The position numbers were made by a program, and so were the translations under genes. From Alphaproteobacteria bacterium (GTDB lineage Bacteria; Pseudomonadota; Alphaproteobacteria; Bin65), in contig JAJFFJ010000043.1 of the NCBI GenBank assembly GCA_021776685.1, positions 186,001 to 250,000 on the forward strand: a stretch of DNA of 64,000 nucleotides, given 5' to 3'. A model generated the notes under the pieces. The model had not been told where the DNA came from. It saw only the letters and a list, made by a program, of their open reading frames with translations, and did no database searches. Positions 1 through 64,000 of the stretch are shown in pieces; positions within the stretch are counted from its first letter, which is position 1; each line of letters starts with the position of its first letter.

Positions 1-111
1 GCGGACCATGTGGTGTTGCGCCAGTTCTATTGCCCCGGCTGCGGCGCCCTTCTCGATACCGAAACGGCCATGTCTGATGATCCCTTTCTGAATGATGTGA
101 TCAACGTCTGA
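1..111 (+). CDS. Acetone carboxylase gamma-like subunit, C-terminal fragment
   Basis: The frame is open from the left edge to TGA at 109-111 and encodes the last 36 residues of a protein whose start lies outside the window. The fragment carries FYCPGCGALLDTE, resembling the C-terminal cysteine motif of the small (gamma) subunit found with acetone or acetophenone carboxylase and HyuA/HyuB-type ATPases. In that family the CPxC pair probably binds a metal. The genes that would encode its large partners are expected to the left. It is upstream of and codirectional with the next two genes. Family assignment rests on a short tail, so it is moderate. Confidence 0.6.
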   Translation, partial: ADHVVLRQFYCPGCGALLDTETAMSDDPFLNDVINV

Positions 112-147
112 TTCACATTTCCCCATCGGCGACACAGGAGCTGACCT

Positions 148-495
148 ATGCATCAGATGGATGCGCCCGCAATCTACCTGGTCAAGTTCTGGGTCAAACC
201 GGGTGGAGAAGCGCCGGTTTTCGATTGGTTGGACAACGGACATCTGGCCGACGTGGTCAAGCAGCCCGGTTTTCTGTGGACCCGCCGATACAGACTAGTT
301 GAACCGGATGGGGAAGGCTGGCCTGCCTACGCTATGATCTATGGCGTCGAGTCGCTGGATGCGCTCAACGCCTATTTCGAAAGCGAAGCGACGGCGCGAT
401 ACGCAACGGAGCGCGAAGAACTCGGCCTCAATGACCTGATCAAAATGGATCGGAACTGGGGCGTCCAGGAATTCGCCGTCAATGCAGATGCATGA
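148..495 (+). CDS. Small alpha/beta-barrel protein, unknown function (DUF4286/EthD-like)
   Basis: A 115-residue protein with AGGAG ending eight bases before ATG. The pattern of a strand (YLVKFWVKPG), a helix ending in a PGFLWTRRYRL strand, a YAMIYGV strand and a SLDALNAYF helix fits the dimeric ferredoxin-like alpha/beta barrel of DUF4286 or EthD-type proteins. Such proteins often sit beside catabolic oxygenases and may bind a small substrate. There are no membrane segments or obvious catalytic residues. Its stop is followed directly by the flavin monooxygenase gene, so the pair is probably cotranscribed. Exact family is inferred from fold pattern only. Confidence 0.6.
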   Translation: MHQMDAPAIYLVKFWVKPGGEAPVFDWLDNGHLADVVKQPGFLWTRRYRLVEPDGEGWPAYAMIYGVESLDALNAYFESEATARYATEREELGLNDLIKMDRNWGVQEFAVNADA

Positions 496-546
496 GTGCC
501 AAGACGGTTGCCACCGAAACGGCGCAGCAAAGCCTCTAGACTCCGC

Positions 547-1680
547 ATGACCTCAGCACAGCCAACGATTGCGATTATCGGCGCCGGAATAGGGGGCCTG
601 GCGGCGTCTGCGTGTCTGCGAAAGTTTGGCCTTGACGCGACCATCTATGAACAGGCGCCAGCCTTTGCGCGGATCGGCGCAGGTATCCAGATGAGCCCCA
701 ACGCTGTCCGGGTCCTGGATGGTATTGGCATCGGCGATCGCATCCGCGAGACGGCGTTCGAACCACCGCACTGGCGCAACCGGGATTTCGATACCGGGCA
801 AATGTCCAACGAACACCCACTCGGGCCGAATGCACGTGAACGTTATGGTGTTCCCTATGTGCTGATGCATCGTGGCGATCTTCACGCAGCGCTTCACGGG
901 GCGGTGCCGGACCACACGATTCGCTATAGCCACAAGCTCGTCGGGATTGATCAATCTGACGAAGGGGTTTCGCTGAAATTCGGGAATGGCGATGTTGTGA
1001 CGGCCGATGCAGTGATTGCTTCCGATGGCGTGCATTCACCGGTGCGGGACTGGATGCTGGGCGTGGAAGCGCCGACTTTCACCGGGCGGCTGGCTTATCG
1101 GACGACGTTCCCGACGTCGCTGTTGCAGGGCTATGAAATTCGGGATGACAGCGTCAAATGGTGGGGTCCCGACCGGCATATCGTGATCTATTTCGTGACC
1201 GCCGCCCGTGACGAGATTTATTTCACCACCAGCCAGCCCGAACCGGAGTTCCAGGTTGAGTCCTGGTCGCAGACCGGAGACGTTGGCGAACTGCGGGCGG
1301 CTTTTGCAGATTTCCATGCTGACGTGCGCGCTGTACTTGGTGTCTGTCCATCGGTTCACAAATGGGCGATCTTCGAGCGTGCGCCGCTTGCCCGATGGAC
1401 CGAAGGTAGCGTGACCCTGATGGGCGATGCCTGCCACCCAATGACCCCCTATATGGCCCAGGGCGCTGCCAATGCGCTCGAAGATGCGGTGGTGCTCGCA
1501 CGATGTCTGGCCGATGGTGGCACAGAGGACATCCAGGCGGCTTTTCAAAAGTTCGAAGCGGCGCGCAAACCCCGCACCAGCGAGATCCAGGCGACATCCC
1601 ACCGCAATGAATTCATGCGCAAGAAGACCGATCCCGACTGGGTATATGGCTACGACGCCTGGTCGGTTGATCTGCCCTAA
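547..1680 (+). CDS. FAD-dependent aromatic monooxygenase, 6-hydroxynicotinate 3-monooxygenase-like
   Basis: A 377-residue class A flavoprotein hydroxylase. It shows the N-terminal Rossmann motif GAGIGG at residues 12-17 and the second FAD motif GDACHPMTPYMAQGANALED-like near residue 295. The tail with TDPDWVYGYDAW resembles 6-hydroxynicotinate 3-monooxygenase (NicC), which removes a carboxylate while hydroxylating the ring; salicylate hydroxylases are close relatives. A GTG at 496 in the same frame abuts the previous stop, but ATG 547 places the Rossmann strand at the usual distance from the N terminus. Neither start has a strong ribosome site. The context of a carboxylase fragment and a barrel protein supports aromatic or N-heteroaromatic catabolism. 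Substrate unproven. Confidence 0.8.
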   Translation: MTSAQPTIAIIGAGIGGLAASACLRKFGLDATIYEQAPAFARIGAGIQMSPNAVRVLDGIGIGDRIRETAFEPPHWRNRDFDTGQMSNEHPLGPNARERYGVPYVLMHRGDLHAALHGAVPDHTIRYSHKLVGIDQSDEGVSLKFGNGDVVTADAVIASDGVHSPVRDWMLGVEAPTFTGRLAYRTTFPTSLLQGYEIRDDSVKWWGPDRHIVIYFVTAARDEIYFTTSQPEPEFQVESWSQTGDVGELRAAFADFHADVRAVLGVCPSVHKWAIFERAPLARWTEGSVTLMGDACHPMTPYMAQGAANALEDAVVLARCLADGGTEDIQAAFQKFEAARKPRTSEIQATSHRNEFMRKKTDPDWVYGYDAWSVDLP

Positions 1681-1698
1681 ATTGAGCTCAGTCCCAAA

Positions 1699-2850
1699 TT
1701 ACACAGGGCGCTGGTAGACGGTTTGAGCGTTGTGCAGGCCAAGTGCGCGGAAGGCCGCTTCACAGCCGGCGAGGTAAAACACCCAGAGCCGCCGGAAGCG
1801 CTCCGGGTATTTTTCTGGATCGAGGACGTGATAATTGGCGAGGAACCGTTGGCGCCAGTGCGCGAGGGTTGTGGCGTAGTTGACGCCGTCATGATGATAG
1901 GGGCCTGCGATTGGTCTGAGCCCGGCCGCATTTGCGCGATCAACCATTTCGGTCGTCCGGGGCACCCAGCCACCTGGAAAGATGTAGTGCTCTAGCCACG
2001 GGTCCGTCACCCGATACGGCCAGTCGACGATGCAATGGACCACCGCCAGTCCGCCAGGCTTCAGTAGACGTCGAATGCAGTCAAAAAAATCTTTCAGTTT
2101 GCGTCTGCCCACATGCTCGATCATGCCAATGGACAGGATCCGGTCAAATGCGCCAGGGTTTTCCCGCGCAAATTCCCGATAGTCCGCGAGTTTGAATACC
2201 GCCTCGGATTTGGCCTCATTGGCTCGATCTTGCGCGAGGTCAATCTGCTCCTGCGCCAGATTGATTCCGGTCACGTGCGCGCCCCGACGGCTGGCTTCGA
2301 TGGCGGCGCTGCCCCAGCCGCAGCCAATATCTAGAACGTTGGCACCCTCGAACAGTTGCAGGCGCTCGATAGCCGTGTCGATCTTGCGCTTTTGCGCGGC
2401 TGGCAGGTCACTATCCTGATCGTCAAAGAATCCACATGAATAGTTCATGCCTTCATCCAGAAACGTCGCGAACAACTCGTTGCCGCGGTCGTAATGGTGA
2501 GACGAATTCTGGTGGCTGGCGCGGGGCGTAGCCGACCGAGCTCCTGTGCTGATGCTATGCTTTATCCGGTAGATCGCGGTGTGATGTGGCAGGGGCCGGG
2601 AGAGGCCGTGTTGGCCCAAGAGGCGTAGGAATGGCTCGAGATGATCGAAGTCCATATCCCATTTGCGGTCCACAAAACCTTCTCCGAACGCCAGGGACCC
2701 GCGGATCGCCATATCCCGCCAGAGGCGTGGGTCGCTGACGTTCGCGCTGAAAGACTGGCCCGTGTCGAAGATAAACCGGCAGCTATCGGCTTCCGAAATA
2801 ATGTCCACCCCGTGCATCCGGAAATAGTGTCGGACCAGGGTTCTGAACAT
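1699..2850 (-). CDS. cfa: Cyclopropane-fatty-acyl-phospholipid synthase
   Basis: A 383-residue S-adenosylmethionine-dependent enzyme of the CFA synthase family, which adds a methylene bridge to unsaturated acyl chains of membrane phospholipids. Family hallmarks are HYDRGNELF near residue 119, YSCGFF near 137 and the SAM-binding LDIGCGWG at 173-180. Length matches the family. GGGAG lies about nine bases before the ATG. It is downstream of the oxygenase and megaenzyme genes on the same strand after a 138-base gap, so cotranscription is possible. It converges with the monooxygenase gene with only 18 bases between the stops. Confidence 0.9.
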   Translation of the reverse strand: MFRTLVRHYFRMHGVDIISEADSCRFIFDTGQSFSANVSDPRLWRDMAIRGSLAFGEGFVDRKWDMDFDHLEPFLRLLGQHGLSRPLPHHTAIYRIKHSISTGARSATPRASHQNSSHHYDRGNELFATFLDEGMNYSCGFFDDQDSDLPAAQKRKIDTAIERLQLFEGANVLDIGCGWGSAAIEASRRGAHVTGINLAQEQIDLAQDRANEAKSEAVFKLADYREFARENPGAFDRILSIGMIEHVGRRKLKDFFDCIRRLLKPGGLAVVHCIVDWPYRVTDPWLEHYIFPGGWVPRTTEMVDRANAAGLRPIAGPYHHDGVNYATTLAHWRQRFLANYHVLDPEKYPERFRRLWVFYLAGCEAAFRALGLHNAQTVYQRPV

Positions 2851-2988
2851 ACGCAGCTGCTCCCATTTTGATCAGCCAGGCCAATTGGTGTATGGGCCCG
2901 GCACTTCAGACAACTATAGCTCAGATGATGGGCAAAAGCAGCCGTTGGAGAGGAGAAGGCGGGCTTTCCGGTCACCCGAAACCTCTCG

Positions 2989-5900
2989 TCAAGCCGCGGC
3001 GTGTTTCTTTTTGAAGAGGCCGGTCAACTCATCTTTGGACCCAGGCCGAATGGCCGCCGCATTGCTGAAAGCATCCTTTGCGTCCGCGCGCCGGCCAAGC
3101 TGAAGGAATGCCTGGCCCTGGCAAACCAGGGCCGAATAGCTGGTTGCAATGTGGCCAGGTGCGCGGTCGATTAGGGTTAGGACATCACCTGGGCGGCCAG
3201 CGCTGAGATAGTTTTCCGCCAGAAGAGCATACAGCCAATAGGAGCTTGGGTTGAGATCGACCACAGTTTCCATATGAGCCGTTGCCTCTTGCTGCCTCCC
3301 GCGATGGGCGAGCATTTCGGCGAGTCGAACGCGCGTCCAAAGATGGGTCGCATCCATCTCCAACCCGTAGGCAAGTGTCGTTTCCGCGTCATCGAATTCA
3401 CCGGCTGCGATAAAGAGGCGGCCTTTCTGTTCGGCGACAGAAACATGATCGGGCGTGATCTTTCGAACTCGAGAAATGGCGGCATCCAAGCGGCCGGCAA
3501 GCGCCGTTCCTGCAAATCTGTGAGCAAAGCGTAATTCCGTCGTCAACGGCCAGGGATCGCGGGTCAGCGCGCCCAGATACGCTGTCTCTGCCGTCGCGGT
3601 ATCTCCGGCGTCCAACAGCGCTTCTGCGAGATTGCCGTAAGCCCAGAAGGGCTGGTCAGGATCGTGTCCGATAACCTCCTGATAGAGATCGATCTCTCGC
3701 TTTGTGTCGCCGGCGCGGGCTGCGGCCCGTGCCGCATAGCGCAGGCGACGCGCTCGTTCCATCTCGCCCCCGACTGGCGCTGCATGGCCAGCCTCGCGCT
3801 TCAGAACACTATCCAGCGCCTCAGCTAGATTGTCGACGCCTGCCGAGCGCAGGATTGATTCGTGGGACCCGCCAATGGGAATGATCTCGACGCCGCCCAA
3901 CGCAATTTCACCCCAGCCGCCGGTCGGGTCGGACCGGTGATATGCATCTTCCGATTCAGCGCGAAAATATACTACCCGGCCATGAAATGGCTTTGCGGCG
4001 CATCTGTCGAGCGCCCATTTGTTGTAGGCTTCAACAGTCTGGTCGGACGGACTGCGGGATTTTGCCGCTACATACCGATGGTCCAGTTCCGCTTCGTCAT
4101 CGAAGACCGCCAGCAAGGAGACTGGCTGACCGTAGTCTACAAAGCGGTGGATCATACCGAGCGCCACGTGAGCGCCCATAGAGAAGCCGGCGACGGCGAC
4201 TGGCCCATCAACTTTCTCTTTCATGACCATCGCCGCCATGTCCGCGCCAATCGTCATGACATCGCGGTCAACAGTTTCATCAAGTTCCAGCTTGGGGGCG
4301 TGCAGCACCCAGATTTCGTGCGCTGCCTTCAGGGCGGTCGCAAGTGCTGGCGCATATTCGACGGCGCCCTGGATCCCTGGCGCCAAAATCAAGCGTCCTC
4401 CCCCTTGGGCGCCAGCCAGTATTTCCACATGGCCCACGCCCGCCTGGCCACGGTACGCCGCGACGGCGCGTGCCAGGCCAATGGCCGAGTCTTCCTGGAG
4501 GAAGACCGCCGGGCTTAGGCTTGCGCCAAAACGTTGCTCAATTTCCAATAGAAGTTCTATCGCTGCTAGCGAATCGCCACCGCTCTCGAAGAATCCGTCG
4601 CCCGCGCTCATTGATGGTTGGCGTGCGTGCTGCCGTAAAAGTTCCAGAATATCATGCTCAAGCGTGGTGCTTGGCGTAGACAAAAATGGCAGCCGCAGCA
4701 GCGCACGGGCGCCGTTCCCGGCGAGATACGCGTATGTGTCGGCCAACGCGTTCCGGGATATCTTGCCTACGTCGTTTACCGGGATGTCTTGGACGACCAA
4801 GACACGCTCAGGAACCATATGGCTCGGCAACAGCGCGGCAGCAAAAAGCCTCACTTCAGCCTCATGGCTGTCCGCGCCGTGCGCAAGTTGTACAATCGAC
4901 ACCAGGCGCTGGCCCAGGAAGCGATCCGGAACGCCGAACGCTGCGGCTTGCGCCACATGCGGATGGCGGCGAAGAACTGCTTCAACCAGGTCAGGCATGA
5001 TCTTCTCAGCGCCCCTGCTGATCCGGTCGTCGACTCTGCCGACGACATATAGAAATCCCGCTGCATCCAACCGTCCGAGATCTCCAGTACGAAGGCGGCC
5101 AGCGTCATCCACCTGCGAATTGCAAGCCAGACTGCGGCTTACCACGGGGTTTATGTGGCCGCCTCGGACGGCAATCTCTCCCCGCTTACCCGCCTCCACC
5201 GGCAATCCGGCATCATCGAGTATCGCCACGTCCCAACGGGGATTGACCTGCCCCACGGCGTCGTCGGGTGTTGACTGATTCCGAGGCGTTAACGCGATGA
5301 AGGGCGAGGTTTCCGTCATGCCGTAGAATTGTACGACCTTCGCCTGCATTTCCTGGCGTAGGCGGTGCACCAAATCCGGCGAGACCCTGTCGGAGCCGAC
5401 GGCTGCAACTTTCAGGACGCCTGGCGGGGGTGTCCACCCGCGATCGGCCGCTTTTTCGAGGAGCGCCTGGAATATCGCTGGCGCGCCGCTCATGTAGGTG
5501 GGTTTACAGGCATTGATCCAGTCGATGATTCGTGCCCCCTGAAACCCAGGCGTCCAGACCACTTCCCCGCCGCTGGCCCAAATGGGAAGCGCGCTCCGAA
5601 TCAGGCTGTGCATGTGGGCGAACGGCATGACGCACAGGGAGCGGTCTGAAGAGGCCAAGCCAAGCTGCGCCGCAAAATCTCCGATTCCGTCCAGCAGGCT
5701 GCGATGGGTAGAGGCGACAATCTTTGGCGCTGCTGTGGATCCGGTTGTCATCGCCATCAATGCGATATCGCTCGAGTATGGTCCTTCATCCTCGCGGGCA
5801 GGATCAGCCCGGTCGACGGTCACCTCAAAACAGCCTGCGGGTCGGTCATGACCCGGCGTCATCCGCAGCAGCTTTGCGCCATGTGTGGCGGCAACTTCTA

Positions 5901-6264
5901 CGAGGGGCGCCGTCGGCCGATCCATCATCAAGACTGCTTTGACCTGAACCTCGACCTCGTTGAAAATATTCTCCCACACTTGGCGGGGCTCTAGAGGCGG
6001 CACCGGGAAGGCCGTCGCCACCGATGCGACACTCAGGAACGCGGTTAGCGCCGCCGGCCCGTCGGGCACCGATATCAGTACGATATCTCCACGGCCGATG
6101 CCCCAACCCCTCAGTTGCTGACCGGTTTGTTCGACAAAACGGGCAAGCGCGTCATGAGAGAGTGATGGCGCGCCAGCAATACCTGACAGGGCTGCCTTCT
6201 CGCCAAAGGAACGGGCTACTTTGCCTGCCATGCTGGCGATTGTCTGGCCGTCGCTGTCGCTCAC
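2989..6264 (-). CDS. Adenylation-carrier-thioesterase-TPR megaenzyme (NRPS-like)
   Basis: A 1091-residue multidomain enzyme. An AMP-forming adenylation domain spans about 1-515, with the phosphate loop MTTGSTAAPK (172-181), YGMTE (314-318), TGD (393-395) and the catalytic lysine in DVGKISRNAL (Lys501). A carrier domain (about 535-605) has the phosphopantetheine serine in GGDSL (Ser565). A thioesterase-like alpha/beta hydrolase follows (about 615-840) with nucleophile elbow GFSMG (Ser695). The C terminus, about 845-1085, is tetratricopeptide-like. No condensation domain is present, so it would activate one acyl or amino acid and release it hydrolytically or to a partner. Its ATG overlaps the oxygenase stop by four bases, implying coupled translation. 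The activated substrate is unknown. Confidence 0.85.
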   Translation of the reverse strand: MSDSDGQTIASMAGKVARSFGEKAALSGIAGAPSLSHDALARFVEQTGQQLRGWGIGRGDIVLISVPDGPAALTAFLSVASVATAFPVPPLEPRQVWENIFNEVEVQVKAVLMMDRPTAPLVEVAATHGAKLLRMTPGHDRPAGCFEVTVDRADPAREDEGPYSSDIALMAMTTGSTAAPKIVASTHRSLLDGIGDFAAQLGLASSDRSLCVMPFAHMHSLIRSALPIWASGGEVVWTPGFQGARIIDWINACKPTYMSGAPAIFQALLEKAADRGWTPPPGVLKVAAVGSDRVSPDLVHRLRQEMQAKVVQFYGMTETSPFIALTPRNQSTPDDAVGQVNPRWDVAILDDAGLPVEAGKRGEIAVRGGHINPVVSRSLACNSQVDDAGRLRTGDLGRLDAAGFLYVVGRVDDRISRGAEKIMPDLVEAVLRRHPHVAQAAAFGVPDRFLGQRLVSIVQLAHGADSHEAEVRLFAAALLPSHMVPERVLVVQDIPVNDVGKISRNALADTYAYLAGNGARALLRLPFLSTPSTTLEHDILELLRQHARQPSMSAGDGFFESGGDSLAAIELLLEIEQRFGASLSPAVFLQEDSAIGLARAVAAYRGQAGVGHVEILAGAQGGGRLILAPGIQGAVEYAPALATALKAAHEIWVLHAPKLELDETVDRDVMTIGADMAAMVMKEKVDGPVAVAGFSMGAHVALGMIHRFVDYGQPVSLLAVFDDEAELDHRYVAAKSRSPSDQTVEAYNKWALDRCAAKPFHGRVVYFRAESEDAYHRSDPTGGWGEIALGGVEIIPIGGSHESILRSAGVDNLAEALDSVLKREAGHAAPVGGEMERARRLRYAARAAARAGDTKREIDLYQEVIGHDPDQPFWAYGNLAEALLDAGDTATAETAYLGALTRDPWPLTTELRFAHRFAGTALAGRLDAAISRVRKITPDHVSVAEQKGRLFIAAGEFDDAETTLAYGLEMDATHLWTRVRLAEMLAHRGRQQEATAHMETVVDLNPSSYWLYALLAENYLSAGRPGDVLTLIDRAPGHIATSYSALVCQGQAFLQLGRRADAKDAFSNAAAIRPGSKDELTGLFKKKHAAA

Positions 6265-7196
6265 GCCATCCCCACGTAGATTGCGCGATCACCGATAAAT
6301 GGCCGCCTGCCATGGGCGATGCGACTGTTGTCCAAAAGCAGGATGTCCCCCTGCCGCCAGGTGAATACAACCTCGCGGGCTGCCTGCATTCCGGTCAGAT
6401 AGGTGATGTCGTCTGCCCCGATCGGCGCACCATCGCCATAGAAGGCAATTTTCGGAAACTGGCTTTCGCCGCCGTACAGTTTTAACAGACGCTCGTAATG
6501 GCCTGGCCCAAGGTGGGCCGGGTGCCAGTTGACGGCTTGGCTCAGCCATACTTCCACACCGGTTTCCGGATGGGGGGCAATCGCCGGCGCACGCAGTTCC
6601 ACCCTCAGGCCTCCGTCATCGGTCCAGGTGAAGCCCGCTCCCTGTGATATCAGGGTGGCTTCTATCTTGTTCTGGTCTGCGCATTCATAGACCTGCATCC
6701 AGGACTTCCCGAAGCCATCGCCACCACTCAGGTTCATGACGTATAGGACGCCTTCTTCGCGAAAGCGGTCGACAATACGCGTGTCCAGCACTTCGGCAAA
6801 TCTGGCCATGTTCCCGATGGGTGTTTCACCGCCGGACTCTGCGGTGCGGTGGCAATAAAACCAAATCCGATCTGGAGGATTCGGAAAATAGGTCGCTTCG
6901 CAATGGAGCGGGATTGGTACCCGCGCGGAGTATTCCGTCGACGTGTAGATATTGCCGCCTAGATGGGATCGGGGAGACCCGCCGCCCACATAACGCCTGA
7001 GATCTGGCGACATGGAGCGGCAAACCTGTTCGAAACCTTCATGGGATCGAATTTCGGTGCCGCGGAATAACACGGCGCCTTGTTCCAGCAGGATTTTCTC
7101 TACGTGGCGCTTGTTGTCGCCCAGCCAGCTCGAAAAGTCCCCAGCCGCCATGCCGGAAACGTCGGTGTCGATAACCTTGAGAAGCGCGCTTTTCAT
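6261..7196 (-). CDS. TauD/TfdA-family Fe(II)/2-oxoglutarate-dependent oxygenase
   Basis: A 311-residue protein with the jelly-roll oxygenase signatures: proximal iron ligands in HCEATYFPNPP (His98, Glu100, so HxE rather than HxD) and distal His295 in IAHGRRPF. Enzymes of this family hydroxylate or desaturate small acids, and members coupled to carrier proteins hydroxylate tethered amino acids. The open frame extends upstream to 7382, but the recognisable domain begins right after ATG 7196 and the longer version would overlap the divergent glycosyltransferase region. The 3' end overlaps the megaenzyme start by ATGA, so the oxygenase may act on the substrate loaded there. HxE is a tolerated but less usual facial triad. 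Confidence 0.8.
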   Translation of the reverse strand: MKSALLKVIDTDVSGMAAGDFSSWLGDNKRHVEKILLEQGAVLFRGTEIRSHEGFEQVCRSMSPDLRRYVGGGSPRSHLGGNIYTSTEYSARVPIPLHCEATYFPNPPDRIWFYCHRTAESGGETPIGNMARFAEVLDTRIVDRFREEGVLYVMNLSGGDGFGKSWMQVYECADQNKIEATLISQGAGFTWTDDGGLRVELRAPAIAPHPETGVEVWLSQAVNWHPAHLGPGHYERLLKLYGGESQFPKIAFYGDGAPIGADDITYLTGMQAAREVVFTWRQGDILLLDNSRIAHGRRPFIGDRAIYVGMA

Positions 7197-7434
7197 GCGG
7201 TCGTTGCCACTCTGGCGTGAGGCGATCCGTGATTGGGGCGCCAAGCGCTGGGTGCCAATCCTCCCCATAATACCACGCGTATACTGAATGAAATGCTTCC
7301 ATTGCGAGCCAAATTGACGACGTTTGGTCCGGAACGGCGGCTGGAGTGTTTGTGGGATCGAAAATCTTTGCCGCCTGGCCACAGAGCCTGTTAGAGAGGC
7401 AGGGTCTGCTTTAGCACCGGCGGAGGGGACGAAG

Positions 7435-8379
7435 TTGCGCGCTGCTGTGGTTATTCCAATTCACAACGATCTCGATGCATGTCGTCGTGTTCTCAGCGAT
7501 ATTGAGTCTGTGGCTGACGGCATCTCCCATCAGCTTGAAATCGTGATCGTTGACGATGGGTCGAACAATCCGCCAATCCGGCCGGACAGCTTTGGTCCCT
7601 GTCGCCTTCGGGGCACATTGATCTCGCTGGTCCGGAATGTAGGTCAGCAGCGGGCGGCGACGATTGGCCTGTGCCACGTGGCCAAACGCGAAGACTTGGA
7701 CGCCGTCGTGCTTATGGATGGCGACGGGGAAGACAGGCCGGCCGACATACCCCAGCTCCTTGATTTGGTTGAAGAAGGTGATGCGACGGTTGTTGTCGCA
7801 TCGCGCAGGCGGCGCCAGGTTGGTATCCGATTTCGCTTCTTCTACTTTTTTTACAAGCTCATGTTTCGCCTTCTTACGGGCCGCTGGATCGACTTTGGCA
7901 ATTTTTCGGCCATGCACATCGATGCAGTACGCCGGTTGGCCTATTTGGACTCGCTCTGGCTTCACACCGCGGCCTCTGCGCTGATGTCCCGGGAACCGTT
8001 GAAGCGAGTCAAATGTGACCGGGGAGCCCGCCATCTGGGGAAGAGCAACTTCTCGTTTGCAATGCATGTCACTTATGGGCTCAGGGCAATTGCGGTTTTC
8101 AATGAAATATTGCTTGCCCGCATCGTTGTGTTGTCAGGTGCAATCTGTGCGGCCGCGCTCGCGGCAGTGTTGTTTGCTGTAAGTTTAAAATTGAGCGGCC
8201 TTGCAACACCCAATTGGGTGACGGTTGTCCTCGTTTCCATGGCTGTATTCACAGTCCAGGCGATTATCTTGTGCATTCTCGGAGTGCAGATTGCGTCGGC
8301 GAACCGATCCGCCTCGACGCGACCGCCCATTGCGTTTGCCGACCAGTATATTGCGGAGATTCGACAATTTTCGGCCTAG
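7435..8379 (+). CDS. Family 2 glycosyltransferase with two C-terminal membrane helices (DPM1/GtrB-like)
   Basis: About 314 residues. The GT-A nucleotide-sugar motif starts at VVIPIHNDLD, IVDDGS follows, and LMDGDGEDRP carries the metal-binding acidic pair. Two hydrophobic helices close the protein (IVVLSGAICAAALAAVLFAV and WVTVVLVSMAVFTVQAIILC). This is the arrangement of polyprenyl-phosphate sugar transferases such as GtrB or ArnC, which load a sugar on undecaprenyl phosphate at the inner membrane. TTG 7435 is preceded at good spacing by GGAGGGG; an in-frame TTG at 7324 has no ribosome site. The next membrane protein gene may use the lipid-linked sugar. Confidence 0.82.
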   Translation: MRAAVVIPIHNDLDACRRVLSDIESVADGISHQLEIVIVDDGSNNPPIRPDSFGPCRLRGTLISLVRNVGQQRAATIGLCHVAKREDLDAVVLMDGDGEDRPADIPQLLDLVEEGDATVVVASRRRRQVGIRFRFFYFFYKLMFRLLTGRWIDFGNFSAMHIDAVRRLAYLDSLWLHTAASALMSREPLKRVKCDRGARHLGKSNFSFAMHVTYGLRAIAVFNEILLARIVVLSGAICAAALAAVLFAVSLKLSGLATPNWVTVVLVSMAVFTVQAIILCILGVQIASANRSASTRPPIAFADQYIAEIRQFSA

Positions 8380-10142
8380 CATTTCTGTTTAGCCGTTGGT
8401 GGACATGGCTCTGCGCAATCCTTCTCGCTTTTATATGCGTTTCGATTGCCGGCTATACAGTCGCGCTGGTGATGACTTATTACCTTCAGGGTCCATTTTT
8501 CGACAGTTTTGCCCTGACTGAATATCTCTACACAATTTACCTGCCCGAATGGCCTTGGGTGTCCGGCCTGGGCTTTGCGGACAATGAGCACAGGCCCCTG
8601 TTTCCTATGCTGGTCTGGGCCTTGGATGCCACCTTATTTCGGTTTGATGGTTTGCTCAGCATCATTGTTTTGTTGGCAACGCTCGCCGCTTGCGGCCTGT
8701 GTTTTCTGCTCGCCGGATGGATGGTGAAGATTCCGCGTGACCCGGTCCCCTGGGCGGCGTTCGGGTTGGCCATTCTGATTCTGTTTTGGCCAGGCCACCA
8801 CGAAAACCTTCTGTGGCCCAAACAGGTTCATATGACCATGTCTTTGGCGGCGAGCCTGGCGGGCCTGCTTCTGCTGATTCGCTTCGACCGGATTCAGTCG
8901 ACGCAAATCGATACGCCCGCCGTCGGCCGGTTGCCGATCTGGGCAGCAGTTCTGTTTTTTGTCGCGAGTTTTTCATTTGCCTATGGGCTGGTCGCCTGGC
9001 TCACGGCCATCATCTTCGGTATTTGGCGGCAATGGCCCCGCACCACGGTGATGTTTCTGCTCGCGATTTTTATTATCACGCTGGCGATTTACTTCAATCC
9101 GTGGCGGCCGCCGGGCCGGATCACCTACAGTACTGGCAACACATTCGACCCGTTTGTATTCGTCCCGTTTGCCTGGGGTCTGATCGGTGCACCCCTTCGG
9201 ATGATTGTGTTGATCTTTGGCATTACCGATGACCTTCTCGTCGCTTTCGTCTTCGGCGCATTGGGTTTTCTGGGGTTGGTCGCGATTGCCGTCCATGCGC
9301 ATCGCAGCGGTCTCCGCCACGCCACACAAGATCCGTTGACGCTCTTCAGTCTGGCCGTATTGCTTTTTGCGGTTGGCGCCTTGTCGATGATTGCGTTGGG
9401 TCGTGGCGACGGCGGTTGGGAGGAAATCGGAGCGCCTCGTTACTTGCTTGTCAGCAATGTTCTATGGATCGCAATGATTGTCTATGTCCTACGGACAATT
9501 GAGCGTTTGAAACCCCGCAGACCCCACATGGTCGGGCTTCTGGCATATGGCGCGATGATCCTTGTTGCGACTACCTACTGGGGTTTTGGGAACATCCTCA
9601 AATCTGAATCACAACGGATTCACCTAGGAATGATCCTGCCGGTTGTTTTCACCAAGCACACACCGGCAGTAGACCTCAGCGACGACACCTATTTGCACCA
9701 TCGCATAGCCAGTAATTTCAAGACACAGATCAGGGTCTTTGGGTTGATGCGGTCACAAGGGGTTGGGCCTTATTCGCGCGCATGGCTCAAATGGCCGGGG
9801 CGGACGCTCTCTGACGCCTTCAAGACAACCACCCGTGTGAAATGCCGAGGGTCCATTGACCATCTGCGGCCGTATTGGCGCACGGGCGCACATGTGGTTG
9901 GGTGGGCCTGGGACCCGGAGCGGCGGCAGGCCGTCGATCATGTGGTACTGGTTGACAAGGCTGGTATCATACAGGGGGTAGGTCATGGCGGAAATCGACG
10001 GCCTGATGTGGCCAACGACGGCCGAGTTGAGGGCGATCAGCATACCGGCTGGACTGCGTTTGCCCGAGTACCACCAGCAAATATCGTCACCGTTTATGGT
10101 GTGATAGATGATCAACTCGCCTGCAGATTGGATAGGAGTTAG
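8271..10142 (+). CDS. Polytopic membrane protein, GT-C-like glycosyltransferase (function unproven)
   Basis: A large protein with about ten hydrophobic helices followed by a soluble C-terminal domain of about 120 residues. The first external loop contains GFADNEHRPLFP, the sort of acidic loop where GT-C enzymes place catalytic residues. The tail has GWAWDPERRQ and RRPDVAND, a beta-rich module I recall at the end of many envelope glycosyltransferases. The start is unclear: the frame opens at TTG 8214, GTG 8271 still overlaps the previous gene, and the first ATG (8472) would delete most of helix 1. No ribosome site supports any of them. It follows a GtrB-like transferase and probably uses its lipid-linked sugar. 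Confidence 0.65.
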   Translation: MHSRSADCVGEPIRLDATAHCVCRPVYCGDSTIFGLAFLFSRWWTWLCAILLAFICVSIAGYTVALVMTYYLQGPFFDSFALTEYLYTIYLPEWPWVSGLGFADNEHRPLFPMLVWALDATLFRFDGLLSIIVLLATLAACGLCFLLAGWMVKIPRDPVPWAAFGLAILILFWPGHHENLLWPKQVHMTMSLAASLAGLLLLIRFDRIQSTQIDTPAVGRLPIWAAVLFFVASFSFAYGLVAWLTAIIFGIWRQWPRTTVMFLLAIFIITLAIYFNPWRPPGRITYSTGNTFDPFVFVPFAWGLIGAPLRMIVLIFGITDDLLVAFVFGALGFLGLVAIAVHAHRSGLRHATQDPLTLFSLAVLLFAVGALSMIALGRGDGGWEEIGAPRYLLVSNVLWIAMIVYVLRTIERLKPRRPHMVGLLAYGAMILVATTYWGFGNILKSESQRIHLGMILPVVFTKHTPAVDLSDDTYLHHRIASNFKTQIRVFGLMRSQGVGPYSRAWLKWPGRTLSDAFKTTTRVKCRGSIDHLRPYWRTGAHVVGWAWDPERRQAVDHVVLVDKAGIIQGVGHGGNRRPDVANDGRVEGDQHTGWTAFARVPPANIVTVYGVIDDQLACRLDRS

Positions 10143-10250
10143 ATGATCCTCGCCGGCCACCCCTTTACTTTGCAAGCGCGATAAGCCTGTTTGACTTGGC
10201 CAAACGTGGAGAAGAAGGCCGCCCGTGCGGGCGAGGTGTCAATTCAGCAA

Positions 10251-11438
10251 ATGCAAACGACATTCTACATATACGGATATGACCCGAGGGTCGGCCGTTT
10301 CTATTCAAAGCATCTGAAAGACAATCTGGCCAAACAGCTGGCGGAGGATGGTGACCCTCGGGCGTCAGACCTGTCACTCACCGTGAATTCCTTGGAGCAT
10401 ACTGTCCTGGTACCCGCTGCAGGTGATGGGGAGGAGGCCCAGGTAGTCGTCCCATCCTGGTCCAGGATCATTTACGACACCATCACCCGAAACCGCCTTC
10501 TGATGGCTTTTCGCTACAATGTCATTGTGATGAAGGCGGTGCTGGACGGATCTTTCGTTCGCTACTTTCAGGTGTCGTGGAAATTCACCTCGGCGGTGGC
10601 ATTTTTCTTCCTGGCTCCGGTCGTGCTGGCGCTGTTGATGGCAATACCTTTTTACCTATTTTCGGAAACGGGCAGTTGGCTGCATGCGGCTCTGGCTGTT
10701 CTGGTCTTTGCCGGTGCCTATGCTGCTGCCTGGTCCCATTTTTCCGGGTTTCTTTTTGTGCGGTACCTGTTCTGGTCGATCTGTTTCGTCGGCGACCTTG
10801 GGGGAACCAGCAAACGTCTTACGCGGCATTTGCCCGCCCTTGACGCCAAGCTCGACGAGATCGCTGAAGGGGTTCTGGCAGTGTTGCGTGCCGGGCGGCC
10901 GGACGACACGGTGACCATTGTTGGCCACAGCACCGGCGCAATTCTTGCGCTGGCCGTTGCCGCCAGGCTCGCAAACTCCCCCGATTTCATATCGGCAGGG
11001 TATGCGGTCAGACTAATGACCCTCGGGGGTACTTGGGGCATTCTGGCTTTGGGCGCAGGAGGGCGCGCGAAGGCTCACCGACGGGAAATCGTTGATGTCC
11101 TCAACTGCGAAGGGGTCACTTGGTACGACGTGGCAGGCGGCGAAGACATCATCACGGTCCCGTATACATACCTGAAAATGAGGAAGATCCTGAAGGTAAA
11201 AAATATCGATATTGTAGGGAAACTGAACTATGTAGACCCGCTTTACCCGACATTGTTCCAAGAAAGTTTCTATAGAAAAAACATGAGAAATTTTTTACTT
11301 CTACATTTTCAATATATAGATAGACCTCAGAATATTTTGAGCTTTAATTTGTTTAAATTGATGCTGTATCGATGGAAGAAAATTGAAGGCGATGGCACTA
11401 TTATTTATCAGGACCCCCAACATCAAAGTCCCCTCTAG
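10251..11438 (+). CDS. Membrane-anchored alpha/beta-hydrolase-like protein, unknown function
   Basis: About 395 residues, family not recognised. A hydrophobic pair in the middle (AVAFFFLAPVVLALLMAIPF and a second helix about 15 residues later) is followed by a hydrolase-like segment with TIVGHSTGAILALAVAA, a GxSxG nucleophile elbow. A catalytic Asp and His cannot be assigned by eye. The open frame extends to TTG 10191; ATG 10251 was preferred, with GAGGTG some 14 bases upstream. The last 70 codons are strikingly AT-rich and rich in Lys, Asn, Phe and Tyr compared with the rest of the gene and its neighbours, suggesting a recombined 3' end. Position suggests a role in envelope glycan or lipid handling. 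Confidence 0.6.
   Translation: MQTTFYIYGYDPRVGRFYSKHLKDNLAKQLAEDGDPRASDLSLTVNSLEHTVLVPAAGDGEEAQVVVPSWSRIIYDTITRNRLLMAFRYNVIVMKAVLDGSFVRYFQVSWKFTSAVAFFFLAPVVLALLMAIPFYLFSETGSWLHAALAVLVFAGAYAAAWSHFSGFLFVRYLFWSICFVGDLGGTSKRLTRHLPALDAKLDEIAEGVLAVLRAGRPDDTVTIVGHSTGAILALAVAARLANSPDFISAGYAVRLMTLGGTWGILALGAGGRAKAHRREIVDVLNCEGVTWYDVAGGEDIITVPYTYLKMRKILKVKNIDIVGKLNYVDPLYPTLFQESFYRKNMRNFLLLHFQYIDRPQNILSFNLFKLMLYRWKKIEGDGTIIYQDPQHQSPL
11201..11410. other. AT-rich patch at the 3' end of a hydrolase-like gene
   Basis: This stretch is much richer in A and T than its surroundings, with runs such as tagaaaaaacatgagaaat and atattttgagctttaattt. It is inside the 3' coding end of the gene at 10251-11438 and reverts to normal high GC just after the stop. 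No insertion sequence ends or direct repeats were seen. It may mark an old recombination junction. Confidence 0.55.
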
Positions 11439-11531
11439 GTCTAGGGGCAGACAGAAAATTGCGGACCTCTCCGGTCAACTTGAGAATTGGCAGTTGCAGC
11501 GGCGCGCGCTGGCGGGAAGGCCGTACCTGAG

Positions 11532-12683
11532 ATGACAACCGTAATCTGTTTTGTTCTACTTGGCTGGGCGGCGGTGGGACTGTCGGTGCAGCTATATTCG
11601 ATGATCCTCGCTGCGCTGTACCGCAAATATGGCGGACGCACGCGGCGCGAGGTGTCCGACTATCCGCGAGTGTCAATCCTGCTTCCGATCAAAGGGGCTG
11701 ATGCGGAAATGGAGCGCAATTTGCAGGCTCTGACCAAGCAGGACTATCCAGAGTACGAGCTCCTTCTTGCCTTCTCCGATCGGGACGACCCGGTGCTGCC
11801 CCTGGCCCGGCAAGTCGCCAACGACTCCAAAATTCCGGTTCATATTCTGGTCGACGACGAGGACGACCGCGCCTTGCCAGGCGGGAATCCGAAACTCACC
11901 AACCTGGCCAAGGCCTACAGGGCCGCCCGGTATCCGGTTCTGGTTCATGTGGACGCAAATGTGGTTTTTGAACCGCATCGTCTGCGTTCGACGATTGCGT
12001 TGATGGATTCCGGCACGGCGATCGTCTCAACAACTGTTTTGGGCGTACGCCCCGGCGGCCTGGCGGGACATGTCGAGTGCGCCTTTTTAAACGGCCAACA
12101 GGCACGTCTTCTACTGGCGGCGGCAGCGTTGCGTATACCTTTTGCGATGGGAAAAATTCTCGCTTACCGGAGACGCGACCTGGAGAATGCAGGTGGATTT
12201 GACCTGCTTCTCACCGAGCTTGCCGATGATGCGGCCGTCGCCTCCCGTGTGCGGAAGGGCGGCGGCAAGCTGAGATTCGATCCCAATTTGCTTGAGCTCC
12301 CCGTTGGCCAGCGTTCGTGGGCTGAAGTGTGGCGGCGACAGCACCGCTGGTTGGTTGTGCGACGGGGGCTTGTGCCTCATGTCTTTGTGTCGGAGCTTCT
12401 GTTTTCTGCGGTCGTCACTGCCGCTGTTTGCGTTGGGGCAGGGCTGTGTTGGGGCCTTGGCGCCGGCCTGAGTTTTGGACTTTGGGCCGTGGCCTGGTAT
12501 GGCGCGGAGGCAGGGTTTCTACTGCTGCAGCGATGGCCTGTCTCGCTCATTTCGCCGGTAGCATGGCTTCTGCGGGACCTGGCTTTTCCAATCCTGTGGG
12601 GTTGGGGGCTGGCATCGCGACAGGTGCATTGGCGAGGCCAGACCGTCAGTTCATCTGCGACGCCAGAAAGCAGCAGCCATTGA
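11532..12683 (+). CDS. Family 21-type glycosyltransferase, ceramide glucosyltransferase/HpnI-like
   Basis: A 383-residue membrane-bound processive-type transferase. An N-terminal helix (ICFVLLGWAAVGLSVQLYSM) precedes the GT domain, with RVSILLPIKG, LVHVDANVVFEP and ELADDAAVASRV as the three acidic regions and RRQHRW as the (Q/R)xxRW signature. Two or three hydrophobic segments close the protein. This layout is shared by ceramide glucosyltransferase and by HpnI, which transfers GlcNAc in hopanoid synthesis. A GTG at 11487 is an alternative start; ATG 11532 has GGGAAGG about 12 bases upstream. With a serine-palmitoyltransferase-like gene 10 kb away, a sphingoid acceptor is plausible but inferred. 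Confidence 0.78.
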   Translation: MTTVICFVLLGWAAVGLSVQLYSMILAALYRKYGGRTRREVSDYPRVSILLPIKGADAEMERNLQALTKQDYPEYELLLAFSDRDDPVLPLARQVANDSKIPVHILVDDEDDRALPGGNPKLTNLAKAYRAARYPVLVHVDANVVFEPHRLRSTIALMDSGTAIVSTTVLGVRPGGLAGHVECAFLNGQQARLLLAAAALRIPFAMGKILAYRRRDLENAGGFDLLLTELADDAAVASRVRKGGGKLRFDPNLLELPVGQRSWAEVWRRQHRWLVVRRGLVPHVFVSELLFSAVVTAAVCVGAGLCWGLGAGLSFGLWAVAWYGAEAGFLLLQRWPVSLISPVAWLLRDLAFPILWGWGLASRQVHWRGQTVSSSATPESSSH

Positions 12684-12700
12684 GACATCCACGTGAAAGC

Positions 12701-13471
12701 ATGTGGCGGAAAATTCGGGCAGCCGTGGCAGGCGCCGGACCACGGCCGCGTATCCCGGTAGACGCCAAACCAGTTTGCTGTCTGGTCCACGTTTTTTATC
12801 CGGAGATCTGGCCGGAGCTGGCGGCTCATATCAAGCACCTCGGCGATGCGCCGTTCGAGATTCATGTGAATGTGGTCAACCATGTGGCGACCGAAAACTT
12901 CATCGCCACGATTCGCGGGGATTTCCCGGATGCAACCATTCGGGTTTCACCGAATCGGGGCAGGGACATCGGCGGATTTTTCGCTCTATTGGAAGGTGTC
13001 GATTTCTCACGGCACGATTTGTTTTGCCTTCTTCACACCAAGCGCAGCCCGCATATGATCGGCTTCGGGGGGCGGAACTGGCGACGGTCCCTGTTGAAGG
13101 CCATTCTCGGCTCTGAACGGCAGGCCGCGATAAATATTGACGCCATGCTGAAAGATCCTGGAATTGGCGTGATTGGCGCAAAAAAGCATCGGTCGCAGCG
13201 AATATTCGCCAATCGCGAGCTTTATGATCGCTTCCTGGATCAACTGGGCATCGAAGGCGCGGCCCGCGATTGTGAATTTGTCGCCGGGACCATGATGCTG
13301 GTGCGAAGCGGGATACTGGAAACAATGTTTAGGGCATTCCGCGACCTGGATTTTGAACCAGGTGACGACCTATCACTCAAAGGTCATTTGGATGGACAAA
13401 TCGCCCACGCGATGGAACGGATCATCGGCAGCATCGTCAGGGCGAAGGGACTTCGTTTTCACTGGCGGTAG
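12701..13471 (+). CDS. Rhamnan synthesis protein F (RgpF)-like glycan protein
   Basis: A 256-residue protein resembling the RgpF family found in rhamnose-polymer and other glycan clusters. Typical features are a Rossmann-like opening (PVCCLVHVFYPEIWPELAAH), NRGRDIGGFF, LLHTKRSPH and a late FVAGTMMLVR segment. Family members are thought to add or help to add sugars during surface polysaccharide assembly. The frame is open from 12329, but the upstream part lies in the preceding gene and has no domain; ATG 12701 or TTG 12680 (touching the previous stop) are the realistic starts. It converges with the next transferase gene with a 35-base overlap of the coding ends. Confidence 0.75.
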   Translation: MWRKIRAAVAGAGPRPRIPVDAKPVCCLVHVFYPEIWPELAAHIKHLGDAPFEIHVNVVNHVATENFIATIRGDFPDATIRVSPNRGRDIGGFFALLEGVDFSRHDLFCLLHTKRSPHMIGFGGRNWRRSLLKAILGSERQAAINIDAMLKDPGIGVIGAKKHRSQRIFANRELYDRFLDQLGIEGAARDCEFVAGTMMLVRSGILETMFRAFRDLDFEPGDDLSLKGHLDGQIAHAMERIIGSIVRAKGLRFHWR

Positions 13472-14807
13472 GGGCGCTTGGTCCTTTCTCGACCAATGCC
13501 AGCGGATCGCCTGTTGACCAGGTCACAAGGCGGTTTCCGGACAAGCGGATCCTGAGAATATCAAGCACCGCCGAGGGCGGGTCCGTGGCCTGCCGGTCCA
13601 CCAGAATGTGCAGTTTTCCTGATTGCGGTGGTATCGCGTCGGCGACTGCTTCTGCGCTTTCCGTGCAGTTCAGCACAATGGTGTCGAAATGCCGCCACGC
13701 CAATGCCCCAGCGGGATTACCCCGCGTCGCTTGTGGTTGGCCGCCGGCTGCCCAGAAGCCGCCCGAGACCAGCGACGGGAGATCCCTGGTCCGGGCAACG
13801 GTTGCAAACTGGCCCGCATCCAAGAGTTGGCCGGCCAGTCTAGCGGACGCGGCGCGCGCGCCCGGTTCAACAATCAGGGTCCAGGCGCCGGTGTTCCGTC
13901 CGACAATAGCTTTCAGGTAATTCCACGGCGCGGCACTGGCCCGCCCTCGCAGGACCGATTTGTGGCGCGCCACCATGCGTCGCCGGTTTGTCATCATCCG
14001 TTTAAGGGCGCTGGCCAGGGAAGAGCTACCGAAATTCAGGTGTACAGCCTTGAGCCCGGGATCGTACAGCACGCGGTGACCCGCAGCCCGGGCTCGAAAG
14101 CAGAAGTCCATTTCTTCGTAGTAGGCAGGCAGAAAGACCTCATCGAATCCGTTCAATTGCTCGAATACGGCGCGGCGCGTCGTGAGAAACGCCCCACAGA
14201 CGTAGTCCACGTCCCGTTCGATCCGGCAAGCCACCTGATCGGGTCTTCGGCCAGCACCAAACCCGATCGCCTTCGCATCCCGCCATACCACCGTCCCAGC
14301 CTCCTGCAGCCTGCCGGATGGCAGAACAATGCGCGCGCCGACAATCCCGATCCCATCGTCCTGCCGCAGACGCCAGGCCGCGCGTGCCAAGGCGCCCGGC
14401 AACGGAAAGGCGTCGTTGTTCAGCAATGTCAGGTGATCGCCCCTGGCCTGGTTCGCCGCCTGGTTGACCGCCAACAGAAACCCCTGGTTCTCAGAATTGG
14501 AAATAATCTTGGCGCCTCGGACCTTGGCCAGAAGCTCAGCTGTGCGGTCGCTCGACGCGTTGTCGACGATGATTACTTCGAAGGCGACCCCGGCCTGGAT
14601 CTGAAGGCTTTGCAGGCAACGGTATGTGAGTTCCGCCTGATTGAAGAGCACGACAATGACCGAGATCTCGGGCGCGTCTGACGGGGGAAACTCGATGTTA
14701 CCTGGCGTCGCAACAAAATCATCAAGATCAACCTGGGCCTCTTGGCGAAGGCCGCGCCGCGATGTGCCACTTCTTAGTTTGGCAAAGAAAGCGTCTGATG
14801 TGGGCAT
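13437..14807 (-). CDS. Family 2 glycosyltransferase, rhamnosyltransferase-like
   Basis: A 456-residue protein with a GT-A domain: ISVIVVLFNQAELT, IIVDNASSD, LLNNDAFPLPGAL (DxD-like) and YYEEMDFCFRARAAG, which matches the ED(V/L)D-type base region of WbbL-like rhamnosyltransferases. The C-terminal 150 residues form a second domain of unknown role. ATG 14807 begins just before the domain; an upstream ATG at 14897 would run toward the divergent permease gene. It is transcribed opposite to its neighbours and converges with the RgpF-like gene. With rfbACD nearby, dTDP-rhamnose is a likely donor. No membrane helix is evident. Confidence 0.8.
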   Translation of the reverse strand: MPTSDAFFAKLRSGTSRRGLRQEAQVDLDDFVATPGNIEFPPSDAPEISVIVVLFNQAELTYRCLQSLQIQAGVAFEVIIVDNASSDRTAELLAKVRGAKIISNSENQGFLLAVNQAANQARGDHLTLLNNDAFPLPGALARAAWRLRQDDGIGIVGARIVLPSGRLQEAGTVVWRDAKAIGFGAGRRPDQVACRIERDVDYVCGAFLTTRRAVFEQLNGFDEVFLPAYYEEMDFCFRARAAGHRVLYDPGLKAVHLNFGSSSLASALKRMMTNRRRMVARHKSVLRGRASAAPWNYLKAIVGRNTGAWTLIVEPGARAASARLAGQLLDAGQFATVARTRDLPSLVSGGFWAAGGQPQATRGNPAGALAWRHFDTIVLNCTESAEAVADAIPPQSGKLHILVDRQATDPPSAVLDILRIRLSGNRLVTWSTGDPLALVEKGPSAPTASENEVPSP

Positions 14808-14926
14808 TGGCCTCTCAGATTTGCGATGAACGGGCCTGCTTTGACCCTCAGCTAGCACAGGCAGCCATCGTTCGTCAGCAGCTGGACACTTGCTCACATG
14901 GACCGGCGACAGGTGTATGTTGCAAG

Positions 14927-14956
14927 GACAATGGCAATGGCAATGACGATGACAAC
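14927..14956 (+). repeat. Degenerate six-base tandem repeat before the permease gene
   Basis: Five consecutive six-base units read GACAAT, GGCAAT, GGCAAT, GACGAT, GACAAC just upstream of the permease start. Changes in copy number would shift the spacing of the start region by six bases and keep the frame of the small upstream ORF. Confidence 0.5.
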
Positions 14957-14966
14957 ACGATGTTGA
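14931..14966 (+). promoter_or_regulatory. Possible leader ORF overlapping the permease start
   Basis: An 11-codon frame reads MAMAMTMTTRC and ends in TGA at 14964-14966, overlapping the permease ATG at 14960. AAGGA at 14924-14928 is well spaced for its second or third ATG, whereas the permease ATG has no ribosome site of its own. This would allow translation of the permease to be coupled to termination on the leader. The whole element could also simply be the mutated repeat described here. Confidence 0.3.
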
Positions 14967-16063
14967 TCGACCGCTATCTGTTTTGGCAATTGCTGAAATG
15001 GACAGCCGTTTTTGTGCTTGTCCTGGTCCATGCCGTTGTTTTTGCCGGCATGGCGCTGCTGGTGTCCCAGGTCATTGAGCACAATCTACCGTTTTCAACC
15101 ATCTGGATTGCCTATTTCGGATTGTTGCCCAATGCACTGTACCTGACCCTGCCGCTGTGCACGGCACTGGCTGTTTTTTGGGTTTATGGGCAGCTGTGGA
15201 GCACCCGCGCGCTGCCTGTACTCTATGCCAGCGGCATTTCAACGGTTCGTCTGGCAGCACCGGCAATTGTGGTGGCGTTCGTAGCTTCCCTCGGTGGCGC
15301 TCTTGTTGGCCATTTTTGGGCGCCTGTGGGCGCCGCGGCGTTGGAAGATACAAAGCACCTTTTGCGTCACGGTGGCGCTGTTACCCAGGTTCGGCCAGGA
15401 CGGTTCACCACAATCTCCGACGGCCCAGTTGTGCTGTTTTTCCAGCGCTGGGCCAGGCCTGGCGTTCTGCTGAATCCGCTTTTGCATGACGGCAGGGACA
15501 AAGCTATGCCGGTCGTGATCACCGCAAAGGAAGCCGATGCGACGACCACCGCGAACTACCACATTCTGGTTTTCCGCAATGGCTATCTCCACCAGGGGCG
15601 CGGGCTTCAAGGGCTGAGGATCGTCCAGTTCGGGCGTATCGCGATCAAGGTGCGCCGGAAACCTGTCCCGCCAAGAACCGGCCGGCCGCCCTATGAGCTG
15701 GATACGTCAGTTTTGATGAACCCCCCGGCCAACTGGGTAGATGACCCGAGAATGGTCAACGATGCCCGGTCCGAACTGCAGAAGCGCTTCGTCATTCCGC
15801 TCCTCGCTTTCGTGTTGTCGGTATTTGTTCTGGGGGCGATGCTGCTGTTCGTTCCCGGGTCGCAGCGACCAGTCCTGCGGCAAGCGGTCATTGGCCTGAC
15901 TATGATTCTGGGCAATATCTCCATCATCATTCTGGTCGATACGGGGGCCCGGTATTCGCATGCCATTGTGGTGATGACCTACGTCATCTGTGCGCTGGTG
16001 GTGACGATGGGCGCGGCTTTTATCTGGATCAAAAATACCCGGGCATTCCTGCGTCGGTTTTGA
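14960..16063 (+). CDS. LptF/LptG (YjgP/YjgQ)-family permease, solitary copy
   Basis: A 367-residue inner-membrane protein with three N-terminal helices (about 13-35, 47-75, 95-120), a periplasmic beta-rich domain (about 120-260) and three C-terminal helices (about 275-353), the LptF/LptG architecture. In the canonical LPS exporter, LptF and LptG pair with the ATPase LptB and hand lipid to LptC and the periplasmic bridge. Here only one such gene is present, embedded in a glycan/lipid island, so it is more likely a paralogue serving another lipid, for example a glycosphingolipid, than the housekeeping pair. The true start is the MLIDRYLFW position; sequence upstream is the repeat region. Confidence 0.82.
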   Translation: MLIDRYLFWQLLKWTAVFVLVLVHAVVFAGMALLVSQVIEHNLPFSTIWIAYFGLLPNALYLTLPLCTALAVFWVYGQLWSTRALPVLYASGISTVRLAAPAIVVAFVASLGGALVGHFWAPVGAAALEDTKHLLRHGGAVTQVRPGRFTTISDGPVVLFFQRWARPGVLLNPLLHDGRDKAMPVVITAKEADATTTANYHILVFRNGYLHQGRGLQGLRIVQFGRIAIKVRRKPVPPRTGRPPYELDTSVLMNPPANWVDDPRMVNDARSELQKRFVIPLLAFVLSVFVLGAMLLFVPGSQRPVLRQAVIGLTMILGNISIIILVDTGARYSHAIVVMTYVICALVVTMGAAFIWIKNTRAFLRRF

Positions 16064-16118
16064 ACATAGCGGTTGCCCAATCTGGTGCAGCGGCGCCCCA
16101 ACCGCGTGGACGGGCAGC

Positions 16119-17282
16119 CTAAAATGGACTTGGGTCGCCGATATCTTTGCCGAAGATCCGGTATCGTTTGTGTGGCGTCATCCCGGCGGTTTCGGCAAAC
16201 CGGATCGTTCCGCGGTTGTCCTCCAAAATCCAGCCGGCTTCGACCCTGGTTACGGGGCGGCTTCGTCCCACGGCAGTTGCCGTGTAGAAAACGACAGCTT
16301 GTGCTATGGCCCCCGCGGCGGTGTCCTGGAGGCTCCGCCGCACCCCAGCCAGGGGCAGGTGATGGGTGCTCAGCGGCTTGATTTTGAGGTGCCACAGCAG
16401 CCGCAGCCACCCAAACGGCAGCAGCCTGCCGCGCAGCCGGTGCAGCACTTCGTTGATATCTGGAATTGTGCAGGCCATCGCCACGACCTCACCGTTGCGC
16501 TCCGCAATTCCAAGACCTTTCGGGTAGATGATTGTTCGCAGGTCCTTGACCAACTGATTGGCCTCCCGTTGGGTAATCGGAACAAAGCCCCAATTGCCCG
16601 CCCATGCGTCATTAAACAGGGTGATGAGGTTGTGTATATCCCTGGTCAGGTGCTTTCGGGAGGAGTGGCGAAACTGAAATCCGGCCTCTGCTGCCGCGGT
16701 TTCCATACGGGACAGGTTCCGGTCCAGGCCCGTCATCATTCCAAATGACACATAAGACAACAGATCCTTTTCCTTTCCATAGCCGAGCGCGGCAAGCCGG
16801 CACTGGTAGTATGGGCGCGCATGGCCCAGACCGAATGCAGGACGGATATCGAAACCCTCCACCAGCAGGCCGCATTCTTCGTTGATCGACAGGTTGAAGG
16901 GGCCGGTCAGTCGCTCCATGCCCTGGGTGCGGGCCCACCCTTCGGCCGTTTTTAGAAGGCCCTCGAATAATGTGGGATCATCGACTGCCTCGAGCATGGA
17001 GAAGTGCCCGGTGCTGTCGTCATGGTGTTTCAAGTGAAGATGATTAATGACCGCGCCGATGCGGCCGACTGGTTTATTATCGCGATATGCAACCCAGAAA
17101 CGGCCAACGCCATGTTCATAGAACGGGTGCTTGCGTCGGGGAGAAATCCGCCTGCGCTCGATATGGCGGAGCGGCGCAACCCAATGCTCGTCACCAGCAT
17201 AGACAGTGAAGGGCACGTCCAGAAAATCCCGTATGGTCTTCCGGTCCACGACTTCGCGGATGTTGATCTTTGCGCCGCTCAT
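16119..17282 (-). CDS. GNAT-superfamily acyltransferase, YghO-like; candidate ceramide synthase
   Basis: A 387-residue protein. The opening INIREVVDRKTIRDFLDVPF, then KHPFYEHGVGRFWVAYRDN, LTGPFNLSINEECGLLVEGF and a second GNAT-like half near the C terminus match the two-lobed YghO-type N-acyltransferase family. The founding enzymes are poorly characterised; the bacterial ceramide synthase known from Caulobacter is also described as GNAT-like, so an N-acyl transfer to a sphingoid base is a reasonable hypothesis here. The upstream SDR gene ends 13 bases before this start, so they form an operon. An earlier in-frame ATG at 17336 would overlap the SDR. Function remains inferred. Confidence 0.7.
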   Translation of the reverse strand: MSGAKINIREVVDRKTIRDFLDVPFTVYAGDEHWVAPLRHIERRRISPRRKHPFYEHGVGRFWVAYRDNKPVGRIGAVINHLHLKHHDDSTGHFSMLEAVDDPTLFEGLLKTAEGWARTQGMERLTGPFNLSINEECGLLVEGFDIRPAFGLGHARPYYQCRLAALGYGKEKDLLSYVSFGMMTGLDRNLSRMETAAAEAGFQFRHSSRKHLTRDIHNLITLFNDAWAGNWGFVPITQREANQLVKDLRTIIYPKGLGIAERNGEVVAMACTIPDINEVLHRLRGRLLPFGWLRLLWHLKIKPLSTHHLPLAGVRRSLQDTAAGAIAQAVVFYTATAVGRSRPVTRVEAGWILEDNRGTIRFAETAGMTPHKRYRIFGKDIGDPSPF

Positions 17283-17295
17283 ATTGGACAAGACA

Positions 17296-18138
17296 TCAAT
17301 GATCGCCGCCGCCTTCGCGCGGTTCTGGTACGTCAACCGTTAGGCGGTTGAAGAACGCGTCTCCCCATCGCCCAGGCAAAGCCGACAAGAGCCGGGCCCC
17401 GAAGAATAGCGATAATGGGAACACAATCCGGAACCTGCGCCGGTTCAATCCCTTGATAATACGCTTGGCCGCGGCATCCGCCGATATTCGCAGCGGCCGC
17501 GGGCTGGAGATGCTGGCCTCGAGTGGTGTTTCCACAAATCCCGATATGACCAAGGAGATCGCAATGCCGTGCCGGCGAAGTGTTGGCCGCAAGGCTGTCG
17601 AATAGGTGTTTAGCGCGGCCTTTGTTGCAGAATAGGTTGGGGAATAAGGCAGGCCCCGAACGCCCGCTATCGAACTTATGATTGCTACGTGCCCGGATCT
17701 TCTTTCTGCCATCACCTGAATTGCGGGGGACAGCGTGTTCAAGACGCCACCGAGGTTTACGTCCAATACAGCCTTAATCCCATTTGCGCTTTCGAATGGT
17801 CGATCGGGAGATGTTCCACCGGTGATGCCTGCATTCGCAATCACCAGATCGAGGGGCGCAATGCGGTGCGCTTCTTCTACAACCCGTTTCATCGCGTCCG
17901 CGTCTCGTACGTCGGCAACTGTGATCGATACTTCGGCTCCAGCAGCGCGGCAGGTCGCGGCAACGGCGTCAAGCCTGGCGCGATTTCGCGCGGTCAGGTT
18001 CAGGTGAATGCCCGGCCCTGCCATTCTTGTTGCCAGAGCGGCGCCTATGCCGCTACTGGCCCCGGTAATCAAAATCGATTTCAACGAATTTGAAGCGGGT
18101 CTGGTTTCTGTCTGTGATGACACGCTGGACCTTCTCAT
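17296..18138 (-). CDS. Short-chain dehydrogenase/reductase; candidate sphingoid-base or ceramide reductase
   Basis: A 280-residue classical SDR. The cofactor motif ITGASSGIG, the NAGITGG loop, catalytic Ser in IISSIAG and the Y-x-x-x-K pair in YSATKAALNTYS are all present, followed by a hydrophobic C-terminal extension (FPLSLFFGARLLSALP) that could associate with membrane. Such C-terminal hydrophobic SDRs often act on lipid ketones, including 3-ketosphinganine. It is first in a two-gene minus-strand unit with the GNAT-like gene and divergent from rfbC. The lipid role is an inference from context. Confidence 0.8.
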   Translation of the reverse strand: MRRSSVSSQTETRPASNSLKSILITGASSGIGAALATRMAGPGIHLNLTARNRARLDAVAATCRAAGAEVSITVADVRDADAMKRVVEEAHRIAPLDLVIANAGITGGTSPDRPFESANGIKAVLDVNLGGVLNTLSPAIQVMAERRSGHVAIISSIAGVRGLPYSPTYSATKAALNTYSTALRPTLRRHGIAISLVISGFVETPLEASISSPRPLRISADAAAKRIIKGLNRRRFRIVFPLSLFFGARLLSALPGRWGDAFFNRLTVDVPEPREGGGDH

Positions 18139-18261
18139 TCAGTTCGGCGTCGTGCAACATACAGGAACGCGGCGATCTCTCCTTTCGATACCACGATATG
18201 GCAGGGCTTGCGGGCAGATCGCTGTCCGGGCGTAGTAATTGTGCAGAGAGGCGAGCAAGCG

Positions 18262-18813
18262 ATGGACATTGAGGAAACGTCGATTGGGTCAGTTAAACTC
18301 CTGACTCCTGTCAAGCATGGGGATTCCAGAGGCTTTTTCTCCGAAACCTACAATCAGCAGCGCCTGTTTGATGCCGGCATCGACCTGAATTTCGTCCAGG
18401 ACAATCACTCCCTGTCGGGGCCCGCCGGCACTGTGCGCGGGCTACATTTTCAGGCGCCGCCATATGCGCAAGACAAGCTCGTCAGGGTTCTGCGGGGGAG
18501 TATTTACGATGTCGCCGTGGATATCAGGCGCGGTTCACCGACTTTTGGCGAGCATGTGGGCGTGACGCTGTCAGCCGATGCCTGGACCCAAATTCTGGTG
18601 CCCATGGGCTTTGCTCACGGGTTCTGTACGCTGGAGCCGGATACCGAGGTGATCTACAAGGTGTCCAACTACTATGCGCCCGACCATGATTTTGGAATAC
18701 ACTGGCAGGATCCCGCATTGGCCATTGATTGGCCGATCGGCGAATCGGCGGCGATCTTGTCTGACAAAGATCAATTGCTGCCGCCCTTGGGTGAAATAGA
18801 AGCACCGTTCTGA
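18262..18813 (+). CDS. rfbC: dTDP-4-dehydrorhamnose 3,5-epimerase
   Basis: A 183-residue cupin enzyme that epimerises dTDP-4-keto-6-deoxyglucose at C3 and C5 in dTDP-L-rhamnose synthesis. Diagnostic stretches are DSRGFFSETYNQ, QDNHSLS, VRGLHFQ with the catalytic His, and VPMGFAHGFCTL. Length is typical. ATG 18262 follows GAGAGG at about 12 bases; an in-frame ATG at 18208 adds nothing recognisable. It opens a codirectional set with an epimerase, rfbD and rfbA. Confidence 0.93.
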   Translation: MDIEETSIGSVKLLTPVKHGDSRGFFSETYNQQRLFDAGIDLNFVQDNHSLSGPAGTVRGLHFQAPPYAQDKLVRVLRGSIYDVAVDIRRGSPTFGEHVGVTLSADAWTQILVPMGFAHGFCTLEPDTEVIYKVSNYYAPDHDFGIHWQDPALAIDWPIGESAAILSDKDQLLPPLGEIEAPF

Positions 18814-18854
18814 CTGCGCGTCGCCCCCGCGCTGATACAGGTCTATATAGAATA

Positions 18855-19883
18855 ATGCACACCATACTGGTTACCGGCGCCGGCGGTTACATTGGCACAA
18901 CCCTGGTGCCCCTGCTTCTGGAACAGGGCTACCGGGTTCGCGTCATTGACAGGTTTTTCTTCGGTGGCGATCTGCTGGAAGATCATCCCGCGCTGGAAGT
19001 TGTGCGGGAGGATTGCCGGCGGCTGGCGCCTGAACATTTCGACGGCATTGATGCCGTGATCGACCTGGTCGCGATTTCCAACGATCCCAGCGGCGAAGAA
19101 TTTCAGACTGCAACCTGGGAGATCAACCATGCCGCCCGCGTCCGCTGCGCCGAATTGGCGAAGGCAGGTGGCGCCCAGCGGTACATTCTGCCGTCTTCGT
19201 GCAGCATCTACGGATTCCAGCCGCCGGAGCTACGGGCCGACGAAGCCACGGCGACTAATCCACTGACCACCTACGCCAAGGCCAATGAGCGGGCGGAGCA
19301 GGGGGTCCTGCCGCTGGCCGACGAAGACTTCTGTGTGATCGTGTTGCGACAGGCGACGATTTTTGGGTTCTCGCCGCGCATGCGGTTTGATCTGGCGATC
19401 AATGGCATGACATTTGGCGCATGGAAGGAAGGCCGCCTGCCCCTGATGCGGGACGGCGACCAATGGCGATCCATGGTTCACGTTCGCGACGCCGCGGAGG
19501 CGCAGATTTTTATGCTGACTGCAGAGTCGGATCGTATCAACGGCGAAATATTCAATGTCGGTTCGGACGGCAACAATTATCAAATCGGCCGTCTGGGGCA
19601 GCGCGTGGCCGATCGGGTGCCGGGAGATGTTGAGATCGCATGGTATGGCGATCCGGACCACCGATCATATCGGGTGTGTTTCGACAAGATTGAGGCACTG
19701 GGCTACCGCGCGACACGGACGGCGGAAGATGGTGTCGATGAAATCTGTGCTGCACTTGAAAATGGCAGCACAGACCGCACCATCAAGACGATAACTCTGG
19801 ACTGGTACCGCGCGTTGCGCGATTGGCAGCAGGTGGTGCGCGATACCGAACTAGATGGCGCGATGCTGGACATCAGGGGCTAA
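18855..19883 (+). CDS. NAD-dependent nucleotide-sugar epimerase/dehydratase, atypical active site
   Basis: A 342-residue extended SDR with the NAD motif VTGAGGYIG at residues 6-14, SSCSIYG near 115 and RSMVHVRDAAEA near 210. It occupies the place in the rhamnose cluster where rfbB (dTDP-glucose 4,6-dehydratase) would be expected, but it lacks the TDEVYG motif typical of RfbB and is divergent from it. The catalytic Y-x-x-x-K reads Y140-A-K-A-N144, so the usual lysine is asparagine, with a lysine two residues earlier. It may act on another nucleotide sugar or use a shifted lysine. Spacing to rfbD is five bases. Confidence 0.8.
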   Translation: MHTILVTGAGGYIGTTLVPLLLEQGYRVRVIDRFFFGGDLLEDHPALEVVREDCRRLAPEHFDGIDAVIDLVAISNDPSGEEFQTATWEINHAARVRCAELAKAGGAQRYILPSSCSIYGFQPPELRADEATATNPLTTYAKANERAEQGVLPLADEDFCVIVLRQATIFGFSPRMRFDLAINGMTFGAWKEGRLPLMRDGDQWRSMVHVRDAAEAQIFMLTAESDRINGEIFNVGSDGNNYQIGRLGQRVADRVPGDVEIAWYGDPDHRSYRVCFDKIEALGYRATRTAEDGVDEICAALENGSTDRTIKTITLDWYRALRDWQQVVRDTELDGAMLDIRG

Positions 19884-19888
19884 GCGGC

Positions 19889-20779
19889 ATGCGGGTGTTG
19901 GCGATCGGCGGCAGGGGGCAGCTGGGTGCGGATTTTGTATCCAGCGCGTCGGCGATCTCTAACATAGGCAGGGTTACCCAGTTGCACCGGCCAGACATCG
20001 ACCTGGGTCAGCCAGAACGTCTTTGGGATGATTTGGCAGGGCACGAATTCGACGTTTTGGTGAATTTTGCAGCCGAGCATAAAACGGATGAAGTCGAAGC
20101 AAACGCTGGCCGAGCCTTCACGGTCAATGCGCATGCGATTGGCAGATTGGCGGCCCTTTGCCGTGAGCGGGATGCGACATTTGTACAGATCAGCACGGAC
20201 TATGTGTTTGGTGGGGATTGGGACCGCCGGACGCCCCTGGCGGAAGACGACCGGATTGCGCCGGTGAATGTGTATGGCGCCTCAAAGGCGTTAGGCGAGG
20301 TGTTGGCCAAACGCGAACACGAGCGGGTTGTGATCGTCCGGGTCGCATCCCTGTTTGGCGTGTCGCCGGACGGGACACCACGTGGCAATTTCGTGGAAAC
20401 GATGCTGCGTGTAGCCCAAGGTGGTAAGCCGCTGGGCGTTGTTGCTGACCAGATCATGTCGCCAACCGCGACCCTAGATGCCGCGCAGGCGATTGCGTCG
20501 CTGGTCTCCCGTGAAGATGTGGTCGGAGATTTTCACGTGGTAAACTCAGGTTCCGCCTCTTGGTACGAGCTGGCCGCTGAAGTCTTCAAGATTGTTGGTA
20601 TTGAGGCCGACCTGACTGCAATACCCTCAGAGGAATACCCCACCCCCGCGACGCGGCCTCGTTATTGTGTTCTCGACAATAGGAAGGCTTCTGATCTGGT
20701 GGGCGCGATGCCTCACTGGCGGGATGCGCTGAGGCGTTACCTGGAAGCCCGCCGCCCCGTGGCAAAGGTGGAGGGATAG
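19889..20779 (+). CDS. rfbD: dTDP-4-dehydrorhamnose reductase
   Basis: A 296-residue SDR that reduces dTDP-4-keto-L-rhamnose to dTDP-L-rhamnose. It shows the opening MRVLAIGGRGQLGADF, the STDYVFGG motif and the catalytic YGASKALGE (Y-x-x-x-K). The ATG at 19889 follows the previous stop by five bases; an overlapping longer frame upstream has no support. The stop is four bases before rfbA, indicating a single operon. Confidence 0.92.
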   Translation: MRVLAIGGRGQLGADFVSSASAISNIGRVTQLHRPDIDLGQPERLWDDLAGHEFDVLVNFAAEHKTDEVEANAGRAFTVNAHAIGRLAALCRERDATFVQISTDYVFGGDWDRRTPLAEDDRIAPVNVYGASKALGEVLAKREHERVVIVRVASLFGVSPDGTPRGNFVETMLRVAQGGKPLGVVADQIMSPTATLDAAQAIASLVSREDVVGDFHVVNSGSASWYELAAEVFKIVGIEADLTAIPSEEYPTPATRPRYCVLDNRKASDLVGAMPHWRDALRRYLEARRPVAKVEG

Positions 20780-20783
20780 TTCA

Positions 20784-21650
20784 ATGCGCGGCCTGATTTT
20801 GGCTGGTGGTTCGGGAACACGTCTTCGTCCTGTGACAAACGCGGTCTGCAAACAACTGCTGCCTGTCTATGACAAGCCAATGATCTACTATCCCGTGACG
20901 ACGCTTATGCTGGCGGGACTGCGGGATATCCTGATCATCACCACGCCGGAGGATCAGGAACAATTTCAACACCTGCTCGGCGACGGCGCGCAGTGGGGCA
21001 TAAACCTTCGGTATGCGGTGCAGGATCACCCCCGCGGTCTGGCTGATGCGTTCATCGTCGGCCGAGAGTTTGTTGCCGGTGACCGGTGCGCGCTGATCCT
21101 GGGCGACAACATTTTCTACGGGCACGGATTGGTTGATCTGCTGCAGGGTGCTGTGTCGAGCGAATCTCCGGCGACGGTTTTTTGCTATCAGGTAAGCAAT
21201 CCAGGGGACTATGGCGTTGCCGCTTTCGATGATAGGGGACGGGTCACCTCTATCGAGGAGAAACCGGTTGATCCGCAATCAAACTGGGCGGTCACAGGTT
21301 TGTATTTCTACGATCAGGACGTTGCCGACATCGCGGCCGACCTGACGCCTTCCGGCCGTGGCGAGCTGGAGATTACGGACATAAACCGCGCCTACATGCA
21401 GCGTGGCGATCTTGCAGCGCAGCAACTGGGGCGCGGCTTTGCCTGGCTGGATATGGGCACCTTTGACGGGCTTCTGGAAGCAGCGGAATTTGTCCGCACC
21501 ACCGAGCGGCGGCAGGGGCTAAGTATAGCTTGCGCAGAAGAGGTGGCCTGGCGAATGGGCTTTATCGATGACGAACAACTGGTAGGTCTGGCTCACGGAT
21601 TGTCGAACAGCGCCTATGGCGCCTATCTGAAATCACTGGTACCAGCCTAA
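20784..21650 (+). CDS. rfbA: Glucose-1-phosphate thymidylyltransferase
   Basis: A 288-residue nucleotidyltransferase forming dTDP-glucose from dTTP and glucose 1-phosphate, the first step toward dTDP-rhamnose. It has the signature LAGGSGTRLRPVT with KQLLPVYDKPMIYYP, GDNIFYG and the EEKP motif with VTGLYFYD. Length equals RfbA from other bacteria. Followed after 58 bases by the exporter permease gene. Confidence 0.95.
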   Translation: MRGLILAGGSGTRLRPVTNAVCKQLLPVYDKPMIYYPVTTLMLAGLRDILIITTPEDQEQFQHLLGDGAQWGINLRYAVQDHPRGLADAFIVGREFVAGDRCALILGDNIFYGHGLVDLLQGAVSSESPATVFCYQVSNPGDYGVAAFDDRGRVTSIEEKPVDPQSNWAVTGLYFYDQDVADIAADLTPSGRGELEITDINRAYMQRGDLAAQQLGRGFAWLDMGTFDGLLEAAEFVRTTERRQGLSIACAEEVAWRMGFIDDEQLVGLAHGLSNSAYGAYLKSLVPA

Positions 21651-21708
21651 ATTGCTGATCGGCAAAGCCGGTTTACCGAGCATTGACTTATTAGGAGCTT
21701 CATCATCC

Positions 21709-22515
21709 ATGTCTTCACTTGCGGAAGGCGCGCGGAAGATCTGGATTCATCGTTCGCTCATCTATCAGATGACCAAGCGGGAGCTTATCGCGCAGCATCG
21801 TGGCATGTTGTTGGGCTCAGTGTGGCTGTTGCTCATGCCGCTGATATTGCTGGGCACTTATACGCTCATCTTCTCGGTCGTGTTTGGTGTGGCCCCGCGG
21901 GCCACCCGTGGGGGGATGGTCAGCTACCCACTGCTGATCTTTTCGGGCATGACCGTTTTCGCCTTTTACGCGGAATGTTTAGTCAAGCCATCAACCTATT
22001 TGAAAAGCAACGCCAGCTACGTGAAAAAAATTCTGTTTCCGACAGAAATTCTCGGCGTCGTCATTTTCGGTGAAGCGTTTCTCAAGGCGCTCATTCAGCT
22101 GGGTTTGTTGCTGGTATTCTATTTCATCGTCCATGACAAAATCTCATGGACTTTCCTCCTGTTGCCGCTGATCTGGCTGCCACTGTGTATGGTGTTGCTC
22201 GGCACTATCTGGCTTTACGCCGCCATCGGCGTTTTCGTACGTGACATCCACAATCTTATCGTGTCGCTGGTGACTGTCCTCATGCTGGTGAGTCCGGTTT
22301 TTTACAGTATCGATCAGATACCTGAAGGGTTTCGCGCCTTCTACCTGATCAACCCAATTGCCGCTTATATCGAAATGACCCGTGATGTCCTGTTTTGGGG
22401 CGAGTTCCCTGATGCAGCCCTCTACATCCCTCATACGCTGTTCGCAATGTTGATCCTATGGCTGGGCCACACAGTTTTCACGCGGCTAAGCGAGCAATTT
22501 GCGGATGTGATGTAG
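21709..22515 (+). CDS. wzm: O-antigen/polysaccharide ABC exporter, permease subunit (Wzm-like)
   Basis: A 268-residue ABC-2 type permease with about six hydrophobic helices. It shows RELIAQHRGMLLGSVW at the N terminus and a late LVSPVFYSIDQIPEGFR segment, typical of Wzm/TagG proteins that flip lipid-linked glycans across the inner membrane. AGGAG lies about 11 bases before ATG 21709; the upstream in-frame sequence is not conserved-looking. Its ATPase partner is probably the Wzt-like gene at 25138-26577, which is on the other strand and separated by two genes. Confidence 0.88.
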   Translation: MSSLAEGARKIWIHRSLIYQMTKRELIAQHRGMLLGSVWLLLMPLILLGTYTLIFSVVFGVAPRATRGGMVSYPLLIFSGMTVFAFYAECLVKPSTYLKSNASYVKKILFPTEILGVVIFGEAFLKALIQLGLLLVFYFIVHDKISWTFLLLPLIWLPLCMVLLGTIWLYAAIGVFVRDIHNLIVSLVTVLMLVSPVFYSIDQIPEGFRAFYLINPIAAYIEMTRDVLFWGEFPDAALYIPHTLFAMLILWLGHTVFTRLSEQFADVM

Positions 22516-22538
22516 GAAGGACGACCAGAGGCAGACGG

Positions 22539-23756
22539 CTAACGGAATGACAGCAATGCGGCGATTGCCTTGTCCATGTCTTCCTTGGTGTGGGCTGCAG
22601 AGATGCTGATCCGGATCGCGAAGGTGCTTTGAGGTGTCGCCGGCGGAAGCAAGGCATTTACATACACCCCATTGTCATACAGGTGCCGCCAAAGGTTGTA
22701 GCCCTCCACCATGCTGTCCAACTGGATCGTTGTGACTGGCGAACCTGTGGAATTCACGTTGAAAGCGCTGCCAGCAATGGCCTCTCGCAGATAGGCGATG
22801 TTCGCCCAGAACTTCGAGCGCAGGGCTTGTCCGTCCCTGATGCGCTCGAGCGACGCCCGTGCCATGCCAACGGATGCCGCCGGCGGCGCGGCAGTGAACA
22901 TGAAAGATCTCGCCAGGTATCTGAGATTGTAAAAGCCCGAATAGTTTGAAGCCGCAAAGCCCCCAATCGACCCGGCAGCTTTGCTGAGCGTGCCCACAAT
23001 CACATCGACGTCCGCTGCCAGCCCTTCGTGCACGCACAGGCCACCACCCTCATCCCCGTACAACCCGAATGAGTGTGCCTCATCGACAATCAGTGCTGCA
23101 CCATGTGCCTTCTTGACATCGACAATTTCCTGAAGCGGCACGAGGTCGCCCATGGCGCTGAAGACACTCTCCGTTACGATCACATTGTGCGGGCTGTCGG
23201 ATTTGGCAATTTTGGCAGAGAGATCTTCAGGGTCATTGTGGCGGAATTTTGCGTATCGGGCCGCGGATAGCCGTGCGGCGTCATAAATGCTGGCGTGGCA
23301 GTCTTCGTCGATGAACAGCATGTCGCCCGCTGCAAGCAAGCCGCCAAGCAGACCTAGATTGGCCATGAACCCTGTTGTGAAAAGCAATGCACTTTGCTTT
23401 TGCAGCAGTGCGGCAATCTGGGATTCCACCTCCAGATGTTCCGAAAGAGTGCCCGAGGCCACACGCGAGGCTGTTGCTCCCGCGCCATATCTGCTGATCG
23501 CCGCGAGGCTCGCGTCGATACAGGCAGGGTCATGGGTCAGGCCGAGATAATTGTTGTTGCCCATCAACACCATTTCTCGGCCGTCTATTATGCCTCGAAC
23601 CGGCGTGACAAATTTTTCAATGCAGATTTCGAGCGGGTTTGGGCCGGGGAAAACCTCAAGTAACCGCTCCCGGCGACTCCCCACCTGCTCCAACCGCGAA
23701 AATATCGGGTCGGCGGTTGTCGGCTTTGGAACATTCGCTCTGGGCAAGTCGTTCAC
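22539..23756 (-). CDS. Alpha-oxoamine synthase, probable serine palmitoyltransferase
   Basis: A 405-residue PLP enzyme of the group that condenses an amino acid with an acyl-CoA. The stacking His is in EDCHASIYDAAR (His154), the cofactor-binding Asp and His are in DEAHSFG (Asp225, His228) and the Schiff-base lysine is Lys259 in GTLSKAAGSIGG. From memory, the pattern around GNNNYLGLTHDP, the RFRHN-like KFRHNDPEDL and the tail YVNALLPPATP match the Sphingomonas serine palmitoyltransferase better than BioF or ALA synthase. The product would be 3-ketosphinganine. Start is GTG with GAGG ten bases upstream. It converges with wzm. Confidence 0.8.
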   Translation of the reverse strand: MNDLPRANVPKPTTADPIFSRLEQVGSRRERLLEVFPGPNPLEICIEKFVTPVRGIIDGREMVLMGNNNYLGLTHDPACIDASLAAISRYGAGATASRVASGTLSEHLEVESQIAALLQKQSALLFTTGFMANLGLLGGLLAAGDMLFIDEDCHASIYDAARLSAARYAKFRHNDPEDLSAKIAKSDSPHNVIVTESVFSAMGDLVPLQEIVDVKKAHGAALIVDEAHSFGLYGDEGGGLCVHEGLAADVDVIVGTLSKAAGSIGGFAASNYSGFYNLRYLARSFMFTAAPPAASVGMARASLERIRDGQALRSKFWANIAYLREAIAGSAFNVNSTGSPVTTIQLDSMVEGYNLWRHLYDNGVYVNALLPPATPQSTFAIRISISAAHTKEDMDKAIAALLSFR

Positions 23757-23982
23757 TTCGATTGCCTCGTTTGGGTATTCAGGCTTTTACTGGCTCAAAG
23801 TTGGTCGGCACGCCCACCCAGTGCCCCACAATGGGCCAAATGCTATGCGCCAACATATCAGCGCTACAAGTTCCATGGGTAGGATTTCCTGTCCGTGGGC
23901 GAACAACAGTCTTATTACGGAAATTTTGGACAAAATATACCAGCGGAATAGCAGCTTCGGCCTATTCCCAAAAAAGATCGTG

Positions 23983-25083
23983 CTATTTGCTTCTTTTGAA
24001 ACGGTCCCCGATCCACCGAAGTGGCGTGGTAGTTCGCCAACTCACCGACCGACTCATCGCGTCAATGAACTGGTCCCGATCTGCAACCCGCTGGTCCCGC
24101 TCGGCTACTTGCAGGTCCCGCTCGGTAATTTTCTGGTCGCGTATCGCAATTTTGCGCTCTTGATCAGCAATTGTATCCTCCAACTCGGCAATCTGCGTGG
24201 TGTTTTCGGCCAATACTGGGCCAAAGAGGGTCGAGGCAGAGTCAAATGCGGCACGGGTTTGATCCAGATGACTATGGTCCTGATCCTGGAAATCATCCCG
24301 TGTCCATCGGTCCAAGATTTCGAATGTATTTGTGATCCAGGTGGCAACATCTGAATTCAAAAGCGCATCGTCGGGGAGATTATGGTGGCGGTGTTCTGGC
24401 TGCAGAAAATCAGAAATCTGGAGGGAGGCGGCTTTTAGTGGCTGTGGCCAGACAAGGCCAATTCCTGCGGATATCCGTTCAGCGGCCAGTTGCCAATTAT
24501 CCAAGAGCGCGTTGAATGACACAAAAACACGCGGAAAATTTCGGGAATCTGCCTCGGCATCCAACACGTGCCGCAGCCAGAGCAGATGGCCGAGACCTGT
24601 TCTGAAACCATCCCGGTCCGACAACGAACCGGCGACGTCAACGGGGTTTCGCACAGGCACTACCATCGCGGAAGCAATCCCCACCTGTTGAAGTGCGTCG
24701 GTCCAAAAAGGCAGAAGGCGGCAAAGCCTGGGGTCCTTGATGACCCAGAGCCCTAGGTCGCCGAATTCTTCGAGCAACACTTCCATGGCGCGTTGGTGAA
24801 ACGCTTTCATCTCAGGTGTCGGCCGCTGGCTTTTATCGATGGCCCGCCAATCCGCCCAATGACTACCGAATGCCTGAAGCAACTGGTCATTGAGTGAAAT
24901 GATCGCCTGCGATTCCCAGTGTCCACTTTCATTCCCAGGTCCGGGCGGAAGCAGCGTGCGGGGCAAGGTGGCGCCCAAATGGCCAAGGGTTCGGGTGAGA
25001 GCGGACGTGCCACTACGATGCATGCCGGCAATCAGGATCGCCGTCTTGCGGTCTGATTCTGGACTCGTCCTCTCGCCGTTCAT
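23983..25083 (-). CDS. Sulfotransferase-family protein with C-terminal heptad repeats
   Basis: A 366-residue protein. The N-terminal AILIAGMHRSGTSALTRTL is the PAPS-binding phosphosulfate loop of sulfotransferase-like proteins, and PVRNPVDVAGSL is the second PAPS contact. Length of the catalytic part is about 290 residues. It ends in a coiled coil of repeated RDxxxxE heptads (about 315-342) and the tail SWRTTTPLRWIGDRFK, a motif common at the C terminus of surface-glycan enzymes. It may sulfate the exported polymer or lipid. It lies between SPT and wzt on the same strand; 226 bases without a gene separate it from SPT. Confidence 0.78.
   Translation of the reverse strand: MNGERTSPESDRKTAILIAGMHRSGTSALTRTLGHLGATLPRTLLPPGPGNESGHWESQAIISLNDQLLQAFGSHWADWRAIDKSQRPTPEMKAFHQRAMEVLLEEFGDLGLWVIKDPRLCRLLPFWTDALQQVGIASAMVVPVRNPVDVAGSLSDRDGFRTGLGHLLWLRHVLDAEADSRNFPRVFVSFNALLDNWQLAAERISAGIGLVWPQPLKAASLQISDFLQPEHRHHNLPDDALLNSDVATWITNTFEILDRWTRDDFQDQDHSHLDQTRAAFDSASTLFGPVLAENTTQIAELEDTIADQERKIAIRDQKITERDLQVAERDQRVADRDQFIDAMSRSVSWRTTTPLRWIGDRFKRSK
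24058..24141 (-). repeat. Four tandem 21-base units encoding RDxxxxE heptads
   Basis: On the minus strand four consecutive 21-base units encode RDQKITE, RDLQVAE, RDQRVAD and RDQFIDA at the end of the sulfotransferase-like protein. Units are similar in sequence and keep the reading frame, so copy number can change without breaking the gene. The heptads would extend a coiled coil. Confidence 0.7.
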
Positions 25084-25137
25084 CTATTCATCGCCCAAAA
25101 ATATGGTCTTCGCCTTCGTTCGTCAGAACGCGCGCTT

Positions 25138-26577
25138 TCAGGACACTTTGCGTAAATCTGTTCCAGCACGCACCTGAATTTCTGGGTTGATGCCCAGATC
25201 CACGAGGCCAGTTGCGACCCCTCCGGCGGCCGGCATCACCCGGAACATGCAGGCATCCAGCAGGCGATGCAGATAGATTCCGACCCGGGGATTACCCTCT
25301 GCATCGGCGATCTGGCCTGTAACACCGGCATTGAGAAAGTAGGTGTCTGGTGTGAGGCGGCAGATGAATGGAAACCTTGCAGTGCAAACTTGGCCAGCCC
25401 CAATCCGGTCCAACAGCCGCTCTGGCTCTTTGGCCGTCGTTGCGCCGGCAATTTCCTGACCTTCCACGGTTTTGATCAGCATACCGAATCCAACCCGCTC
25501 AGCCGCAACGGTAAAGTCCACATCGAATTCGAAGCAATAGGCCTGACCGGGGTGGAGCACGTTGACTATATTTCCCGCAAGGTTCGTAATCTTCGGGTCA
25601 CGAATTTGCGCGCCCTGGCTTTCATATGAGACCGCAGACGCAGACGACAGAGATCGATCATATTGCGTTGCCGCCGCTGCTGGTGCGTCACTGGCGAGTT
25701 CCGAGCCGTCCAGCCCGGGCGTTAACCGATTGCCAGCAGAATCACTGTCATCGATTTCCGTCCATCCATCCATTTCGATAATCGCCTGGCGTACCGGCGC
25801 CGCGTTTGCGCGGTCCAGGTTGGAAAGCCGCTGATATTGGCCAATCACGATCTTTGGGCTCCCTTCCAGGATTGCCTCACCCCGGTCGAGCAAGATCGCA
25901 CGGCTGCAAAGCTGGATGACACTTCGGGCTTGATGAGAGACGAATAAAATGGTGCCGCCGCCACGCTGTATCTCCTCAATGCGCGCGAAACATTTCCGTT
26001 GGAAAGCCTCATCCCCTACGGACAATGCCTCGTCGATGATAAGAATATCAGGGTCGACATTGACGGCAATTGACAAGCCGAGTCGAATATACATGCCGGA
26101 GGAATAGGTTCTGACAGGCTGGTCGATAAACGCACCGATGTCGGCGAACCGTTCTATCTGATCAAACTTTGCCTGGGTCTCCGATTGGGACAATCCGTGT
26201 ATAGCGGCGTTTAGGAAGACGTTTTCTCGGCCCGTAAACTCGGGATTGAACCCGGTGCCGAGTTCGAGGAGCGCAGCGATGCGGCCGCGCACCATTACCT
26301 CGCCACTTGATGGACGAAGAATCCCGCAGACAATCTGGAGCAATGTCGACTTGCCCGAGCCATTTCGACCGACAATGCCGACGGTTTCGCCACGATTGAT
26401 GCTGAAGGAAATGTCGCTAAGCGCCGCAAATTCTTTGTAGTAGGTGCACGTGGGCTGACCGAGAAGGCGCTGCAGTCGAGGCATTACCAGCTGCCGAAGA
26501 CGGTCGCTGTGCTGCTCGAATATCTGGTAGTGCTTGGCGACATTTCGGACCTGAATTGCAGGCAACTGTGTCGACAT
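25138..26577 (-). CDS. wzt: O-antigen/polysaccharide ABC exporter, ATPase with C-terminal glycan-binding domain (Wzt-like)
   Basis: A 479-residue protein. The ATPase half has Walker A GRNGSGKST, the signature RTYSSGMYIRLGLS and Walker B with ILIIDEALSVGD. The C-terminal half (about 300-470) has the beta-rich Wzt-type domain that recognises the non-reducing end cap of the polymer in ABC-exported O antigens. Start ATG 26577 gives a standard N terminus; the frame to 26622 is not needed. It should pair with the permease at 21709. Presence of the C-terminal domain predicts a capped glycan. Confidence 0.9.
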   Translation of the reverse strand: MSTQLPAIQVRNVAKHYQIFEQHSDRLRQLVMPRLQRLLGQPTCTYYKEFAALSDISFSINRGETVGIVGRNGSGKSTLLQIVCGILRPSSGEVMVRGRIAALLELGTGFNPEFTGRENVFLNAAIHGLSQSETQAKFDQIERFADIGAFIDQPVRTYSSGMYIRLGLSIAVNVDPDILIIDEALSVGDEAFQRKCFARIEEIQRGGGTILFVSHQARSVIQLCSRAILLDRGEAILEGSPKIVIGQYQRLSNLDRANAAPVRQAIIEMDGWTEIDDSDSAGNRLTPGLDGSELASDAPAAAATQYDRSLSSASAVSYESQGAQIRDPKITNLAGNIVNVLHPGQAYCFEFDVDFTVAAERVGFGMLIKTVEGQEIAGATTAKEPERLLDRIGAGQVCTARFPFICRLTPDTYFLNAGVTGQIADAEGNPRVGIYLHRLLDACMFRVMPAAGGVATGLVDLGINPEIQVRAGTDLRKVS

Positions 26578-26830
26578 TGAAAACGACTCTTCCTGAGCTT
26601 CACATATCCATCCGCCAGACAAGGCGAAGGTCTGCCAACTATAAGCGGTTCACGCCCTTGGTGGTGAGGCAATCTACTGTCCGCGCATTTCAGGTCCCTA
26701 TGTCAATCTGTGACACGCCGTGGTCGCCGTTGATTCTGGACGGGCGCTTGTGTTTGTTGGGCCGTTGGCTGTGACCGGCATCCGGGTAGGTCCCTTTCTT
26801 CCGGGCAGGTCACTGGCCTGAAGGAATACA

Positions 26831-27448
26831 ATGTCGAAGCGAAATCCTGAACGGACCAAGGACGCGATCCTGGCGGCTGCCACCGAAGAGTTTTCCCAGA
26901 ACGGGCTGGATGGTGCGCGGGTCAACCAAATCGCCAAGCGGGCCGGCATCAACAAGCGGATGCTGTATCACTATTTCGGCAACAAGGATGACCTGTTCCT
27001 TGCTGTACTCGAAGCGGTCTATCAGGACATCCGCACCCACGAACTGGAGCTCAACCTCGAGGCTCTGGCGCCGATGGACGCCATGCGCGAGCTGGTGGAC
27101 TACACCTTCGACTACTACCTCGCCAACCCGCACTTTATCCGTTTGCTCAACAACGAAAACCTCTATGGCGCCCGGCATCTAAAGCGCTCGAAGGCCATAC
27201 CGAGCATGCATTCGCCTCTGGTCAGTCTGCTCGACGGCGTGCTGAAGAAAGGCGCTAAGGAGGGCGTCTTCCGCAAGGGGGTCGATCCGGTGCAGCTTTA
27301 CATTTCCATCGCGGGTGTCTGCTATTTCTACATGTCCAATGTGGACACTCTCTCGACGATCTTCGCCACCAACCTGCGAGTGCCGAAAGCCATCAAGGTC
27401 CGGCGTGCACATGCCGCCGACGTAATTCTGGGCTATCTGCGCCGCTGA
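26831..27448 (+). CDS. TetR-family transcriptional regulator
   Basis: A 205-residue regulator with the N-terminal helix-turn-helix in VNQIAKRAGINKRMLYHYFGNKDD-like sequence and a C-terminal TetR ligand domain. AAGGAA precedes the ATG. It lies just before the Gfo/Idh/MocA operon and is its likely repressor: a near-palindrome (GTAACCAGTTGGTTAC) sits 61 bases after its stop, over the predicted start of the operon, and related sites occur twice more downstream. No copy is upstream of this gene itself. The effector is probably an intermediate of the pathway. Confidence 0.92.
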   Translation: MSKRNPERTKDAILAAATEEFSQNGLDGARVNQIAKRAGINKRMLYHYFGNKDDLFLAVLEAVYQDIRTHELELNLEALAPMDAMRELVDYTFDYYLANPHFIRLLNNENLYGARHLKRSKAIPSMHSPLVSLLDGVLKKGAKEGVFRKGVDPVQLYISIAGVCYFYMSNVDTLSTIFATNLRVPKAIKVRRAHAADVILGYLRR

Positions 27449-27476
27449 TTTCCGGGTGACAATCGTCCCTAACGGA

Positions 27477-27505
27477 TTGACCATGGTGCGCAGAAAATCT
27501 ACCCT
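27477..27505 (+). promoter_or_regulatory. Predicted promoter of the Gfo/DUF993/ABC operon
   Basis: A -35-like TTGACC (27477-27482) and a -10-like TACCCT (27500-27505) are separated by 17 bases. The operator starts four bases after the -10 box, over the probable transcription start. Assignment by eye. Confidence 0.45.
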
Positions 27506-27508
27506 GTA

Positions 27509-27524
27509 GTAACCAGTTGGTTAC
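27509..27524. promoter_or_regulatory. TetR operator, site 1
   Basis: GTAACCAGTTGGTTAC: arms GTAACCA and TGGTTAC form a perfect seven-base inverted repeat around GT. The same 16-base element occurs at 33467 and 38265. It lies between tetR and the operon beginning at 27568, just after the predicted -10 box, so binding would block transcription. Confidence 0.75.
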
Positions 27525-27567
27525 AACATGCCGGTCGGCCCGGAACGGGACCGCGGGGGAGACAGAG

Positions 27568-28719
27568 ATGACCACGCACCGCCTTGGCTTGATCATGAAC
27601 GGCGTCACTGGGCGCATGGGCACAAACCAACATCTGGTCCGCTCAATCTGCGCTATTCGCGATGAAGGCGGCGTGAGGCTCTCCAACGGCGACAGGGTGA
27701 TGCCGGATCCGGTTCTTGTGGGCCGAAACGAGGAAAAGCTTGCTGGACTGGCGGCCGCAAACGGTATCGAGCGTTGGACCACCGACCTGGATGCTGCGCT
27801 GACCAATGCCGAAGACACCTTGTTCTTCGATGCCGCTACCACGCAGATGCGCAAGGAATTGCTGCTGAAAGCCATCGACGCCGGCAAGAACATCTATACG
27901 GAGAAGCCGGTCGCCGAGACCCTGGATGATGCTCTGACCATCGCCCGTGCCGCCCGGGACAAAGGCATCAAAGGCGGGGTGGTGCATGACAAGCTCAGTC
28001 TGCCGGGCCTGCTGAAGCTGCGCATGCTGCGCGACTCGGGATTTTTCGGCCGCATGCTGTCAGTGCGTGGCGAGTTTGGCTACTGGGTCTTCGAGGGCGA
28101 CTGGCAGGAGGCACAGCGACCGTCCTGGAACTACAAGAAGGCCGAGGGTGGCGGCATCATTCTCGATATGCTGTGCCACTGGCGTTACGTGCTCGACCAC
28201 ACCATCGCCCCGGTGAAGGCGGTCAGTTGCTATGGCGCCCTGCACATCCCAGACCGGTGGGACGAGAATGGCGACCACTATGACGCCGACGCAGATGACG
28301 CCGCCTATGCGACCTTCGAGCTGGAAGGCGGCATCGTCGCGCAGATCAATTCTTCCTGGTGTACCCGTGTGCGCCGGGATGACCTGGTGACCTTCCATGT
28401 GGACGGCACCCACGGCTCGGCAGTGGCGGGATTGACCCGCTGTTACGCGCAATCGCGGGTGAACACCCCAAAGCCGGTGTGGAACCCGGATGTGCCACAG
28501 ACCATCGCCTTCCCGGACACCTGGCAGGAGGTGCCGGACAATCAGGACTATGGAAACGGCTTCAAGGCCCAGTGGCAGGACTTCATCCGCCATCTTTATG
28601 AGGACGCGCCCTGGGACTACACATTCCTGTCCGGCGCCAAAGGCGTCCAGCTGGCCGAGCTCGGCTATCAAAGCTGGCTGGAGCGCCGATGGATGGACGT
28701 GCCGGACCTGGAGCTATAG
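27568..28719 (+). CDS. Gfo/Idh/MocA-family NAD(P)-dependent oxidoreductase
   Basis: A 383-residue dehydrogenase with the cofactor-binding opening LGLIMNGVTGRMGTNQH and the conserved EKPVAETLDD loop; the C-terminal alpha/beta domain holds the substrate. Family members oxidise sugars, inositols or related polyols. GGGGGA is seven bases before ATG 27568; the in-frame start at 27517 overlaps the operator and is rejected. First gene of a tight operon with DUF993, isomerase and DHDPS-like genes and an ABC importer. The catalytic lysine is Lys in EKP. Substrate unknown. Confidence 0.88.
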   Translation: MTTHRLGLIMNGVTGRMGTNQHLVRSICAIRDEGGVRLSNGDRVMPDPVLVGRNEEKLAGLAAANGIERWTTDLDAALTNAEDTLFFDAATTQMRKELLLKAIDAGKNIYTEKPVAETLDDALTIARAARDKGIKGGVVHDKLSLPGLLKLRMLRDSGFFGRMLSVRGEFGYWVFEGDWQEAQRPSWNYKKAEGGGIILDMLCHWRYVLDHTIAPVKAVSCYGALHIPDRWDENGDHYDADADDAAYATFELEGGIVAQINSSWCTRVRRDDLVTFHVDGTHGSAVAGLTRCYAQSRVNTPKPVWNPDVPQTIAFPDTWQEVPDNQDYGNGFKAQWQDFIRHLYEDAPWDYTFLSGAKGVQLAELGYQSWLERRWMDVPDLEL

Positions 28720-28721
28720 CC

Positions 28722-29888
28722 ATGCCTCGGGTCAATCTCCCGACCCCTACCGGCGGCATAGAGGCCTATGAACTGTCTCAGCCGCTGGCCTTCCAGCCGG
28801 CCAGCGCCGATGCGCTGCCGCGGGTCGCCTATGCAGCCGCCCATGTGGTCAACGATGCGCGGGCAGATAACGACCCCTGGCTTGATACCGCGCTGGACTG
28901 GGAAGCGACCCTGGCCTACCGGGAGCATCTCTGGTCCCTTGGCCTGGGTGTCGCGGAAGCAATGGATACCGCCCAACGGGGCATGGGCCTCGACTGGCCG
29001 ACGTCGCTGGAGTTGATCCAGCGATCGGTGGCGGCCGCCAAGGCGCGGGACGGCGGTGGTTTGATTGCCTGTGGCGCCGGCACAGATCATCTGATGCCCG
29101 GCCCGGATGTAGGTGTCGACGATGTGATCCGTGGATATGAGGAACAATGCGAAGCGGTAGAGGCCGCCGGTGGGCGCATCATTCTCATGGCCAGCCGGGC
29201 GCTCGCAGCCTGCGCATCCGGCCCGGCGGATTATGAGAGAGTTTATGGCCGCATCCTGGGCCAGGTGCGCGAGCCGGTGATGATCCATTGGCTGGGCGAA
29301 ATGTTTGACCCGGCGCTTGAAGGCTATTGGGGCGACGCCGACCACATGGCCGCCATGGATGTGTGCCTGGATATCCTGGCGAGTCACTCTGACAAGATTG
29401 ACGGCATCAAGATTTCCCTGCTGGACGATCAGAAGGAAATCGCCATGCGCCGCCGCCTGCCGGGTAGCGTACGCATGTACACGGGCGACGACTTCAACTA
29501 CCCGACGCTGATTGCCGGCGACGAGGAAGGCTTCTCCCACGCCCTGCTGGGTATCTTCGACGCGATTGCGCCCGCTGCGAGCGCCGCACTCCTGGCCATG
29601 GCGCGGCAGGATATGGGGGGCTATTTCGAAACGCTCGCGCCGACCGTGCCGCTCTCCCGTCATATCTTCAAAGCGCCCACACGCTTTTACAAAACGGGCG
29701 TCGTCTTCATGGCCTACCTGAATGGTCACCAAGATCATTTCACCATGGTCGGCGGGCAGGAAAGCACCCGCTCGACCCTGCATCTCAGCGAGCTGTTCCG
29801 GCTGGCGGATAAGGCTGGACTGTTGAGCGACCCTGAACAGGCCGCCGCGCGCATGGCCTCGGCTCTGGCCGTCCGTGGCGTTGCCTGA
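28722..29888 (+). CDS. DUF993-family protein (dihydrodipicolinate-synthase-like)
   Basis: A 388-residue protein that I recognise as DUF993, a TIM-barrel family distantly related to dihydrodipicolinate synthase and without known reaction. Conserved-looking stretches are GLGVAEAMDTAQRGMGLDWP, GAGTDHLMPG and a glycine-rich GIKISLLDDQK that may carry the Schiff-base lysine. It begins two bases after the previous stop. DUF993 genes characteristically co-occur with a Gfo/Idh/MocA dehydrogenase and an isomerase, as here, suggesting an aldol or retro-aldol step on the oxidised sugar-like substrate. Confidence 0.85.
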   Translation: MPRVNLPTPTGGIEAYELSQPLAFQPASADALPRVAYAAAHVVNDARADNDPWLDTALDWEATLAYREHLWSLGLGVAEAMDTAQRGMGLDWPTSLELIQRSVAAAKARDGGGLIACGAGTDHLMPGPDVGVDDVIRGYEEQCEAVEAAGGRIILMASRALAACASGPADYERVYGRILGQVREPVMIHWLGEMFDPALEGYWGDADHMAAMDVCLDILASHSDKIDGIKISLLDDQKEIAMRRRLPGSVRMYTGDDFNYPTLIAGDEEGFSHALLGIFDAIAPAASAALLAMARQDMGGYFETLAPTVPLSRHIFKAPTRFYKTGVVFMAYLNGHQDHFTMVGGQESTRSTLHLSELFRLADKAGLLSDPEQAAARMASALAVRGVA

Positions 29889-29892
29889 ACCG

Positions 29893-30732
29893 ATGCGCGA
29901 TTTCTCCGGCGATACCCGTCTGCTGGCGCTCAATACGGCCACCGTGAGCAAGCAGTGGTCGCTGGAGCAATGTATCGACGGCTGTGTTCGGCATGGGATT
30001 GGTGGGATCGCGCCCTGGCGGGATAAACTGGACGCCTGCGGGGCGGCCAGGGCAGCAGGAATGATCCGCGACGCCGGACTGAGGGTGACCGGACTCTGCC
30101 GCGGCGGCATGTTTCCTGCAGCGACCGCGGAGGCCCACCAGGCGGCGTTAGACGACAATCGGAAGGCCATTGATGACGCAGCAACCATCGGCGCGGAATG
30201 TCTAATCTTGGTGGTCGGCGGCCTGCCCGAGGGATCAAGGGACATCGCGGACGCCCGCCAGCAGGTGCAAGACGGGATTGCCGCGGTTCTGGATCATGCC
30301 CGCGCCTCGGGTGTGCCGCTGGCGATCGAGCCCCTGCATCCCATGTATGCCGCTGACCGTGCCTGTGTGAACACGCTTAAGCAGGCCAATGACATGTGTG
30401 ATGCCCTGGGTGAAGGCGTCGGCGTCGCGGTGGATGTCTATCACCTGTGGTGGGACCCGGAGCTTGAAGCAGAGATCGCGCGGGCGGGCGCCGCCGGGCG
30501 CATCCTGGGTTTCCACGTATGCGACTGGCTGGTGCCGACCACCGACCTGCTTCTGGACCGGGGCATGATGGGCGACGGCGTGATCGACATTCCGAAAATC
30601 CGCGGCTGGGTTGAGGCCGCGGGATATGGCGGCTGCTCCGAAGTAGAGATTTTTTCCCAGAACAACTGGTGGCAGCGTGATGCGGATGAGGTGCTGGCCA
30701 CCTGCATCGAACGACACCAGACGGTGGTGTAG
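29893..30732 (+). CDS. Sugar phosphate isomerase/epimerase-family TIM barrel protein
   Basis: A 279-residue AP_endonuc_2-type barrel. It carries IEPLHPM, VAVDVYHLWWDP, FHVCDW and VEIFS, which supply the Glu, Asp, His and Glu metal ligands seen in xylose-isomerase-like epimerases and inosose dehydratases. ATG 29893 starts four bases after the previous stop; GTG 29875 in the same frame would overlap it. Third gene of the TetR-controlled operon. Likely isomerises or dehydrates a sugar or inosose-like intermediate. Confidence 0.85.
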   Translation: MRDFSGDTRLLALNTATVSKQWSLEQCIDGCVRHGIGGIAPWRDKLDACGAARAAGMIRDAGLRVTGLCRGGMFPAATAEAHQAALDDNRKAIDDAATIGAECLILVVGGLPEGSRDIADARQQVQDGIAAVLDHARASGVPLAIEPLHPMYAADRACVNTLKQANDMCDALGEGVGVAVDVYHLWWDPELEAEIARAGAAGRILGFHVCDWLVPTTDLLLDRGMMGDGVIDIPKIRGWVEAAGYGGCSEVEIFSQNNWWQRDADEVLATCIERHQTVV

Positions 30733-30737
30733 CGGCC

Positions 30738-31802
30738 ATGGCGCGGCAAATCGCAGATATTCCCGCCGCTGCGCTCGCGCGCTTCCGCGAGGGCTCGGTG
30801 ATCCCCGCCCATCCCCTTGCCCTGACGGCGGCCCGGACTCTTGATGAAATGCGGCAGAAAGCGCTTAGCCGCTATTACGTCGATGCGGGCGCAGGGGGCC
30901 TTGCGGTCGGCGTCCACACCACCCAGTTCGAGATACGCGATGTGGGGCTCTATGAGCCGGTGTTACGGCTTGCCGCGGAGGCGGCCACCGGCTGGTCGAA
31001 CGATACCTTGTTCATGATCGCTGGTGTTGCCGGCCGGACAGATCAGGCAGTGGCAGAAGCGCAGACCGCCGCAAGCCTCGATTATCACGCGGTCCTCCTC
31101 AGCCTGGCTGCGTTTCAGGGCGCATCGGAGGACGAGATCATCGCCCACTGCCAGCGCATCAGCCAGGAAATGCCGCTGGTGGGCTTCTACCTGCAGCCGG
31201 CGGTGGGCGGAGTATTGCTTCCTTTCTCATTCTGGCGCCGTTTCGCCGAGATCGACAATGTGGTCGGCATCAAGATGGCGCCCTTCAACCGCTACCGCAC
31301 GCTGGACGTCGTGCGCGGCGTCGTGGGTGCGGGGGCAGAGGATCGCGTCACTCTCTACACCGGCAACGACGACAATATTCTGCTCGATCTGGTGACCCCC
31401 TGGCGCCTGGTGCGGGACGGCGCGCCGGTGGATGTGCGCATCAAAGGTGGCCTGCTGGGACACTGGAGCGTGTGGGTGAACTCAGTGACGGGCCTGTTGG
31501 GGCGGGCGCACGCGGCCGTTGCCGCGGACCGGGTTGACCAGGAATTTCTGGCGCTGGCAGGGCAGATCACCGATTGCAATGCGGCCTTCTTCGATGTGGC
31601 CAACGATTTTCGGGGCTGCATCGCGGGCATGCATGAAGTCCTCCGGCGACAGGGGGTGCTGGAAGGCATCTGGTGCCTGGACCCGGAAGAAGGGCTCAGC
31701 CCCGGACAGGCCGCCGAAATTGACCGCGTCTGTGAGGCCTATCCGCACCTCAACGACGATGTATTTGTGGCGGACAATCTGGAAAGATGGCTAACGCCAT
31801 AG
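30738..31802 (+). CDS. Dihydrodipicolinate-synthase-family aldolase
   Basis: A 354-residue class I aldolase-like barrel. It shows AGAGGLAVGVHTTQFE (the GTTGE region in modified form), GFYLQPAVGG with the tyrosine of the family and Lys in VVGIKMAPF, the Schiff-base lysine. The protein is longer than typical DHDPS, with an extended C terminus. It starts five bases after the previous stop. The presence of both this and DUF993 in one operon suggests two carbon-bond steps in the pathway. Substrate unknown. Confidence 0.82.
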   Translation: MARQIADIPAAALARFREGSVIPAHPLALTAARTLDEMRQKALSRYYVDAGAGGLAVGVHTTQFEIRDVGLYEPVLRLAAEAATGWSNDTLFMIAGVAGRTDQAVAEAQTAASLDYHAVLLSLAAFQGASEDEIIAHCQRISQEMPLVGFYLQPAVGGVLLPFSFWRRFAEIDNVVGIKMAPFNRYRTLDVVRGVVGAGAEDRVTLYTGNDDNILLDLVTPWRLVRDGAPVDVRIKGGLLGHWSVWVNSVTGLLGRAHAAVAADRVDQEFLALAGQITDCNAAFFDVANDFRGCIAGMHEVLRRQGVLEGIWCLDPEEGLSPGQAAEIDRVCEAYPHLNDDVFVADNLERWLTP

Positions 31803-31843
31803 ACCGGAGGCGTCCTCGCTGGATGCCGCAAGGGGAGGGATAA

Positions 31844-32620
31844 ATGAGATTGAGAATCACGGGAGATGCGGCGCTTCGCTGGACGGCCATTGTCGGCGTC
31901 CACGCAGCCGTCGTGTTCCTCTGGTATCTCGCCGTCGAGTACTGGGAAATTCCGAAATTTATTCTGGCATCGCCCCAAGCCACCTTCATGTCGCTGTTCG
32001 ACGACTATCCGTGGTTCGACAACACACTGGTCACCGCCATGGAGATTTTCGGCGGATATTTCCTCGCCGTGGTCGTCGGCGTAGGCCTGGCCCTTATGTT
32101 CTCCTGGTTCCGCACAGTCGAGACGCTGATGATGCCGCTGGTGATCAGCCTCAACATGGTTCCCAAGGTTGCGCTCGGCCCGCTGATCATCGTGTGGATC
32201 GACTATGGCCTGCAGACCAACATCATCATCGCATTCTCCATCAGCTTCCTGCCGATCCTGATCACCACCGCCCGCGGCCTGCGGGAAGTGGAACCGGACC
32301 TGATCGATCTGGTGAAGACTCTCCGCGCCACGCGTTGGCAGGTCTTCATCAAGATCCAGCTGCCCGGCTCCCTGCCCTATATATTCTCCGGCATGAAAGT
32401 GGCCGTGGTCCTTGCGGTCGCCGGCGCAATCGTGGGCGAGATCATCGCGTCCGAAGAGGGGCTCGCCTACCTGATTGGGCAGGTGCAGGTGACCCTCGAC
32501 ACCGCGGCAATGATGATGGCCGTAATCCTGATCACCCTGGTGGGCGTCGCCCTCTATCTCATCGTCCTGATTCTTGAGCGCGTGTTCGTCGTGCGTGATG
32601 CCCGGGTGGAAACCGTATGA
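31844..32620 (+). CDS. ABC importer permease, TauC/SsuC/NMT type
   Basis: A 258-residue inner-membrane permease with about six helices and the cytoplasmic coupling sequence [20 protein letters not shown] followed by [18 protein letters not shown]. This is the pattern of permeases for taurine, sulfonates and hydroxymethylpyrimidine-like compounds. AGGGGAGGG precedes the ATG. It is followed, with a four-base overlap, by the ATPase gene, and the substrate-binding protein lies 200 bases beyond under its own predicted promoter. Confidence 0.92.
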
Positions 32621-33402
32621 CCGTGGATGCCGCGACCCAGGGTGAGCCGTTCATTCGCTTGAATGGCATCAAGAAGATCTTCCGGAGCCGCCGGCAGGAG
32701 TTTCTTGCCGTCTCTGACGCAACGTTCGACGTGCACGAAGGCGACCTGGTTTCGCTGGTGGGGCCGTCCGGTTGCGGCAAGACCACGCTGCTGAAAATCA
32801 TAGCCGGGCTCTACACCTTTGAAGACGGCACCATGGAAGTTGGCGGCGCCGGCAGTGACTTTGACCCGGCCCGGGATGTGGGCATGGTGTTTCAGCAGCC
32901 ACTGTTGCTCAAGTGGCGGCGAGTATTGGAGAATGTGATCCTGCCTGCTGAAATCCTTGGCCTGCCGATGCGGGCGGCGCGGGACCGTGCGAGGGATCTG
33001 CTCGATATGGTGGGTCTCGCCGGGCACGAACAGAAATATCCCTACGAGTTGTCTGGCGGGATGCAACAGCGCGCTGCGATTGCGCGCTCGCTGGTGCACG
33101 ATCCCAAATTGATCCTGATGGACGAGCCATTCGGCGCGCTGGACGCGTTGACCCGGGAGCGCATGAACCTGGAGTTGCTGCGCATCTGGGAGCAGAGCCG
33201 CAAGACGATTCTGTTCGTCACACACGGCATTGCAGAGGCGGTGTTCCTCGGTACCAAGGTCGTGGTGCTGACTGCGGGGCCGGCGCGCATGGCCGACCGT
33301 ATCGATATCGACCTGCCTCAGCCGCGCACTCTGGACATGAAAACCCAGGAGCAGTTCGGCGCTTACACGCGCCGCATCTACCAGCTGCTGGGCATGGAAT
33401 AG
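32617..33402 (+). CDS. ABC importer ATPase, TauB/SsuB type
   Basis: A 261-residue ATPase. Walker A is [12 protein letters not shown], the Q loop is [11 protein letters not shown], the signature is [19 protein letters not shown] and Walker B is [12 protein letters not shown], with the switch His in VTHGIAEAV. The NMT/Tau-type sequence matches the permease gene that overlaps it by ATGA. Part of the uptake system of the TetR-regulated cluster. Confidence 0.94.
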
Positions 33403-33434
33403 GCCGGGAATTGCTCGGGTCGCCAATAACAAGG

Positions 33435-33463
33435 TTGTCGCTTGCCGCCGGGCGGATTAAGAT
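33435..33463 (+). promoter_or_regulatory. Predicted promoter of the substrate-binding-protein gene
   Basis: TTGTCG (33435-33440) and TAAGAT (33458-33463) are 17 bases apart, and the operator begins four bases after the -10 box, the same geometry as at 27477-27524. Assignment by eye. Confidence 0.45.
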
Positions 33464-33466
33464 TTT

Positions 33467-33482
33467 GTACCCGGTTGGTTAC
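33467..33482. promoter_or_regulatory. TetR operator, site 2
   Basis: GTACCCGGTTGGTTAC: its reverse complement GTAACCAACCGGGTAC matches the site at 38265 at 14 of 16 positions. It lies upstream of the substrate-binding-protein gene, which would thus be controlled together with the main operon. Confidence 0.7.
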
Positions 33483-33608
33483 TTACGGGAGGAACTGCAG
33501 ACGCACTGATGGGGCCATGAATTTGGCAGGTTGTCTCTGGCTTTTGCGATGTGTCTGGGTATCGGATCAAATCACCAGCAATATGGGACCAGCAGGAAGG
33601 AAATTTTC

Positions 33609-34631
33609 ATGATTGGGCGAAAAACGGTTTCAGTACTGGCCATCGCGGCGGCAGGTAGCCTTGGCGCGACACAGGCAAGTGCGGCAGAAAAAGTCGACTT
33701 CATTCTCAACTGGATCGCCGGTGGCGATCACGCGCCTTACTACTACGCCAAGAAGATGGGGTGGTACGCGAAGGCCGGGATCGACCTGAACATCCAGCAG
33801 GGCAAGGGCTCATCAATGTCCTCGCGGCGGACCGGTGCGGGCAAGAACCAGATCGGCCTGGCTGATCTTGGCACTGCTCTGGTGACCATGGGCAAAGGCG
33901 CCCGCATGGTCGCCGTGATGAATATCTACGCCAACTCGCCCTACGGCATGTATTGGCTGAAGAGCTCAGGCATCAAGGGTCCAAAGGATTTGGCCGGCAA
34001 AAAGATCGGCAACCCGCCCTGGGATGCGGCGCGCCAGATGTGGCCGGCGCTGGCCAAGAAGGTCGGCGTTGATAGCAAGTCGGTGAAATGGGTCAACATC
34101 CAGCCCAACGCCAAGCTCGCGGCGCTCAAATCCAAGTCGATCCACGCCACCACGTCCTTCTACAACATCCACCACATCTTCCAGCGGGTGCTGGGCAAGG
34201 ATATGGGCTTCTTCCCGTGGAAGAAGTACGGCATCAACCCTTATGGCAACTCGATCATCGTCAACATGGATTACCTGAAGAAGAACCGGAAAGTCATTGC
34301 GGCCTTCGTGCGGGTAACCCAGCGGGCATTCCAAACCTGCGTCAAAGTCCCAGACCCTTGCGTCAAGGCGCTGGTTGAGGCCAACAAAGGCCTGAAGTTC
34401 GCCAACGAAAAGCAGAACTGGGGCCTGGTGACGGAACTGATGAGCGACAAGTTCTCGCGCACTGTGGCGCTTGGATATTTCGATCCGGGCCGCATGGATG
34501 CGGATCACAAGCTGATCAACACCTATTTCAAGATCGACACCAAGTACGCGATCAAGGACCGCTATACCAACGAGTTCCTGGATCGCAACATCAAGATGCC
34601 GAAGATCAACCGCAAATCCGCGTTTGATTGA
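33609..34631 (+). CDS. ABC importer substrate-binding protein, NMT1/ThiY-like
   Basis: A 340-residue periplasmic protein. A signal peptide (MIGRKTVSVLAIAAAGSLG then ATQASA, cleavage likely after ASA) is followed by an NMT1/ThiY domain with FILNWIAGGDHAPYYYAKK. AAGGAAA lies before ATG 33609; the frame from 33531 adds a non-signal segment and is rejected. Binding protein for the importer encoded at 31844-33402. It is preceded by its own operator and followed by a strong stem-loop, consistent with higher expression than the membrane parts. Ligand unknown: NMT1 homologues bind pyrimidines, sulfonates or aromatic acids. Confidence 0.9.
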   Translation: MIGRKTVSVLAIAAAGSLGATQASAAEKVDFILNWIAGGDHAPYYYAKKMGWYAKAGIDLNIQQGKGSSMSSRRTGAGKNQIGLADLGTALVTMGKGARMVAVMNIYANSPYGMYWLKSSGIKGPKDLAGKKIGNPPWDAARQMWPALAKKVGVDSKSVKWVNIQPNAKLAALKSKSIHATTSFYNIHHIFQRVLGKDMGFFPWKKYGINPYGNSIIVNMDYLKKNRKVIAAFVRVTQRAFQTCVKVPDPCVKALVEANKGLKFANEKQNWGLVTELMSDKFSRTVALGYFDPGRMDADHKLINTYFKIDTKYAIKDRYTNEFLDRNIKMPKINRKSAFD

Positions 34632-34637
34632 TCCTGG

Positions 34638-34657
34638 CTGAATTGGCCTGAATTGGC
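34638..34657. repeat. Perfect 10-base tandem duplication
   Basis: CTGAATTGGC occurs twice in direct succession just after the binding-protein stop codon. It runs three bases into the stem-loop that follows. Probably a small slippage product. Confidence 0.5.
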
Positions 34658-34685
34658 GGCCTGGCCAGTACCTAGCCGGGCCGCC
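34655..34685 (+). terminator. Stem-loop after the binding-protein gene, no U-tract
   Basis: GGCGGCCTGGC (34655-34665) can pair with GCCGGGCCGCC (34675-34685), with one G-U pair, around a nine-base loop. There is no run of T after it, so it may be an mRNA-protecting hairpin or a weak attenuator between the binding-protein and oxidoreductase genes, rather than a standard terminator. Confidence 0.45.
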
Positions 34686-34699
34686 CACTTGGCACACCG

Positions 34700-36313
34700 A
34701 TGGACGAAACCTACGACGCCATCATTCTGGGGGCTGGTCACAACGGCCTGATCCTTCAGACCTATCTGGCCCGCGCCGGGCTGGAGACATTGGCGATTGA
34801 GCGGCGAGATACGCCCGGCGGTGGGCTGGCCGCCATGGAAGATCCGCGCCATCCCGGCCTGCTTCACAACACCCACGCTTTCTTCCTGCGAGCAATTACG
34901 GGCATGCCCTGGTACCGCGACCTGGATCTTGAGGGCCACGGCGCCCAGCTGATTGAACCCGAACTGAACGTCGCCATGCTGACCCGCGATGGCGGAGTGC
35001 TCGAGTGGTGGACGGATATTGACCGCACCGTCGAGTCCTTTGCCCAGATCAGCGAGCGGGACGCTCACACCCTGCGCCGCTGGTTCAACGAGTTCGGTCC
35101 GGTGGTAGAGAAAATCCTCATCCCGGAGGCGACGACACCACCGATCCCACCGGACGAACGCAGGGAGCTTTTGGAAAAAAGCCCGGAAGGCCGCCGCCTT
35201 TTGGAGGTCAGTTCGCTCAGCCCGCTGGAATTCGTGCACCAGGAATTCGAGAGTCCGGTGATCCAGGCAGGCCTGCTGTTCTTCAATGGGCTGCGCGAGG
35301 TGGATCTGCGCATCCGAGGTTTCGGCCACCATATCGGCTTTCTTCTGGCCAACCCGTCCAAAGCGCAGATGTCCGTCGGTGGCAGCGTGGCGCTGGGTCG
35401 GGCTTTGGCAAGCGCTGCGGAATCCGCCGGTGGCAAGATCGCCACCAATGCGGCCGCCGAGCGGCTAATTGTCGAGGGTGGCCGGGTGATTGGCGTTGAG
35501 ACCGCTGACGGCAAGCGCTACGGCGCCCGCCGGCTTGTGGCTTCTTCCCTCAATCCCCAGCAGACCTTCCTCGATCTGATTGAGCCGGACGCACTGCCGG
35601 GATCGTGGCGGGCGAAGGCGGAAGCCTTCCGTTACAATCTGCTGGCGCCCCTTTTTGCCCTGAACCTGGCGCTGGATGCGCCGCCTGCTTATGCGGCCAC
35701 CGAACGCTATCCGGAACTGGCAAAACCGTTCATGACAATCCTCGGGCTCGACCATGTGGATCAGTTCACAGAGATCGTTGGCCACCACGAGGCAGGCACC
35801 ATCCCGCCCACGGTCATGTGGGGAACCTGTCCCACCCAGTTCGATCCGACCCAGTCCGCCGATGGTAAGCATGCCGCCTTCATGTGGGAAAAGCTGCCCT
35901 ATGCGTTGGGCGGCGTTGCCGCCAGCTGGGATAGCGCCAAGGATCCCCACGGCGAGGACATGCTGAAGCTGTGGGCCGAGTTTGCGCCGGGCTTGCAGGA
36001 ATCGGTGATCGGCAAGTTCACCCGCAGCCCGCTCGACATCGAACGCGACTTTCCCAACATGGCGGCTGCGGACCTGTTGATCGGCGCCTTCAGCGATGGG
36101 CAGATCGGCTATCACCGGCCATTTGAGGGCGCGGGCGATTACAGGACATGCTTGGAGGGCCTGTATCTTTGTGGTTCGTCGTCCCACCCCGGTGGCAACA
36201 TCACGGGCCTGCCCGGCTACAACGCGGCGCAGACGATCTTCCACGATCTGGGACTGGAAGGCGACTGGCTGCCCGTACCGGCCGCGCAGCGCATCGCGGA
36301 ACTGGCAGCCTGA
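34700..36313 (+). CDS. FAD-dependent amine/phytoene-desaturase-family oxidoreductase (PYROXD2-like)
   Basis: A 537-residue flavoprotein. The FAD-binding DAIILGAGHNGLILQTYLA opening and the closing GLYLCGSSSHPGGNITGLPG motif mark the phytoene-dehydrogenase/PYROXD2 family, whose members oxidise C-C or C-N bonds of diverse compounds. Length fits. It follows the importer and its stem-loop in the same direction and is probably co-regulated with it. It converges with the GNAT gene (stops two bases apart). Substrate unknown, possibly the imported compound. Confidence 0.85.
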   Translation: MDETYDAIILGAGHNGLILQTYLARAGLETLAIERRDTPGGGLAAMEDPRHPGLLHNTHAFFLRAITGMPWYRDLDLEGHGAQLIEPELNVAMLTRDGGVLEWWTDIDRTVESFAQISERDAHTLRRWFNEFGPVVEKILIPEATTPPIPPDERRELLEKSPEGRRLLEVSSLSPLEFVHQEFESPVIQAGLLFFNGLREVDLRIRGFGHHIGFLLANPSKAQMSVGGSVALGRALASAAESAGGKIATNAAAERLIVEGGRVIGVETADGKRYGARRLVASSLNPQQTFLDLIEPDALPGSWRAKAEAFRYNLLAPLFALNLALDAPPAYAATERYPELAKPFMTILGLDHVDQFTEIVGHHEAGTIPPTVMWGTCPTQFDPTQSADGKHAAFMWEKLPYALGGVAASWDSAKDPHGEDMLKLWAEFAPGLQESVIGKFTRSPLDIERDFPNMAAADLLIGAFSDGQIGYHRPFEGAGDYRTCLEGLYLCGSSSHPGGNITGLPGYNAAQTIFHDLGLEGDWLPVPAAQRIAELAA

Positions 36314-36314
36314 C

Positions 36315-37175
36315 TTAAGCGAGCTCCGGCCCGGCGATGGCGTAAAGCCAGCCAGGGTCGTCGAAACCCGTAATCTGGCCGCGATACATGCGGTTGAAGG
36401 GGCGCTGCAGGGCGAATCCCCGGGCTTCCAGCCAGTTGATAAACGCGGGCCGCGCGTCGGCCACATCCATGTGAATGGGCCCCTTTAGGGTGGCCAACGC
36501 CGCAGCGGTCAGTGCTTCGGCAGTCGCATCGTCACAAGCGGCGAGCGGGCCTACCTGGGTAGCCTCCCGACCGTCACGGGCGAAGATATATCCTGCCAAT
36601 TGCCCGTCTCGCCAGGCGCCGATTCCTGCTGCGGGCACGCGGTCTTTCAGGTGAAGCAGCAGGGCCAGCCTGTCCGCGCCGAACAGCTGATGGTCCACGG
36701 GCGCAATGGTGGTCAGGTCCGCTCCGGATAGAGGCCGCAGTGTCAGCCCCGGCACATCTACAGGTGTTGCTTCCACTGCCTCTGCGCGGTAGCGGCCCAG
36801 AAGATAGATGTCCTGAAAACCAATCCTCCGATAAACCTCCCGTCCATCGGGCGTGGCGTCCAGACCCGGGACGCGTCCGGCCGCTTCCTGCCGGTCAATC
36901 ACCGTCTTCATCAATTGGGTGGCAAGGCCGCGGCGTCGATAGTCCGGCGCAACCAGAACCATGCATATCCAGGCGAACCGCTCGTAGGGTAGGGACATGG
37001 CCGTGGCAGCTAAGGCGCCGTCTGGTGTTTTGAGGCCTACCCCGTCGCCATGGGCCAGCAGATAGTCCCAATCGCCGGGCGCCTGGTTCCAGCCAACTAG
37101 AGCCGACAGCCGGAATCCTTCCGAAGCGTGGGCCGATGTCAGGTCTACCTGGGTGAGGCCGCCGGTGTCGGGCAT
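36315..37175 (-). CDS. GNAT-family N-acetyltransferase with two GNAT-like halves
   Basis: A 286-residue protein. The N-terminal GNAT domain shows VLVAPDYRRRGLATQLMKTV, the acetyl-CoA loop, and ends with YRRIGFQDIY. The C-terminal half resembles the second GNAT-like domain (Acetyltransf_18) of YitH-type proteins, which may lack activity. ATG 37175 is two bases after the upstream stop; the open frame to 37247 overlaps that gene. It is downstream of the NAD-epimerase gene in a two-gene unit. May acylate an amine of the pathway. Confidence 0.82.
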   Translation of the reverse strand: MPDTGGLTQVDLTSAHASEGFRLSALVGWNQAPGDWDYLLAHGDGVGLKTPDGALAATAMSLPYERFAWICMVLVAPDYRRRGLATQLMKTVIDRQEAAGRVPGLDATPDGREVYRRIGFQDIYLLGRYRAEAVEATPVDVPGLTLRPLSGADLTTIAPVDHQLFGADRLALLLHLKDRVPAAGIGAWRDGQLAGYIFARDGREATQVGPLAACDDATAEALTAAALATLKGPIHMDVADARPAFINWLEARGFALQRPFNRMYRGQITGFDDPGWLYAIAGPELA

Positions 37176-37177
37176 GA

Positions 37178-38218
37178 TCAGAAGGCGCCGTCGCGGCTGC
37201 CATATCCGGTAGGCTTGTTGTAGGAACCCCCGCCGCGCTGCAGCCAATCGGCCACCCAGTCAACCATCTTCAGGAGTGGTACAGAAGGATTGCCGAATAA
37301 CCGCGCAGCCTCACCGGCGTTGACGAGCCAACAATTCTCCGACTCGGTTTCCCGGAACTCCGGCGCCTTGTCGAATCGTTCGCCAAAGGCCAGCGCCAGC
37401 GCCCGGACGCTGGCGGTTTCCGGGCCGGAAATGTTGAGCGGCGATACGGGCGATGTGCAATGCGCCAGGCTGCGCAGGATCTGGCTGTTGGCGTCCCCTT
37501 GCCAGATCACGTTGACATTGCCGGTGGTCAGGTCGAGTGGCTCACCGGCCAGCACTTTGCTGCCGATGTCGAACAACACGCCGTAGCGCATGTCGATGGC
37601 GTAGTTAAGCCGAATGATCCGCCCCGGTGTGCCATATTTGTCGGAATAATGCTCGAACATGCGCTCCCGGCCCAGGCAGCTTTGAGCGTATTCGCCCACC
37701 GGGGATACCGGGTCTGCTTCTGTAGAACCACCTTCAACGACCCGGCCAAAGCGATAGATGTTGCCGCTCGAGAAAGAGACGATTCTGCTATCCCGGAAGG
37801 CCTCCGCCGCGATGGCGGGAACCCCTACATTCATTGCCCAGGTGAGCGACAGTGCGCCTTCGGTGCCGAATTTTCGGCCGGCCATGAAGATCACGTTTGG
37901 GCATTTTGGCAAGGCTTCCACTGCATCCCGGTCTGCCAGGTCGCAGGTGATTGTTTCCACATCTGCCGCCTGCAGCTTGGCCGCCATGGCCGGGTCCGAA
38001 AATCGAGCGACGCCGATGACACGTCGGTCGGGCACCGCGCGCTTCGCCATTCGCGCGAGGGTAGGGCCCATTTTACCGCTGACGCCCAGGATGGTGATGT
38101 CGCCGGGCGCCTTCGCGAGGTCGCTGATCAACGCGTCAGATGGGCGGGTCATGAACTCTTCCAGCGCGTCTTCGTCGGCAAATCTTTCCGGCAAACTGGC
38201 GGAGTCAAACTGTGTCAT
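37178..38218 (-). CDS. NAD-dependent epimerase/dehydratase-family protein
   Basis: A 346-residue extended SDR. The nucleotide-binding segment is ITILGVSGKMGPTLARMAKRA, followed by NVIFMAGRKFG and later a SSGNIYRFG segment. No clear Y-x-x-x-K motif is found, since the region reads EYAQSCLGRERMFEHY, so catalysis may be unusual. Start ATG 38218 has GGGGA eight bases upstream, while ATG 38233 has none; the frame to 38314 would cover the operator. It is first in a unit with the GNAT gene and divergent from the core-MetE gene. Confidence 0.8.
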   Translation of the reverse strand: MTQFDSASLPERFADEDALEEFMTRPSDALISDLAKAPGDITILGVSGKMGPTLARMAKRAVPDRRVIGVARFSDPAMAAKLQAADVETITCDLADRDAVEALPKCPNVIFMAGRKFGTEGALSLTWAMNVGVPAIAAEAFRDSRIVSFSSGNIYRFGRVVEGGSTEADPVSPVGEYAQSCLGRERMFEHYSDKYGTPGRIIRLNYAIDMRYGVLFDIGSKVLAGEPLDLTTGNVNVIWQGDANSQILRSLAHCTSPVSPLNISGPETASVRALALAFGERFDKAPEFRETESENCWLVNAGEAARLFGNPSVPLLKMVDWVADWLQRGGGSYNKPTGYGSRDGAF

Positions 38219-38264
38219 GGATGCATTCCCCATTGCGTTGTGCCGTGGTCTCGACCCTGCTAAA

Positions 38265-38280
38265 GTAACCAACCAGTTAC
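38265..38280. promoter_or_regulatory. TetR operator, site 3
   Basis: GTAACCAACCAGTTAC with arms GTAAC and GTTAC. It lies between the divergent NAD-epimerase (start 38218) and core-MetE (start 38377) genes. A promoter-like pair for the minus-strand gene, TTGCAA (38314-38309) and CATAGT (38291-38286) at 17-base spacing, lies five bases from it. Confidence 0.7.
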
Positions 38281-38376
38281 TTATAACTATGCTGGATAGC
38301 CTGGCATATTGCAATATGTGTCACCTGAATTCTGCCGCCGCGGCGGCAACAGGGAAATAGCATTCGGAGGCCCGCC

Positions 38377-39405
38377 ATGACGGCAACAACCCCGCGTATC
38401 AAGACCACGGTCGTCGGCTCCTACCCGGTGCCGGACTGGCTGGTGAACAATCCCTCGGAGCAGGCGCTGGCCGATGCGACGCGGGTTGTTCTGCATACCC
38501 AAGAACTGGCGGGTATCGACGTGGTCTGCGACGGCGAGCTCTACCGCTTCGATCCCAATCATCCCGAGACCAACGGCATGATCGAATATTTCGTGCGGCC
38601 TATGGATGGTGTGGCGACAGACATCACGTTCGACGAGTTGACCAAGTATCGTTCCCAGAAGGGGATGCAATTCCGCACCCGACCGCCGGGGGTGGTCGAT
38701 GGCCCCGTTACTGCCGGCTATCTAGATTTACCAGGCGCCTGCCGTGCGGCGCGAGAACTTACTCACGCGCCCTTCAAATTCACGCTTACCGGCCCGCACA
38801 TGCTCGCCAAGACCCTGGTCAATCACCACTACAAAGACGCGGCTGAGCTGGCGTTTGCAATCGCTGACGTTCTGGCCGAGCAGGTGCGTCACGTGGATGC
38901 CGATGTGGTGCAACTGGATGAGGCTAACCTGCCCGGCTACCCCGACGAGTGGGAATGGGCAGCGGAGGCGATCAATCGGGTGCTGGACGCTGCCAATGGC
39001 ACACCGGCAGTCCACCTCTGCTTCGGCAACTATGGCGGCCAGTCAGTGCAGCAGGGCACGTGGAGCCGACTGATCGACTACCTGAATGCGCTCCACGTGG
39101 ACCACATCGTCATGGAAGTCGCACACCGACCGCCGGAAGAATTGGTCGCCTTCAAGGATCTGCGACCTGAGATCGGCCTTGGTCTCGGTGTTGTCGACGT
39201 CAAGGTGACCGAGGTGGAGACCGCCGACCATGTGGCTCGCGCCATTGAGCGGGCGGCGCAGGTGCTGGGTGAAAACCGGGTTCGCTACGTCCACCCAGAT
39301 TGCGGGTTCTGGATGCTCAAACGCTCCATTGCCGACGCGAAGATCCGCGCTCTTGTCCAAGGCCGGAACCTTTATGAGGGCGCGTCGGCGAAAACCGCAG
39401 CCTAG
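38377..39405 (+). CDS. Core-MetE: cobalamin-independent methionine-synthase-like methyltransferase, catalytic domain only
   Basis: A 342-residue protein equal to the C-terminal catalytic half of MetE. All four zinc ligands are visible: His213 and Cys215 in HLCFGNYGG, Glu247 in VMEVAH and Cys309 in HPDCGFW. The N-terminal folate-recruiting half of classical MetE is absent. Such core enzymes accept methyl groups from other donors or act on related thiols. It is divergent from an NAD-epimerase gene with a TetR operator between, so it belongs to the catabolic regulon rather than methionine synthesis. It converges with the deacetylase gene. Confidence 0.9.
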   Translation: MTATTPRIKTTVVGSYPVPDWLVNNPSEQALADATRVVLHTQELAGIDVVCDGELYRFDPNHPETNGMIEYFVRPMDGVATDITFDELTKYRSQKGMQFRTRPPGVVDGPVTAGYLDLPGACRAARELTHAPFKFTLTGPHMLAKTLVNHHYKDAAELAFAIADVLAEQVRHVDADVVQLDEANLPGYPDEWEWAAEAINRVLDAANGTPAVHLCFGNYGGQSVQQGTWSRLIDYLNALHVDHIVMEVAHRPPEELVAFKDLRPEIGLGLGVVDVKVTEVETADHVARAIERAAQVLGENRVRYVHPDCGFWMLKRSIADAKIRALVQGRNLYEGASAKTAA

Positions 39406-39417
39406 AGAGTTCTATTC

Positions 39418-40311
39418 CTAAGGTACGGTGCCTTCCGGCAGTGCAGCAGCGTAGCGGGCGATCTCGCCTGGCGTCGTGATCCAAACCTGGTCGAAGGCCG
39501 GGTGATTCTGAATATCCTGCAAGGCCCGCCGGATCTGCCGCAGCCGGAATGGTTGTCCCGCCACGAAGGTGTGCAGGGAGAGGCCAAAAACCAGCGGCTG
39601 CTTGGCTGAAAGCTCGATCATCTCCTCGAACTGGTCGAGGATCATGCGGTGGAAATCCGTTGCCGGTTGATGACGGGACAGCATCGCCGGGCTGTCATTG
39701 ACCTCAATCGGGTAGGGGACCTGCAGGATTGGCCCGGACCGGGTCTTCATCCAGAAAGGCTGGTCATCTGCTGGCCAGTCCATGACATAGGTATAGCCTG
39801 CTTCCTTCAGCAGGTCGGGCGTTACCAGGGTTTCCGCGATCCAGGGCCCCATCCAGCCATAGGGCCGCGTGCCGCAATGCTCCGCCAGAATATCGGTCAC
39901 CCGCTGGATCATCGCCGCCTCGGTCGCCTCGTCCATGTCGGCCTGGCTTTCGGAATTGGTGAAGCCATGGCCGATGACCTCGTCGCCGCGGGCGCGGATA
40001 CGCGCTGGGATTTGGGGCATGGTCTCGCAGACAGCAGCGTTCAGCAGGTGGCAAAGCGGCAGGCCGAGCGCGTCCATCATGTCGAAGATGCGCCAGATGC
40101 CCACGCGCAGGCCGTAATCGCGCCAGCCAAAATTGCGCTGATCCGGCGGCGGGCCAGGTGATGTCGGGGTGTGGCCCAGTCCTTCGCCGAAGCTGAAATT
40201 CTCCACATTCAGTGCCACATAGGCCGCCAGCCGTTTGCCCTCCGGCCAGGTGAAGTCTGGGCGCTCGATGATCGGCGAGTAGTCATAGCGGCCGTGATGC
40301 TGGATCTTCAT
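39418..40311 (-). CDS. Polysaccharide-deacetylase-family protein (PuuE/allantoinase-like)
   Basis: A 297-residue NodB-fold protein. The opening HHGRYDYSPI, AYVALNVENFSFGEG, RDYGLRVGIWRIFD and the metal-site GHGFTNS with LSLHTFVAGQPFR tail match the PuuE-like branch of deacetylases, which hydrolyse small cyclic or linear amides rather than polymers. The classical TFDDG motif is not present. The last gene of a tight minus-strand set (amidase, CoA ligase, quinone oxidoreductase, this gene; eight bases after the previous stop). Probably acts on an amide, urea or allantoin-like substrate. Confidence 0.82.
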   Translation of the reverse strand: MKIQHHGRYDYSPIIERPDFTWPEGKRLAAYVALNVENFSFGEGLGHTPTSPGPPPDQRNFGWRDYGLRVGIWRIFDMMDALGLPLCHLLNAAVCETMPQIPARIRARGDEVIGHGFTNSESQADMDEATEAAMIQRVTDILAEHCGTRPYGWMGPWIAETLVTPDLLKEAGYTYVMDWPADDQPFWMKTRSGPILQVPYPIEVNDSPAMLSRHQPATDFHRMILDQFEEMIELSAKQPLVFGLSLHTFVAGQPFRLRQIRRALQDIQNHPAFDQVWITTPGEIARYAAALPEGTVP

Positions 40312-40319
40312 GCGATGCC

Positions 40320-41315
40320 TCAGGCCGGATAGGGGGTCAGCACAATGCGCCCCTGGGCGGTACGATTGCGGATCATGTTCAGCCCGTCGGCGAATTTGTC
40401 GAGCGGCAGCGTCACGGTTGGCGGCGCGATGATTTCTTCCCGGGCATAGAGGGCCATGACCTCCTCAAAGCAGCGGCGCATCATATCAGGCATGCGCTTC
40501 CGGTAGTCGCTCACCTGCAGGCCGCTGACCTCAATATTCCGGACCAGCAAATAGTTGGCTTTGATGGTGGGGATTTCCCCCGCCGCAAAGCCGATCACCA
40601 CCAGCCGCCCGCGCCAGGCGAGCGCGCGGAGCGCCGCGCCCAGGAATTTATCTCCCAGACAGTCGATAATCACATCCACGCCCTGGCCGTCGGTCAGCGC
40701 ATAGACTTGACGGCGCAGATCGTTGTGAATGTCGTCCGCGGCCAGATCGACAATCTCCGCCGCCCCGGCCTCGCGTACCATGTCCGCTTTCTCCGGCGAC
40801 GCAATACCGGCGATACCACGGGCGCCAAATGACCGGATTAGCTGTAGCGCTGCGTGGCCGACGCTGCCAGATGCACCCAGCACCAGCACAGTCTCCCCTT
40901 CCCGCAGACGCGCGCGTTCATGCAGCGCAAACCAGGCGGTGTCGAAGGCCAGCGCGATAGAGGCGGCATCGACAAAGCTCATATTGTCCGGGATCGGGTA
41001 GGACTGCGCGGCAGGCGCCAATGCCTGTTCGGCATAGCCGCCCTGTTCCGCCGTGGTTAGCACCCGATCACCGGGCGCCAGGTCGGTGACGTTAGCACCT
41101 ACCTTCAGGATGGTCCCTGCCGGCAGCTTTCCTGGCGTGAAGGGTCTTTTCGGCAGGAACTGATAGCTGCCGTCAATCACCAGCAGGTCGACAAAGTTGG
41201 CGCCGACAGCGCCGACCTCGATCAGCACTTCATCCAGGCCGGGTTCCGGGCTGGCGATTTCTTCGATCGCGAGACTGTCGGGTGTGCCGAATTCATGAAG
41301 CACAACGGCGCGCAC
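40320..41315 (-). CDS. NADPH:quinone oxidoreductase-family zinc-less alcohol dehydrogenase
   Basis: A 331-residue medium-chain dehydrogenase of the quinone-oxidoreductase (QOR) group. It has the opening RAVVLHEFGTPDSL, GANFVDLLVIDG and the NADPH motif VLVLGASGSVGHAALQL. No zinc-ligand cysteine set is seen. GTG 41315 has GAGGGGG six bases upstream, so the longer frame to 41372 is rejected. Downstream of the CoA ligase and part of the amidase operon. May reduce an enoyl intermediate. Confidence 0.88.
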   Translation of the reverse strand: MRAVVLHEFGTPDSLAIEEIASPEPGLDEVLIEVGAVGANFVDLLVIDGSYQFLPKRPFTPGKLPAGTILKVGANVTDLAPGDRVLTTAEQGGYAEQALAPAAQSYPIPDNMSFVDAASIALAFDTAWFALHERARLREGETVLVLGASGSVGHAALQLIRSFGARGIAGIASPEKADMVREAGAAEIVDLAADDIHNDLRRQVYALTDGQGVDVIIDCLGDKFLGAALRALAWRGRLVVIGFAAGEIPTIKANYLLVRNIEVSGLQVSDYRKRMPDMMRRCFEEVMALYAREEIIAPPTVTLPLDKFADGLNMIRNRTAQGRIVLTPYPA

Positions 41316-41384
41316 GCTGATCCCCCTCAAAATTATCTGAACGATTTGGCCATTGATAGCTGGATTGACCACTCCATGCGACGA

Positions 41385-43037
41385 TCAATCGGCAGCATCA
41401 GAAGGCGCTTTCCAGCGGACGGGTTCGGGACTCAACGCGCCTTCACCGATCCCGCTGATCAAATCGCGCTTCAGGACCTTGCCGCTGGCAGTCATCGGCA
41501 TGTGGTCAAGGACCAGAACATATTCCGGCATGTCGTAGCGGGAAAGGCCGAGACTGGCCAAATGGCCAAGCAAGTCGTCCACGGCGACCGCTGTGTCACC
41601 TACAGTGACAGCAAGACAAACCTTCTCACCCAGGCGCGGGTCTGCAACCGGGATGGCCGCTGCCCGTTCAACCGCGGGGTGCTGGGCGGCCAGGGATTCG
41701 ATCTGCTGAGGGTAAATATTGTGGCCGCCGCGAATGATCAGATCCTTCTTCCGGCCGGTGATGGTCAGATAACCCTCCGGATCCAGCTGGCCGATATCGC
41801 CGGTCAGGAACCAGCCATCGCGGTTGAACGCGGTTTCGTTGGCAGCCTGGTCATCGAAATAACCAAGCATCAGCCCCGCGCCGCGCCCTGCGATCTGACC
41901 CTCTTCGCCGGGGCCCAGTTGGCGGTCCGGATCTTCCAGGTCCCAGATCGTGACGTCGTACGAGGCGCAGGCTCGCCCGGAGGTTTCTGCAATCCGCACC
42001 GGAGGGTCGTCGATGCGGGTGTAGTGGTGGGAGCCCGCCTCAGTCATGCCATAGCCGCTTTGCGGCACGATGCCGAACCGCAGCAGGTCGCGGATGACGT
42101 CCGGCGACGCGGACGCGCCGGAAATGCGGAAGCCTTTGATCCGCCCCGGCGTCACATCGCTACGTCCCCGCAACTCGGCGATCAGATCAATGGCGTGGGT
42201 GGGGACGCCGACGATGAAGCTGGCATCGACCTCCTGCAGGCGATCCAGAAGGCTGTCCCCCCGGGGCAGGTCGTGGACCACAATTTCACCGCCGCAGGCC
42301 AGCGCCATCACCAGCGCACCGAGGCCCAGATTGTGGCTGAGCGGGCTCAGGGAATAGATCACGCTGCCGGCGTCGAACCGCCAGTCGTCAATCATCGCCC
42401 GGGCGTTGGCCAGCAGGGTGTTGTCGCTGTGCATCACGCCTTTGGGTGCGCCCGTGGTGCCCGACGTAAAGGCCAGGTAGACAACAACATTCGGATCGGT
42501 ATTGGCGTCCGTATCAGCGGTCTCCCTCGCCACCATGAGGTCGTTTTCAGGGGTCTCGCTGGGGGGCGGCAGGGCGACGATCTTCTTCAGACCGTCGATG
42601 TCCGCCAGTTGCGCGAAGATATCGCCGCCCGCGCCATAGCCGGACTGGCCAACAAAGGCCGCCGCGCCCATGCGGTTGAGCAGGCCCGCCACGTCATCGC
42701 TGGTATGGTCGCGATGCAGGGAGGGGCAGCAGACATAGCCGTTTCGTGAGCAGGCAAGCAGCGCGATGGCGGTCTCCACGCGGCTGGGCAGCCACACGGC
42801 GACCCGGTCGCCCTGACGCAAACCCGCCTTTTCGAGCTCCCCGGCGAAGGCGTCGGCCAGCTGAACCACCCGCCCGTAGGAAAGCCTTCGGTGACGGTCG
42901 CGTACTGCTGGCCGCTCTTGGTCCGCCACGGCGTGTTCCCGGGCGAGGGCGTAGATCGTGTCATCCCGCCAATGGCCGGCCGCATAGGTTTCGGCGAGCC
43001 GGTGGTGGGATAACAGTGTGAGGACGGTGTTGGACAT
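41385..43037 (-). CDS. AMP-forming acyl-CoA synthetase/ligase
   Basis: A 550-residue adenylate-forming ligase. The phosphate loop TSGTTGAPKGVMHSD, the YGMTEAGS motif, TGDIG and GRKKDLIIRGG hinge, and the catalytic Lys in ASGKVLKRDL are complete. Such enzymes activate a carboxylic acid as CoA thioester; the family cannot fix the substrate. It begins nine bases after the amidase stop, so one transcript is likely: amide hydrolysed by the amidase, acid activated here. A long plus-strand open frame on this locus is a shadow. Confidence 0.88.
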   Translation of the reverse strand: MSNTVLTLLSHHRLAETYAAGHWRDDTIYALAREHAVADQERPAVRDRHRRLSYGRVVQLADAFAGELEKAGLRQGDRVAVWLPSRVETAIALLACSRNGYVCCPSLHRDHTSDDVAGLLNRMGAAAFVGQSGYGAGGDIFAQLADIDGLKKIVALPPPSETPENDLMVARETADTDANTDPNVVVYLAFTSGTTGAPKGVMHSDNTLLANARAMIDDWRFDAGSVIYSLSPLSHNLGLGALVMALACGGEIVVHDLPRGDSLLDRLQEVDASFIVGVPTHAIDLIAELRGRSDVTPGRIKGFRISGASASPDVIRDLLRFGIVPQSGYGMTEAGSHHYTRIDDPPVRIAETSGRACASYDVTIWDLEDPDRQLGPGEEGQIAGRGAGLMLGYFDDQAANETAFNRDGWFLTGDIGQLDPEGYLTITGRKKDLIIRGGHNIYPQQIESLAAQHPAVERAAAIPVADPRLGEKVCLAVTVGDTAVAVDDLLGHLASLGLSRYDMPEYVLVLDHMPMTASGKVLKRDLISGIGEGALSPEPVRWKAPSDAAD

Positions 43038-43046
43038 CGGGGCCGA

Positions 43047-44360
43047 CTATGCCGCCCGGGATGGCGCGGCGTCCATCACCCAGAACGCCGTTCGCAAAAG
43101 CGCCCTGCCGCCATGGCGCCGGCCAACCAATTGCACGCCCACAGGCAGGCCGCCGCTCTCATAGAGCGGCAGGCTGATCGCCGGCGCGTGCAGCAGCGTC
43201 CAGAGTTCCTGGAATGCCGGATCGCCGGTGGAGTCCAGTCCCACATCGGCGATGCCGTTGACTGCCGGGGTAAGGATGGCGTCAAAGCTCTCAAGCGCGT
43301 CGTCCAACCAGCGCCGCCATGCAGTCGCTAATGCGACGGCGGCAGCATAATCATCGTAGGAAATGTCCCATCCGGCCGCCAGGGTTTCCTGGAAAGGCGG
43401 GCTGATCAGATCCCGGTGATGCTGCCATTCCCAGGAGAGACCCCGGGCGCGCTCGTAGCCGTTGATGCAGATGCGGGCGTCGCGAAGCAGTGCCGTCGCT
43501 TCCGGCAATTCGAACGGGACTACCGCCGCACCGGCGTCAGCAGCAGCGGCGGCGACGTGTTCTACAGCAGCGGTGCTTTCCGGCGCGGCATTGGCCCAGG
43601 AAGGACCGGCGCAGAGCGCAAGGCGCGGGGGCGATTGCGGGGATGGGGCATCTGTAACGTTGCTCCCAGACAAGGCGCGCCAACAGATCGCCACATCGGC
43701 GAGATCCCTGGCGATGATGCCGATGGTGTCGACGCTTTCCGCTGCGAACTTGATGCCGCTACGGTTGATGCTGCCGAAACCGGGATTAAATCCGATCACG
43801 CCGCAAAATGATGCCGGGCGCAGCACCGAGCCACCGGTCTGGGTTCCGAGTGCGAGGGGCACCATGCCAGCGGCAACCGCGGCAGCGGAACCGCTGGATG
43901 AGCCACCCGGTGTCCGGGCCGGATCGACAGGATTGGTCGTAGGTCCGGGTGTGGTGGCCGCGAATTCCGCAGTCACTGTCTTACCCAGAATCACAGCGCC
44001 GGCGGCGCGCAACAAGGCGACACAGGATGCGTCTGTCGCCGGTTGATTGGCGGTGTAGATCGGCGACCCCATGCGGCAGGGCATGTCAGCCACGTCGATG
44101 ATGTCCTTGATCCCCATCGGCACACCATGCAAGGGGCCGCGGGGCACCTCGCCATCCCGGGTCTGGGCCTCGGTAATCGCCTCTACCGGGTCCAGATGCG
44201 CCCAGGCCTGCACCACGGGTTCGCCGGTCTGGATCTGGTCCAGACAAGCCCGGATCAGCGCTTCAGACGTCAGGTTACCGTGGGCAATGGCCGCCGCCGC
44301 CTCGTGCGCTGTCCAAATTTGGAGGCCGTTATGGCTCACTGTGTATCCAATCTGAACCAT
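43047..44360 (-). CDS. Amidase (amidase signature family)
   Basis: A 437-residue enzyme. Catalytic lysine is in GVPMGIKDIIDV, the cis-serine/serine pair in TPGGSSSGSAAAVAAGM, the remaining standard of the Ser-cisSer-Lys triad. Hydrolyses amides, from aliphatic and aromatic amides to biuret-like compounds. ATG 44360 starts the recognisable protein; the frame from 44486 runs into the divergent promoter region. First gene of the minus-strand operon with CoA ligase, QOR and deacetylase, divergent from a molybdenum hydroxylase operon. Confidence 0.9.
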   Translation of the reverse strand: MVQIGYTVSHNGLQIWTAHEAAAAIAHGNLTSEALIRACLDQIQTGEPVVQAWAHLDPVEAITEAQTRDGEVPRGPLHGVPMGIKDIIDVADMPCRMGSPIYTANQPATDASCVALLRAAGAVILGKTVTAEFAATTPGPTTNPVDPARTPGGSSSGSAAAVAAGMVPLALGTQTGGSVLRPASFCGVIGFNPGFGSINRSGIKFAAESVDTIGIIARDLADVAICWRALSGSNVTDAPSPQSPPRLALCAGPSWANAAPESTAAVEHVAAAAADAGAAVVPFELPEATALLRDARICINGYERARGLSWEWQHHRDLISPPFQETLAAGWDISYDDYAAAVALATAWRRWLDDALESFDAILTPAVNGIADVGLDSTGDPAFQELWTLLHAPAISLPLYESGGLPVGVQLVGRRHGGRALLRTAFWVMDAAPSRAA

Positions 44361-44514
44361 TGAATTGGAGGTGCGGGCGTGGGCGTTTGCAGGCTTGCTC
44401 AAGTCCCGCCAATCCCGCATGTTTAGGCTGTGTAGTCTACGGATTCTCCGGCAAGTTTGGACAAATTTTGCGGCAAACGCCACCATCCCGGCCTATGACC
44501 CAGGGGCGCGACGC

Positions 44515-45375
44515 GTGAAGAATTTCGATCTCGAGGAGCCAGAGTCCCTGGCCGAGGCGCTGGCTTTGCTGGACGAGGACGATTCTGCTGTCCGGCCTAT
44601 CGGCGGTGGGACCGCGCTCATGCTGATGATGAAAGCACAGTTTTTTGAGCCGACGCGTCTGGTCAGCCTGCGCAAGGTCGGCGGCGCGCTGGGCGGCATC
44701 GATCTGAGCGAAGACGGCAGCTCTCTTCGCGTCGGCGCGGGGACGACATTCACACAGCTGCAGCAATCGCCCCTGGTCCAGAAACACCTGCCCGTAATCG
44801 GCCGGGTGATGAAGACACTCGCCAATGTGCGCGTCCGGAATGTTGCGACGGTTGGGGGCAACCTGGCGCACGGAGATCCACATCTTGACCTGCCGCCGGT
44901 GTGGATGGCGCTGGATGCGGCGGTGGATGTGGTCGGTCCATCGGGCGAGCGCCGGTTGGCGGTGGCAGACTTGTTCCAGGGCTATTACGAGACCAGTCTG
45001 GCTGACGGCGAGGTGATTACCGCGCTGTATGCGCCGCTGGTGGAAGACCGGCGCGCCGCCTACGCCAAGGTGACCACGCGCGCGTCCCACGACTGGCCGG
45101 CGCTGGGTGTCGCTGTTTCGCTGGTGCCGGATGGAGATGTCATCGCCGATATTCGGATCGTACTGGGCGCGGCCCTCGATATGCCGACCCGACTGACTGC
45201 GGCTGAGAATGTGCTGCGTGGCCAGCCGGCAGGCGATGACCTTTTAGCGACAGCTGGAGAGACCGCGGCAGAAGAAGTTGATATCGAATCCGACCATCGG
45301 GGCAGTGCTGGGTACAAGAACCATTTGTTGAAAATTTATCTGGGCCGGGTAGTACGGGAACTGATGGGGCGATGA
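44515..45375 (+). CDS. Molybdenum hydroxylase FAD subunit (CoxM-like), set 1
   Basis: A 286-residue flavin subunit of the xanthine dehydrogenase/CO dehydrogenase family. The FAD motif PIGGGTALMLMMKA and the second motif TVGGNLAHGDPH are clear. GTG 44515 with AGGGG eight bases upstream gives the family-like N terminus VKNFDLEEPESLAEAL; the frame from 44365 adds 50 unlike residues. Overlaps the large-subunit gene by ATGA. Gene order in this set is FAD, Mo, FeS. The 154 bases before it hold the divergent promoters toward the amidase. Confidence 0.88.
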   Translation: MKNFDLEEPESLAEALALLDEDDSAVRPIGGGTALMLMMKAQFFEPTRLVSLRKVGGALGGIDLSEDGSSLRVGAGTTFTQLQQSPLVQKHLPVIGRVMKTLANVRVRNVATVGGNLAHGDPHLDLPPVWMALDAAVDVVGPSGERRLAVADLFQGYYETSLADGEVITALYAPLVEDRRAAYAKVTTRASHDWPALGVAVSLVPDGDVIADIRIVLGAALDMPTRLTAAENVLRGQPAGDDLLATAGETAAEEVDIESDHRGSAGYKNHLLKIYLGRVVRELMGR

Positions 45376-47648
45376 CGGTGGACGACCCAGCCCACAATAT
45401 CAGCCAGTCGATCCCCCGTCTGGAAGGCCGCCAGAAAGTGACCGGGCGGGCGGAGTATGTGCACCACCTGCGCCTGCCGGGGATGCTGTATGGCAAGATC
45501 TTCCGCAGCACTGTGCCCCACGGTCGGATTCTCAGCGTTGATGTCTCAGAAGCCGCGGCGGTGCCGGGCGTATTCCGCGTGGTGACCATCGACGATATTC
45601 GGGAAGTGCTGCCGGATCCCTATTACGGTCCTGCATTCCACGACCAGCCGGTTCTGGCGGACGGCAAAGTGCGGTTCGCTGGCGAGCCGGTGGCGGTGGT
45701 GCTGGCGAAAGACCCGCGGGTGGCGGCACAGGCCGTCGCCTTGATTACCGCGGAATATGACGAGCTGCCGTCCGTCGATAATGAGGTCGAGGCCATGACC
45801 TCGGACATTCATGTCCACGACGAACTGAAACCTGCCGCATCCTTTCCAGATTTGAACCACCTGAAGGGCCAGAGCGGCACCAATGTGGCCCTCGGCTACA
45901 AGCTGCGCCATGGCGACGTGGAGGCCGGGTTCGCTGCGGCGGATCACATTTTCGAGCATACCCTCACCACCCAACCGGTGATGCATACGCCGATGGAACC
46001 GTTTGTGTCCGTGGCGGACGTGCGGGACGACCACATGACCCTGCACACTGCGTCACAGGGGCCATCTTTCGTGCGCATCGAGATCGCGCGGCTGCTCGGT
46101 TGGCCGGAGAACAGGGTGCGGGTGAAGGTGCCATTCCTGGGCGGTGGGTTTGGCGGCAAACTCTATATCAAGCTCGAGGCGCTGGTAACGGCGCTATCCC
46201 TGCTGGTGCGGCAGCCGGTGAAGATCGCGCTCTCCATGGAAGAGCAATTCTTCATGGTCACCCGCCATCCCTGCACCTTCAACATCAAGAGCGGCGTGAC
46301 CAAGGATGGCAAGATCATCGCCCGCGCGTGCGAAGTGATCTGGAACGGCGGCGCCTATGCGGATATCGGTCCGCGTGTGACCCAGAAAGCCGGCTTTACG
46401 GCGGCAGGGCCCTACGACATCGACAACGTGTCGATCGACTCCTATGCGGTCTACACCAACCGGCCGCCGGCGGGCGCCTTGCGCGGCTTTGGCGCGCCGC
46501 AGATCGCCTGGGCCTATGAGTGCCATACCGACATGATCGCCCGCGAAATGGGCATCGACCAGGTTGATTTCCGGCGCAAGAACCTCCTGCGGAACGGGCG
46601 GCCGCAGGCGTCCGGGACCCTCATTCGCGATGCTGCCCTCGACGCGGTGCTCGACCGGGCGGCGGAGCGACTGGGGTGGAGTTTGCCGTTCGATCCCGGC
46701 GGCGGACGAATCAAGCGCGGCCGCGGCCTGGCGGTTGCCATAAAGGGCATCACCGCGCCGACAACGTCGGTCGCCATCGTCAACCTTTACGGCGACGGAA
46801 GCTGCGGCCTCTATATCGGCACTGTCGACATGGGCCAAGGCTCGGATACGGTGATGGCTCAGATCGCGGCGGAAGTGCTGAACCTGGATGCGAGCAAGAT
46901 CCGGGTCATGCATACAGATACCGATGTGACGCCCTACGATATGGGCACGCTTGGCTCCCGCTCCACTTTTCACATGGGAACGGCGGTCCGGCTGGCAGCA
47001 GAAGAAGCGCGCGACAAAATCGAAGCGCTCCGGGTGGAGCTTGATGAACCGGCTGGCAGCAATATTCCATTGAGCGAGTTGTTGCGCCGCAAATACGGCA
47101 TGCAGGCCGGCAATATCATCGGCACCGGCAGCTTCATCCCTGAATACGAAAAGCCCGACCCGGACACGGGCCAGTCCCGGGCAGCGACGCCTTTCTGGGG
47201 CGTGGGTGCGGCGGGCGCAGAGGTGGAAGTGGACACGGAGACCGGCCAGTTCGAGGTCACACGCCTGATCAGCGTCGTCGATGTGGGCACGGCCATCAAC
47301 CCGAAGCTGGTGGAAGCGCAGATTTCAGGCGCCGCAATCATGCAATTGGGATTCACCACGACAGAGGAAATGCTGTTCCAGGATGGCCAATTGCTGAACG
47401 GGTCGCTCGCGGACTACAAGATTCCGAACATGCTGGATGTGCCCCGTGATTTCCGCAATGAGTTCGTTGAATCCCGCCAGCAGGACGGTCCGTTCGGGGC
47501 CAAAGGGGCGGGTGAGATCTCGACCATGGCGCTGTCGCCAGCCGTGGGTAATGCAGTAGCGGATGCCATTGGTACCTATCTCCTGGACATGCCGATCACA
47601 CCGGAAGCCGTCTATCGCGCCCTGCACCCCGCTGACGGGGATGCGTGA
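45372..47648 (+). CDS. Molybdenum hydroxylase large subunit (CoxL-like), set 1
   Basis: A 758-residue subunit binding molybdopterin. It has FLGGGFGGKLYIKLE, GALRGFGAPQ, MGQGSDTVMAQIA and the catalytic Glu in GAGEISTMALSPAVGN. The active-site loop of true CO dehydrogenase (AYRCSFR) is absent, so this is a hydroxylase for an aldehyde or an N-heteroaromatic ring. It starts within the stop of the FAD subunit. It is followed after one base by the iron-sulfur subunit. Confidence 0.93.
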   Translation: MTVDDPAHNISQSIPRLEGRQKVTGRAEYVHHLRLPGMLYGKIFRSTVPHGRILSVDVSEAAAVPGVFRVVTIDDIREVLPDPYYGPAFHDQPVLADGKVRFAGEPVAVVLAKDPRVAAQAVALITAEYDELPSVDNEVEAMTSDIHVHDELKPAASFPDLNHLKGQSGTNVALGYKLRHGDVEAGFAAADHIFEHTLTTQPVMHTPMEPFVSVADVRDDHMTLHTASQGPSFVRIEIARLLGWPENRVRVKVPFLGGGFGGKLYIKLEALVTALSLLVRQPVKIALSMEEQFFMVTRHPCTFNIKSGVTKDGKIIARACEVIWNGGAYADIGPRVTQKAGFTAAGPYDIDNVSIDSYAVYTNRPPAGALRGFGAPQIAWAYECHTDMIAREMGIDQVDFRRKNLLRNGRPQASGTLIRDAALDAVLDRAAERLGWSLPFDPGGGRIKRGRGLAVAIKGITAPTTSVAIVNLYGDGSCGLYIGTVDMGQGSDTVMAQIAAEVLNLDASKIRVMHTDTDVTPYDMGTLGSRSTFHMGTAVRLAAEEARDKIEALRVELDEPAGSNIPLSELLRRKYGMQAGNIIGTGSFIPEYEKPDPDTGQSRAATPFWGVGAAGAEVEVDTETGQFEVTRLISVVDVGTAINPKLVEAQISGAAIMQLGFTTTEEMLFQDGQLLNGSLADYKIPNMLDVPRDFRNEFVESRQQDGPFGAKGAGEISTMALSPAVGNAVADAIGTYLLDMPITPEAVYRALHPADGDA

Positions 47649-47649
47649 T

Positions 47650-48132
47650 ATGAGCGGCCCACGCGATATCACCTTCACGCTCAATGGCCGGCCGGCTGCC
47701 GCCACCGTGAAACCGGGCGAAACACTGGTGGATGTGCTGACCAATCAGTTTGACCTGACCGGCGCGCGGGAAAGCTGCGCCCAGGGCCTGTGCGGCTGTT
47801 GCACGGTGTTGGTGGATGGTGACGCCGTTTCCGGCTGCCTCTACATGGCCTGGTTTGCGGATGGTGCCGAGATCAACACCATCGAGGGCCTTGCCGACGG
47901 CAACACGCTGCATCCCATCCAGGAGGCATTTCTGGAAGCGGGCGCCTTTCAGTGCGGCTTCTGTACGCCTGGATTCATTCTGATGACCAAAAAGCTGCTG
48001 GAGGCCCATCCAGACCCGGATGACGACGTGATCCGCCATTTTCTTGTCGGCAACCTGTGCCGATGTGCTGCCTATCCGGAGATTGTCGCTGCGGTGAAAT
48101 TGGCGGCACGACGTCTGCGCGACGCCGGGTAA
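47650..48132 (+). CDS. Molybdenum hydroxylase [2Fe-2S] subunit (CoxS-like), set 1
   Basis: A 160-residue protein with two iron-sulfur clusters: the plant-type N-terminal site CAQGLCGCC plus distal Cys, and the second site CGFCTPGF with CRCAAY. It transfers electrons between the Mo site and FAD. ATG 47650 follows the large-subunit stop immediately; upstream in-frame sequence is inside that gene. Completes a three-subunit hydroxylase; the last gene of the unit may be the ligase that follows after 107 bases. Confidence 0.93.
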   Translation: MSGPRDITFTLNGRPAAATVKPGETLVDVLTNQFDLTGARESCAQGLCGCCTVLVDGDAVSGCLYMAWFADGAEINTIEGLADGNTLHPIQEAFLEAGAFQCGFCTPGFILMTKKLLEAHPDPDDDVIRHFLVGNLCRCAAYPEIVAAVKLAARRLRDAG

Positions 48133-48239
48133 ATCGGGATATTTTCCATTGCATTGTGGTGGGCGGACGCTAGCCCCTTTCCTGTGCGGTTTTTCGATCT
48201 AAATCGTGGTTTGAACAAGCAACAGGGGGGAGGGAGCTT

Positions 48240-49841
48240 GTGACCGATTCGCTTAAGAATCCTGAGCGGCAGCTCGTCAGTATTGCGCACATCATCACCC
48301 GCGGGGCGGAGATTTATCCGGACCGGGTGGCGATCGATGATCTGTACTCAGGCCGCACACTGACCTACCGGCAGCTGGACGACCGCATCACCCAACTGGC
48401 CCGCGCGCTCAGCACGCTCGGGATTGAGAAGGGCGATATGGTCGGCGTGATGCTGTGGAACGAGCACCCGGTAGTGGAGATCATCATGGCCTGCGCCCGC
48501 ATGGGCGCGGTGGTCGCGCCGATGAACGTACGCCTGCTGCCGGACGAGGTCGCCACATTCGCCAACCATCACGGCTTTAAGGCGATTGTAACCCGTCCGG
48601 ATTTTGCCCCCTGCTTTGACAAGGCGGAGGCGTCGATACGCATTGCGGTGAATGCGGCGGAGGCGGCCGGTGACTGGCACGACTTTGAGACTATCCTGTC
48701 AGCGGAACCCGTGACGCCATTGCCAGTGGTCACCTCCCTCGACGACCCGTTCCGCATGGTCCTGACCGGCGGTACCACTGGCATGAGCAAGGGCGTCATC
48801 CACAGCCATGTGGGCGTCTATTTCACCGTCATGGGAGTCATCGCGGAATATGCGGTCCGCCGCGGCTGGCAAACCATCATGATCATGCCGAGCTATCACG
48901 CGGCCGGCATGGACTGGGGGATGTTTCCGATATTCTGGCGTGCCGGCACGGTGGTGTTTCCCAAGGATACGTCGTTCAATCCGGCGGCCTATTTCGCAGA
49001 AATCAAAGCGCGCGGCGTCGAATATCTGCAGATGGTGCCGGCGGTGGTCAATCCGCTCTACCAGGCCTGGGACGGCAAGCCGGTGATCGAGCCGAAGGTG
49101 GCCGTCAGCACGGCTGCGCCGACGCCGCCTGCGCTGCGTCAGAGGCTTGCAGAGATGTTTCCGGAGACCGATATTTTCGCGGCTGCGGGCCTCAGCGAGA
49201 CCCTCAACATGGCCGCACCCAACCCCGGCGAACTGCTGACATTCCCGGAAGCCGTAGGGGAGCCCTATATCGACACGCGCTGCCTCATTCTCGGCGAAGA
49301 TGATCAGGAGTTGCCACGTGGGGAGCCGGGTGAAATCGCGTTGCGCGGATTCAATACAGCGCTCACCTATAGCCGAAACCCCGAGGCATCCGCCGTCACC
49401 TGGCGGCCACGCAAGGGCGATCCGGAAGGGCTGCACTGGTGTTTCACCGGTGACGTGGGGGTGATGGACAAGGCTGGCCGCGTCAGCATTGTCGACCGTT
49501 CAAAAGACGTGATCATCACAGGTGGCGAGACCGTGCCCTCGGTCGAGATCGAGTCGGTTTATATGGACCACCCGCAGGTGATGGAGTGCGCCGCAGTCGG
49601 CGTCGAAGATGAACGTTGGGGGGAGGCGATCATGCTGATCCTCGCCCGGGCTGACCAGGAAGACGGCCCGCCAGATGCGGAGGCGGCCGCCGCGCTCTAC
49701 ACCTACGGCCGGGAGACTCTTGCCCCTTACAAAGTGCCGACGCGGATCGCCTTCATGAAATCCCTGCCTCGGAGTCATTTTGGCAAGATCCTCAAGCGCG
49801 ATTTGAGGGACATGGAATTCAAAGAGGTATTTGAGCGGTAG
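48240..49841 (+). CDS. AMP-forming acyl-CoA synthetase/ligase, second copy
   Basis: A 533-residue adenylating ligase. It has LTGGTTGMSKGVIHSH, the AAGLSETLN motif in place of YGxTE, TGDVGVMDKAGRVSIVDRSKDVIITGGE and the catalytic Lys in HFGKILKRDL. GTG start with GGGGGGAGGG close upstream. It is not an obvious duplicate of the ligase at 41385-43037, since the motifs differ. Follows the molybdenum hydroxylase of set 1 and converges with the CoA-transferase gene, ten bases apart. Substrate unknown. Confidence 0.88.
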   Translation: MTDSLKNPERQLVSIAHIITRGAEIYPDRVAIDDLYSGRTLTYRQLDDRITQLARALSTLGIEKGDMVGVMLWNEHPVVEIIMACARMGAVVAPMNVRLLPDEVATFANHHGFKAIVTRPDFAPCFDKAEASIRIAVNAAEAAGDWHDFETILSAEPVTPLPVVTSLDDPFRMVLTGGTTGMSKGVIHSHVGVYFTVMGVIAEYAVRRGWQTIMIMPSYHAAGMDWGMFPIFWRAGTVVFPKDTSFNPAAYFAEIKARGVEYLQMVPAVVNPLYQAWDGKPVIEPKVAVSTAAPTPPALRQRLAEMFPETDIFAAAGLSETLNMAAPNPGELLTFPEAVGEPYIDTRCLILGEDDQELPRGEPGEIALRGFNTALTYSRNPEASAVTWRPRKGDPEGLHWCFTGDVGVMDKAGRVSIVDRSKDVIITGGETVPSVEIESVYMDHPQVMECAAVGVEDERWGEAIMLILARADQEDGPPDAEAAAALYTYGRETLAPYKVPTRIAFMKSLPRSHFGKILKRDLRDMEFKEVFER

Positions 49842-49850
49842 GCGAGGGAC

Positions 49851-51047
49851 CTACTGCACGACCCCTGCCTCCCGCAACGCGGCGCGGGTGTCAGCGTCGA
49901 AGCCTGCTTCTTTCATGATCGCGTCAGTGTGTTCGCCGTATTTGGGCGGGAAGGTAAGGTCGCCGCGGCCATCGGGCACGTCCACGGCCATCGGCTGCAT
50001 GTGGATCGTCTTGCCGCTGCCGGGCAGCTCCGTGGTGGTGAGTTTTGACGCGATCGCCGGCAGATCCCGCGCTTGCGGGACCGTGTTTATGCGGGCGTTG
50101 GGGATGCCGGCGGAGGCAAACTCCGCCTCGATGGTGGCGATGTCCGACTGGGCGGTAACTTCGCCGATCTCCCGGTAGAGCGCTTCACGGTCCGCATAGC
50201 GGCCGTTGTTGGTCTCGCGGCCTTCCTTGGCGAGCGAGGCAAAGCGCGGGATGGCGATAAGGCGTTGCCACTGAACGTTCGACCCCATGGCCATGTAAAT
50301 ATAGCCGTCCCGGGTTGGATAGATGTTGGTCGGGATGAACTTGCGATGGGCGTTGCCCCAGCGGGTGTATTCCTCCGGATCGGCGTCGAAGTCGATCAGC
50401 GGCAGAGTGGTGATCAGCCAGGAAGCAGCAGCTTGCAACATGGAGACATCGATGCGTTTGCCGTGGCCAGTCTCCGCCAGTTCCGCCAGTCCCAGCATGA
50501 CATTGGCATAGACCTCGTCACCGGCCTTGAGATCGATGATTGGGATGCCGGAAAGGGTCGGCGGACCATCCTGAAAGCCAGTGGTCTCCATGAAGCCGGA
50601 CATGGCTTGAATTGCGGGATCGTAGCCAGGCGTCTTTGGGTATTCCGGCCCCATGGCCGAGATGCCGGCCCAGATCAGCTCCGGCCGGATCGCCGACAGC
50701 GTGTCGTAGTCAATGCCGAACGGCTCGTAGCGCCCAGGCAAGGTATTGCAGCAGAAGATGTCGACTTCCAGTTCTTCGACGATCTTGTGCAGGACGGCGC
50801 GGCCCTCTTCTTCCTTGAGATTGAGGGCGATTGCCTCTTTGCCCACATTAGGCGCGACGAAATAGGAATGGCGATCCTCGTCCAGAACCTTGGAGCCGAT
50901 GTAGCGGTTCGGGTCGCCTGGCGTTGCGCTGCCGCCGACGGGCGTCGCTTCCAGCCGGATCACCCGCCAGCCCAGATGGGCAAAACGGAGGGTGGCATAG
51001 GTCATGGACAACGCCTGCTCCATGGAGAGGACGGTACGAGGCTTCAT
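49851..51047 (-). CDS. Family III (CaiB/BaiF-type) CoA transferase
   Basis: A 398-residue CoA transferase. The opening [16 protein letters not shown]-like and the region [20 protein letters not shown], with the catalytic Asp expected in IID, match the CaiB/BaiF family, which moves CoA between carboxylic acids. AGGAG is eight bases before the ATG. It ends the minus-strand run that begins at hyuA (61899), 48 bases after the large subunit of set 2. Likely activates the acid generated upstream with a CoA donor in the pathway. Confidence 0.88.
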
Positions 51048-51095
51048 GGAAACTCCTGTTCGGGTCGGCTTCTTGAGTAGGCTTATTGGCGGGCG

Positions 51096-53417
51096 CTATT
51101 CAGCGGCGGCGCGCATCTGCTGCTTCCGCTCCCAGATGCCACGGGCGATCTTTTCGGGCGTCAGCGGCGGGTGATTGAAACGCACACCAGTGGCGTTATA
51201 GACCGCATTGCCGATGGCCGGTGCGATGACGATGGTCGGCAACTCCGCCGCGCCCTTGGCGCCCAGCGGGCCTTCCTCATCATTCGTCTCCAGCCAGGTC
51301 ATGTGAATCGGCGGCATCTCTGGCGCGGTCATCACGTGATAGTCCCGGAAGAATGGATTCTGCACGATGCCATCCTTGAGCTGCAGCTCCTCCGAGAGCG
51401 CGTAGCCGATGCCGACGGCGATGCCGCCTTCGATCTGGCCTTCCAGGCCCACGGGATTGACGACCTTGCCGACGTCCTGGGCAGACCAGATCTGCTCCAC
51501 CTTGACCTCTCCGGTCATGGTGTCGACAACCACTTCCGCCACGTGCGCCGCGTGGGAATAGGAGGCGGACATGTCGCCGTAGCGGTTTTCGTCTTCGGGT
51601 TCGCTCGGTGGCTCGTAATAGTCCGAGACCATAACCAGCTCTGCGTCTTCGCCAGCGAAATGCATCTGGCGCAGCAGGCGGTCGAGCGGCATGACCGGTT
51701 CGCCATCTTTCATCTGCACCACATGACCGCCGCGCAGGTCCAACTCGTCAGGGCTGACGTTCGATTGCCTCGATGCCGCCGCAAGGATTTGCTCGCGCGC
51801 CTTGCGAGCTGCGCGCTGGGCGGACTTGCCAGCGATATAGGTGGTGCGACTGGCGTGCACGCCCACATCCCACGGGCCCGTGGCCGTGTCGTTCATCACC
51901 AGGGTCACGTCGCGCATCGGGATGCCAAGCTCTTCGGACATGATCTGGGCAATCACAGTGTCGATACCCTGGCCGATTTCCGACGCGCCAGTGATGACCG
52001 TGACCCGGCCGTAGTCGTCCATTTTCAGCATCGTGCCGCAGCCGTCCGACTTGTGGATCTTGGCGCCGCCGGCATTGTGTAGCGATGAGGCGATGCCGAT
52101 GCCGCGCTTGAATCGCTCCGGGCTATCCCATTGGCCCAGATTGGCCTGCCACTTCTTGAGGAAGTCCGACTCCTCGGCGGCGGTAGTGATGCAGCCCTTA
52201 AGGTCGATATTGTTGAGCTTCGCGCCCTGGGGGGTCACGTCACCCTGTTCATTGGAGTTCAGCAGGCGGAAGGCGACCGGGTCCTGGTCGACGATCTCCG
52301 CCATCTGATCCATATGGGTCTCCAGTGCCCAGGTCGCCTGCACATTTCCATAGCCGCGGAAGGAGCCAGCGAAGGGATTGTTGGTATAAACCGCCCGCGC
52401 CCGATAGCTGACATTGTCCACTTTGTAGTGGGACGTGCCCGTGCGCATAGAGACGTAGGGTGTGGTCGCACCCCAGGAGGTATAGCCGCCGTTGTTAAGA
52501 CGTGAATCCACGTCGCGAAATGTCAGTTTGCCCTCAGCGGTCATGCCCGACCGAATTTTGAACTCTACGGGCTGGCGCGTGGGAGAGACGATGAACTCCT
52601 CCTCCCGGCTGTAGAGCAGCTTCACCGGTCTGCGGGTTTCCATGGCCAGAAGCACGCAGATCGGCTCATTCGGATAGACATCGAGTTTGGCACCAAAGGC
52701 GCCGCCCACCGGCGGCTGGATGATGCGGAGATCACCTGGGTGGATGCCCAGCGATGGCGCGATATCCATCTTCATGATGAACGGATATTGGGTCTGCGAA
52801 TAGAGCGTCACGCGGCCGTCGGTATCCACATCGGCAAGGCAGCAGCTCGCGCCCATGTTGCAATGGGTCACATAATGGACGTCATACTCATCTTCGAATA
52901 TGTGGACCGCCTGTGCCTCGCCCGCTTCAAGATCGCCCGCCTTGAATTCGTGCAACATCGCGATGTTGTCGGGCCGGTCTTCATGAATCACCGGCGCGCC
53001 CTCGGCCAGCGCATCTACGGTCTCGAACACCGTCGGCAGGTCTTCGTATTCGACCTCGATCAAGCGCAGCGCGGCGTCGCATATTTCCTCAGTGTCGGCG
53101 GCGACCGCGGCGATCTCATCGCGGATGCAGCGCACCTTGTCGCCTTTGAGCGGCGGGTTGTCCTTGAGAACGCCGATGCCAAACTTCGGTGTGTCAGCGG
53201 CAGTAATAACCGCATGGACACCCGGCAACGCCTTTGCCTTCGACGTATCGATGCTCAAGATGTTCGCGTGCACCCGATCGGTACGCAGCACCTTTGCGTA
53301 AAGCATGCGTGGCAGGGTCATGTCGTTGACATAGCGGACGCGGCCGGCAACTTTTTCAGGCGCATCCAGCTTGGTGACGCGTGAGCCGACGATTTCCTTT
53401 TTCTCGATGGGGTCCAT
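51096..53417 (-). CDS. Molybdenum hydroxylase large subunit (CoxL-like), set 2
   Basis: A 773-residue molybdopterin subunit. It shows PVGGAFGAKLDVYPNE (with AFGAK instead of the usual GFGGK), FAGSFRGYGNVQA, GASEIGQGIDTVIAQIM and the catalytic Glu in GAAELPTIVIAPAIGN. The CO dehydrogenase loop is absent. ATG 53417 has a GGGAGA site; the open frame to 53555 overlaps the iron-sulfur gene. Gene order FAD, FeS, Mo differs from set 1, so this is not a recent tandem duplicate. Substrate unknown, likely ring hydroxylation. Confidence 0.93.
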   Translation of the reverse strand: MDPIEKKEIVGSRVTKLDAPEKVAGRVRYVNDMTLPRMLYAKVLRTDRVHANILSIDTSKAKALPGVHAVITAADTPKFGIGVLKDNPPLKGDKVRCIRDEIAAVAADTEEICDAALRLIEVEYEDLPTVFETVDALAEGAPVIHEDRPDNIAMLHEFKAGDLEAGEAQAVHIFEDEYDVHYVTHCNMGASCCLADVDTDGRVTLYSQTQYPFIMKMDIAPSLGIHPGDLRIIQPPVGGAFGAKLDVYPNEPICVLLAMETRRPVKLLYSREEEFIVSPTRQPVEFKIRSGMTAEGKLTFRDVDSRLNNGGYTSWGATTPYVSMRTGTSHYKVDNVSYRARAVYTNNPFAGSFRGYGNVQATWALETHMDQMAEIVDQDPVAFRLLNSNEQGDVTPQGAKLNNIDLKGCITTAAEESDFLKKWQANLGQWDSPERFKRGIGIASSLHNAGGAKIHKSDGCGTMLKMDDYGRVTVITGASEIGQGIDTVIAQIMSEELGIPMRDVTLVMNDTATGPWDVGVHASRTTYIAGKSAQRAARKAREQILAAASRQSNVSPDELDLRGGHVVQMKDGEPVMPLDRLLRQMHFAGEDAELVMVSDYYEPPSEPEDENRYGDMSASYSHAAHVAEVVVDTMTGEVKVEQIWSAQDVGKVVNPVGLEGQIEGGIAVGIGYALSEELQLKDGIVQNPFFRDYHVMTAPEMPPIHMTWLETNDEEGPLGAKGAAELPTIVIAPAIGNAVYNATGVRFNHPPLTPEKIARGIWERKQQMRAAAE

Positions 53418-53427
53418 TCTGGTCTCC

Positions 53428-53925
53428 CTATTCCGCCGCTTCGGCGGTCTTTGTGGCGGCGTCCCGGGACACCTCCATGACGGCGGCGACGATCTTGCTG
53501 TAGCCGGTGCAGCGGCAGGTATTTCCTTCCAGGCCGCGGCGCACCTCGGCGTCACTCATCTCAGGTTGCTGTTCGAGCAGATGGGTCGCCTGCATGACCA
53601 TGCCCGGCGTACAGAAACCGCATTGCACCGCGCCATGGCGCACAAAGGCGTCCTGAACCTTCGAAAGACCATCTCCCTCCCACAGGCCCTCGACGGTGCG
53701 CACGATGCGGCCGTCCAGATCCGGCGCCGGCATCAGGCAGGCGTTGACCGAGATATCATCGACTATGATTGTACAGGCCCCGCATTCACCTTCACCGCAG
53801 GCGAGCTTGGCGCCGGCATGATCAAGGCGGTCCCGCAACGTAGTCAGTGCCGAATCGTGGACAGCCACAGCAAGCGATGTGGTGTGGCCGTTCAGGGTAA
53901 AAGTGACATCAACCATCGCGGACAT
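53428..53925 (-). CDS. Molybdenum hydroxylase [2Fe-2S] subunit (CoxS-like), set 2
   Basis: A 165-residue subunit with ligands CGEGECGACT and CLMPAP for the first cluster and CGFCTPGM plus CRCTGY for the second. AGGAG lies eight bases before ATG 53925, which also overlaps the end of the FAD-subunit gene by 17 bases, so longer frames upstream are rejected. Ten bases separate it from the large subunit gene. Electron-transfer subunit of set 2. Confidence 0.93.
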   Translation of the reverse strand: MSAMVDVTFTLNGHTTSLAVAVHDSALTTLRDRLDHAGAKLACGEGECGACTIIVDDISVNACLMPAPDLDGRIVRTVEGLWEGDGLSKVQDAFVRHGAVQCGFCTPGMVMQATHLLEQQPEMSDAEVRRGLEGNTCRCTGYSKIVAAVMEVSRDAATKTAEAAE

Positions 53926-54796
53926 GGCGAAGCTCCTGTTCCAGGTAGGTGCGGGCGAGGTGGCGGCGATACCACTCGGACGCCCGGTGGTCGGCAATCG
54001 GTGAGATCTCGCCATCCATGGTTTCAAGCGCCCGGGCGATCAGTTCATCGTCCAGGGGCTTGCCGTCGATCAGCGCTTCAGTCTGTGTGCAGCGGATAGG
54101 CGTGGGCGCGACCGCGCCAAAGGCGATCCGCGGGTTGGTTAGCTTGCCGCCGGCTGCTTCGCCGGTGATCGCCATAGAGACACGCGCAATTTCAAGCGCC
54201 GGGCGGGGGCCGGACTTGCAGAAACCGGCATATCGACCGGGTTGTATAGGAACGATGACCGCAGCTACCAATTCATTGGATTCTCGAACGGAACGGCCCG
54301 GCCCGGTGAAGAACTCACTGAGCGTCACCTCCCGGGTAGAGATTGCACCGCCTTCCTCGCGGGCCAGTTCTACGGCAGCGTCCGCACATAGGAGCGGCGG
54401 CATCATGTCGGCGGCAGGGGAGGCGTTGGCCACGTTCCCGCCGATGGTCGCCGCATTTCTTATTTGAACGCTGGCAAACCGATCCGCCGCAATGGCTAGG
54501 ATGGGTGCAGCGTCTTTCAGCCGGCCGTCTCCAAGGATTTCGGTCATTGTAACAAGGGCGCCGATACGAATGCGGCCGTCGGCCGCTGCGATGCCTTTCA
54601 GCTCTGGCACGTTCTTGATGTTGACCAACCTGTCGCCGGCCACTGCACCTGGAAGCTCTTTCTGCACCCAGAGGTCAGTCCCGCCGGCGACGGGCGTGCC
54701 TTGGCCATCGGCCAATGCGGCCACGGCTGCCGACAGGTCGGTGGCGTTGACATACTCCTCGAACTGGGGCGCGGCCTGAAATTGTGGGAGCGCCAT
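53909..54796 (-). CDS. Molybdenum hydroxylase FAD subunit (CoxM-like), set 2
   Basis: A 295-residue flavin subunit with the FAD motifs PVAGGTDLWVQKEL and TIGGNVANASPAADMMP. AAAGGA site precedes ATG 54796. First gene of set 2 on the minus strand, followed by overlapping FeS and then Mo subunits. A 114-base gap with a stem-loop separates it from the mutase gene upstream on the transcript. Confidence 0.92.
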   Translation of the reverse strand: MALPQFQAAPQFEEYVNATDLSAAVAALADGQGTPVAGGTDLWVQKELPGAVAGDRLVNIKNVPELKGIAAADGRIRIGALVTMTEILGDGRLKDAAPILAIAADRFASVQIRNAATIGGNVANASPAADMMPPLLCADAAVELAREEGGAISTREVTLSEFFTGPGRSVRESNELVAAVIVPIQPGRYAGFCKSGPRPALEIARVSMAITGEAAGGKLTNPRIAFGAVAPTPIRCTQTEALIDGKPLDDELIARALETMDGEISPIADHRASEWYRRHLARTYLEQELRHVRDG

Positions 54797-54824
54797 GGGT
54801 CTGTCCTTTCGGTTTACCCGGATT

Positions 54825-54859
54825 CCGGGCCTGGTCCTGTTGTCCGGTCGCCGGCCCGG
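54825..54859 (-). terminator. Possible stem-loop between mutase and hydroxylase genes
   Basis: CCGGGCC (54825-54831) and GGCCCGG (54853-54859) are a perfect seven-base inverted repeat around a 21-base loop; CCCGGATT also repeats directly nearby. It lies in the gap between the mutase and FAD-subunit genes. No T-run follows on the minus strand, so it could be partial termination or mRNA processing. Confidence 0.35.
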
Positions 54860-54910
54860 ATTAACCCCGAGCCTGGATGGTGTCCCTCACTCCTGTTCTA
54901 CTAGCCGCCA

Positions 54911-56536
54911 CTAGAAGCGGATGGGTTCCTCGAAACGGCCGTAAACCGACTCCAGTTCATGCCTGATTTCGCCCACGGTGGCGTAGGCAGTAACTGCTTC
55001 CATGATCGCCGGCATTGTGTTGGTGCCGTCAACCGCGGCCTGTTTCACCTTCGTCAGAGCTGAAGATACTGCGGATTGATCGCGGCTCGCCTTGATCTCA
55101 TTCAAGCGGCGAACCTGTTCTTCCGTATCCTTGACGTTGTACGGGTGCATCTCAACCTGCGGGTCTTCTTCTTCAACTTCATGGCAGTTGACGCCGATTT
55201 TACGAACTTCGCCGGATTCCAGGTCGCGCTGATGCTGGTAGGCCTGGCGCGATACGTGCGACTGGAGTTCGCCCTCGGCGATCATCTTGACGATACCGCC
55301 CTTTTCCTCGATCTCGTCCATGATCCTGACCATTTCCTCTTCCATCTCATTGGTCAGGGTCTCTACATAGTAGGAGCCGGCAAGCGGATCGACGGTGTCG
55401 GTCAGACCCATCTCCTCGATCAGAAGCTGCATCGTACGGATCGAAATTTGTTGCGCGTGGGGCGAGGGGATGGTGTAGGCCTCGTCGTAGCAACACAGCG
55501 CGATGGTTTGGGCGCCGGAAAGCGCGCAACCAAGCGCATAATAGGCGCCGCGCATGATGTTGTTCTCGGGCTGCTCGATGGTCAGCCCCGCGCCGCCGCC
55601 GCCGGCGATCATGCGCAGCCACATGGATTTCGGATCCTTGGCGCCATACTTGTTTTTGACGATCTTGGCCCATAGGCGCCGGCCAGCGCGGAATTTACAG
55701 ATCTGCTCGAAGAACTGGCCAAAAATGTTGTAGTTGAACGACATCCGGTAGGCGAAATCATCGATGTCGAGGCCGCGTTTCAAAACCTCGTCGAAATAGG
55801 CGCTGGCGATTGCAAACCCGTAGGCCATCTCCTCGGTAGGCGTCGCGCCGGATTCGCGAATGTGATAGCCGCAGACTGACACCGGTGAATAGAACGGAGC
55901 GTGCTCGGCGCAATACTCCATGGTGTCGGCCACGAGTTTCACGGACGGCTCTACTGGATAGATCCAGGTGCCGCGCCCAACGAATTCCTTGAGGATGTCG
56001 TTCTGGCAGGTGCCGCGTAGCTTCGTCGTATCAAACCCACGCTTTTCCGCCATCGCCAGATACATGGCGATCATCGTCGACGCTGAGCCGTTGATGGTCA
56101 GCGACACCGTGATGTTCTGGATGTCGATGCCGTCGAAGGCCACTTCCATGTCCTTCAGGGTATCGATGGCCATGCCAACCCGTCCGACTTCGCCCGCAGC
56201 CAGGGGGTCGTCGCTGTCATGTCCGCATTGGGTCGGCAGGTCAAAGGCGACATTCAGGCCGGTGTTGCCGGTCTCGATCAGATATTTGAAGCGCTCGTTG
56301 GTGTCGGCTGCGTTGGCGAAGCCGGTATACTGCCGCATCGTCCAGGGGCGCTTGCGGTACATCATGTCGTGAATGCCACGGGTGAAGGGGAACTGCCCTG
56401 GCATTCCCACCCCATCGGGCACGCCCGGCTCCTCGATGCGCGACGCAGCGACATCTTCCGCCGTATAAATCGGCTTGATGGCGATCCCAGATTCGTTGCG
56501 GATCTCTGGGATGTCGAACTTACGCTGTTCGTTCAT
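54911..56536 (-). CDS. Acyl-CoA mutase large subunit (methylmalonyl-CoA mutase family), split type
   Basis: A 541-residue TIM-barrel subunit of an adenosylcobalamin-dependent carbon-skeleton mutase; the B12-binding domain is on a separate gene that overlaps it. Typical sequence RPWTMRQYTGF gives Tyr70 and QNDILKEFVGR gives Arg188, the two residues that mark methylmalonyl-CoA mutase as opposed to isobutyryl-, ethylmalonyl- or 2-hydroxyisobutyryl-CoA mutase. His225 in GYHIRESG is kept. However the region CCYDEAYTIPSPHAQQ differs from classical mutases, so substrate may differ. GGGAGA site before ATG 56536. In an operon with ACAD and HyuAB. Confidence 0.9.
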   Translation of the reverse strand: MNEQRKFDIPEIRNESGIAIKPIYTAEDVAASRIEEPGVPDGVGMPGQFPFTRGIHDMMYRKRPWTMRQYTGFANAADTNERFKYLIETGNTGLNVAFDLPTQCGHDSDDPLAAGEVGRVGMAIDTLKDMEVAFDGIDIQNITVSLTINGSASTMIAMYLAMAEKRGFDTTKLRGTCQNDILKEFVGRGTWIYPVEPSVKLVADTMEYCAEHAPFYSPVSVCGYHIRESGATPTEEMAYGFAIASAYFDEVLKRGLDIDDFAYRMSFNYNIFGQFFEQICKFRAGRRLWAKIVKNKYGAKDPKSMWLRMIAGGGGAGLTIEQPENNIMRGAYYALGCALSGAQTIALCCYDEAYTIPSPHAQQISIRTMQLLIEEMGLTDTVDPLAGSYYVETLTNEMEEEMVRIMDEIEEKGGIVKMIAEGELQSHVSRQAYQHQRDLESGEVRKIGVNCHEVEEEDPQVEMHPYNVKDTEEQVRRLNEIKASRDQSAVSSALTKVKQAAVDGTNTMPAIMEAVTAYATVGEIRHELESVYGRFEEPIRF

Positions 56537-56939
56537 CAACTTTCTCCCGGATAAATGAGACAATGTCGTCCAGTTTGCTGCCCGTGCGGAAAATGCCGTC
56601 GACGCCGATCTCTTTCAGCGCCTCGATGTCTTCCTTGGGAATGTTGCCGCCCACTAGCCAGGCCTTCTGGGACAATTGGTATTCCTCAATCTTCTGTTTC
56701 ATCGCCTGACACAGCGGAATGTGGCTGCCGGACAGGATCGAGAGCGCGATCACGTCCGCATCAGTATCCCGCGCCGCCTGGGCAATCTCGTCCGGCGACT
56801 TGCGCAGACCGGTGTAGGTAACGTCGAAGCCAGCATCGATCAGCGCGCGTGCGACCACCTTGACGCCCACATCGTGGCCATCGAGCCCGGGCTTGCCAAT
56901 TAGTACCTTGATCTTCTCGTTATTTTTTTCTTCCGGCAC
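56520..56939 (-). CDS. Acyl-CoA mutase small subunit, B12-binding domain
   Basis: A 139-residue cobalamin-binding protein. The sequence GLDGHDVGVKVV contains the DxHxxG motif whose His replaces the lower base of B12, followed by LSILSGSH and VGGNIP (the SxL and GG motifs). It supplies the cofactor to the large subunit, whose gene it overlaps by 17 bases on the same strand, with translation probably coupled. Order small then large subunit. Upstream neighbour is the acyl-CoA dehydrogenase gene, 17 bases away. Confidence 0.94.
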   Translation of the reverse strand: MPEEKNNEKIKVLIGKPGLDGHDVGVKVVARALIDAGFDVTYTGLRKSPDEIAQAARDTDADVIALSILSGSHIPLCQAMKQKIEEYQLSQKAWLVGGNIPKEDIEALKEIGVDGIFRTGSKLDDIVSFIREKVDERTA

Positions 56940-56956
56940 CTGTGTCTCCTCCCGCC

Positions 56957-58102
56957 TCAGTTGACGCCGGCCGCCGTGGCCATGCCCTTGGCGATGATCA
57001 ATTTCAGAATCTCGCTGGTGCCGCCGCCGATCAGCGTGAAACGTACATCGCGCAGATAGCGTTGCGCCGGATATTCCATCGCATAGCCGTAGGACGCCAT
57101 CACTCGGGCAGCCTGATCGCAGATGTCCGCCGCGCTTTCACTGGCGAACAGCTTGGCCATCGCCGATTCCGTATGATGCGGCCGCCCCTGATCCACCAGC
57201 CAGGCGGCGTAGTGCATGTAGCGGGTGGCGACGTCCAGTTGCGTGCCCATATCGGCGAGCTTGAGTTGGATCGCTTGAAATCGATTGATCGGCTTGCCGA
57301 ACTGCTTGCGTTCGGATGCATACTGCACGGCAGTGTCTACAGCCGCCTGGGCAATGCCGATGGCCATGGCTGCGGTGATCACGCGGATCTGGGCGAGCAG
57401 GGTGCGCAGGTGCTGTTCGCCTTCGCCTTCAGGGCACAGGCGATGGCTCTCAGGGACGATGCAGTCGTTGAACGCCACTTCCGATGTGGGTAAGGCCCAG
57501 ACGCCCATCTTCTCGATAGAGCGGCCGATGTTGAGTCCTTCGAAGTCCTTTTCCACCAGGAAGATGGTCAAGCCACGTTCCGGCCCCGCCTTGGCGAAGA
57601 CCGTGAAAAAGTCGGCAACAGGGGCCGACGTGATCCACATCTTCTGGCCGTTGATCTTGTAGCCGCTGTTGGTGCGTTCGGCGTAGGTGGAGATGCTGTT
57701 AAGATCGCTGCCCGAATCCGGCTCGGTCATGCAGATGCCGCCGATCAGCTTGCCTTCCAGCGCCGGGGCGAACAGCCGTTCCTTGATGTCGTCGTTGCCC
57801 AATGCCCAAAGGAAATTGGTGCCCATAAGCGACTGCATGGTAGCGACACCCGCGACGCTCGCCGAGCCACGGGCAATTTCCGTCACCGCCAGGCAGAGGG
57901 ACAGCAGGTCGAGGCCGGTTCCGCCGGCCTCCTCGGGATAGCGCATGCCGAAGAAGCCGAGTTCGCCCAGCTGCTCGAACAGCTTTTGCGGAAATGCGTG
58001 GGCCTCATCAAGTGCTTCCGCCTGGGGCGCGATCTGCTCGTCGGAGAAGCGGGCGAACGTCTCCTGGACCACGCGTTGGTCCTCTGTCAGGTCAAAATTC
58101 AT
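56957..58102 (-). CDS. Acyl-CoA dehydrogenase, possibly atypical catalytic base
   Basis: A 381-residue flavoprotein dehydrogenase: MTEPDSGSDL and WITSAPVADFF in the FAD region, ERKQFGKPI in the C-terminal helices. At the position where MCAD-type enzymes have the catalytic Glu (YEGT) this protein reads IGGGTSEI, so Gly360 replaces Glu. The alternative place used by isovaleryl- and long-chain enzymes reads AQIRVIT, with no acid visible in a hand alignment. It may use another residue, or a different reaction. Six bases separate it from hyuB upstream. Confidence 0.88.
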   Translation of the reverse strand: MNFDLTEDQRVVQETFARFSDEQIAPQAEALDEAHAFPQKLFEQLGELGFFGMRYPEEAGGTGLDLLSLCLAVTEIARGSASVAGVATMQSLMGTNFLWALGNDDIKERLFAPALEGKLIGGICMTEPDSGSDLNSISTYAERTNSGYKINGQKMWITSAPVADFFTVFAKAGPERGLTIFLVEKDFEGLNIGRSIEKMGVWALPTSEVAFNDCIVPESHRLCPEGEGEQHLRTLLAQIRVITAAMAIGIAQAAVDTAVQYASERKQFGKPINRFQAIQLKLADMGTQLDVATRYMHYAAWLVDQGRPHHTESAMAKLFASESAADICDQAARVMASYGYAMEYPAQRYLRDVRFTLIGGGTSEILKLIIAKGMATAAGVN

Positions 58103-58108
58103 GGGCGC

Positions 58109-59791
58109 CTAGTCGTCCAGACCGTAAATGGTTTGGGCGGTCTCCTTCGAGATAAGTTCGTTGCGCAGCTCATCACGCACTTTCTCCTGGTCCCGTTTTT
58201 TTGGGTCGCCAAGTCCGCCTCCGCCGCCTGCTTCCTGATAGTAGAGAGTGCCTTTAGGCACGCCTGTAATCAGGTCCTTGTTTAGCGGGATCATTTCTTC
58301 GCCGTCCGGTTTGGTCAGCTTGATGATGTTCAAGGTCCCCTTGCCGCCGCCGAAGAGGCCAAAGGCAGGCTCGAAATCGCCGTCGCCAAAGGTGACGAGT
58401 TGCGTGTCCTCGGAACCGATCCGATACTTGGTGACTGTACCGATGCCGCCGCGCCATTGGCCGGGACCGGCGGAGTCGGTGAGATATTCGTGCTGGATCA
58501 GCGTGTGTGGAGTCTGTTGCTCGAACATCTCGTAGTCCTGATCAAGCACGCCACCCGAGGCGTCGATCATGCCAATATGGTCGTAGCCGTCGGTGCCCTG
58601 CATGGCGCCCGCGCCGCCCTTCATGCCCATGAAGAAGATGTCGACATAGTCGTCATCCTTCTCCTCGTCCCGACCAGTGGTGAGCGAGGAGAGCAGGTTG
58701 TTCCAGCCGGCCGTCACCCGATCCGGGATCACGGGGCCGAGCGCGCGCTGAATCGCGTCCGCGTTCGGCGGGCAGAGGTGGTTGCCGAATGTGGTCGCCG
58801 CCGGATAGCCGGCATTCAGGATGGTGCCCTCCGGTATGATGATTTCGAGCGGTTCGAGCATGCCCTCATTGTGTGGGATATCCGGATTGACCATCTGCAG
58901 GAAGGTCAGTGCCGTCGCCGAGGCACTGGAAGTATACGTGCCATTGACGAAGCCGTTGGTGCGCCCGTCGGTCTTCGAATAATCGAAGCTGATTGCATCG
59001 TCCGTCACCGCGATATCCACGCGGATGGTGTATTTCGAGCCGATGTTCTTACCGTCGTAGTAGACGTAGCCTTCGCCGGAATAGTTGCCGTTGGGAATCT
59101 TGGCAATCTCCGCCTGCATCATTTTCTTGGTCGCGTCGAACAGCGCCAGTTTGTGCGGCTCAAAGACTTCCATGCCGTATTTTTCCAGCAGAGTGACCAC
59201 GCGTCGGGCGCCGATATTGGTGGCGCCCATCTGAGCCCGCATGTCTTCGGCGACAATGTCGAAGCGGATGTTGGCAAAGATCAAGTCCCACACATCCTTG
59301 CGGAAGGTGCCACCGTCATAAACCTTGACCGGCGGGATGCGGAGGCCCTCCTGCCACACCTCGGTGGCATTGGGATTGTAGCCGCCGGCGACATTGCCGC
59401 CGATGTCGGCCTGGTGGCCCTTGACCGCGGTCCACGCCACCAGCTTGTCCTCGAAGAAGATCGGCCGGAATACGGCGACATCGTTGTTCTGGTTGCCCAT
59501 GGAGAAGACGTCGTTGTGGAAGATGACGTCGCCAGGCTTAAAGTCGCCCTCGAAATATTTGATGATGTATTTGCACACCGGTGCCAGCGAGAAAGCCAGG
59601 ATCGGCAGGTTCTCGGTCTGCTCCAGCATGTTGCCTTCGCCATCGTAGAGGCCGGTGACGAAATCTTTGGCCTCGCAGAGGATTGGCGAGCGCGCTGTCT
59701 GCTCCACCGAGATGCTCATCTCGTCGGTGATCGATTTGAAGGCGCGGGCGAAAACCGACAGCAGGATCTGATCGATTTCTATTTTGCTCAT
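58109..59791 (-). CDS. hyuB: HyuB/N-methylhydantoinase B-family subunit
   Basis: A 560-residue protein with FVTGLYDGEGNMLEQTENLP, VIFHNDVFSMGNQNNDVAVF and GGGGLGDPKKRD near the C terminus. These segments mark the HyuB family that works with HyuA in ATP-dependent opening of 5-membered rings (hydantoins, 5-oxoproline) or in carboxylation of ketones. Its ATG (59791) overlaps the hyuA stop as TGATG. Which of the two reactions applies is unknown; the B12 mutase and ACAD downstream suggest degradation of a ring to an acyl-CoA. Confidence 0.9.
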   Translation of the reverse strand: MSKIEIDQILLSVFARAFKSITDEMSISVEQTARSPILCEAKDFVTGLYDGEGNMLEQTENLPILAFSLAPVCKYIIKYFEGDFKPGDVIFHNDVFSMGNQNNDVAVFRPIFFEDKLVAWTAVKGHQADIGGNVAGGYNPNATEVWQEGLRIPPVKVYDGGTFRKDVWDLIFANIRFDIVAEDMRAQMGATNIGARRVVTLLEKYGMEVFEPHKLALFDATKKMMQAEIAKIPNGNYSGEGYVYYDGKNIGSKYTIRVDIAVTDDAISFDYSKTDGRTNGFVNGTYTSSASATALTFLQMVNPDIPHNEGMLEPLEIIIPEGTILNAGYPAATTFGNHLCPPNADAIQRALGPVIPDRVTAGWNNLLSSLTTGRDEEKDDDYVDIFFMGMKGGAGAMQGTDGYDHIGMIDASGGVLDQDYEMFEQQTPHTLIQHEYLTDSAGPGQWRGGIGTVTKYRIGSEDTQLVTFGDGDFEPAFGLFGGGKGTLNIIKLTKPDGEEMIPLNKDLITGVPKGTLYYQEAGGGGGLGDPKKRDQEKVRDELRNELISKETAQTIYGLDD

Positions 59792-61899
59792 CACGCGGCC
59801 TCCAGGATGGGTTTGACCAGCTCTTCCCGGCCCTTTTGATAGACGGCGAAGGAACCGTACTGGTCGCAGACGCAGTCATATGATGCAGTCACCAGGATCG
59901 AAGTGTTTTCCTGCTCGATGATTGCAGGGCCCTTGATTTGATATCCATATTTCGTGTTGTGACCGTCATAGACCGGCACAGTTGCCCAGTCGCCTGTCTC
60001 CGGCACGATGATTTTGCGCTCGCCTTTCTGGGCGGCGGCAGGGTCGGCGCCGGCGTAGGTTTCCTGACTGTACTCCGGTTTGTCTGTGATGCCGATGCAC
60101 TGGACGCGGACGTTGATGATCTCCACATGGGTGCCGACATCTTCCAGCGAATAGCCGTAGAGACGATTGTGTTCGCCGTGGAACAGGTTTTTGATTGCTT
60201 CGCCGTCGCCTGCGGCAACCGCGTCGAGCGGCGCCTCCATGGTCACTTCGTGATATTGTTTGGCGTAGCGGCAATCCAGGCGCAGCACATAACGGCGCTG
60301 ATCCTGGGGAATGTTCTCGTTCTCAAGCAGGACGTCGCCCTCGGCCTTCATGCCATTGATCAGACCGTTCAACCCGTCCCAATTCGCCTCGTCGATGCGT
60401 CCCACATAGCTGCGGACAAAGTCATGCTTCAGATCTGACATAAGCATGCCGGCCGCGCAGAAGATCGAGGATTCTCGGGGCACGAGCAGAAATGGGATCT
60501 CCAGCTCCTGGCCGATCATGCAGGCGTGGTTGGGCCCGGCACCACCGGCGACCACCATCGGGAATTCGCGCGGGTCCAGGCCGCGCTTGATGGTGATCTC
60601 CCGGACGCCCTGGGCCATGTTGTTGTTAATCACCCGGTACATGCCGAGCGCTGCCTCTTCCACCGTCATGCCGAGGGGTTTGGCGAGTTTTTCGTCGATT
60701 GCTTTTCGCGCCGCGTCCACGTCCAGCTTCATGCGTCCGCCGGCGAAATAGCCCGGCGATAGATAGCCGAGCACCAGATCCGCGTCCGTACAGGCCGGGT
60801 TCTCGCCGCCCTGGCCATAGCAGACCGGGCCGGGGTCGGCGCCCGCGCTTTGCGGGCCCATGCGCAAGAGGCCGCCTTCGTCTATCCAGCCAATTGAGCC
60901 ACCGCCGGCGCCGATGGTCACAATGTCCAGCATCGGCAGCGCGATCCGGTAGCGGTTGATCTCGCCTTCCGTCGCGGTAGTCGGCACGCCGTCGATGACC
61001 ATGGCCGCGTCGAAGCTGGTGCCGCCCATGTCGACGGTCAGGCAGTTCCGCTGGCCATGGGCCTCCGCATAGCCAAGGCCTGCAACCGGGCCGGCGGCAG
61101 GGCCGGACAGCAGTGTCATGGCCGCGGCTTCCTTCGCGGTTTCAGGCAGCACAACGCCGCCGTTGGACTGCATGATCAGAAGCACACCGGCGAAGCCGAT
61201 ATCCTGGAGCCTCGCCTGCAGCGCATCCAGATACGCCTTCAGTTTGGGCCCGTTGTAAGAATTCAGTACCGTCGACGAGACTCGGTTGTAGAAGCGGATC
61301 GACGGCAGCAGTTCGGCGGAGACCGTCAGGTAGGCGTCCGGCATGGCCTTGGCGACCAGCTCTGCCGCCGCTTTTTCGTGCGCGGGATTGGCGAAGCTGT
61401 TCATGAAGCAGATGGCGATTGCGTCCACCGCTTCTTCTTTGAAGATGTCGATGGCCGCTTCCACGTCCGCCATTTCCAGGGCTGCCGTTTCCCGGCCAAT
61501 GCGGTCGAGCCGTCCCTTGACCGGACGGCGCAGATAGCGCGGCACCAGCGGCGGCACGTTGGTGTAACGGTTGTTGTATTGCTCTTCGCGGATGCCACGT
61601 CGCATTTCCAGCGCGTCACGTACACCTTCTGTCGTCAGCAGGCCGGTCTTCGCGCCCGTGCGGGTCAGGGTCGCGTTGGTCGTGACCGTCGTGCCGTGGA
61701 CGATGGTGTCGATGCTAGGGGCGAGTTCCTCCAGCGTCTGTCCGAGCGATGTGGCGATATCCGTCAGGCCATTGACCAGTCCGATGGACGGATCCTTCGG
61801 CGTCGATAGCGTCTTGAATATTTGTGGCTCGGCGTCATCCCGCACGAGCAGAAAATCGGTGAAGGTGCCCCCCACATCGATGCCGACTTTGAGCGTCAC
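59791..61899 (-). CDS. hyuA: HyuA/N-methylhydantoinase A-family ATPase subunit
   Basis: A 702-residue ASKHA-fold subunit. It starts VTLKVGIDVGGTFTDFLLV with the phosphate-binding GGTFTD and has STVLNSYNGPKL-like and TVDMGGTSFDAAMV motifs, the second phosphate loop. It couples ATP hydrolysis to ring opening or ketone carboxylation with HyuB. GTG 61899 has GGGAGG six bases upstream; TTG 61914 is an inferior start. First gene of a minus-strand run to 49851 of nine genes. The marR gene is divergent, with the operator between, so MarR probably controls this operon. Confidence 0.92.
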   Translation of the reverse strand: MTLKVGIDVGGTFTDFLLVRDDAEPQIFKTLSTPKDPSIGLVNGLTDIATSLGQTLEELAPSIDTIVHGTTVTTNATLTRTGAKTGLLTTEGVRDALEMRRGIREEQYNNRYTNVPPLVPRYLRRPVKGRLDRIGRETAALEMADVEAAIDIFKEEAVDAIAICFMNSFANPAHEKAAAELVAKAMPDAYLTVSAELLPSIRFYNRVSSTVLNSYNGPKLKAYLDALQARLQDIGFAGVLLIMQSNGGVVLPETAKEAAAMTLLSGPAAGPVAGLGYAEAHGQRNCLTVDMGGTSFDAAMVIDGVPTTATEGEINRYRIALPMLDIVTIGAGGGSIGWIDEGGLLRMGPQSAGADPGPVCYGQGGENPACTDADLVLGYLSPGYFAGGRMKLDVDAARKAIDEKLAKPLGMTVEEAALGMYRVINNNMAQGVREITIKRGLDPREFPMVVAGGAGPNHACMIGQELEIPFLLVPRESSIFCAAGMLMSDLKHDFVRSYVGRIDEANWDGLNGLINGMKAEGDVLLENENIPQDQRRYVLRLDCRYAKQYHEVTMEAPLDAVAAGDGEAIKNLFHGEHNRLYGYSLEDVGTHVEIINVRVQCIGITDKPEYSQETYAGADPAAAQKGERKIIVPETGDWATVPVYDGHNTKYGYQIKGPAIIEQENTSILVTASYDCVCDQYGSFAVYQKGREELVKPILEAA

Positions 61900-62032
61900 A
61901 GTTTCGCCTCCCAATGGCCCGTCGTACCGCGTCCGGCTTTCCGCAACTTTGGCGTCACTTGCTCGCGCGCTCTCAGATGCCGGATGGCAAGGGGCAGCTT
62001 GCCCCGGTTACCAGGACGTGACGCTAACAAAT

Positions 62033-62056
62033 ATATTGTTGGATATCAAACAATAT
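62033..62056. promoter_or_regulatory. MarR operator palindrome
   Basis: A 24-base palindrome with one mismatch pair: arms ATATTGTT (62033-62040) and AACAATAT (62049-62056) are perfect, center GGATATCA. It covers the -35 box and spacer of the predicted marR promoter and lies 134 bases upstream of hyuA, so both divergent genes could be controlled. Confidence 0.75.
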
Positions 62057-62064
62057 TTTATAAT
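62036..62064 (+). promoter_or_regulatory. Predicted marR promoter (leaderless transcript)
   Basis: TTGTTG (62036-62041) and a perfect TATAAT (62059-62064) at 17-base spacing. The start codon of marR is at 62071, six bases after the -10 box, where transcription would begin. The transcript is therefore predicted to be leaderless. Confidence 0.6.
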
Positions 62065-62070
62065 CGACTC

Positions 62071-62616
62071 ATGGACAGCCCAAAACCAAGTGGCTTGCGC
62101 GCCAGCACCAATGCGAAATCAGAGAACGGGCAGAACAGGCCCGGCATTCGACCTGCCCGCGGCGGTAAAGCGCCCGGAAAAGAAATTGATTTCGGCGAAC
62201 TGGACGACTTTGTCGGCTTCCAGATGCACAAAATGCGCAACATCCAGGTCGTCAAGCTGGCGGAGATAATCGCGCCGGAGAGCGCGCCGGGCCACTTCCC
62301 GATCCTCTACCTGATTGGCCGCAATCCTGGCTCGACCCAAAGCGCGATTGCTGCAGCCGTGGGCCTCGACAGATCTTCACTGGTGCCGATTCTAAATCGA
62401 TTTGAGGCGAGCGGGTGGCTTCTGCGGGTGCCGGCTAAAACCGACCGCCGCGCCCATGCCCTTAGTCTGACAGCAGCGGGAAAGTCGAAGCTCAAGGATC
62501 TGCAGGAAATCGTCGTTTCTCTGGAAACGCGTATATCAGACGAGTTGGGCCACCCCGGCCATCGCAGTATGATTGACCAGCTCCATCGCCTACAGCGGGC
62601 CTTTGGCGAGGGGTAG
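62071..62616 (+). CDS. MarR-family transcriptional regulator
   Basis: A 181-residue regulator with a winged-helix core: GRNPGSTQSAIAAAVGLDRS is the helix-turn-helix and AKTDRRAHALSLTAAGKS the wing with the family DRR motif. It is divergent from the hyuA operon and overlain by a palindrome, typical of a local ligand-responsive repressor. ATG 62071 is the natural start; the frame from 61822 runs back through hyuA. The mRNA is probably leaderless. Ligand expected to be an aromatic or heterocyclic acid or intermediate of the pathway. Confidence 0.9.
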   Translation: MDSPKPSGLRASTNAKSENGQNRPGIRPARGGKAPGKEIDFGELDDFVGFQMHKMRNIQVVKLAEIIAPESAPGHFPILYLIGRNPGSTQSAIAAAVGLDRSSLVPILNRFEASGWLLRVPAKTDRRAHALSLTAAGKSKLKDLQEIVVSLETRISDELGHPGHRSMIDQLHRLQRAFGEG

Positions 62617-62636
62617 CATTGCGGCGGATCAGACGC

Positions 62637-64000
62637 TCAGACGCTGGCGCCCGCGTTGATTAACCCTTCCAGATGTGCGCGTACCTCGCGGCCTTTGAGC
62701 CGCGCCTTGGCGTTGGTGGGCGGCAACTCTTCTTCATAAAAGAAGTCAGGCAACTCGTCGTCCGCGTCGGTGAAGCCAGCTTGGCGGTTGAATTCGGACT
62801 CCAGCCGCAAGGTCTCGACACCCACCTTCAAGATAAACGAGGGATCTATATCGCAGTTGTGGGCGTCATTGATGCCGTTGGCGATGAGCTCCAGGTTGTC
62901 GTCGGTGACTGACCGGCCGAAGACGCAAAGGCCGAATGAATCAGCTACAGCGCTATTGACCTGCATCTTAAAGCTTTCGGTCGATAGTTCCTCTATCGAC
63001 TTGTCCTGGCATTTGTAGGAGGGGTTGTTGCCGGCTGTGTGGTCCGCCCCCTGCGCGGTGGTCATCATGGAAATACCGGTGACTTCAATGATGCGGGGAT
63101 CATAGGCGCTAATGGCCTGGCCCTTGATCACTGGAATGCGGGCGACGTTCAGGGCCTTGCCGGCACGGGCGGTACCCGCCGCGAGCATGCGACCACGCTC
63201 ATTGCCGGCGCGGATGTCATCCATACAGCTGGACATGAAAATCGTGTCGCCAAAGTTGCCTTCGCCGGCTTCCATCGCGACCGCAATGGTGGCGCCAAGC
63301 TCGATACTGTCCACGCCCAGATCGTTGGCAATTTCGTTCAGGCGCGCCACGTCGTCGGGCTCCGTGAGTCCACAATTGGTCCCGAGAAGGCCGATGGTTT
63401 CATATTCCAGTGGCGAAACCAGCTCGCGGCCAGTGTCGTCCACATAGACGTTGCTGCATTTGATCAAGCAGCCGGGCATACACGCATGGGCGATCTCGCC
63501 GCCACGGGAGGAATTCAGCTCGCGGATATAGTCGCCGCCCATCTTCAGCGGACCCTGGTCCGCCGTCGTCAACTGACCAGAGGAGAAATTATTGACCGGC
63601 AGGGCGCCCAGGGTATTCGTCAGGTCGGCGACGACTGCTGTGCCAGTGGTCTCGAACACCTTGATCGCCGGCGTTTCGTTTAGCTTTTTGCCATACTCCT
63701 TGACCGCATCCATGACCTTTTTGCGGTCGTGAACAGGTGGCATCTTGTGCTTGTCGATGACGATGGCCTTGACATTCTTGGCGCCCATTACGGCGCCCAC
63801 ACCGCCACGCGCGGCCAGACGGGACGGGCGATTGTCGGTATCGGAAAAAGCGATGCCGGCCATCAGGCCCAGGTATTCGCCGACCGGCCCGCACAAGGCG
63901 AGCGAGGTCTTGTCGCCATAGACTTCGTGCAGCTTTCGGGCGCAGTCGAAATTACCAAGACCCATATAGGGGCTGGCGTCTTCGAACGTGATCGCGCCTT
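62637..64000 (-). CDS. Aldehyde:ferredoxin oxidoreductase, C-terminal part (runs off window)
   Basis: The frame is open to the right edge, so the N terminus is missing; 454 residues are visible. ASPYMGLGNFDCAR, CGPVGEYLGLMAGIAFSD, AARGGVGAVMGAKNVKAIV and the iron-sulfur ligands in HACMPGCLIKCSN with a late FGLCVF Cys identify the tungsten or molybdenum pterin AOR family, which oxidises aldehydes to acids with ferredoxin. A start at 63965 is inside the protein and should not be used. AORs are usually found in anaerobes or facultative species; here beside a MarR-regulated catabolic operon. Confidence 0.9.
   Translation of the reverse strand, partial: GAITFEDASPYMGLGNFDCARKLHEVYGDKTSLALCGPVGEYLGLMAGIAFSDTDNRPSRLAARGGVGAVMGAKNVKAIVIDKHKMPPVHDRKKVMDAVKEYGKKLNETPAIKVFETTGTAVVADLTNTLGALPVNNFSSGQLTTADQGPLKMGGDYIRELNSSRGGEIAHACMPGCLIKCSNVYVDDTGRELVSPLEYETIGLLGTNCGLTEPDDVARLNEIANDLGVDSIELGATIAVAMEAGEGNFGDTIFMSSCMDDIRAGNERGRMLAAGTARAGKALNVARIPVIKGQAISAYDPRIIEVTGISMMTTAQGADHTAGNNPSYKCQDKSIEELSTESFKMQVNSAVADSFGLCVFGRSVTDDNLELIANGINDAHNCDIDPSFILKVGVETLRLESEFNRQAGFTDADDELPDFFYEEELPPTNAKARLKGREVRAHLEGLINAGASV

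Follow-up and report, generated by a model that had tools for sequence, protein, structure and literature searches.

A rare gene pair encoding a TauD-family oxygenase and an adenylation-carrier-thioesterase-TPR protein that may act as a stand-alone carrier-tethered oxidation unit

Two overlapping genes and their domains

The window, by which we mean the whole 64,000-nucleotide stretch of DNA that was analysed, contains on its minus strand two intact reading frames, one for an Fe(II)/2-oxoglutarate oxygenase of the TauD family (6261..7196, 311 aa) and one for a 1091-aa protein (2989..6264, stop included, with a GTG start) in which adenylation (A), carrier (T), thioesterase (TE), and TPR regions follow one another and which will be referred to as the megaenzyme. 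The oxygenase frame is listed as 6261-7382, and a start at the ATG at 7196 gives the protein of 311 aa. The first-pass annotation had placed the pair at positions 2989-7196, which is exact, and had reported that the two genes overlap by four bases; this was borne out, as the sequence reads GTGA at 6264-6261 (6261..6264, minus strand), with the GTG start and the TGA stop sharing these bases. The draft-genome contig that carries the pair has 302,847 bases, and the pair is not at either of its ends.

Pfam searches of the megaenzyme returned AMP-binding matches at residues 17-370 and 427-501, PP-binding at residues 550-600, Thioesterase from residue 624, and several TPR models inside residues 860-1075 but no Condensation domain, in agreement with the one-module A-T-TE-TPR architecture without a condensation domain that had been proposed. 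The A domain (residues 17-501; 4762..6216, minus strand) is oxalyl-CoA-synthetase-like and contains H217, K501, and the clade-specific residues R223, G290, D292, and P321, with Lys501 in place as expected for catalysis. In the T domain (PF00550, residues 550-600; 4465..4617, minus strand), the phosphopantetheine residue is Ser565, which is kept in all four aligned members of the clade described below. With regard to priming of T, a genome search at E≤0.01 gave a single phosphopantetheinyl transferase match, judged by eye to be AcpS-like, and we count this sole match against the reading preferred below. The TE domain (PF00975, residues 624 to about 820; 3805..4395, minus strand) contains Ser695 (in GFSMG), Asp722, and His801, which are invariant in the same four members and presumably act as the TE triad. 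We do not favour a β-lactone-forming TE like that of ObiF because the window protein has Ser where ObiF, in the passages of PMC6668435 that describe it, has the Cys of a GXCXG motif. The TPR array (residues 860-1075) is encoded at 3040..3687, minus strand.

Family assignment of the oxygenase and the adenylation domain

The oxygenase gave a Pfam hit to TauD (PF02668, E 1e-33), and its closest solved chains are At3g21360 (E 3e-35) and 9yut (E 3e-30). Its HxE...H iron site consists of H98 (6905-6903), E100 (6899-6897), and the distal His H295 (6314-6312), and a conserved Arg, R304 (6287-6285), is located close to the distal His (all on the minus strand). After matches spanning fewer than about 240 residues had been left out, H98 and E100 were kept in 37 of 37 aligned oxygenase relatives, and H295 and R304 were kept in all 36 relatives that have a letter at those sites. 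The window oxygenase has the TauD domain, HxD/E...H site, and conserved Arg of the TauD/TfdA family. A halogenase was rejected on the grounds that E100 is present in the iron site; the Glu of HxE argues against a classical halogenase site, not against other TauD reactions. A single-sequence structure model of the oxygenase had a mean pLDDT of 34.1 and was left out of all readings.

An A-domain match was detected in the short (1.5 kb) flanks of 8 of the 29 oxygenase relatives L011-L039, and NRPS genes adjoin all four of the annotated plasmid relatives that were inspected, a fifth being without annotation. Judged by this kinship, the window oxygenase belongs to a TauD group associated with NRPS lines, and those members of the group that have been studied act as hydroxylases of carrier-bound substrates. 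The chemistry of TauD enzymes varies widely, and the step on the T-bound acid could be a desaturation, a decarboxylation, or some other oxidation driven by 2-oxoglutarate instead of a hydroxylation. E100, present in 37/37 sequences, does not argue against such reactions, but the named carrier-linked TauD enzymes (PtcA/PtcB, SyrP, and CysJ) are, in the passages that describe them, β-hydroxylases or proposed as such, and we regard non-hydroxylation chemistry as quite unlikely.

The closest solved matches of the A domain are AAE3/Pcs60-type oxalyl-CoA synthetases, namely 6qjz from grass pea, followed by 5ie0, which we take to be the Arabidopsis oxalyl-CoA synthetase, and Pcs60p (E values of 3e-56, 2e-52, and 5e-43). 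The top structural matches of an A-domain model (mean pLDDT 63.5, moderate confidence) were the same oxalyl-CoA synthetase entries, a ranking biased to the ligase type because the model was built with ligase-type relatives. The best family matches were acyl-CoA ligases and oxalyl-CoA synthetases; in a 63-row tree, five amino-acid-type NRPS A domains occupied a separate far branch (100/100), and the A4 column of the window A domain holds His rather than Asp. An amino-acid-type A domain is ruled out by these family matches, the tree, and the A4 motif. We infer that the A domain probably takes an acid other than an ordinary α-amino acid, and the fused carrier suggests that T rather than CoA is the acceptor.

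In this tree, which was built without an AAE3 sequence, the window A domain falls in a clade of its own, with 54 ligase-type domains outside it. R223 is present in 3/3 intact members of the clade, is also legible in an N-terminal piece of a broken member from Crocosphaera, and occurs in 0/54 ligase-type domains outside the clade. G290 and D292 are common to the three intact members and occur in one and none of the 54 outside domains, respectively, and P321, also common to the three, occupies a site that is His in 47 of the 54 others. R223 aligned to the column of the Trp in the amino-acid A4 motif, which we take to correspond to position 239 in the GrsA pocket (or, under a different register, 240 of DhbE), and its placement in the pocket hinges on the alignment register. 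With low confidence, R223 may point to a substrate acid with a second negative group; a literature search on oxalate-binding residues gave nothing on point.

The A-T-TE order without a C domain seen in the window is reportedly also that of RalA (Ralstonia, ralfuranone) and AtrA (fungal, atromentin), which are said to dimerise aryl-pyruvates and to have neither a partner oxygenase nor TPR. By this likeness, the window A-T-TE could condense two copies of one keto acid into a ring, with the oxygenase tailoring the free product. However, the oxygenase relatives are tied to NRPS lines and the A domain is closest to oxalyl-CoA synthetases, and we consider such a reaction very unlikely here.

Occurrence and phylogeny of the pair

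A second oxygenase gene joined to an A-T-TE-TPR gene, also by a 4-base overlap, was found on plasmid CP031593 of an unrelated marine bacterium, Paracoccaceae strain La 6 (hereafter La6). The La6 oxygenase, annotated as a trimethyllysine dioxygenase, and the La6 A-T-TE-TPR protein (1117 residues) share 44% and 33% identity with the window oxygenase and megaenzyme, respectively, and the pair is surrounded by genes annotated for nicotinate catabolism. A third intact pair is present in a cyanobacterial-family genome (G798), in which the two genes are convergent (tail to tail), the A-T-TE protein has 836 residues and no TPR, and the neighbours are housekeeping-like by eye. The three intact pairs display two gene orders, codirectional and overlapping in the window and La6 and convergent in G798, and the flanking genes differ among the three. 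As long homologues lie side by side on CP031593 and in G798, the pairing in the window is more than chance.

La6 also settles the status of the C-terminal TPR. Comparative genomics of the A-T-TE-TPR architecture, which the first-pass annotation had proposed as a check, yielded La6 as a second case with the same TE-TPR order, and Pfam finds TPR in both the window and La6 members; the TPR is thus real and recurs in a second organism, and the single open frame in the window, together with the repeated TE-TPR order, rules out a mis-joined gene as its source. In the two cyanobacterial members (G798 and Crocosphaera), Pfam found no TPR, and both end after TE, which indicates that the TPR is dispensable for the unit in some hosts; the tail is an addition seen in the two alphaproteobacterial forms, where it perhaps serves as a docking site. 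The TE might be a transferase that passes the oxidised acyl group to a TPR-bound partner (protein, lipid, or polysaccharide), as both alphaproteobacterial members have the TPR tail and the window pair adjoins surface-polysaccharide-like genes, glycosyltransferase among them. Yet the two cyanobacterial members lack TPR, and polysaccharide genes are absent beside the La6 pair (by annotation) and the G798 pair (by eye); a transferase of this kind therefore appears unlikely, though worth keeping in mind.

The cyclopropane fatty acid synthase-like gene (cfa; 1699..2850, minus strand) is encoded on the same strand, a gap of 138 bases separating it from the end of the megaenzyme gene, and had been suggested either to use the product or to be unrelated. 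It was not found beside the La6 or the G798 pair, and two relatives (37%) occur elsewhere in the genome; a link through product use is thus without support, while the suggestion that cfa may be unrelated agrees with its position outside the conserved unit, to which it is context.

Crocosphaera watsonii WH 8501 contains an A-T-TE of the clade, without TPR, in pieces that are spread over two contigs and adjoin transposase-like genes. This genome has four oxygenase matches: one is full-length and falls outside the clade in the tree, two partial ones score best against NRPS-line enzymes, and at L126 1462-1830 there is a 122-residue oxygenase remnant that a stop truncates and behind which lies a transposase-like gene; a sulfotransferase-like gene also adjoins the remnant. 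The remnant scores highest against the three oxygenases of the clade (105, 101, and 101 bits, with the next at 87), and it is on a different contig of the same draft genome from the A-T-TE pieces. The A-T-TE and the clade-type oxygenase remnant, both broken by insertions, indicate that the Crocosphaera genome once had both partners. Against the reading preferred below, we note that an A-T-TE by itself does not imply an oxygenase: the one at G1033 C57, which falls outside the clade, lies in a 19 kb stretch that yielded no oxygenase match.

The A domains of the window, La6, G798, and the Crocosphaera fragment form one clade (99/96, 63 rows), and the oxygenases of the window, La6, and G798 likewise form one clade (99/94, 37 rows), which holds at 98/98 with five near plasmid relatives as controls (41 rows, with row L015_621-1454 left out). 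Both partners' clades are separate from the sampled NRPS-line relatives. Because branches are long in both the A-domain and the oxygenase trees, for which treekit gives a warning of meeting long branches, and the rows were gathered by similarity to the clade's own proteins, the trees support, without proving, descent as a pair. Given the separate, well-supported clades and the differing flanking genes, the gene pair looks, at the level of sequence, like a rare stand-alone unit, and the conserved pairing of matched clades fits hydroxylation and release of one carrier-bound acid. If the two genes were mere neighbours, the A-T-TE would make a free acid or feed an NRPS and the oxygenase would work elsewhere. 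The genome does have one condensation-domain gene (E≤0.001), a C-A-T-TE gene on contig C43, which could be a client of the pair; no link between this gene and the window pair was found. As the pairing is kept in two phyla with differing gene order and matched trees, and as Crocosphaera has remnants of both partners, we regard mere neighbourhood as highly improbable.

Searches for more pairs covered genomes, contigs, plasmids, and phages. Only the window's own megaenzyme was returned from 61 kin genomes (E≤1e-80) and from 385 genomes of the window's class (E≤1e-90, two candidates per genome scored). A two-row profile (A1) matched 31 of 398 genomes of the phylum (E≤1e-75, two candidates per genome scored), and among these 31 the window alone extends past the T region. 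A contig search with the oxygenase gave 46 pattern matches and zero relatives, and one with the megaenzyme gave 21 loci, of which 13 are outside the clade by tree, one is a Crocosphaera piece, and the remaining 7 are short partial matches that were left out of the tree. In the Crocosphaera family, 4 of 50 genomes matched, which gave G798; in the class of G798, 21 of 319 genomes matched (two candidates per genome scored) and only G798 was in the clade, placing the pair in 1 of 319 genomes. Two further matches of this last search, G1033 C57 and C48, also reach the TE, with C57 outside the clade and C48 not in the tree. Among plasmids, 2887 records matched the window megaenzyme and La6 alone covered 80% of it, and its oxygenase was the top plasmid hit of 109, and of 96 in another search; with the cyanobacterial A-T-TE as query, 3195 plasmid records matched and 80% coverage was reached by 327, with La6 among the 12 matches listed. 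None of 59 matching phage records covers 80% of the megaenzyme, and no paper on an A-T-TE-TPR protein with an oxygenase was found in the open-licence literature. Across the genomes and plasmids searched there are three intact pairs only, a scarcity that we count against our preferred reading.

Proposed reaction and relation to known systems

On balance, we lean towards the view that the two genes constitute a self-contained carrier-tethered oxidation unit, in which A loads, the oxygenase oxidises on T, and TE releases or transfers the product. The A domain would adenylate a small carboxylic acid, perhaps a dicarboxylic one, and load it onto T; the oxygenase would dock on T and oxidise the acid in its thioester-bound state, C-H hydroxylation being the likeliest reaction; and TE would cut the oxidised acid off T or hand it over to an acceptor, with the alphaproteobacterial TPR tail probably docking the acceptor or a partner protein. 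The substrate class, the hydroxylation, and the release by the unit are predictions, and carrier-bound action of the window-clade oxygenase is proposed by analogy: in the passages of PMC7966384 that concern it, CysJ, described as SyrP-like, hydroxylates T-bound but not free asparagine, and in those of PMC4147253, NikP1/NikP2 and Bhp are established cases in which a TE cleaves the hydroxylated acid off its carrier. A bolder version, which we consider rather improbable, is an undescribed two-gene pathway of Alphaproteobacteria and cyanobacteria in which a small dicarboxylic acid would be hydroxylated while attached to a carrier as a thioester, independently of any NRPS/PKS line, the alphaproteobacterial TPR delivering it to a specific partner, in the service of general metabolism or protein/polysaccharide modification and not of a peptide natural product. 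Carrier-bound oxidation is usually viewed as tailoring within large peptide or polyketide lines. If the proposed unit is real, a minimal pair in two phyla, with a ligase-type A domain in place of an amino-acid one, makes a single small oxidised acid by the carrier-bound trick; with two proteins, it is small enough for complete in vitro testing, and its fused TPR gives a way of finding the product's receiver.

The proposed unit resembles the β-hydroxy amino acid units NikP1/NikQ/NikP2 and BpsD/OxyD/Bhp, in which loading falls to an A-T protein, oxidation to a separate oxygenase, and release of the acid to a thioesterase. As in NikP1/NikQ/NikP2, the window has A and T in one protein, a TE, a coupled oxygenase, and no C domain, but it departs from that unit in lacking an amino-acid-type A domain. 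In the nikkomycin and balhimycin units, oxidation is said to occur on T with a P450 as the oxidant; the acid is an α-amino acid, the TE is encoded as a protein of its own, and the product enters an antibiotic pathway, whereas the window unit has a ligase-type A domain, a TauD oxidant, and a fused TE with a TPR tail, and the surroundings of the window pair contain no recognised pathway genes. With CysH/CysJ (cystobactamid) and SyrP (syringomycin), the window shares a TauD-type 2-oxoglutarate enzyme, theirs acting, in the passages that describe it, in trans on a T-bound acid, and the oxygenase relatives of the window sit in NRPS clusters, like the CysJ and SyrP systems. Compared by description, however, CysJ and SyrP serve a peptide assembly line, whereas the window clade pairs with a one-module enzyme.

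Further, the closest solved relatives of the A domain, the plant and yeast oxalyl-CoA synthetases AAE3 and Pcs60, offer a different comparison. AAE3 is a single-domain CoA ligase, whereas the window A domain shares its chain with a carrier and forms its own clade; a His of AAE3 aligns with P321 of the window, and the sites of R223 and D292 are also changed in the window clade. The A-T starters of NRPS loci in cyanobacteria and in two alphaproteobacterial genomes (G650 and G718) have A-T of the same broad oxalyl-CoA-synthetase type, and one such starter, in G954, adjoins a TauD oxygenase, but these starter proteins contain neither TE nor TPR and are located beside, or fused to, more NRPS domains. 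Overall, we conclude that the pair represents the known logic of NikP1/NikQ/NikP2 and CysH/CysJ in a new form, not a new kind of system; what is new is the combination of a ligase-type A domain, a TauD oxygenase, a fused TE, and a TPR tail without a recognised surrounding pathway.

Surroundings of the pair

In the window, the overlapping genes for the TauD oxygenase and the megaenzyme of adenylation (A), carrier (T), thioesterase (TE) and TPR domains are adjoined by the start of what is probably a surface polysaccharide region (7324-26622), which encodes glycosyltransferases, a sugar epimerase, an aminotransferase, a Wzt-type ABC transporter, and an LptF/LptG-like permease. At 148-1680, a DUF4286 protein gene is followed by a gene for a 3-hydroxybenzoate/salicylate-hydroxylase-like FAD monooxygenase. 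The molybdenum hydroxylase and hydantoinase/acetophenone-carboxylase-like genes common to the window (45372-61914) and the Paracoccaceae plasmid La6 (L009:349-17057) are separated from the pair by about 38-55 kb in the former and by at most about 9 kb in the latter.

Crocosphaera remnants

On a Crocosphaera contig (G750:C134), we noted by eye a sulfotransferase-like gene (L126:507-1358) on the same strand as an oxygenase remnant of the type found in the window, La6, and genome G798; the remnant follows after ~100 bases. The sulfotransferase-like product is a possible sulfation partner in cyanobacteria. The A-T-TE gene of Crocosphaera watsonii WH 8501 is fragmented (L092:9233-11074 and L076:5842-6513) and adjoined by transposase-like genes.

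Other A-T, A-T-TE, and NRPS genes

The stand-alone A-T-TE of genome G1033 (L127:8284-11025, 913 amino acids), with an A domain of the oxalyl-CoA-synthetase type, is an independent case, and no oxygenase match was found within the 19-kb stretch around it. The cluster in genome G954 (L129:2071-10208) comprises an A-T of the same type, a TauD oxygenase, a further A-T gene whose N-terminal extension is unusual, and a carrier-bearing gene that resembles fatty-acyl-AMP ligases; no condensation domain was seen by eye in this cluster, in which the domain scan covered the first A-T only. A glycosyltransferase-like gene adjoins it.

The sole condensation-domain gene of the window's genome at E<=0.001 encodes a one-module C-A-T-TE NRPS (contig C43, L140:601-4479), and the sole PF01648 match in that genome (at E<=0.01) is AcpS-like by eye. 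By eye, NRPS genes of genomes G718 (L060:6830-13399) and G650 (L059:7965-11219) start with a ligase-type A-T, as does the pair's megaenzyme, followed by apparent condensation domains.
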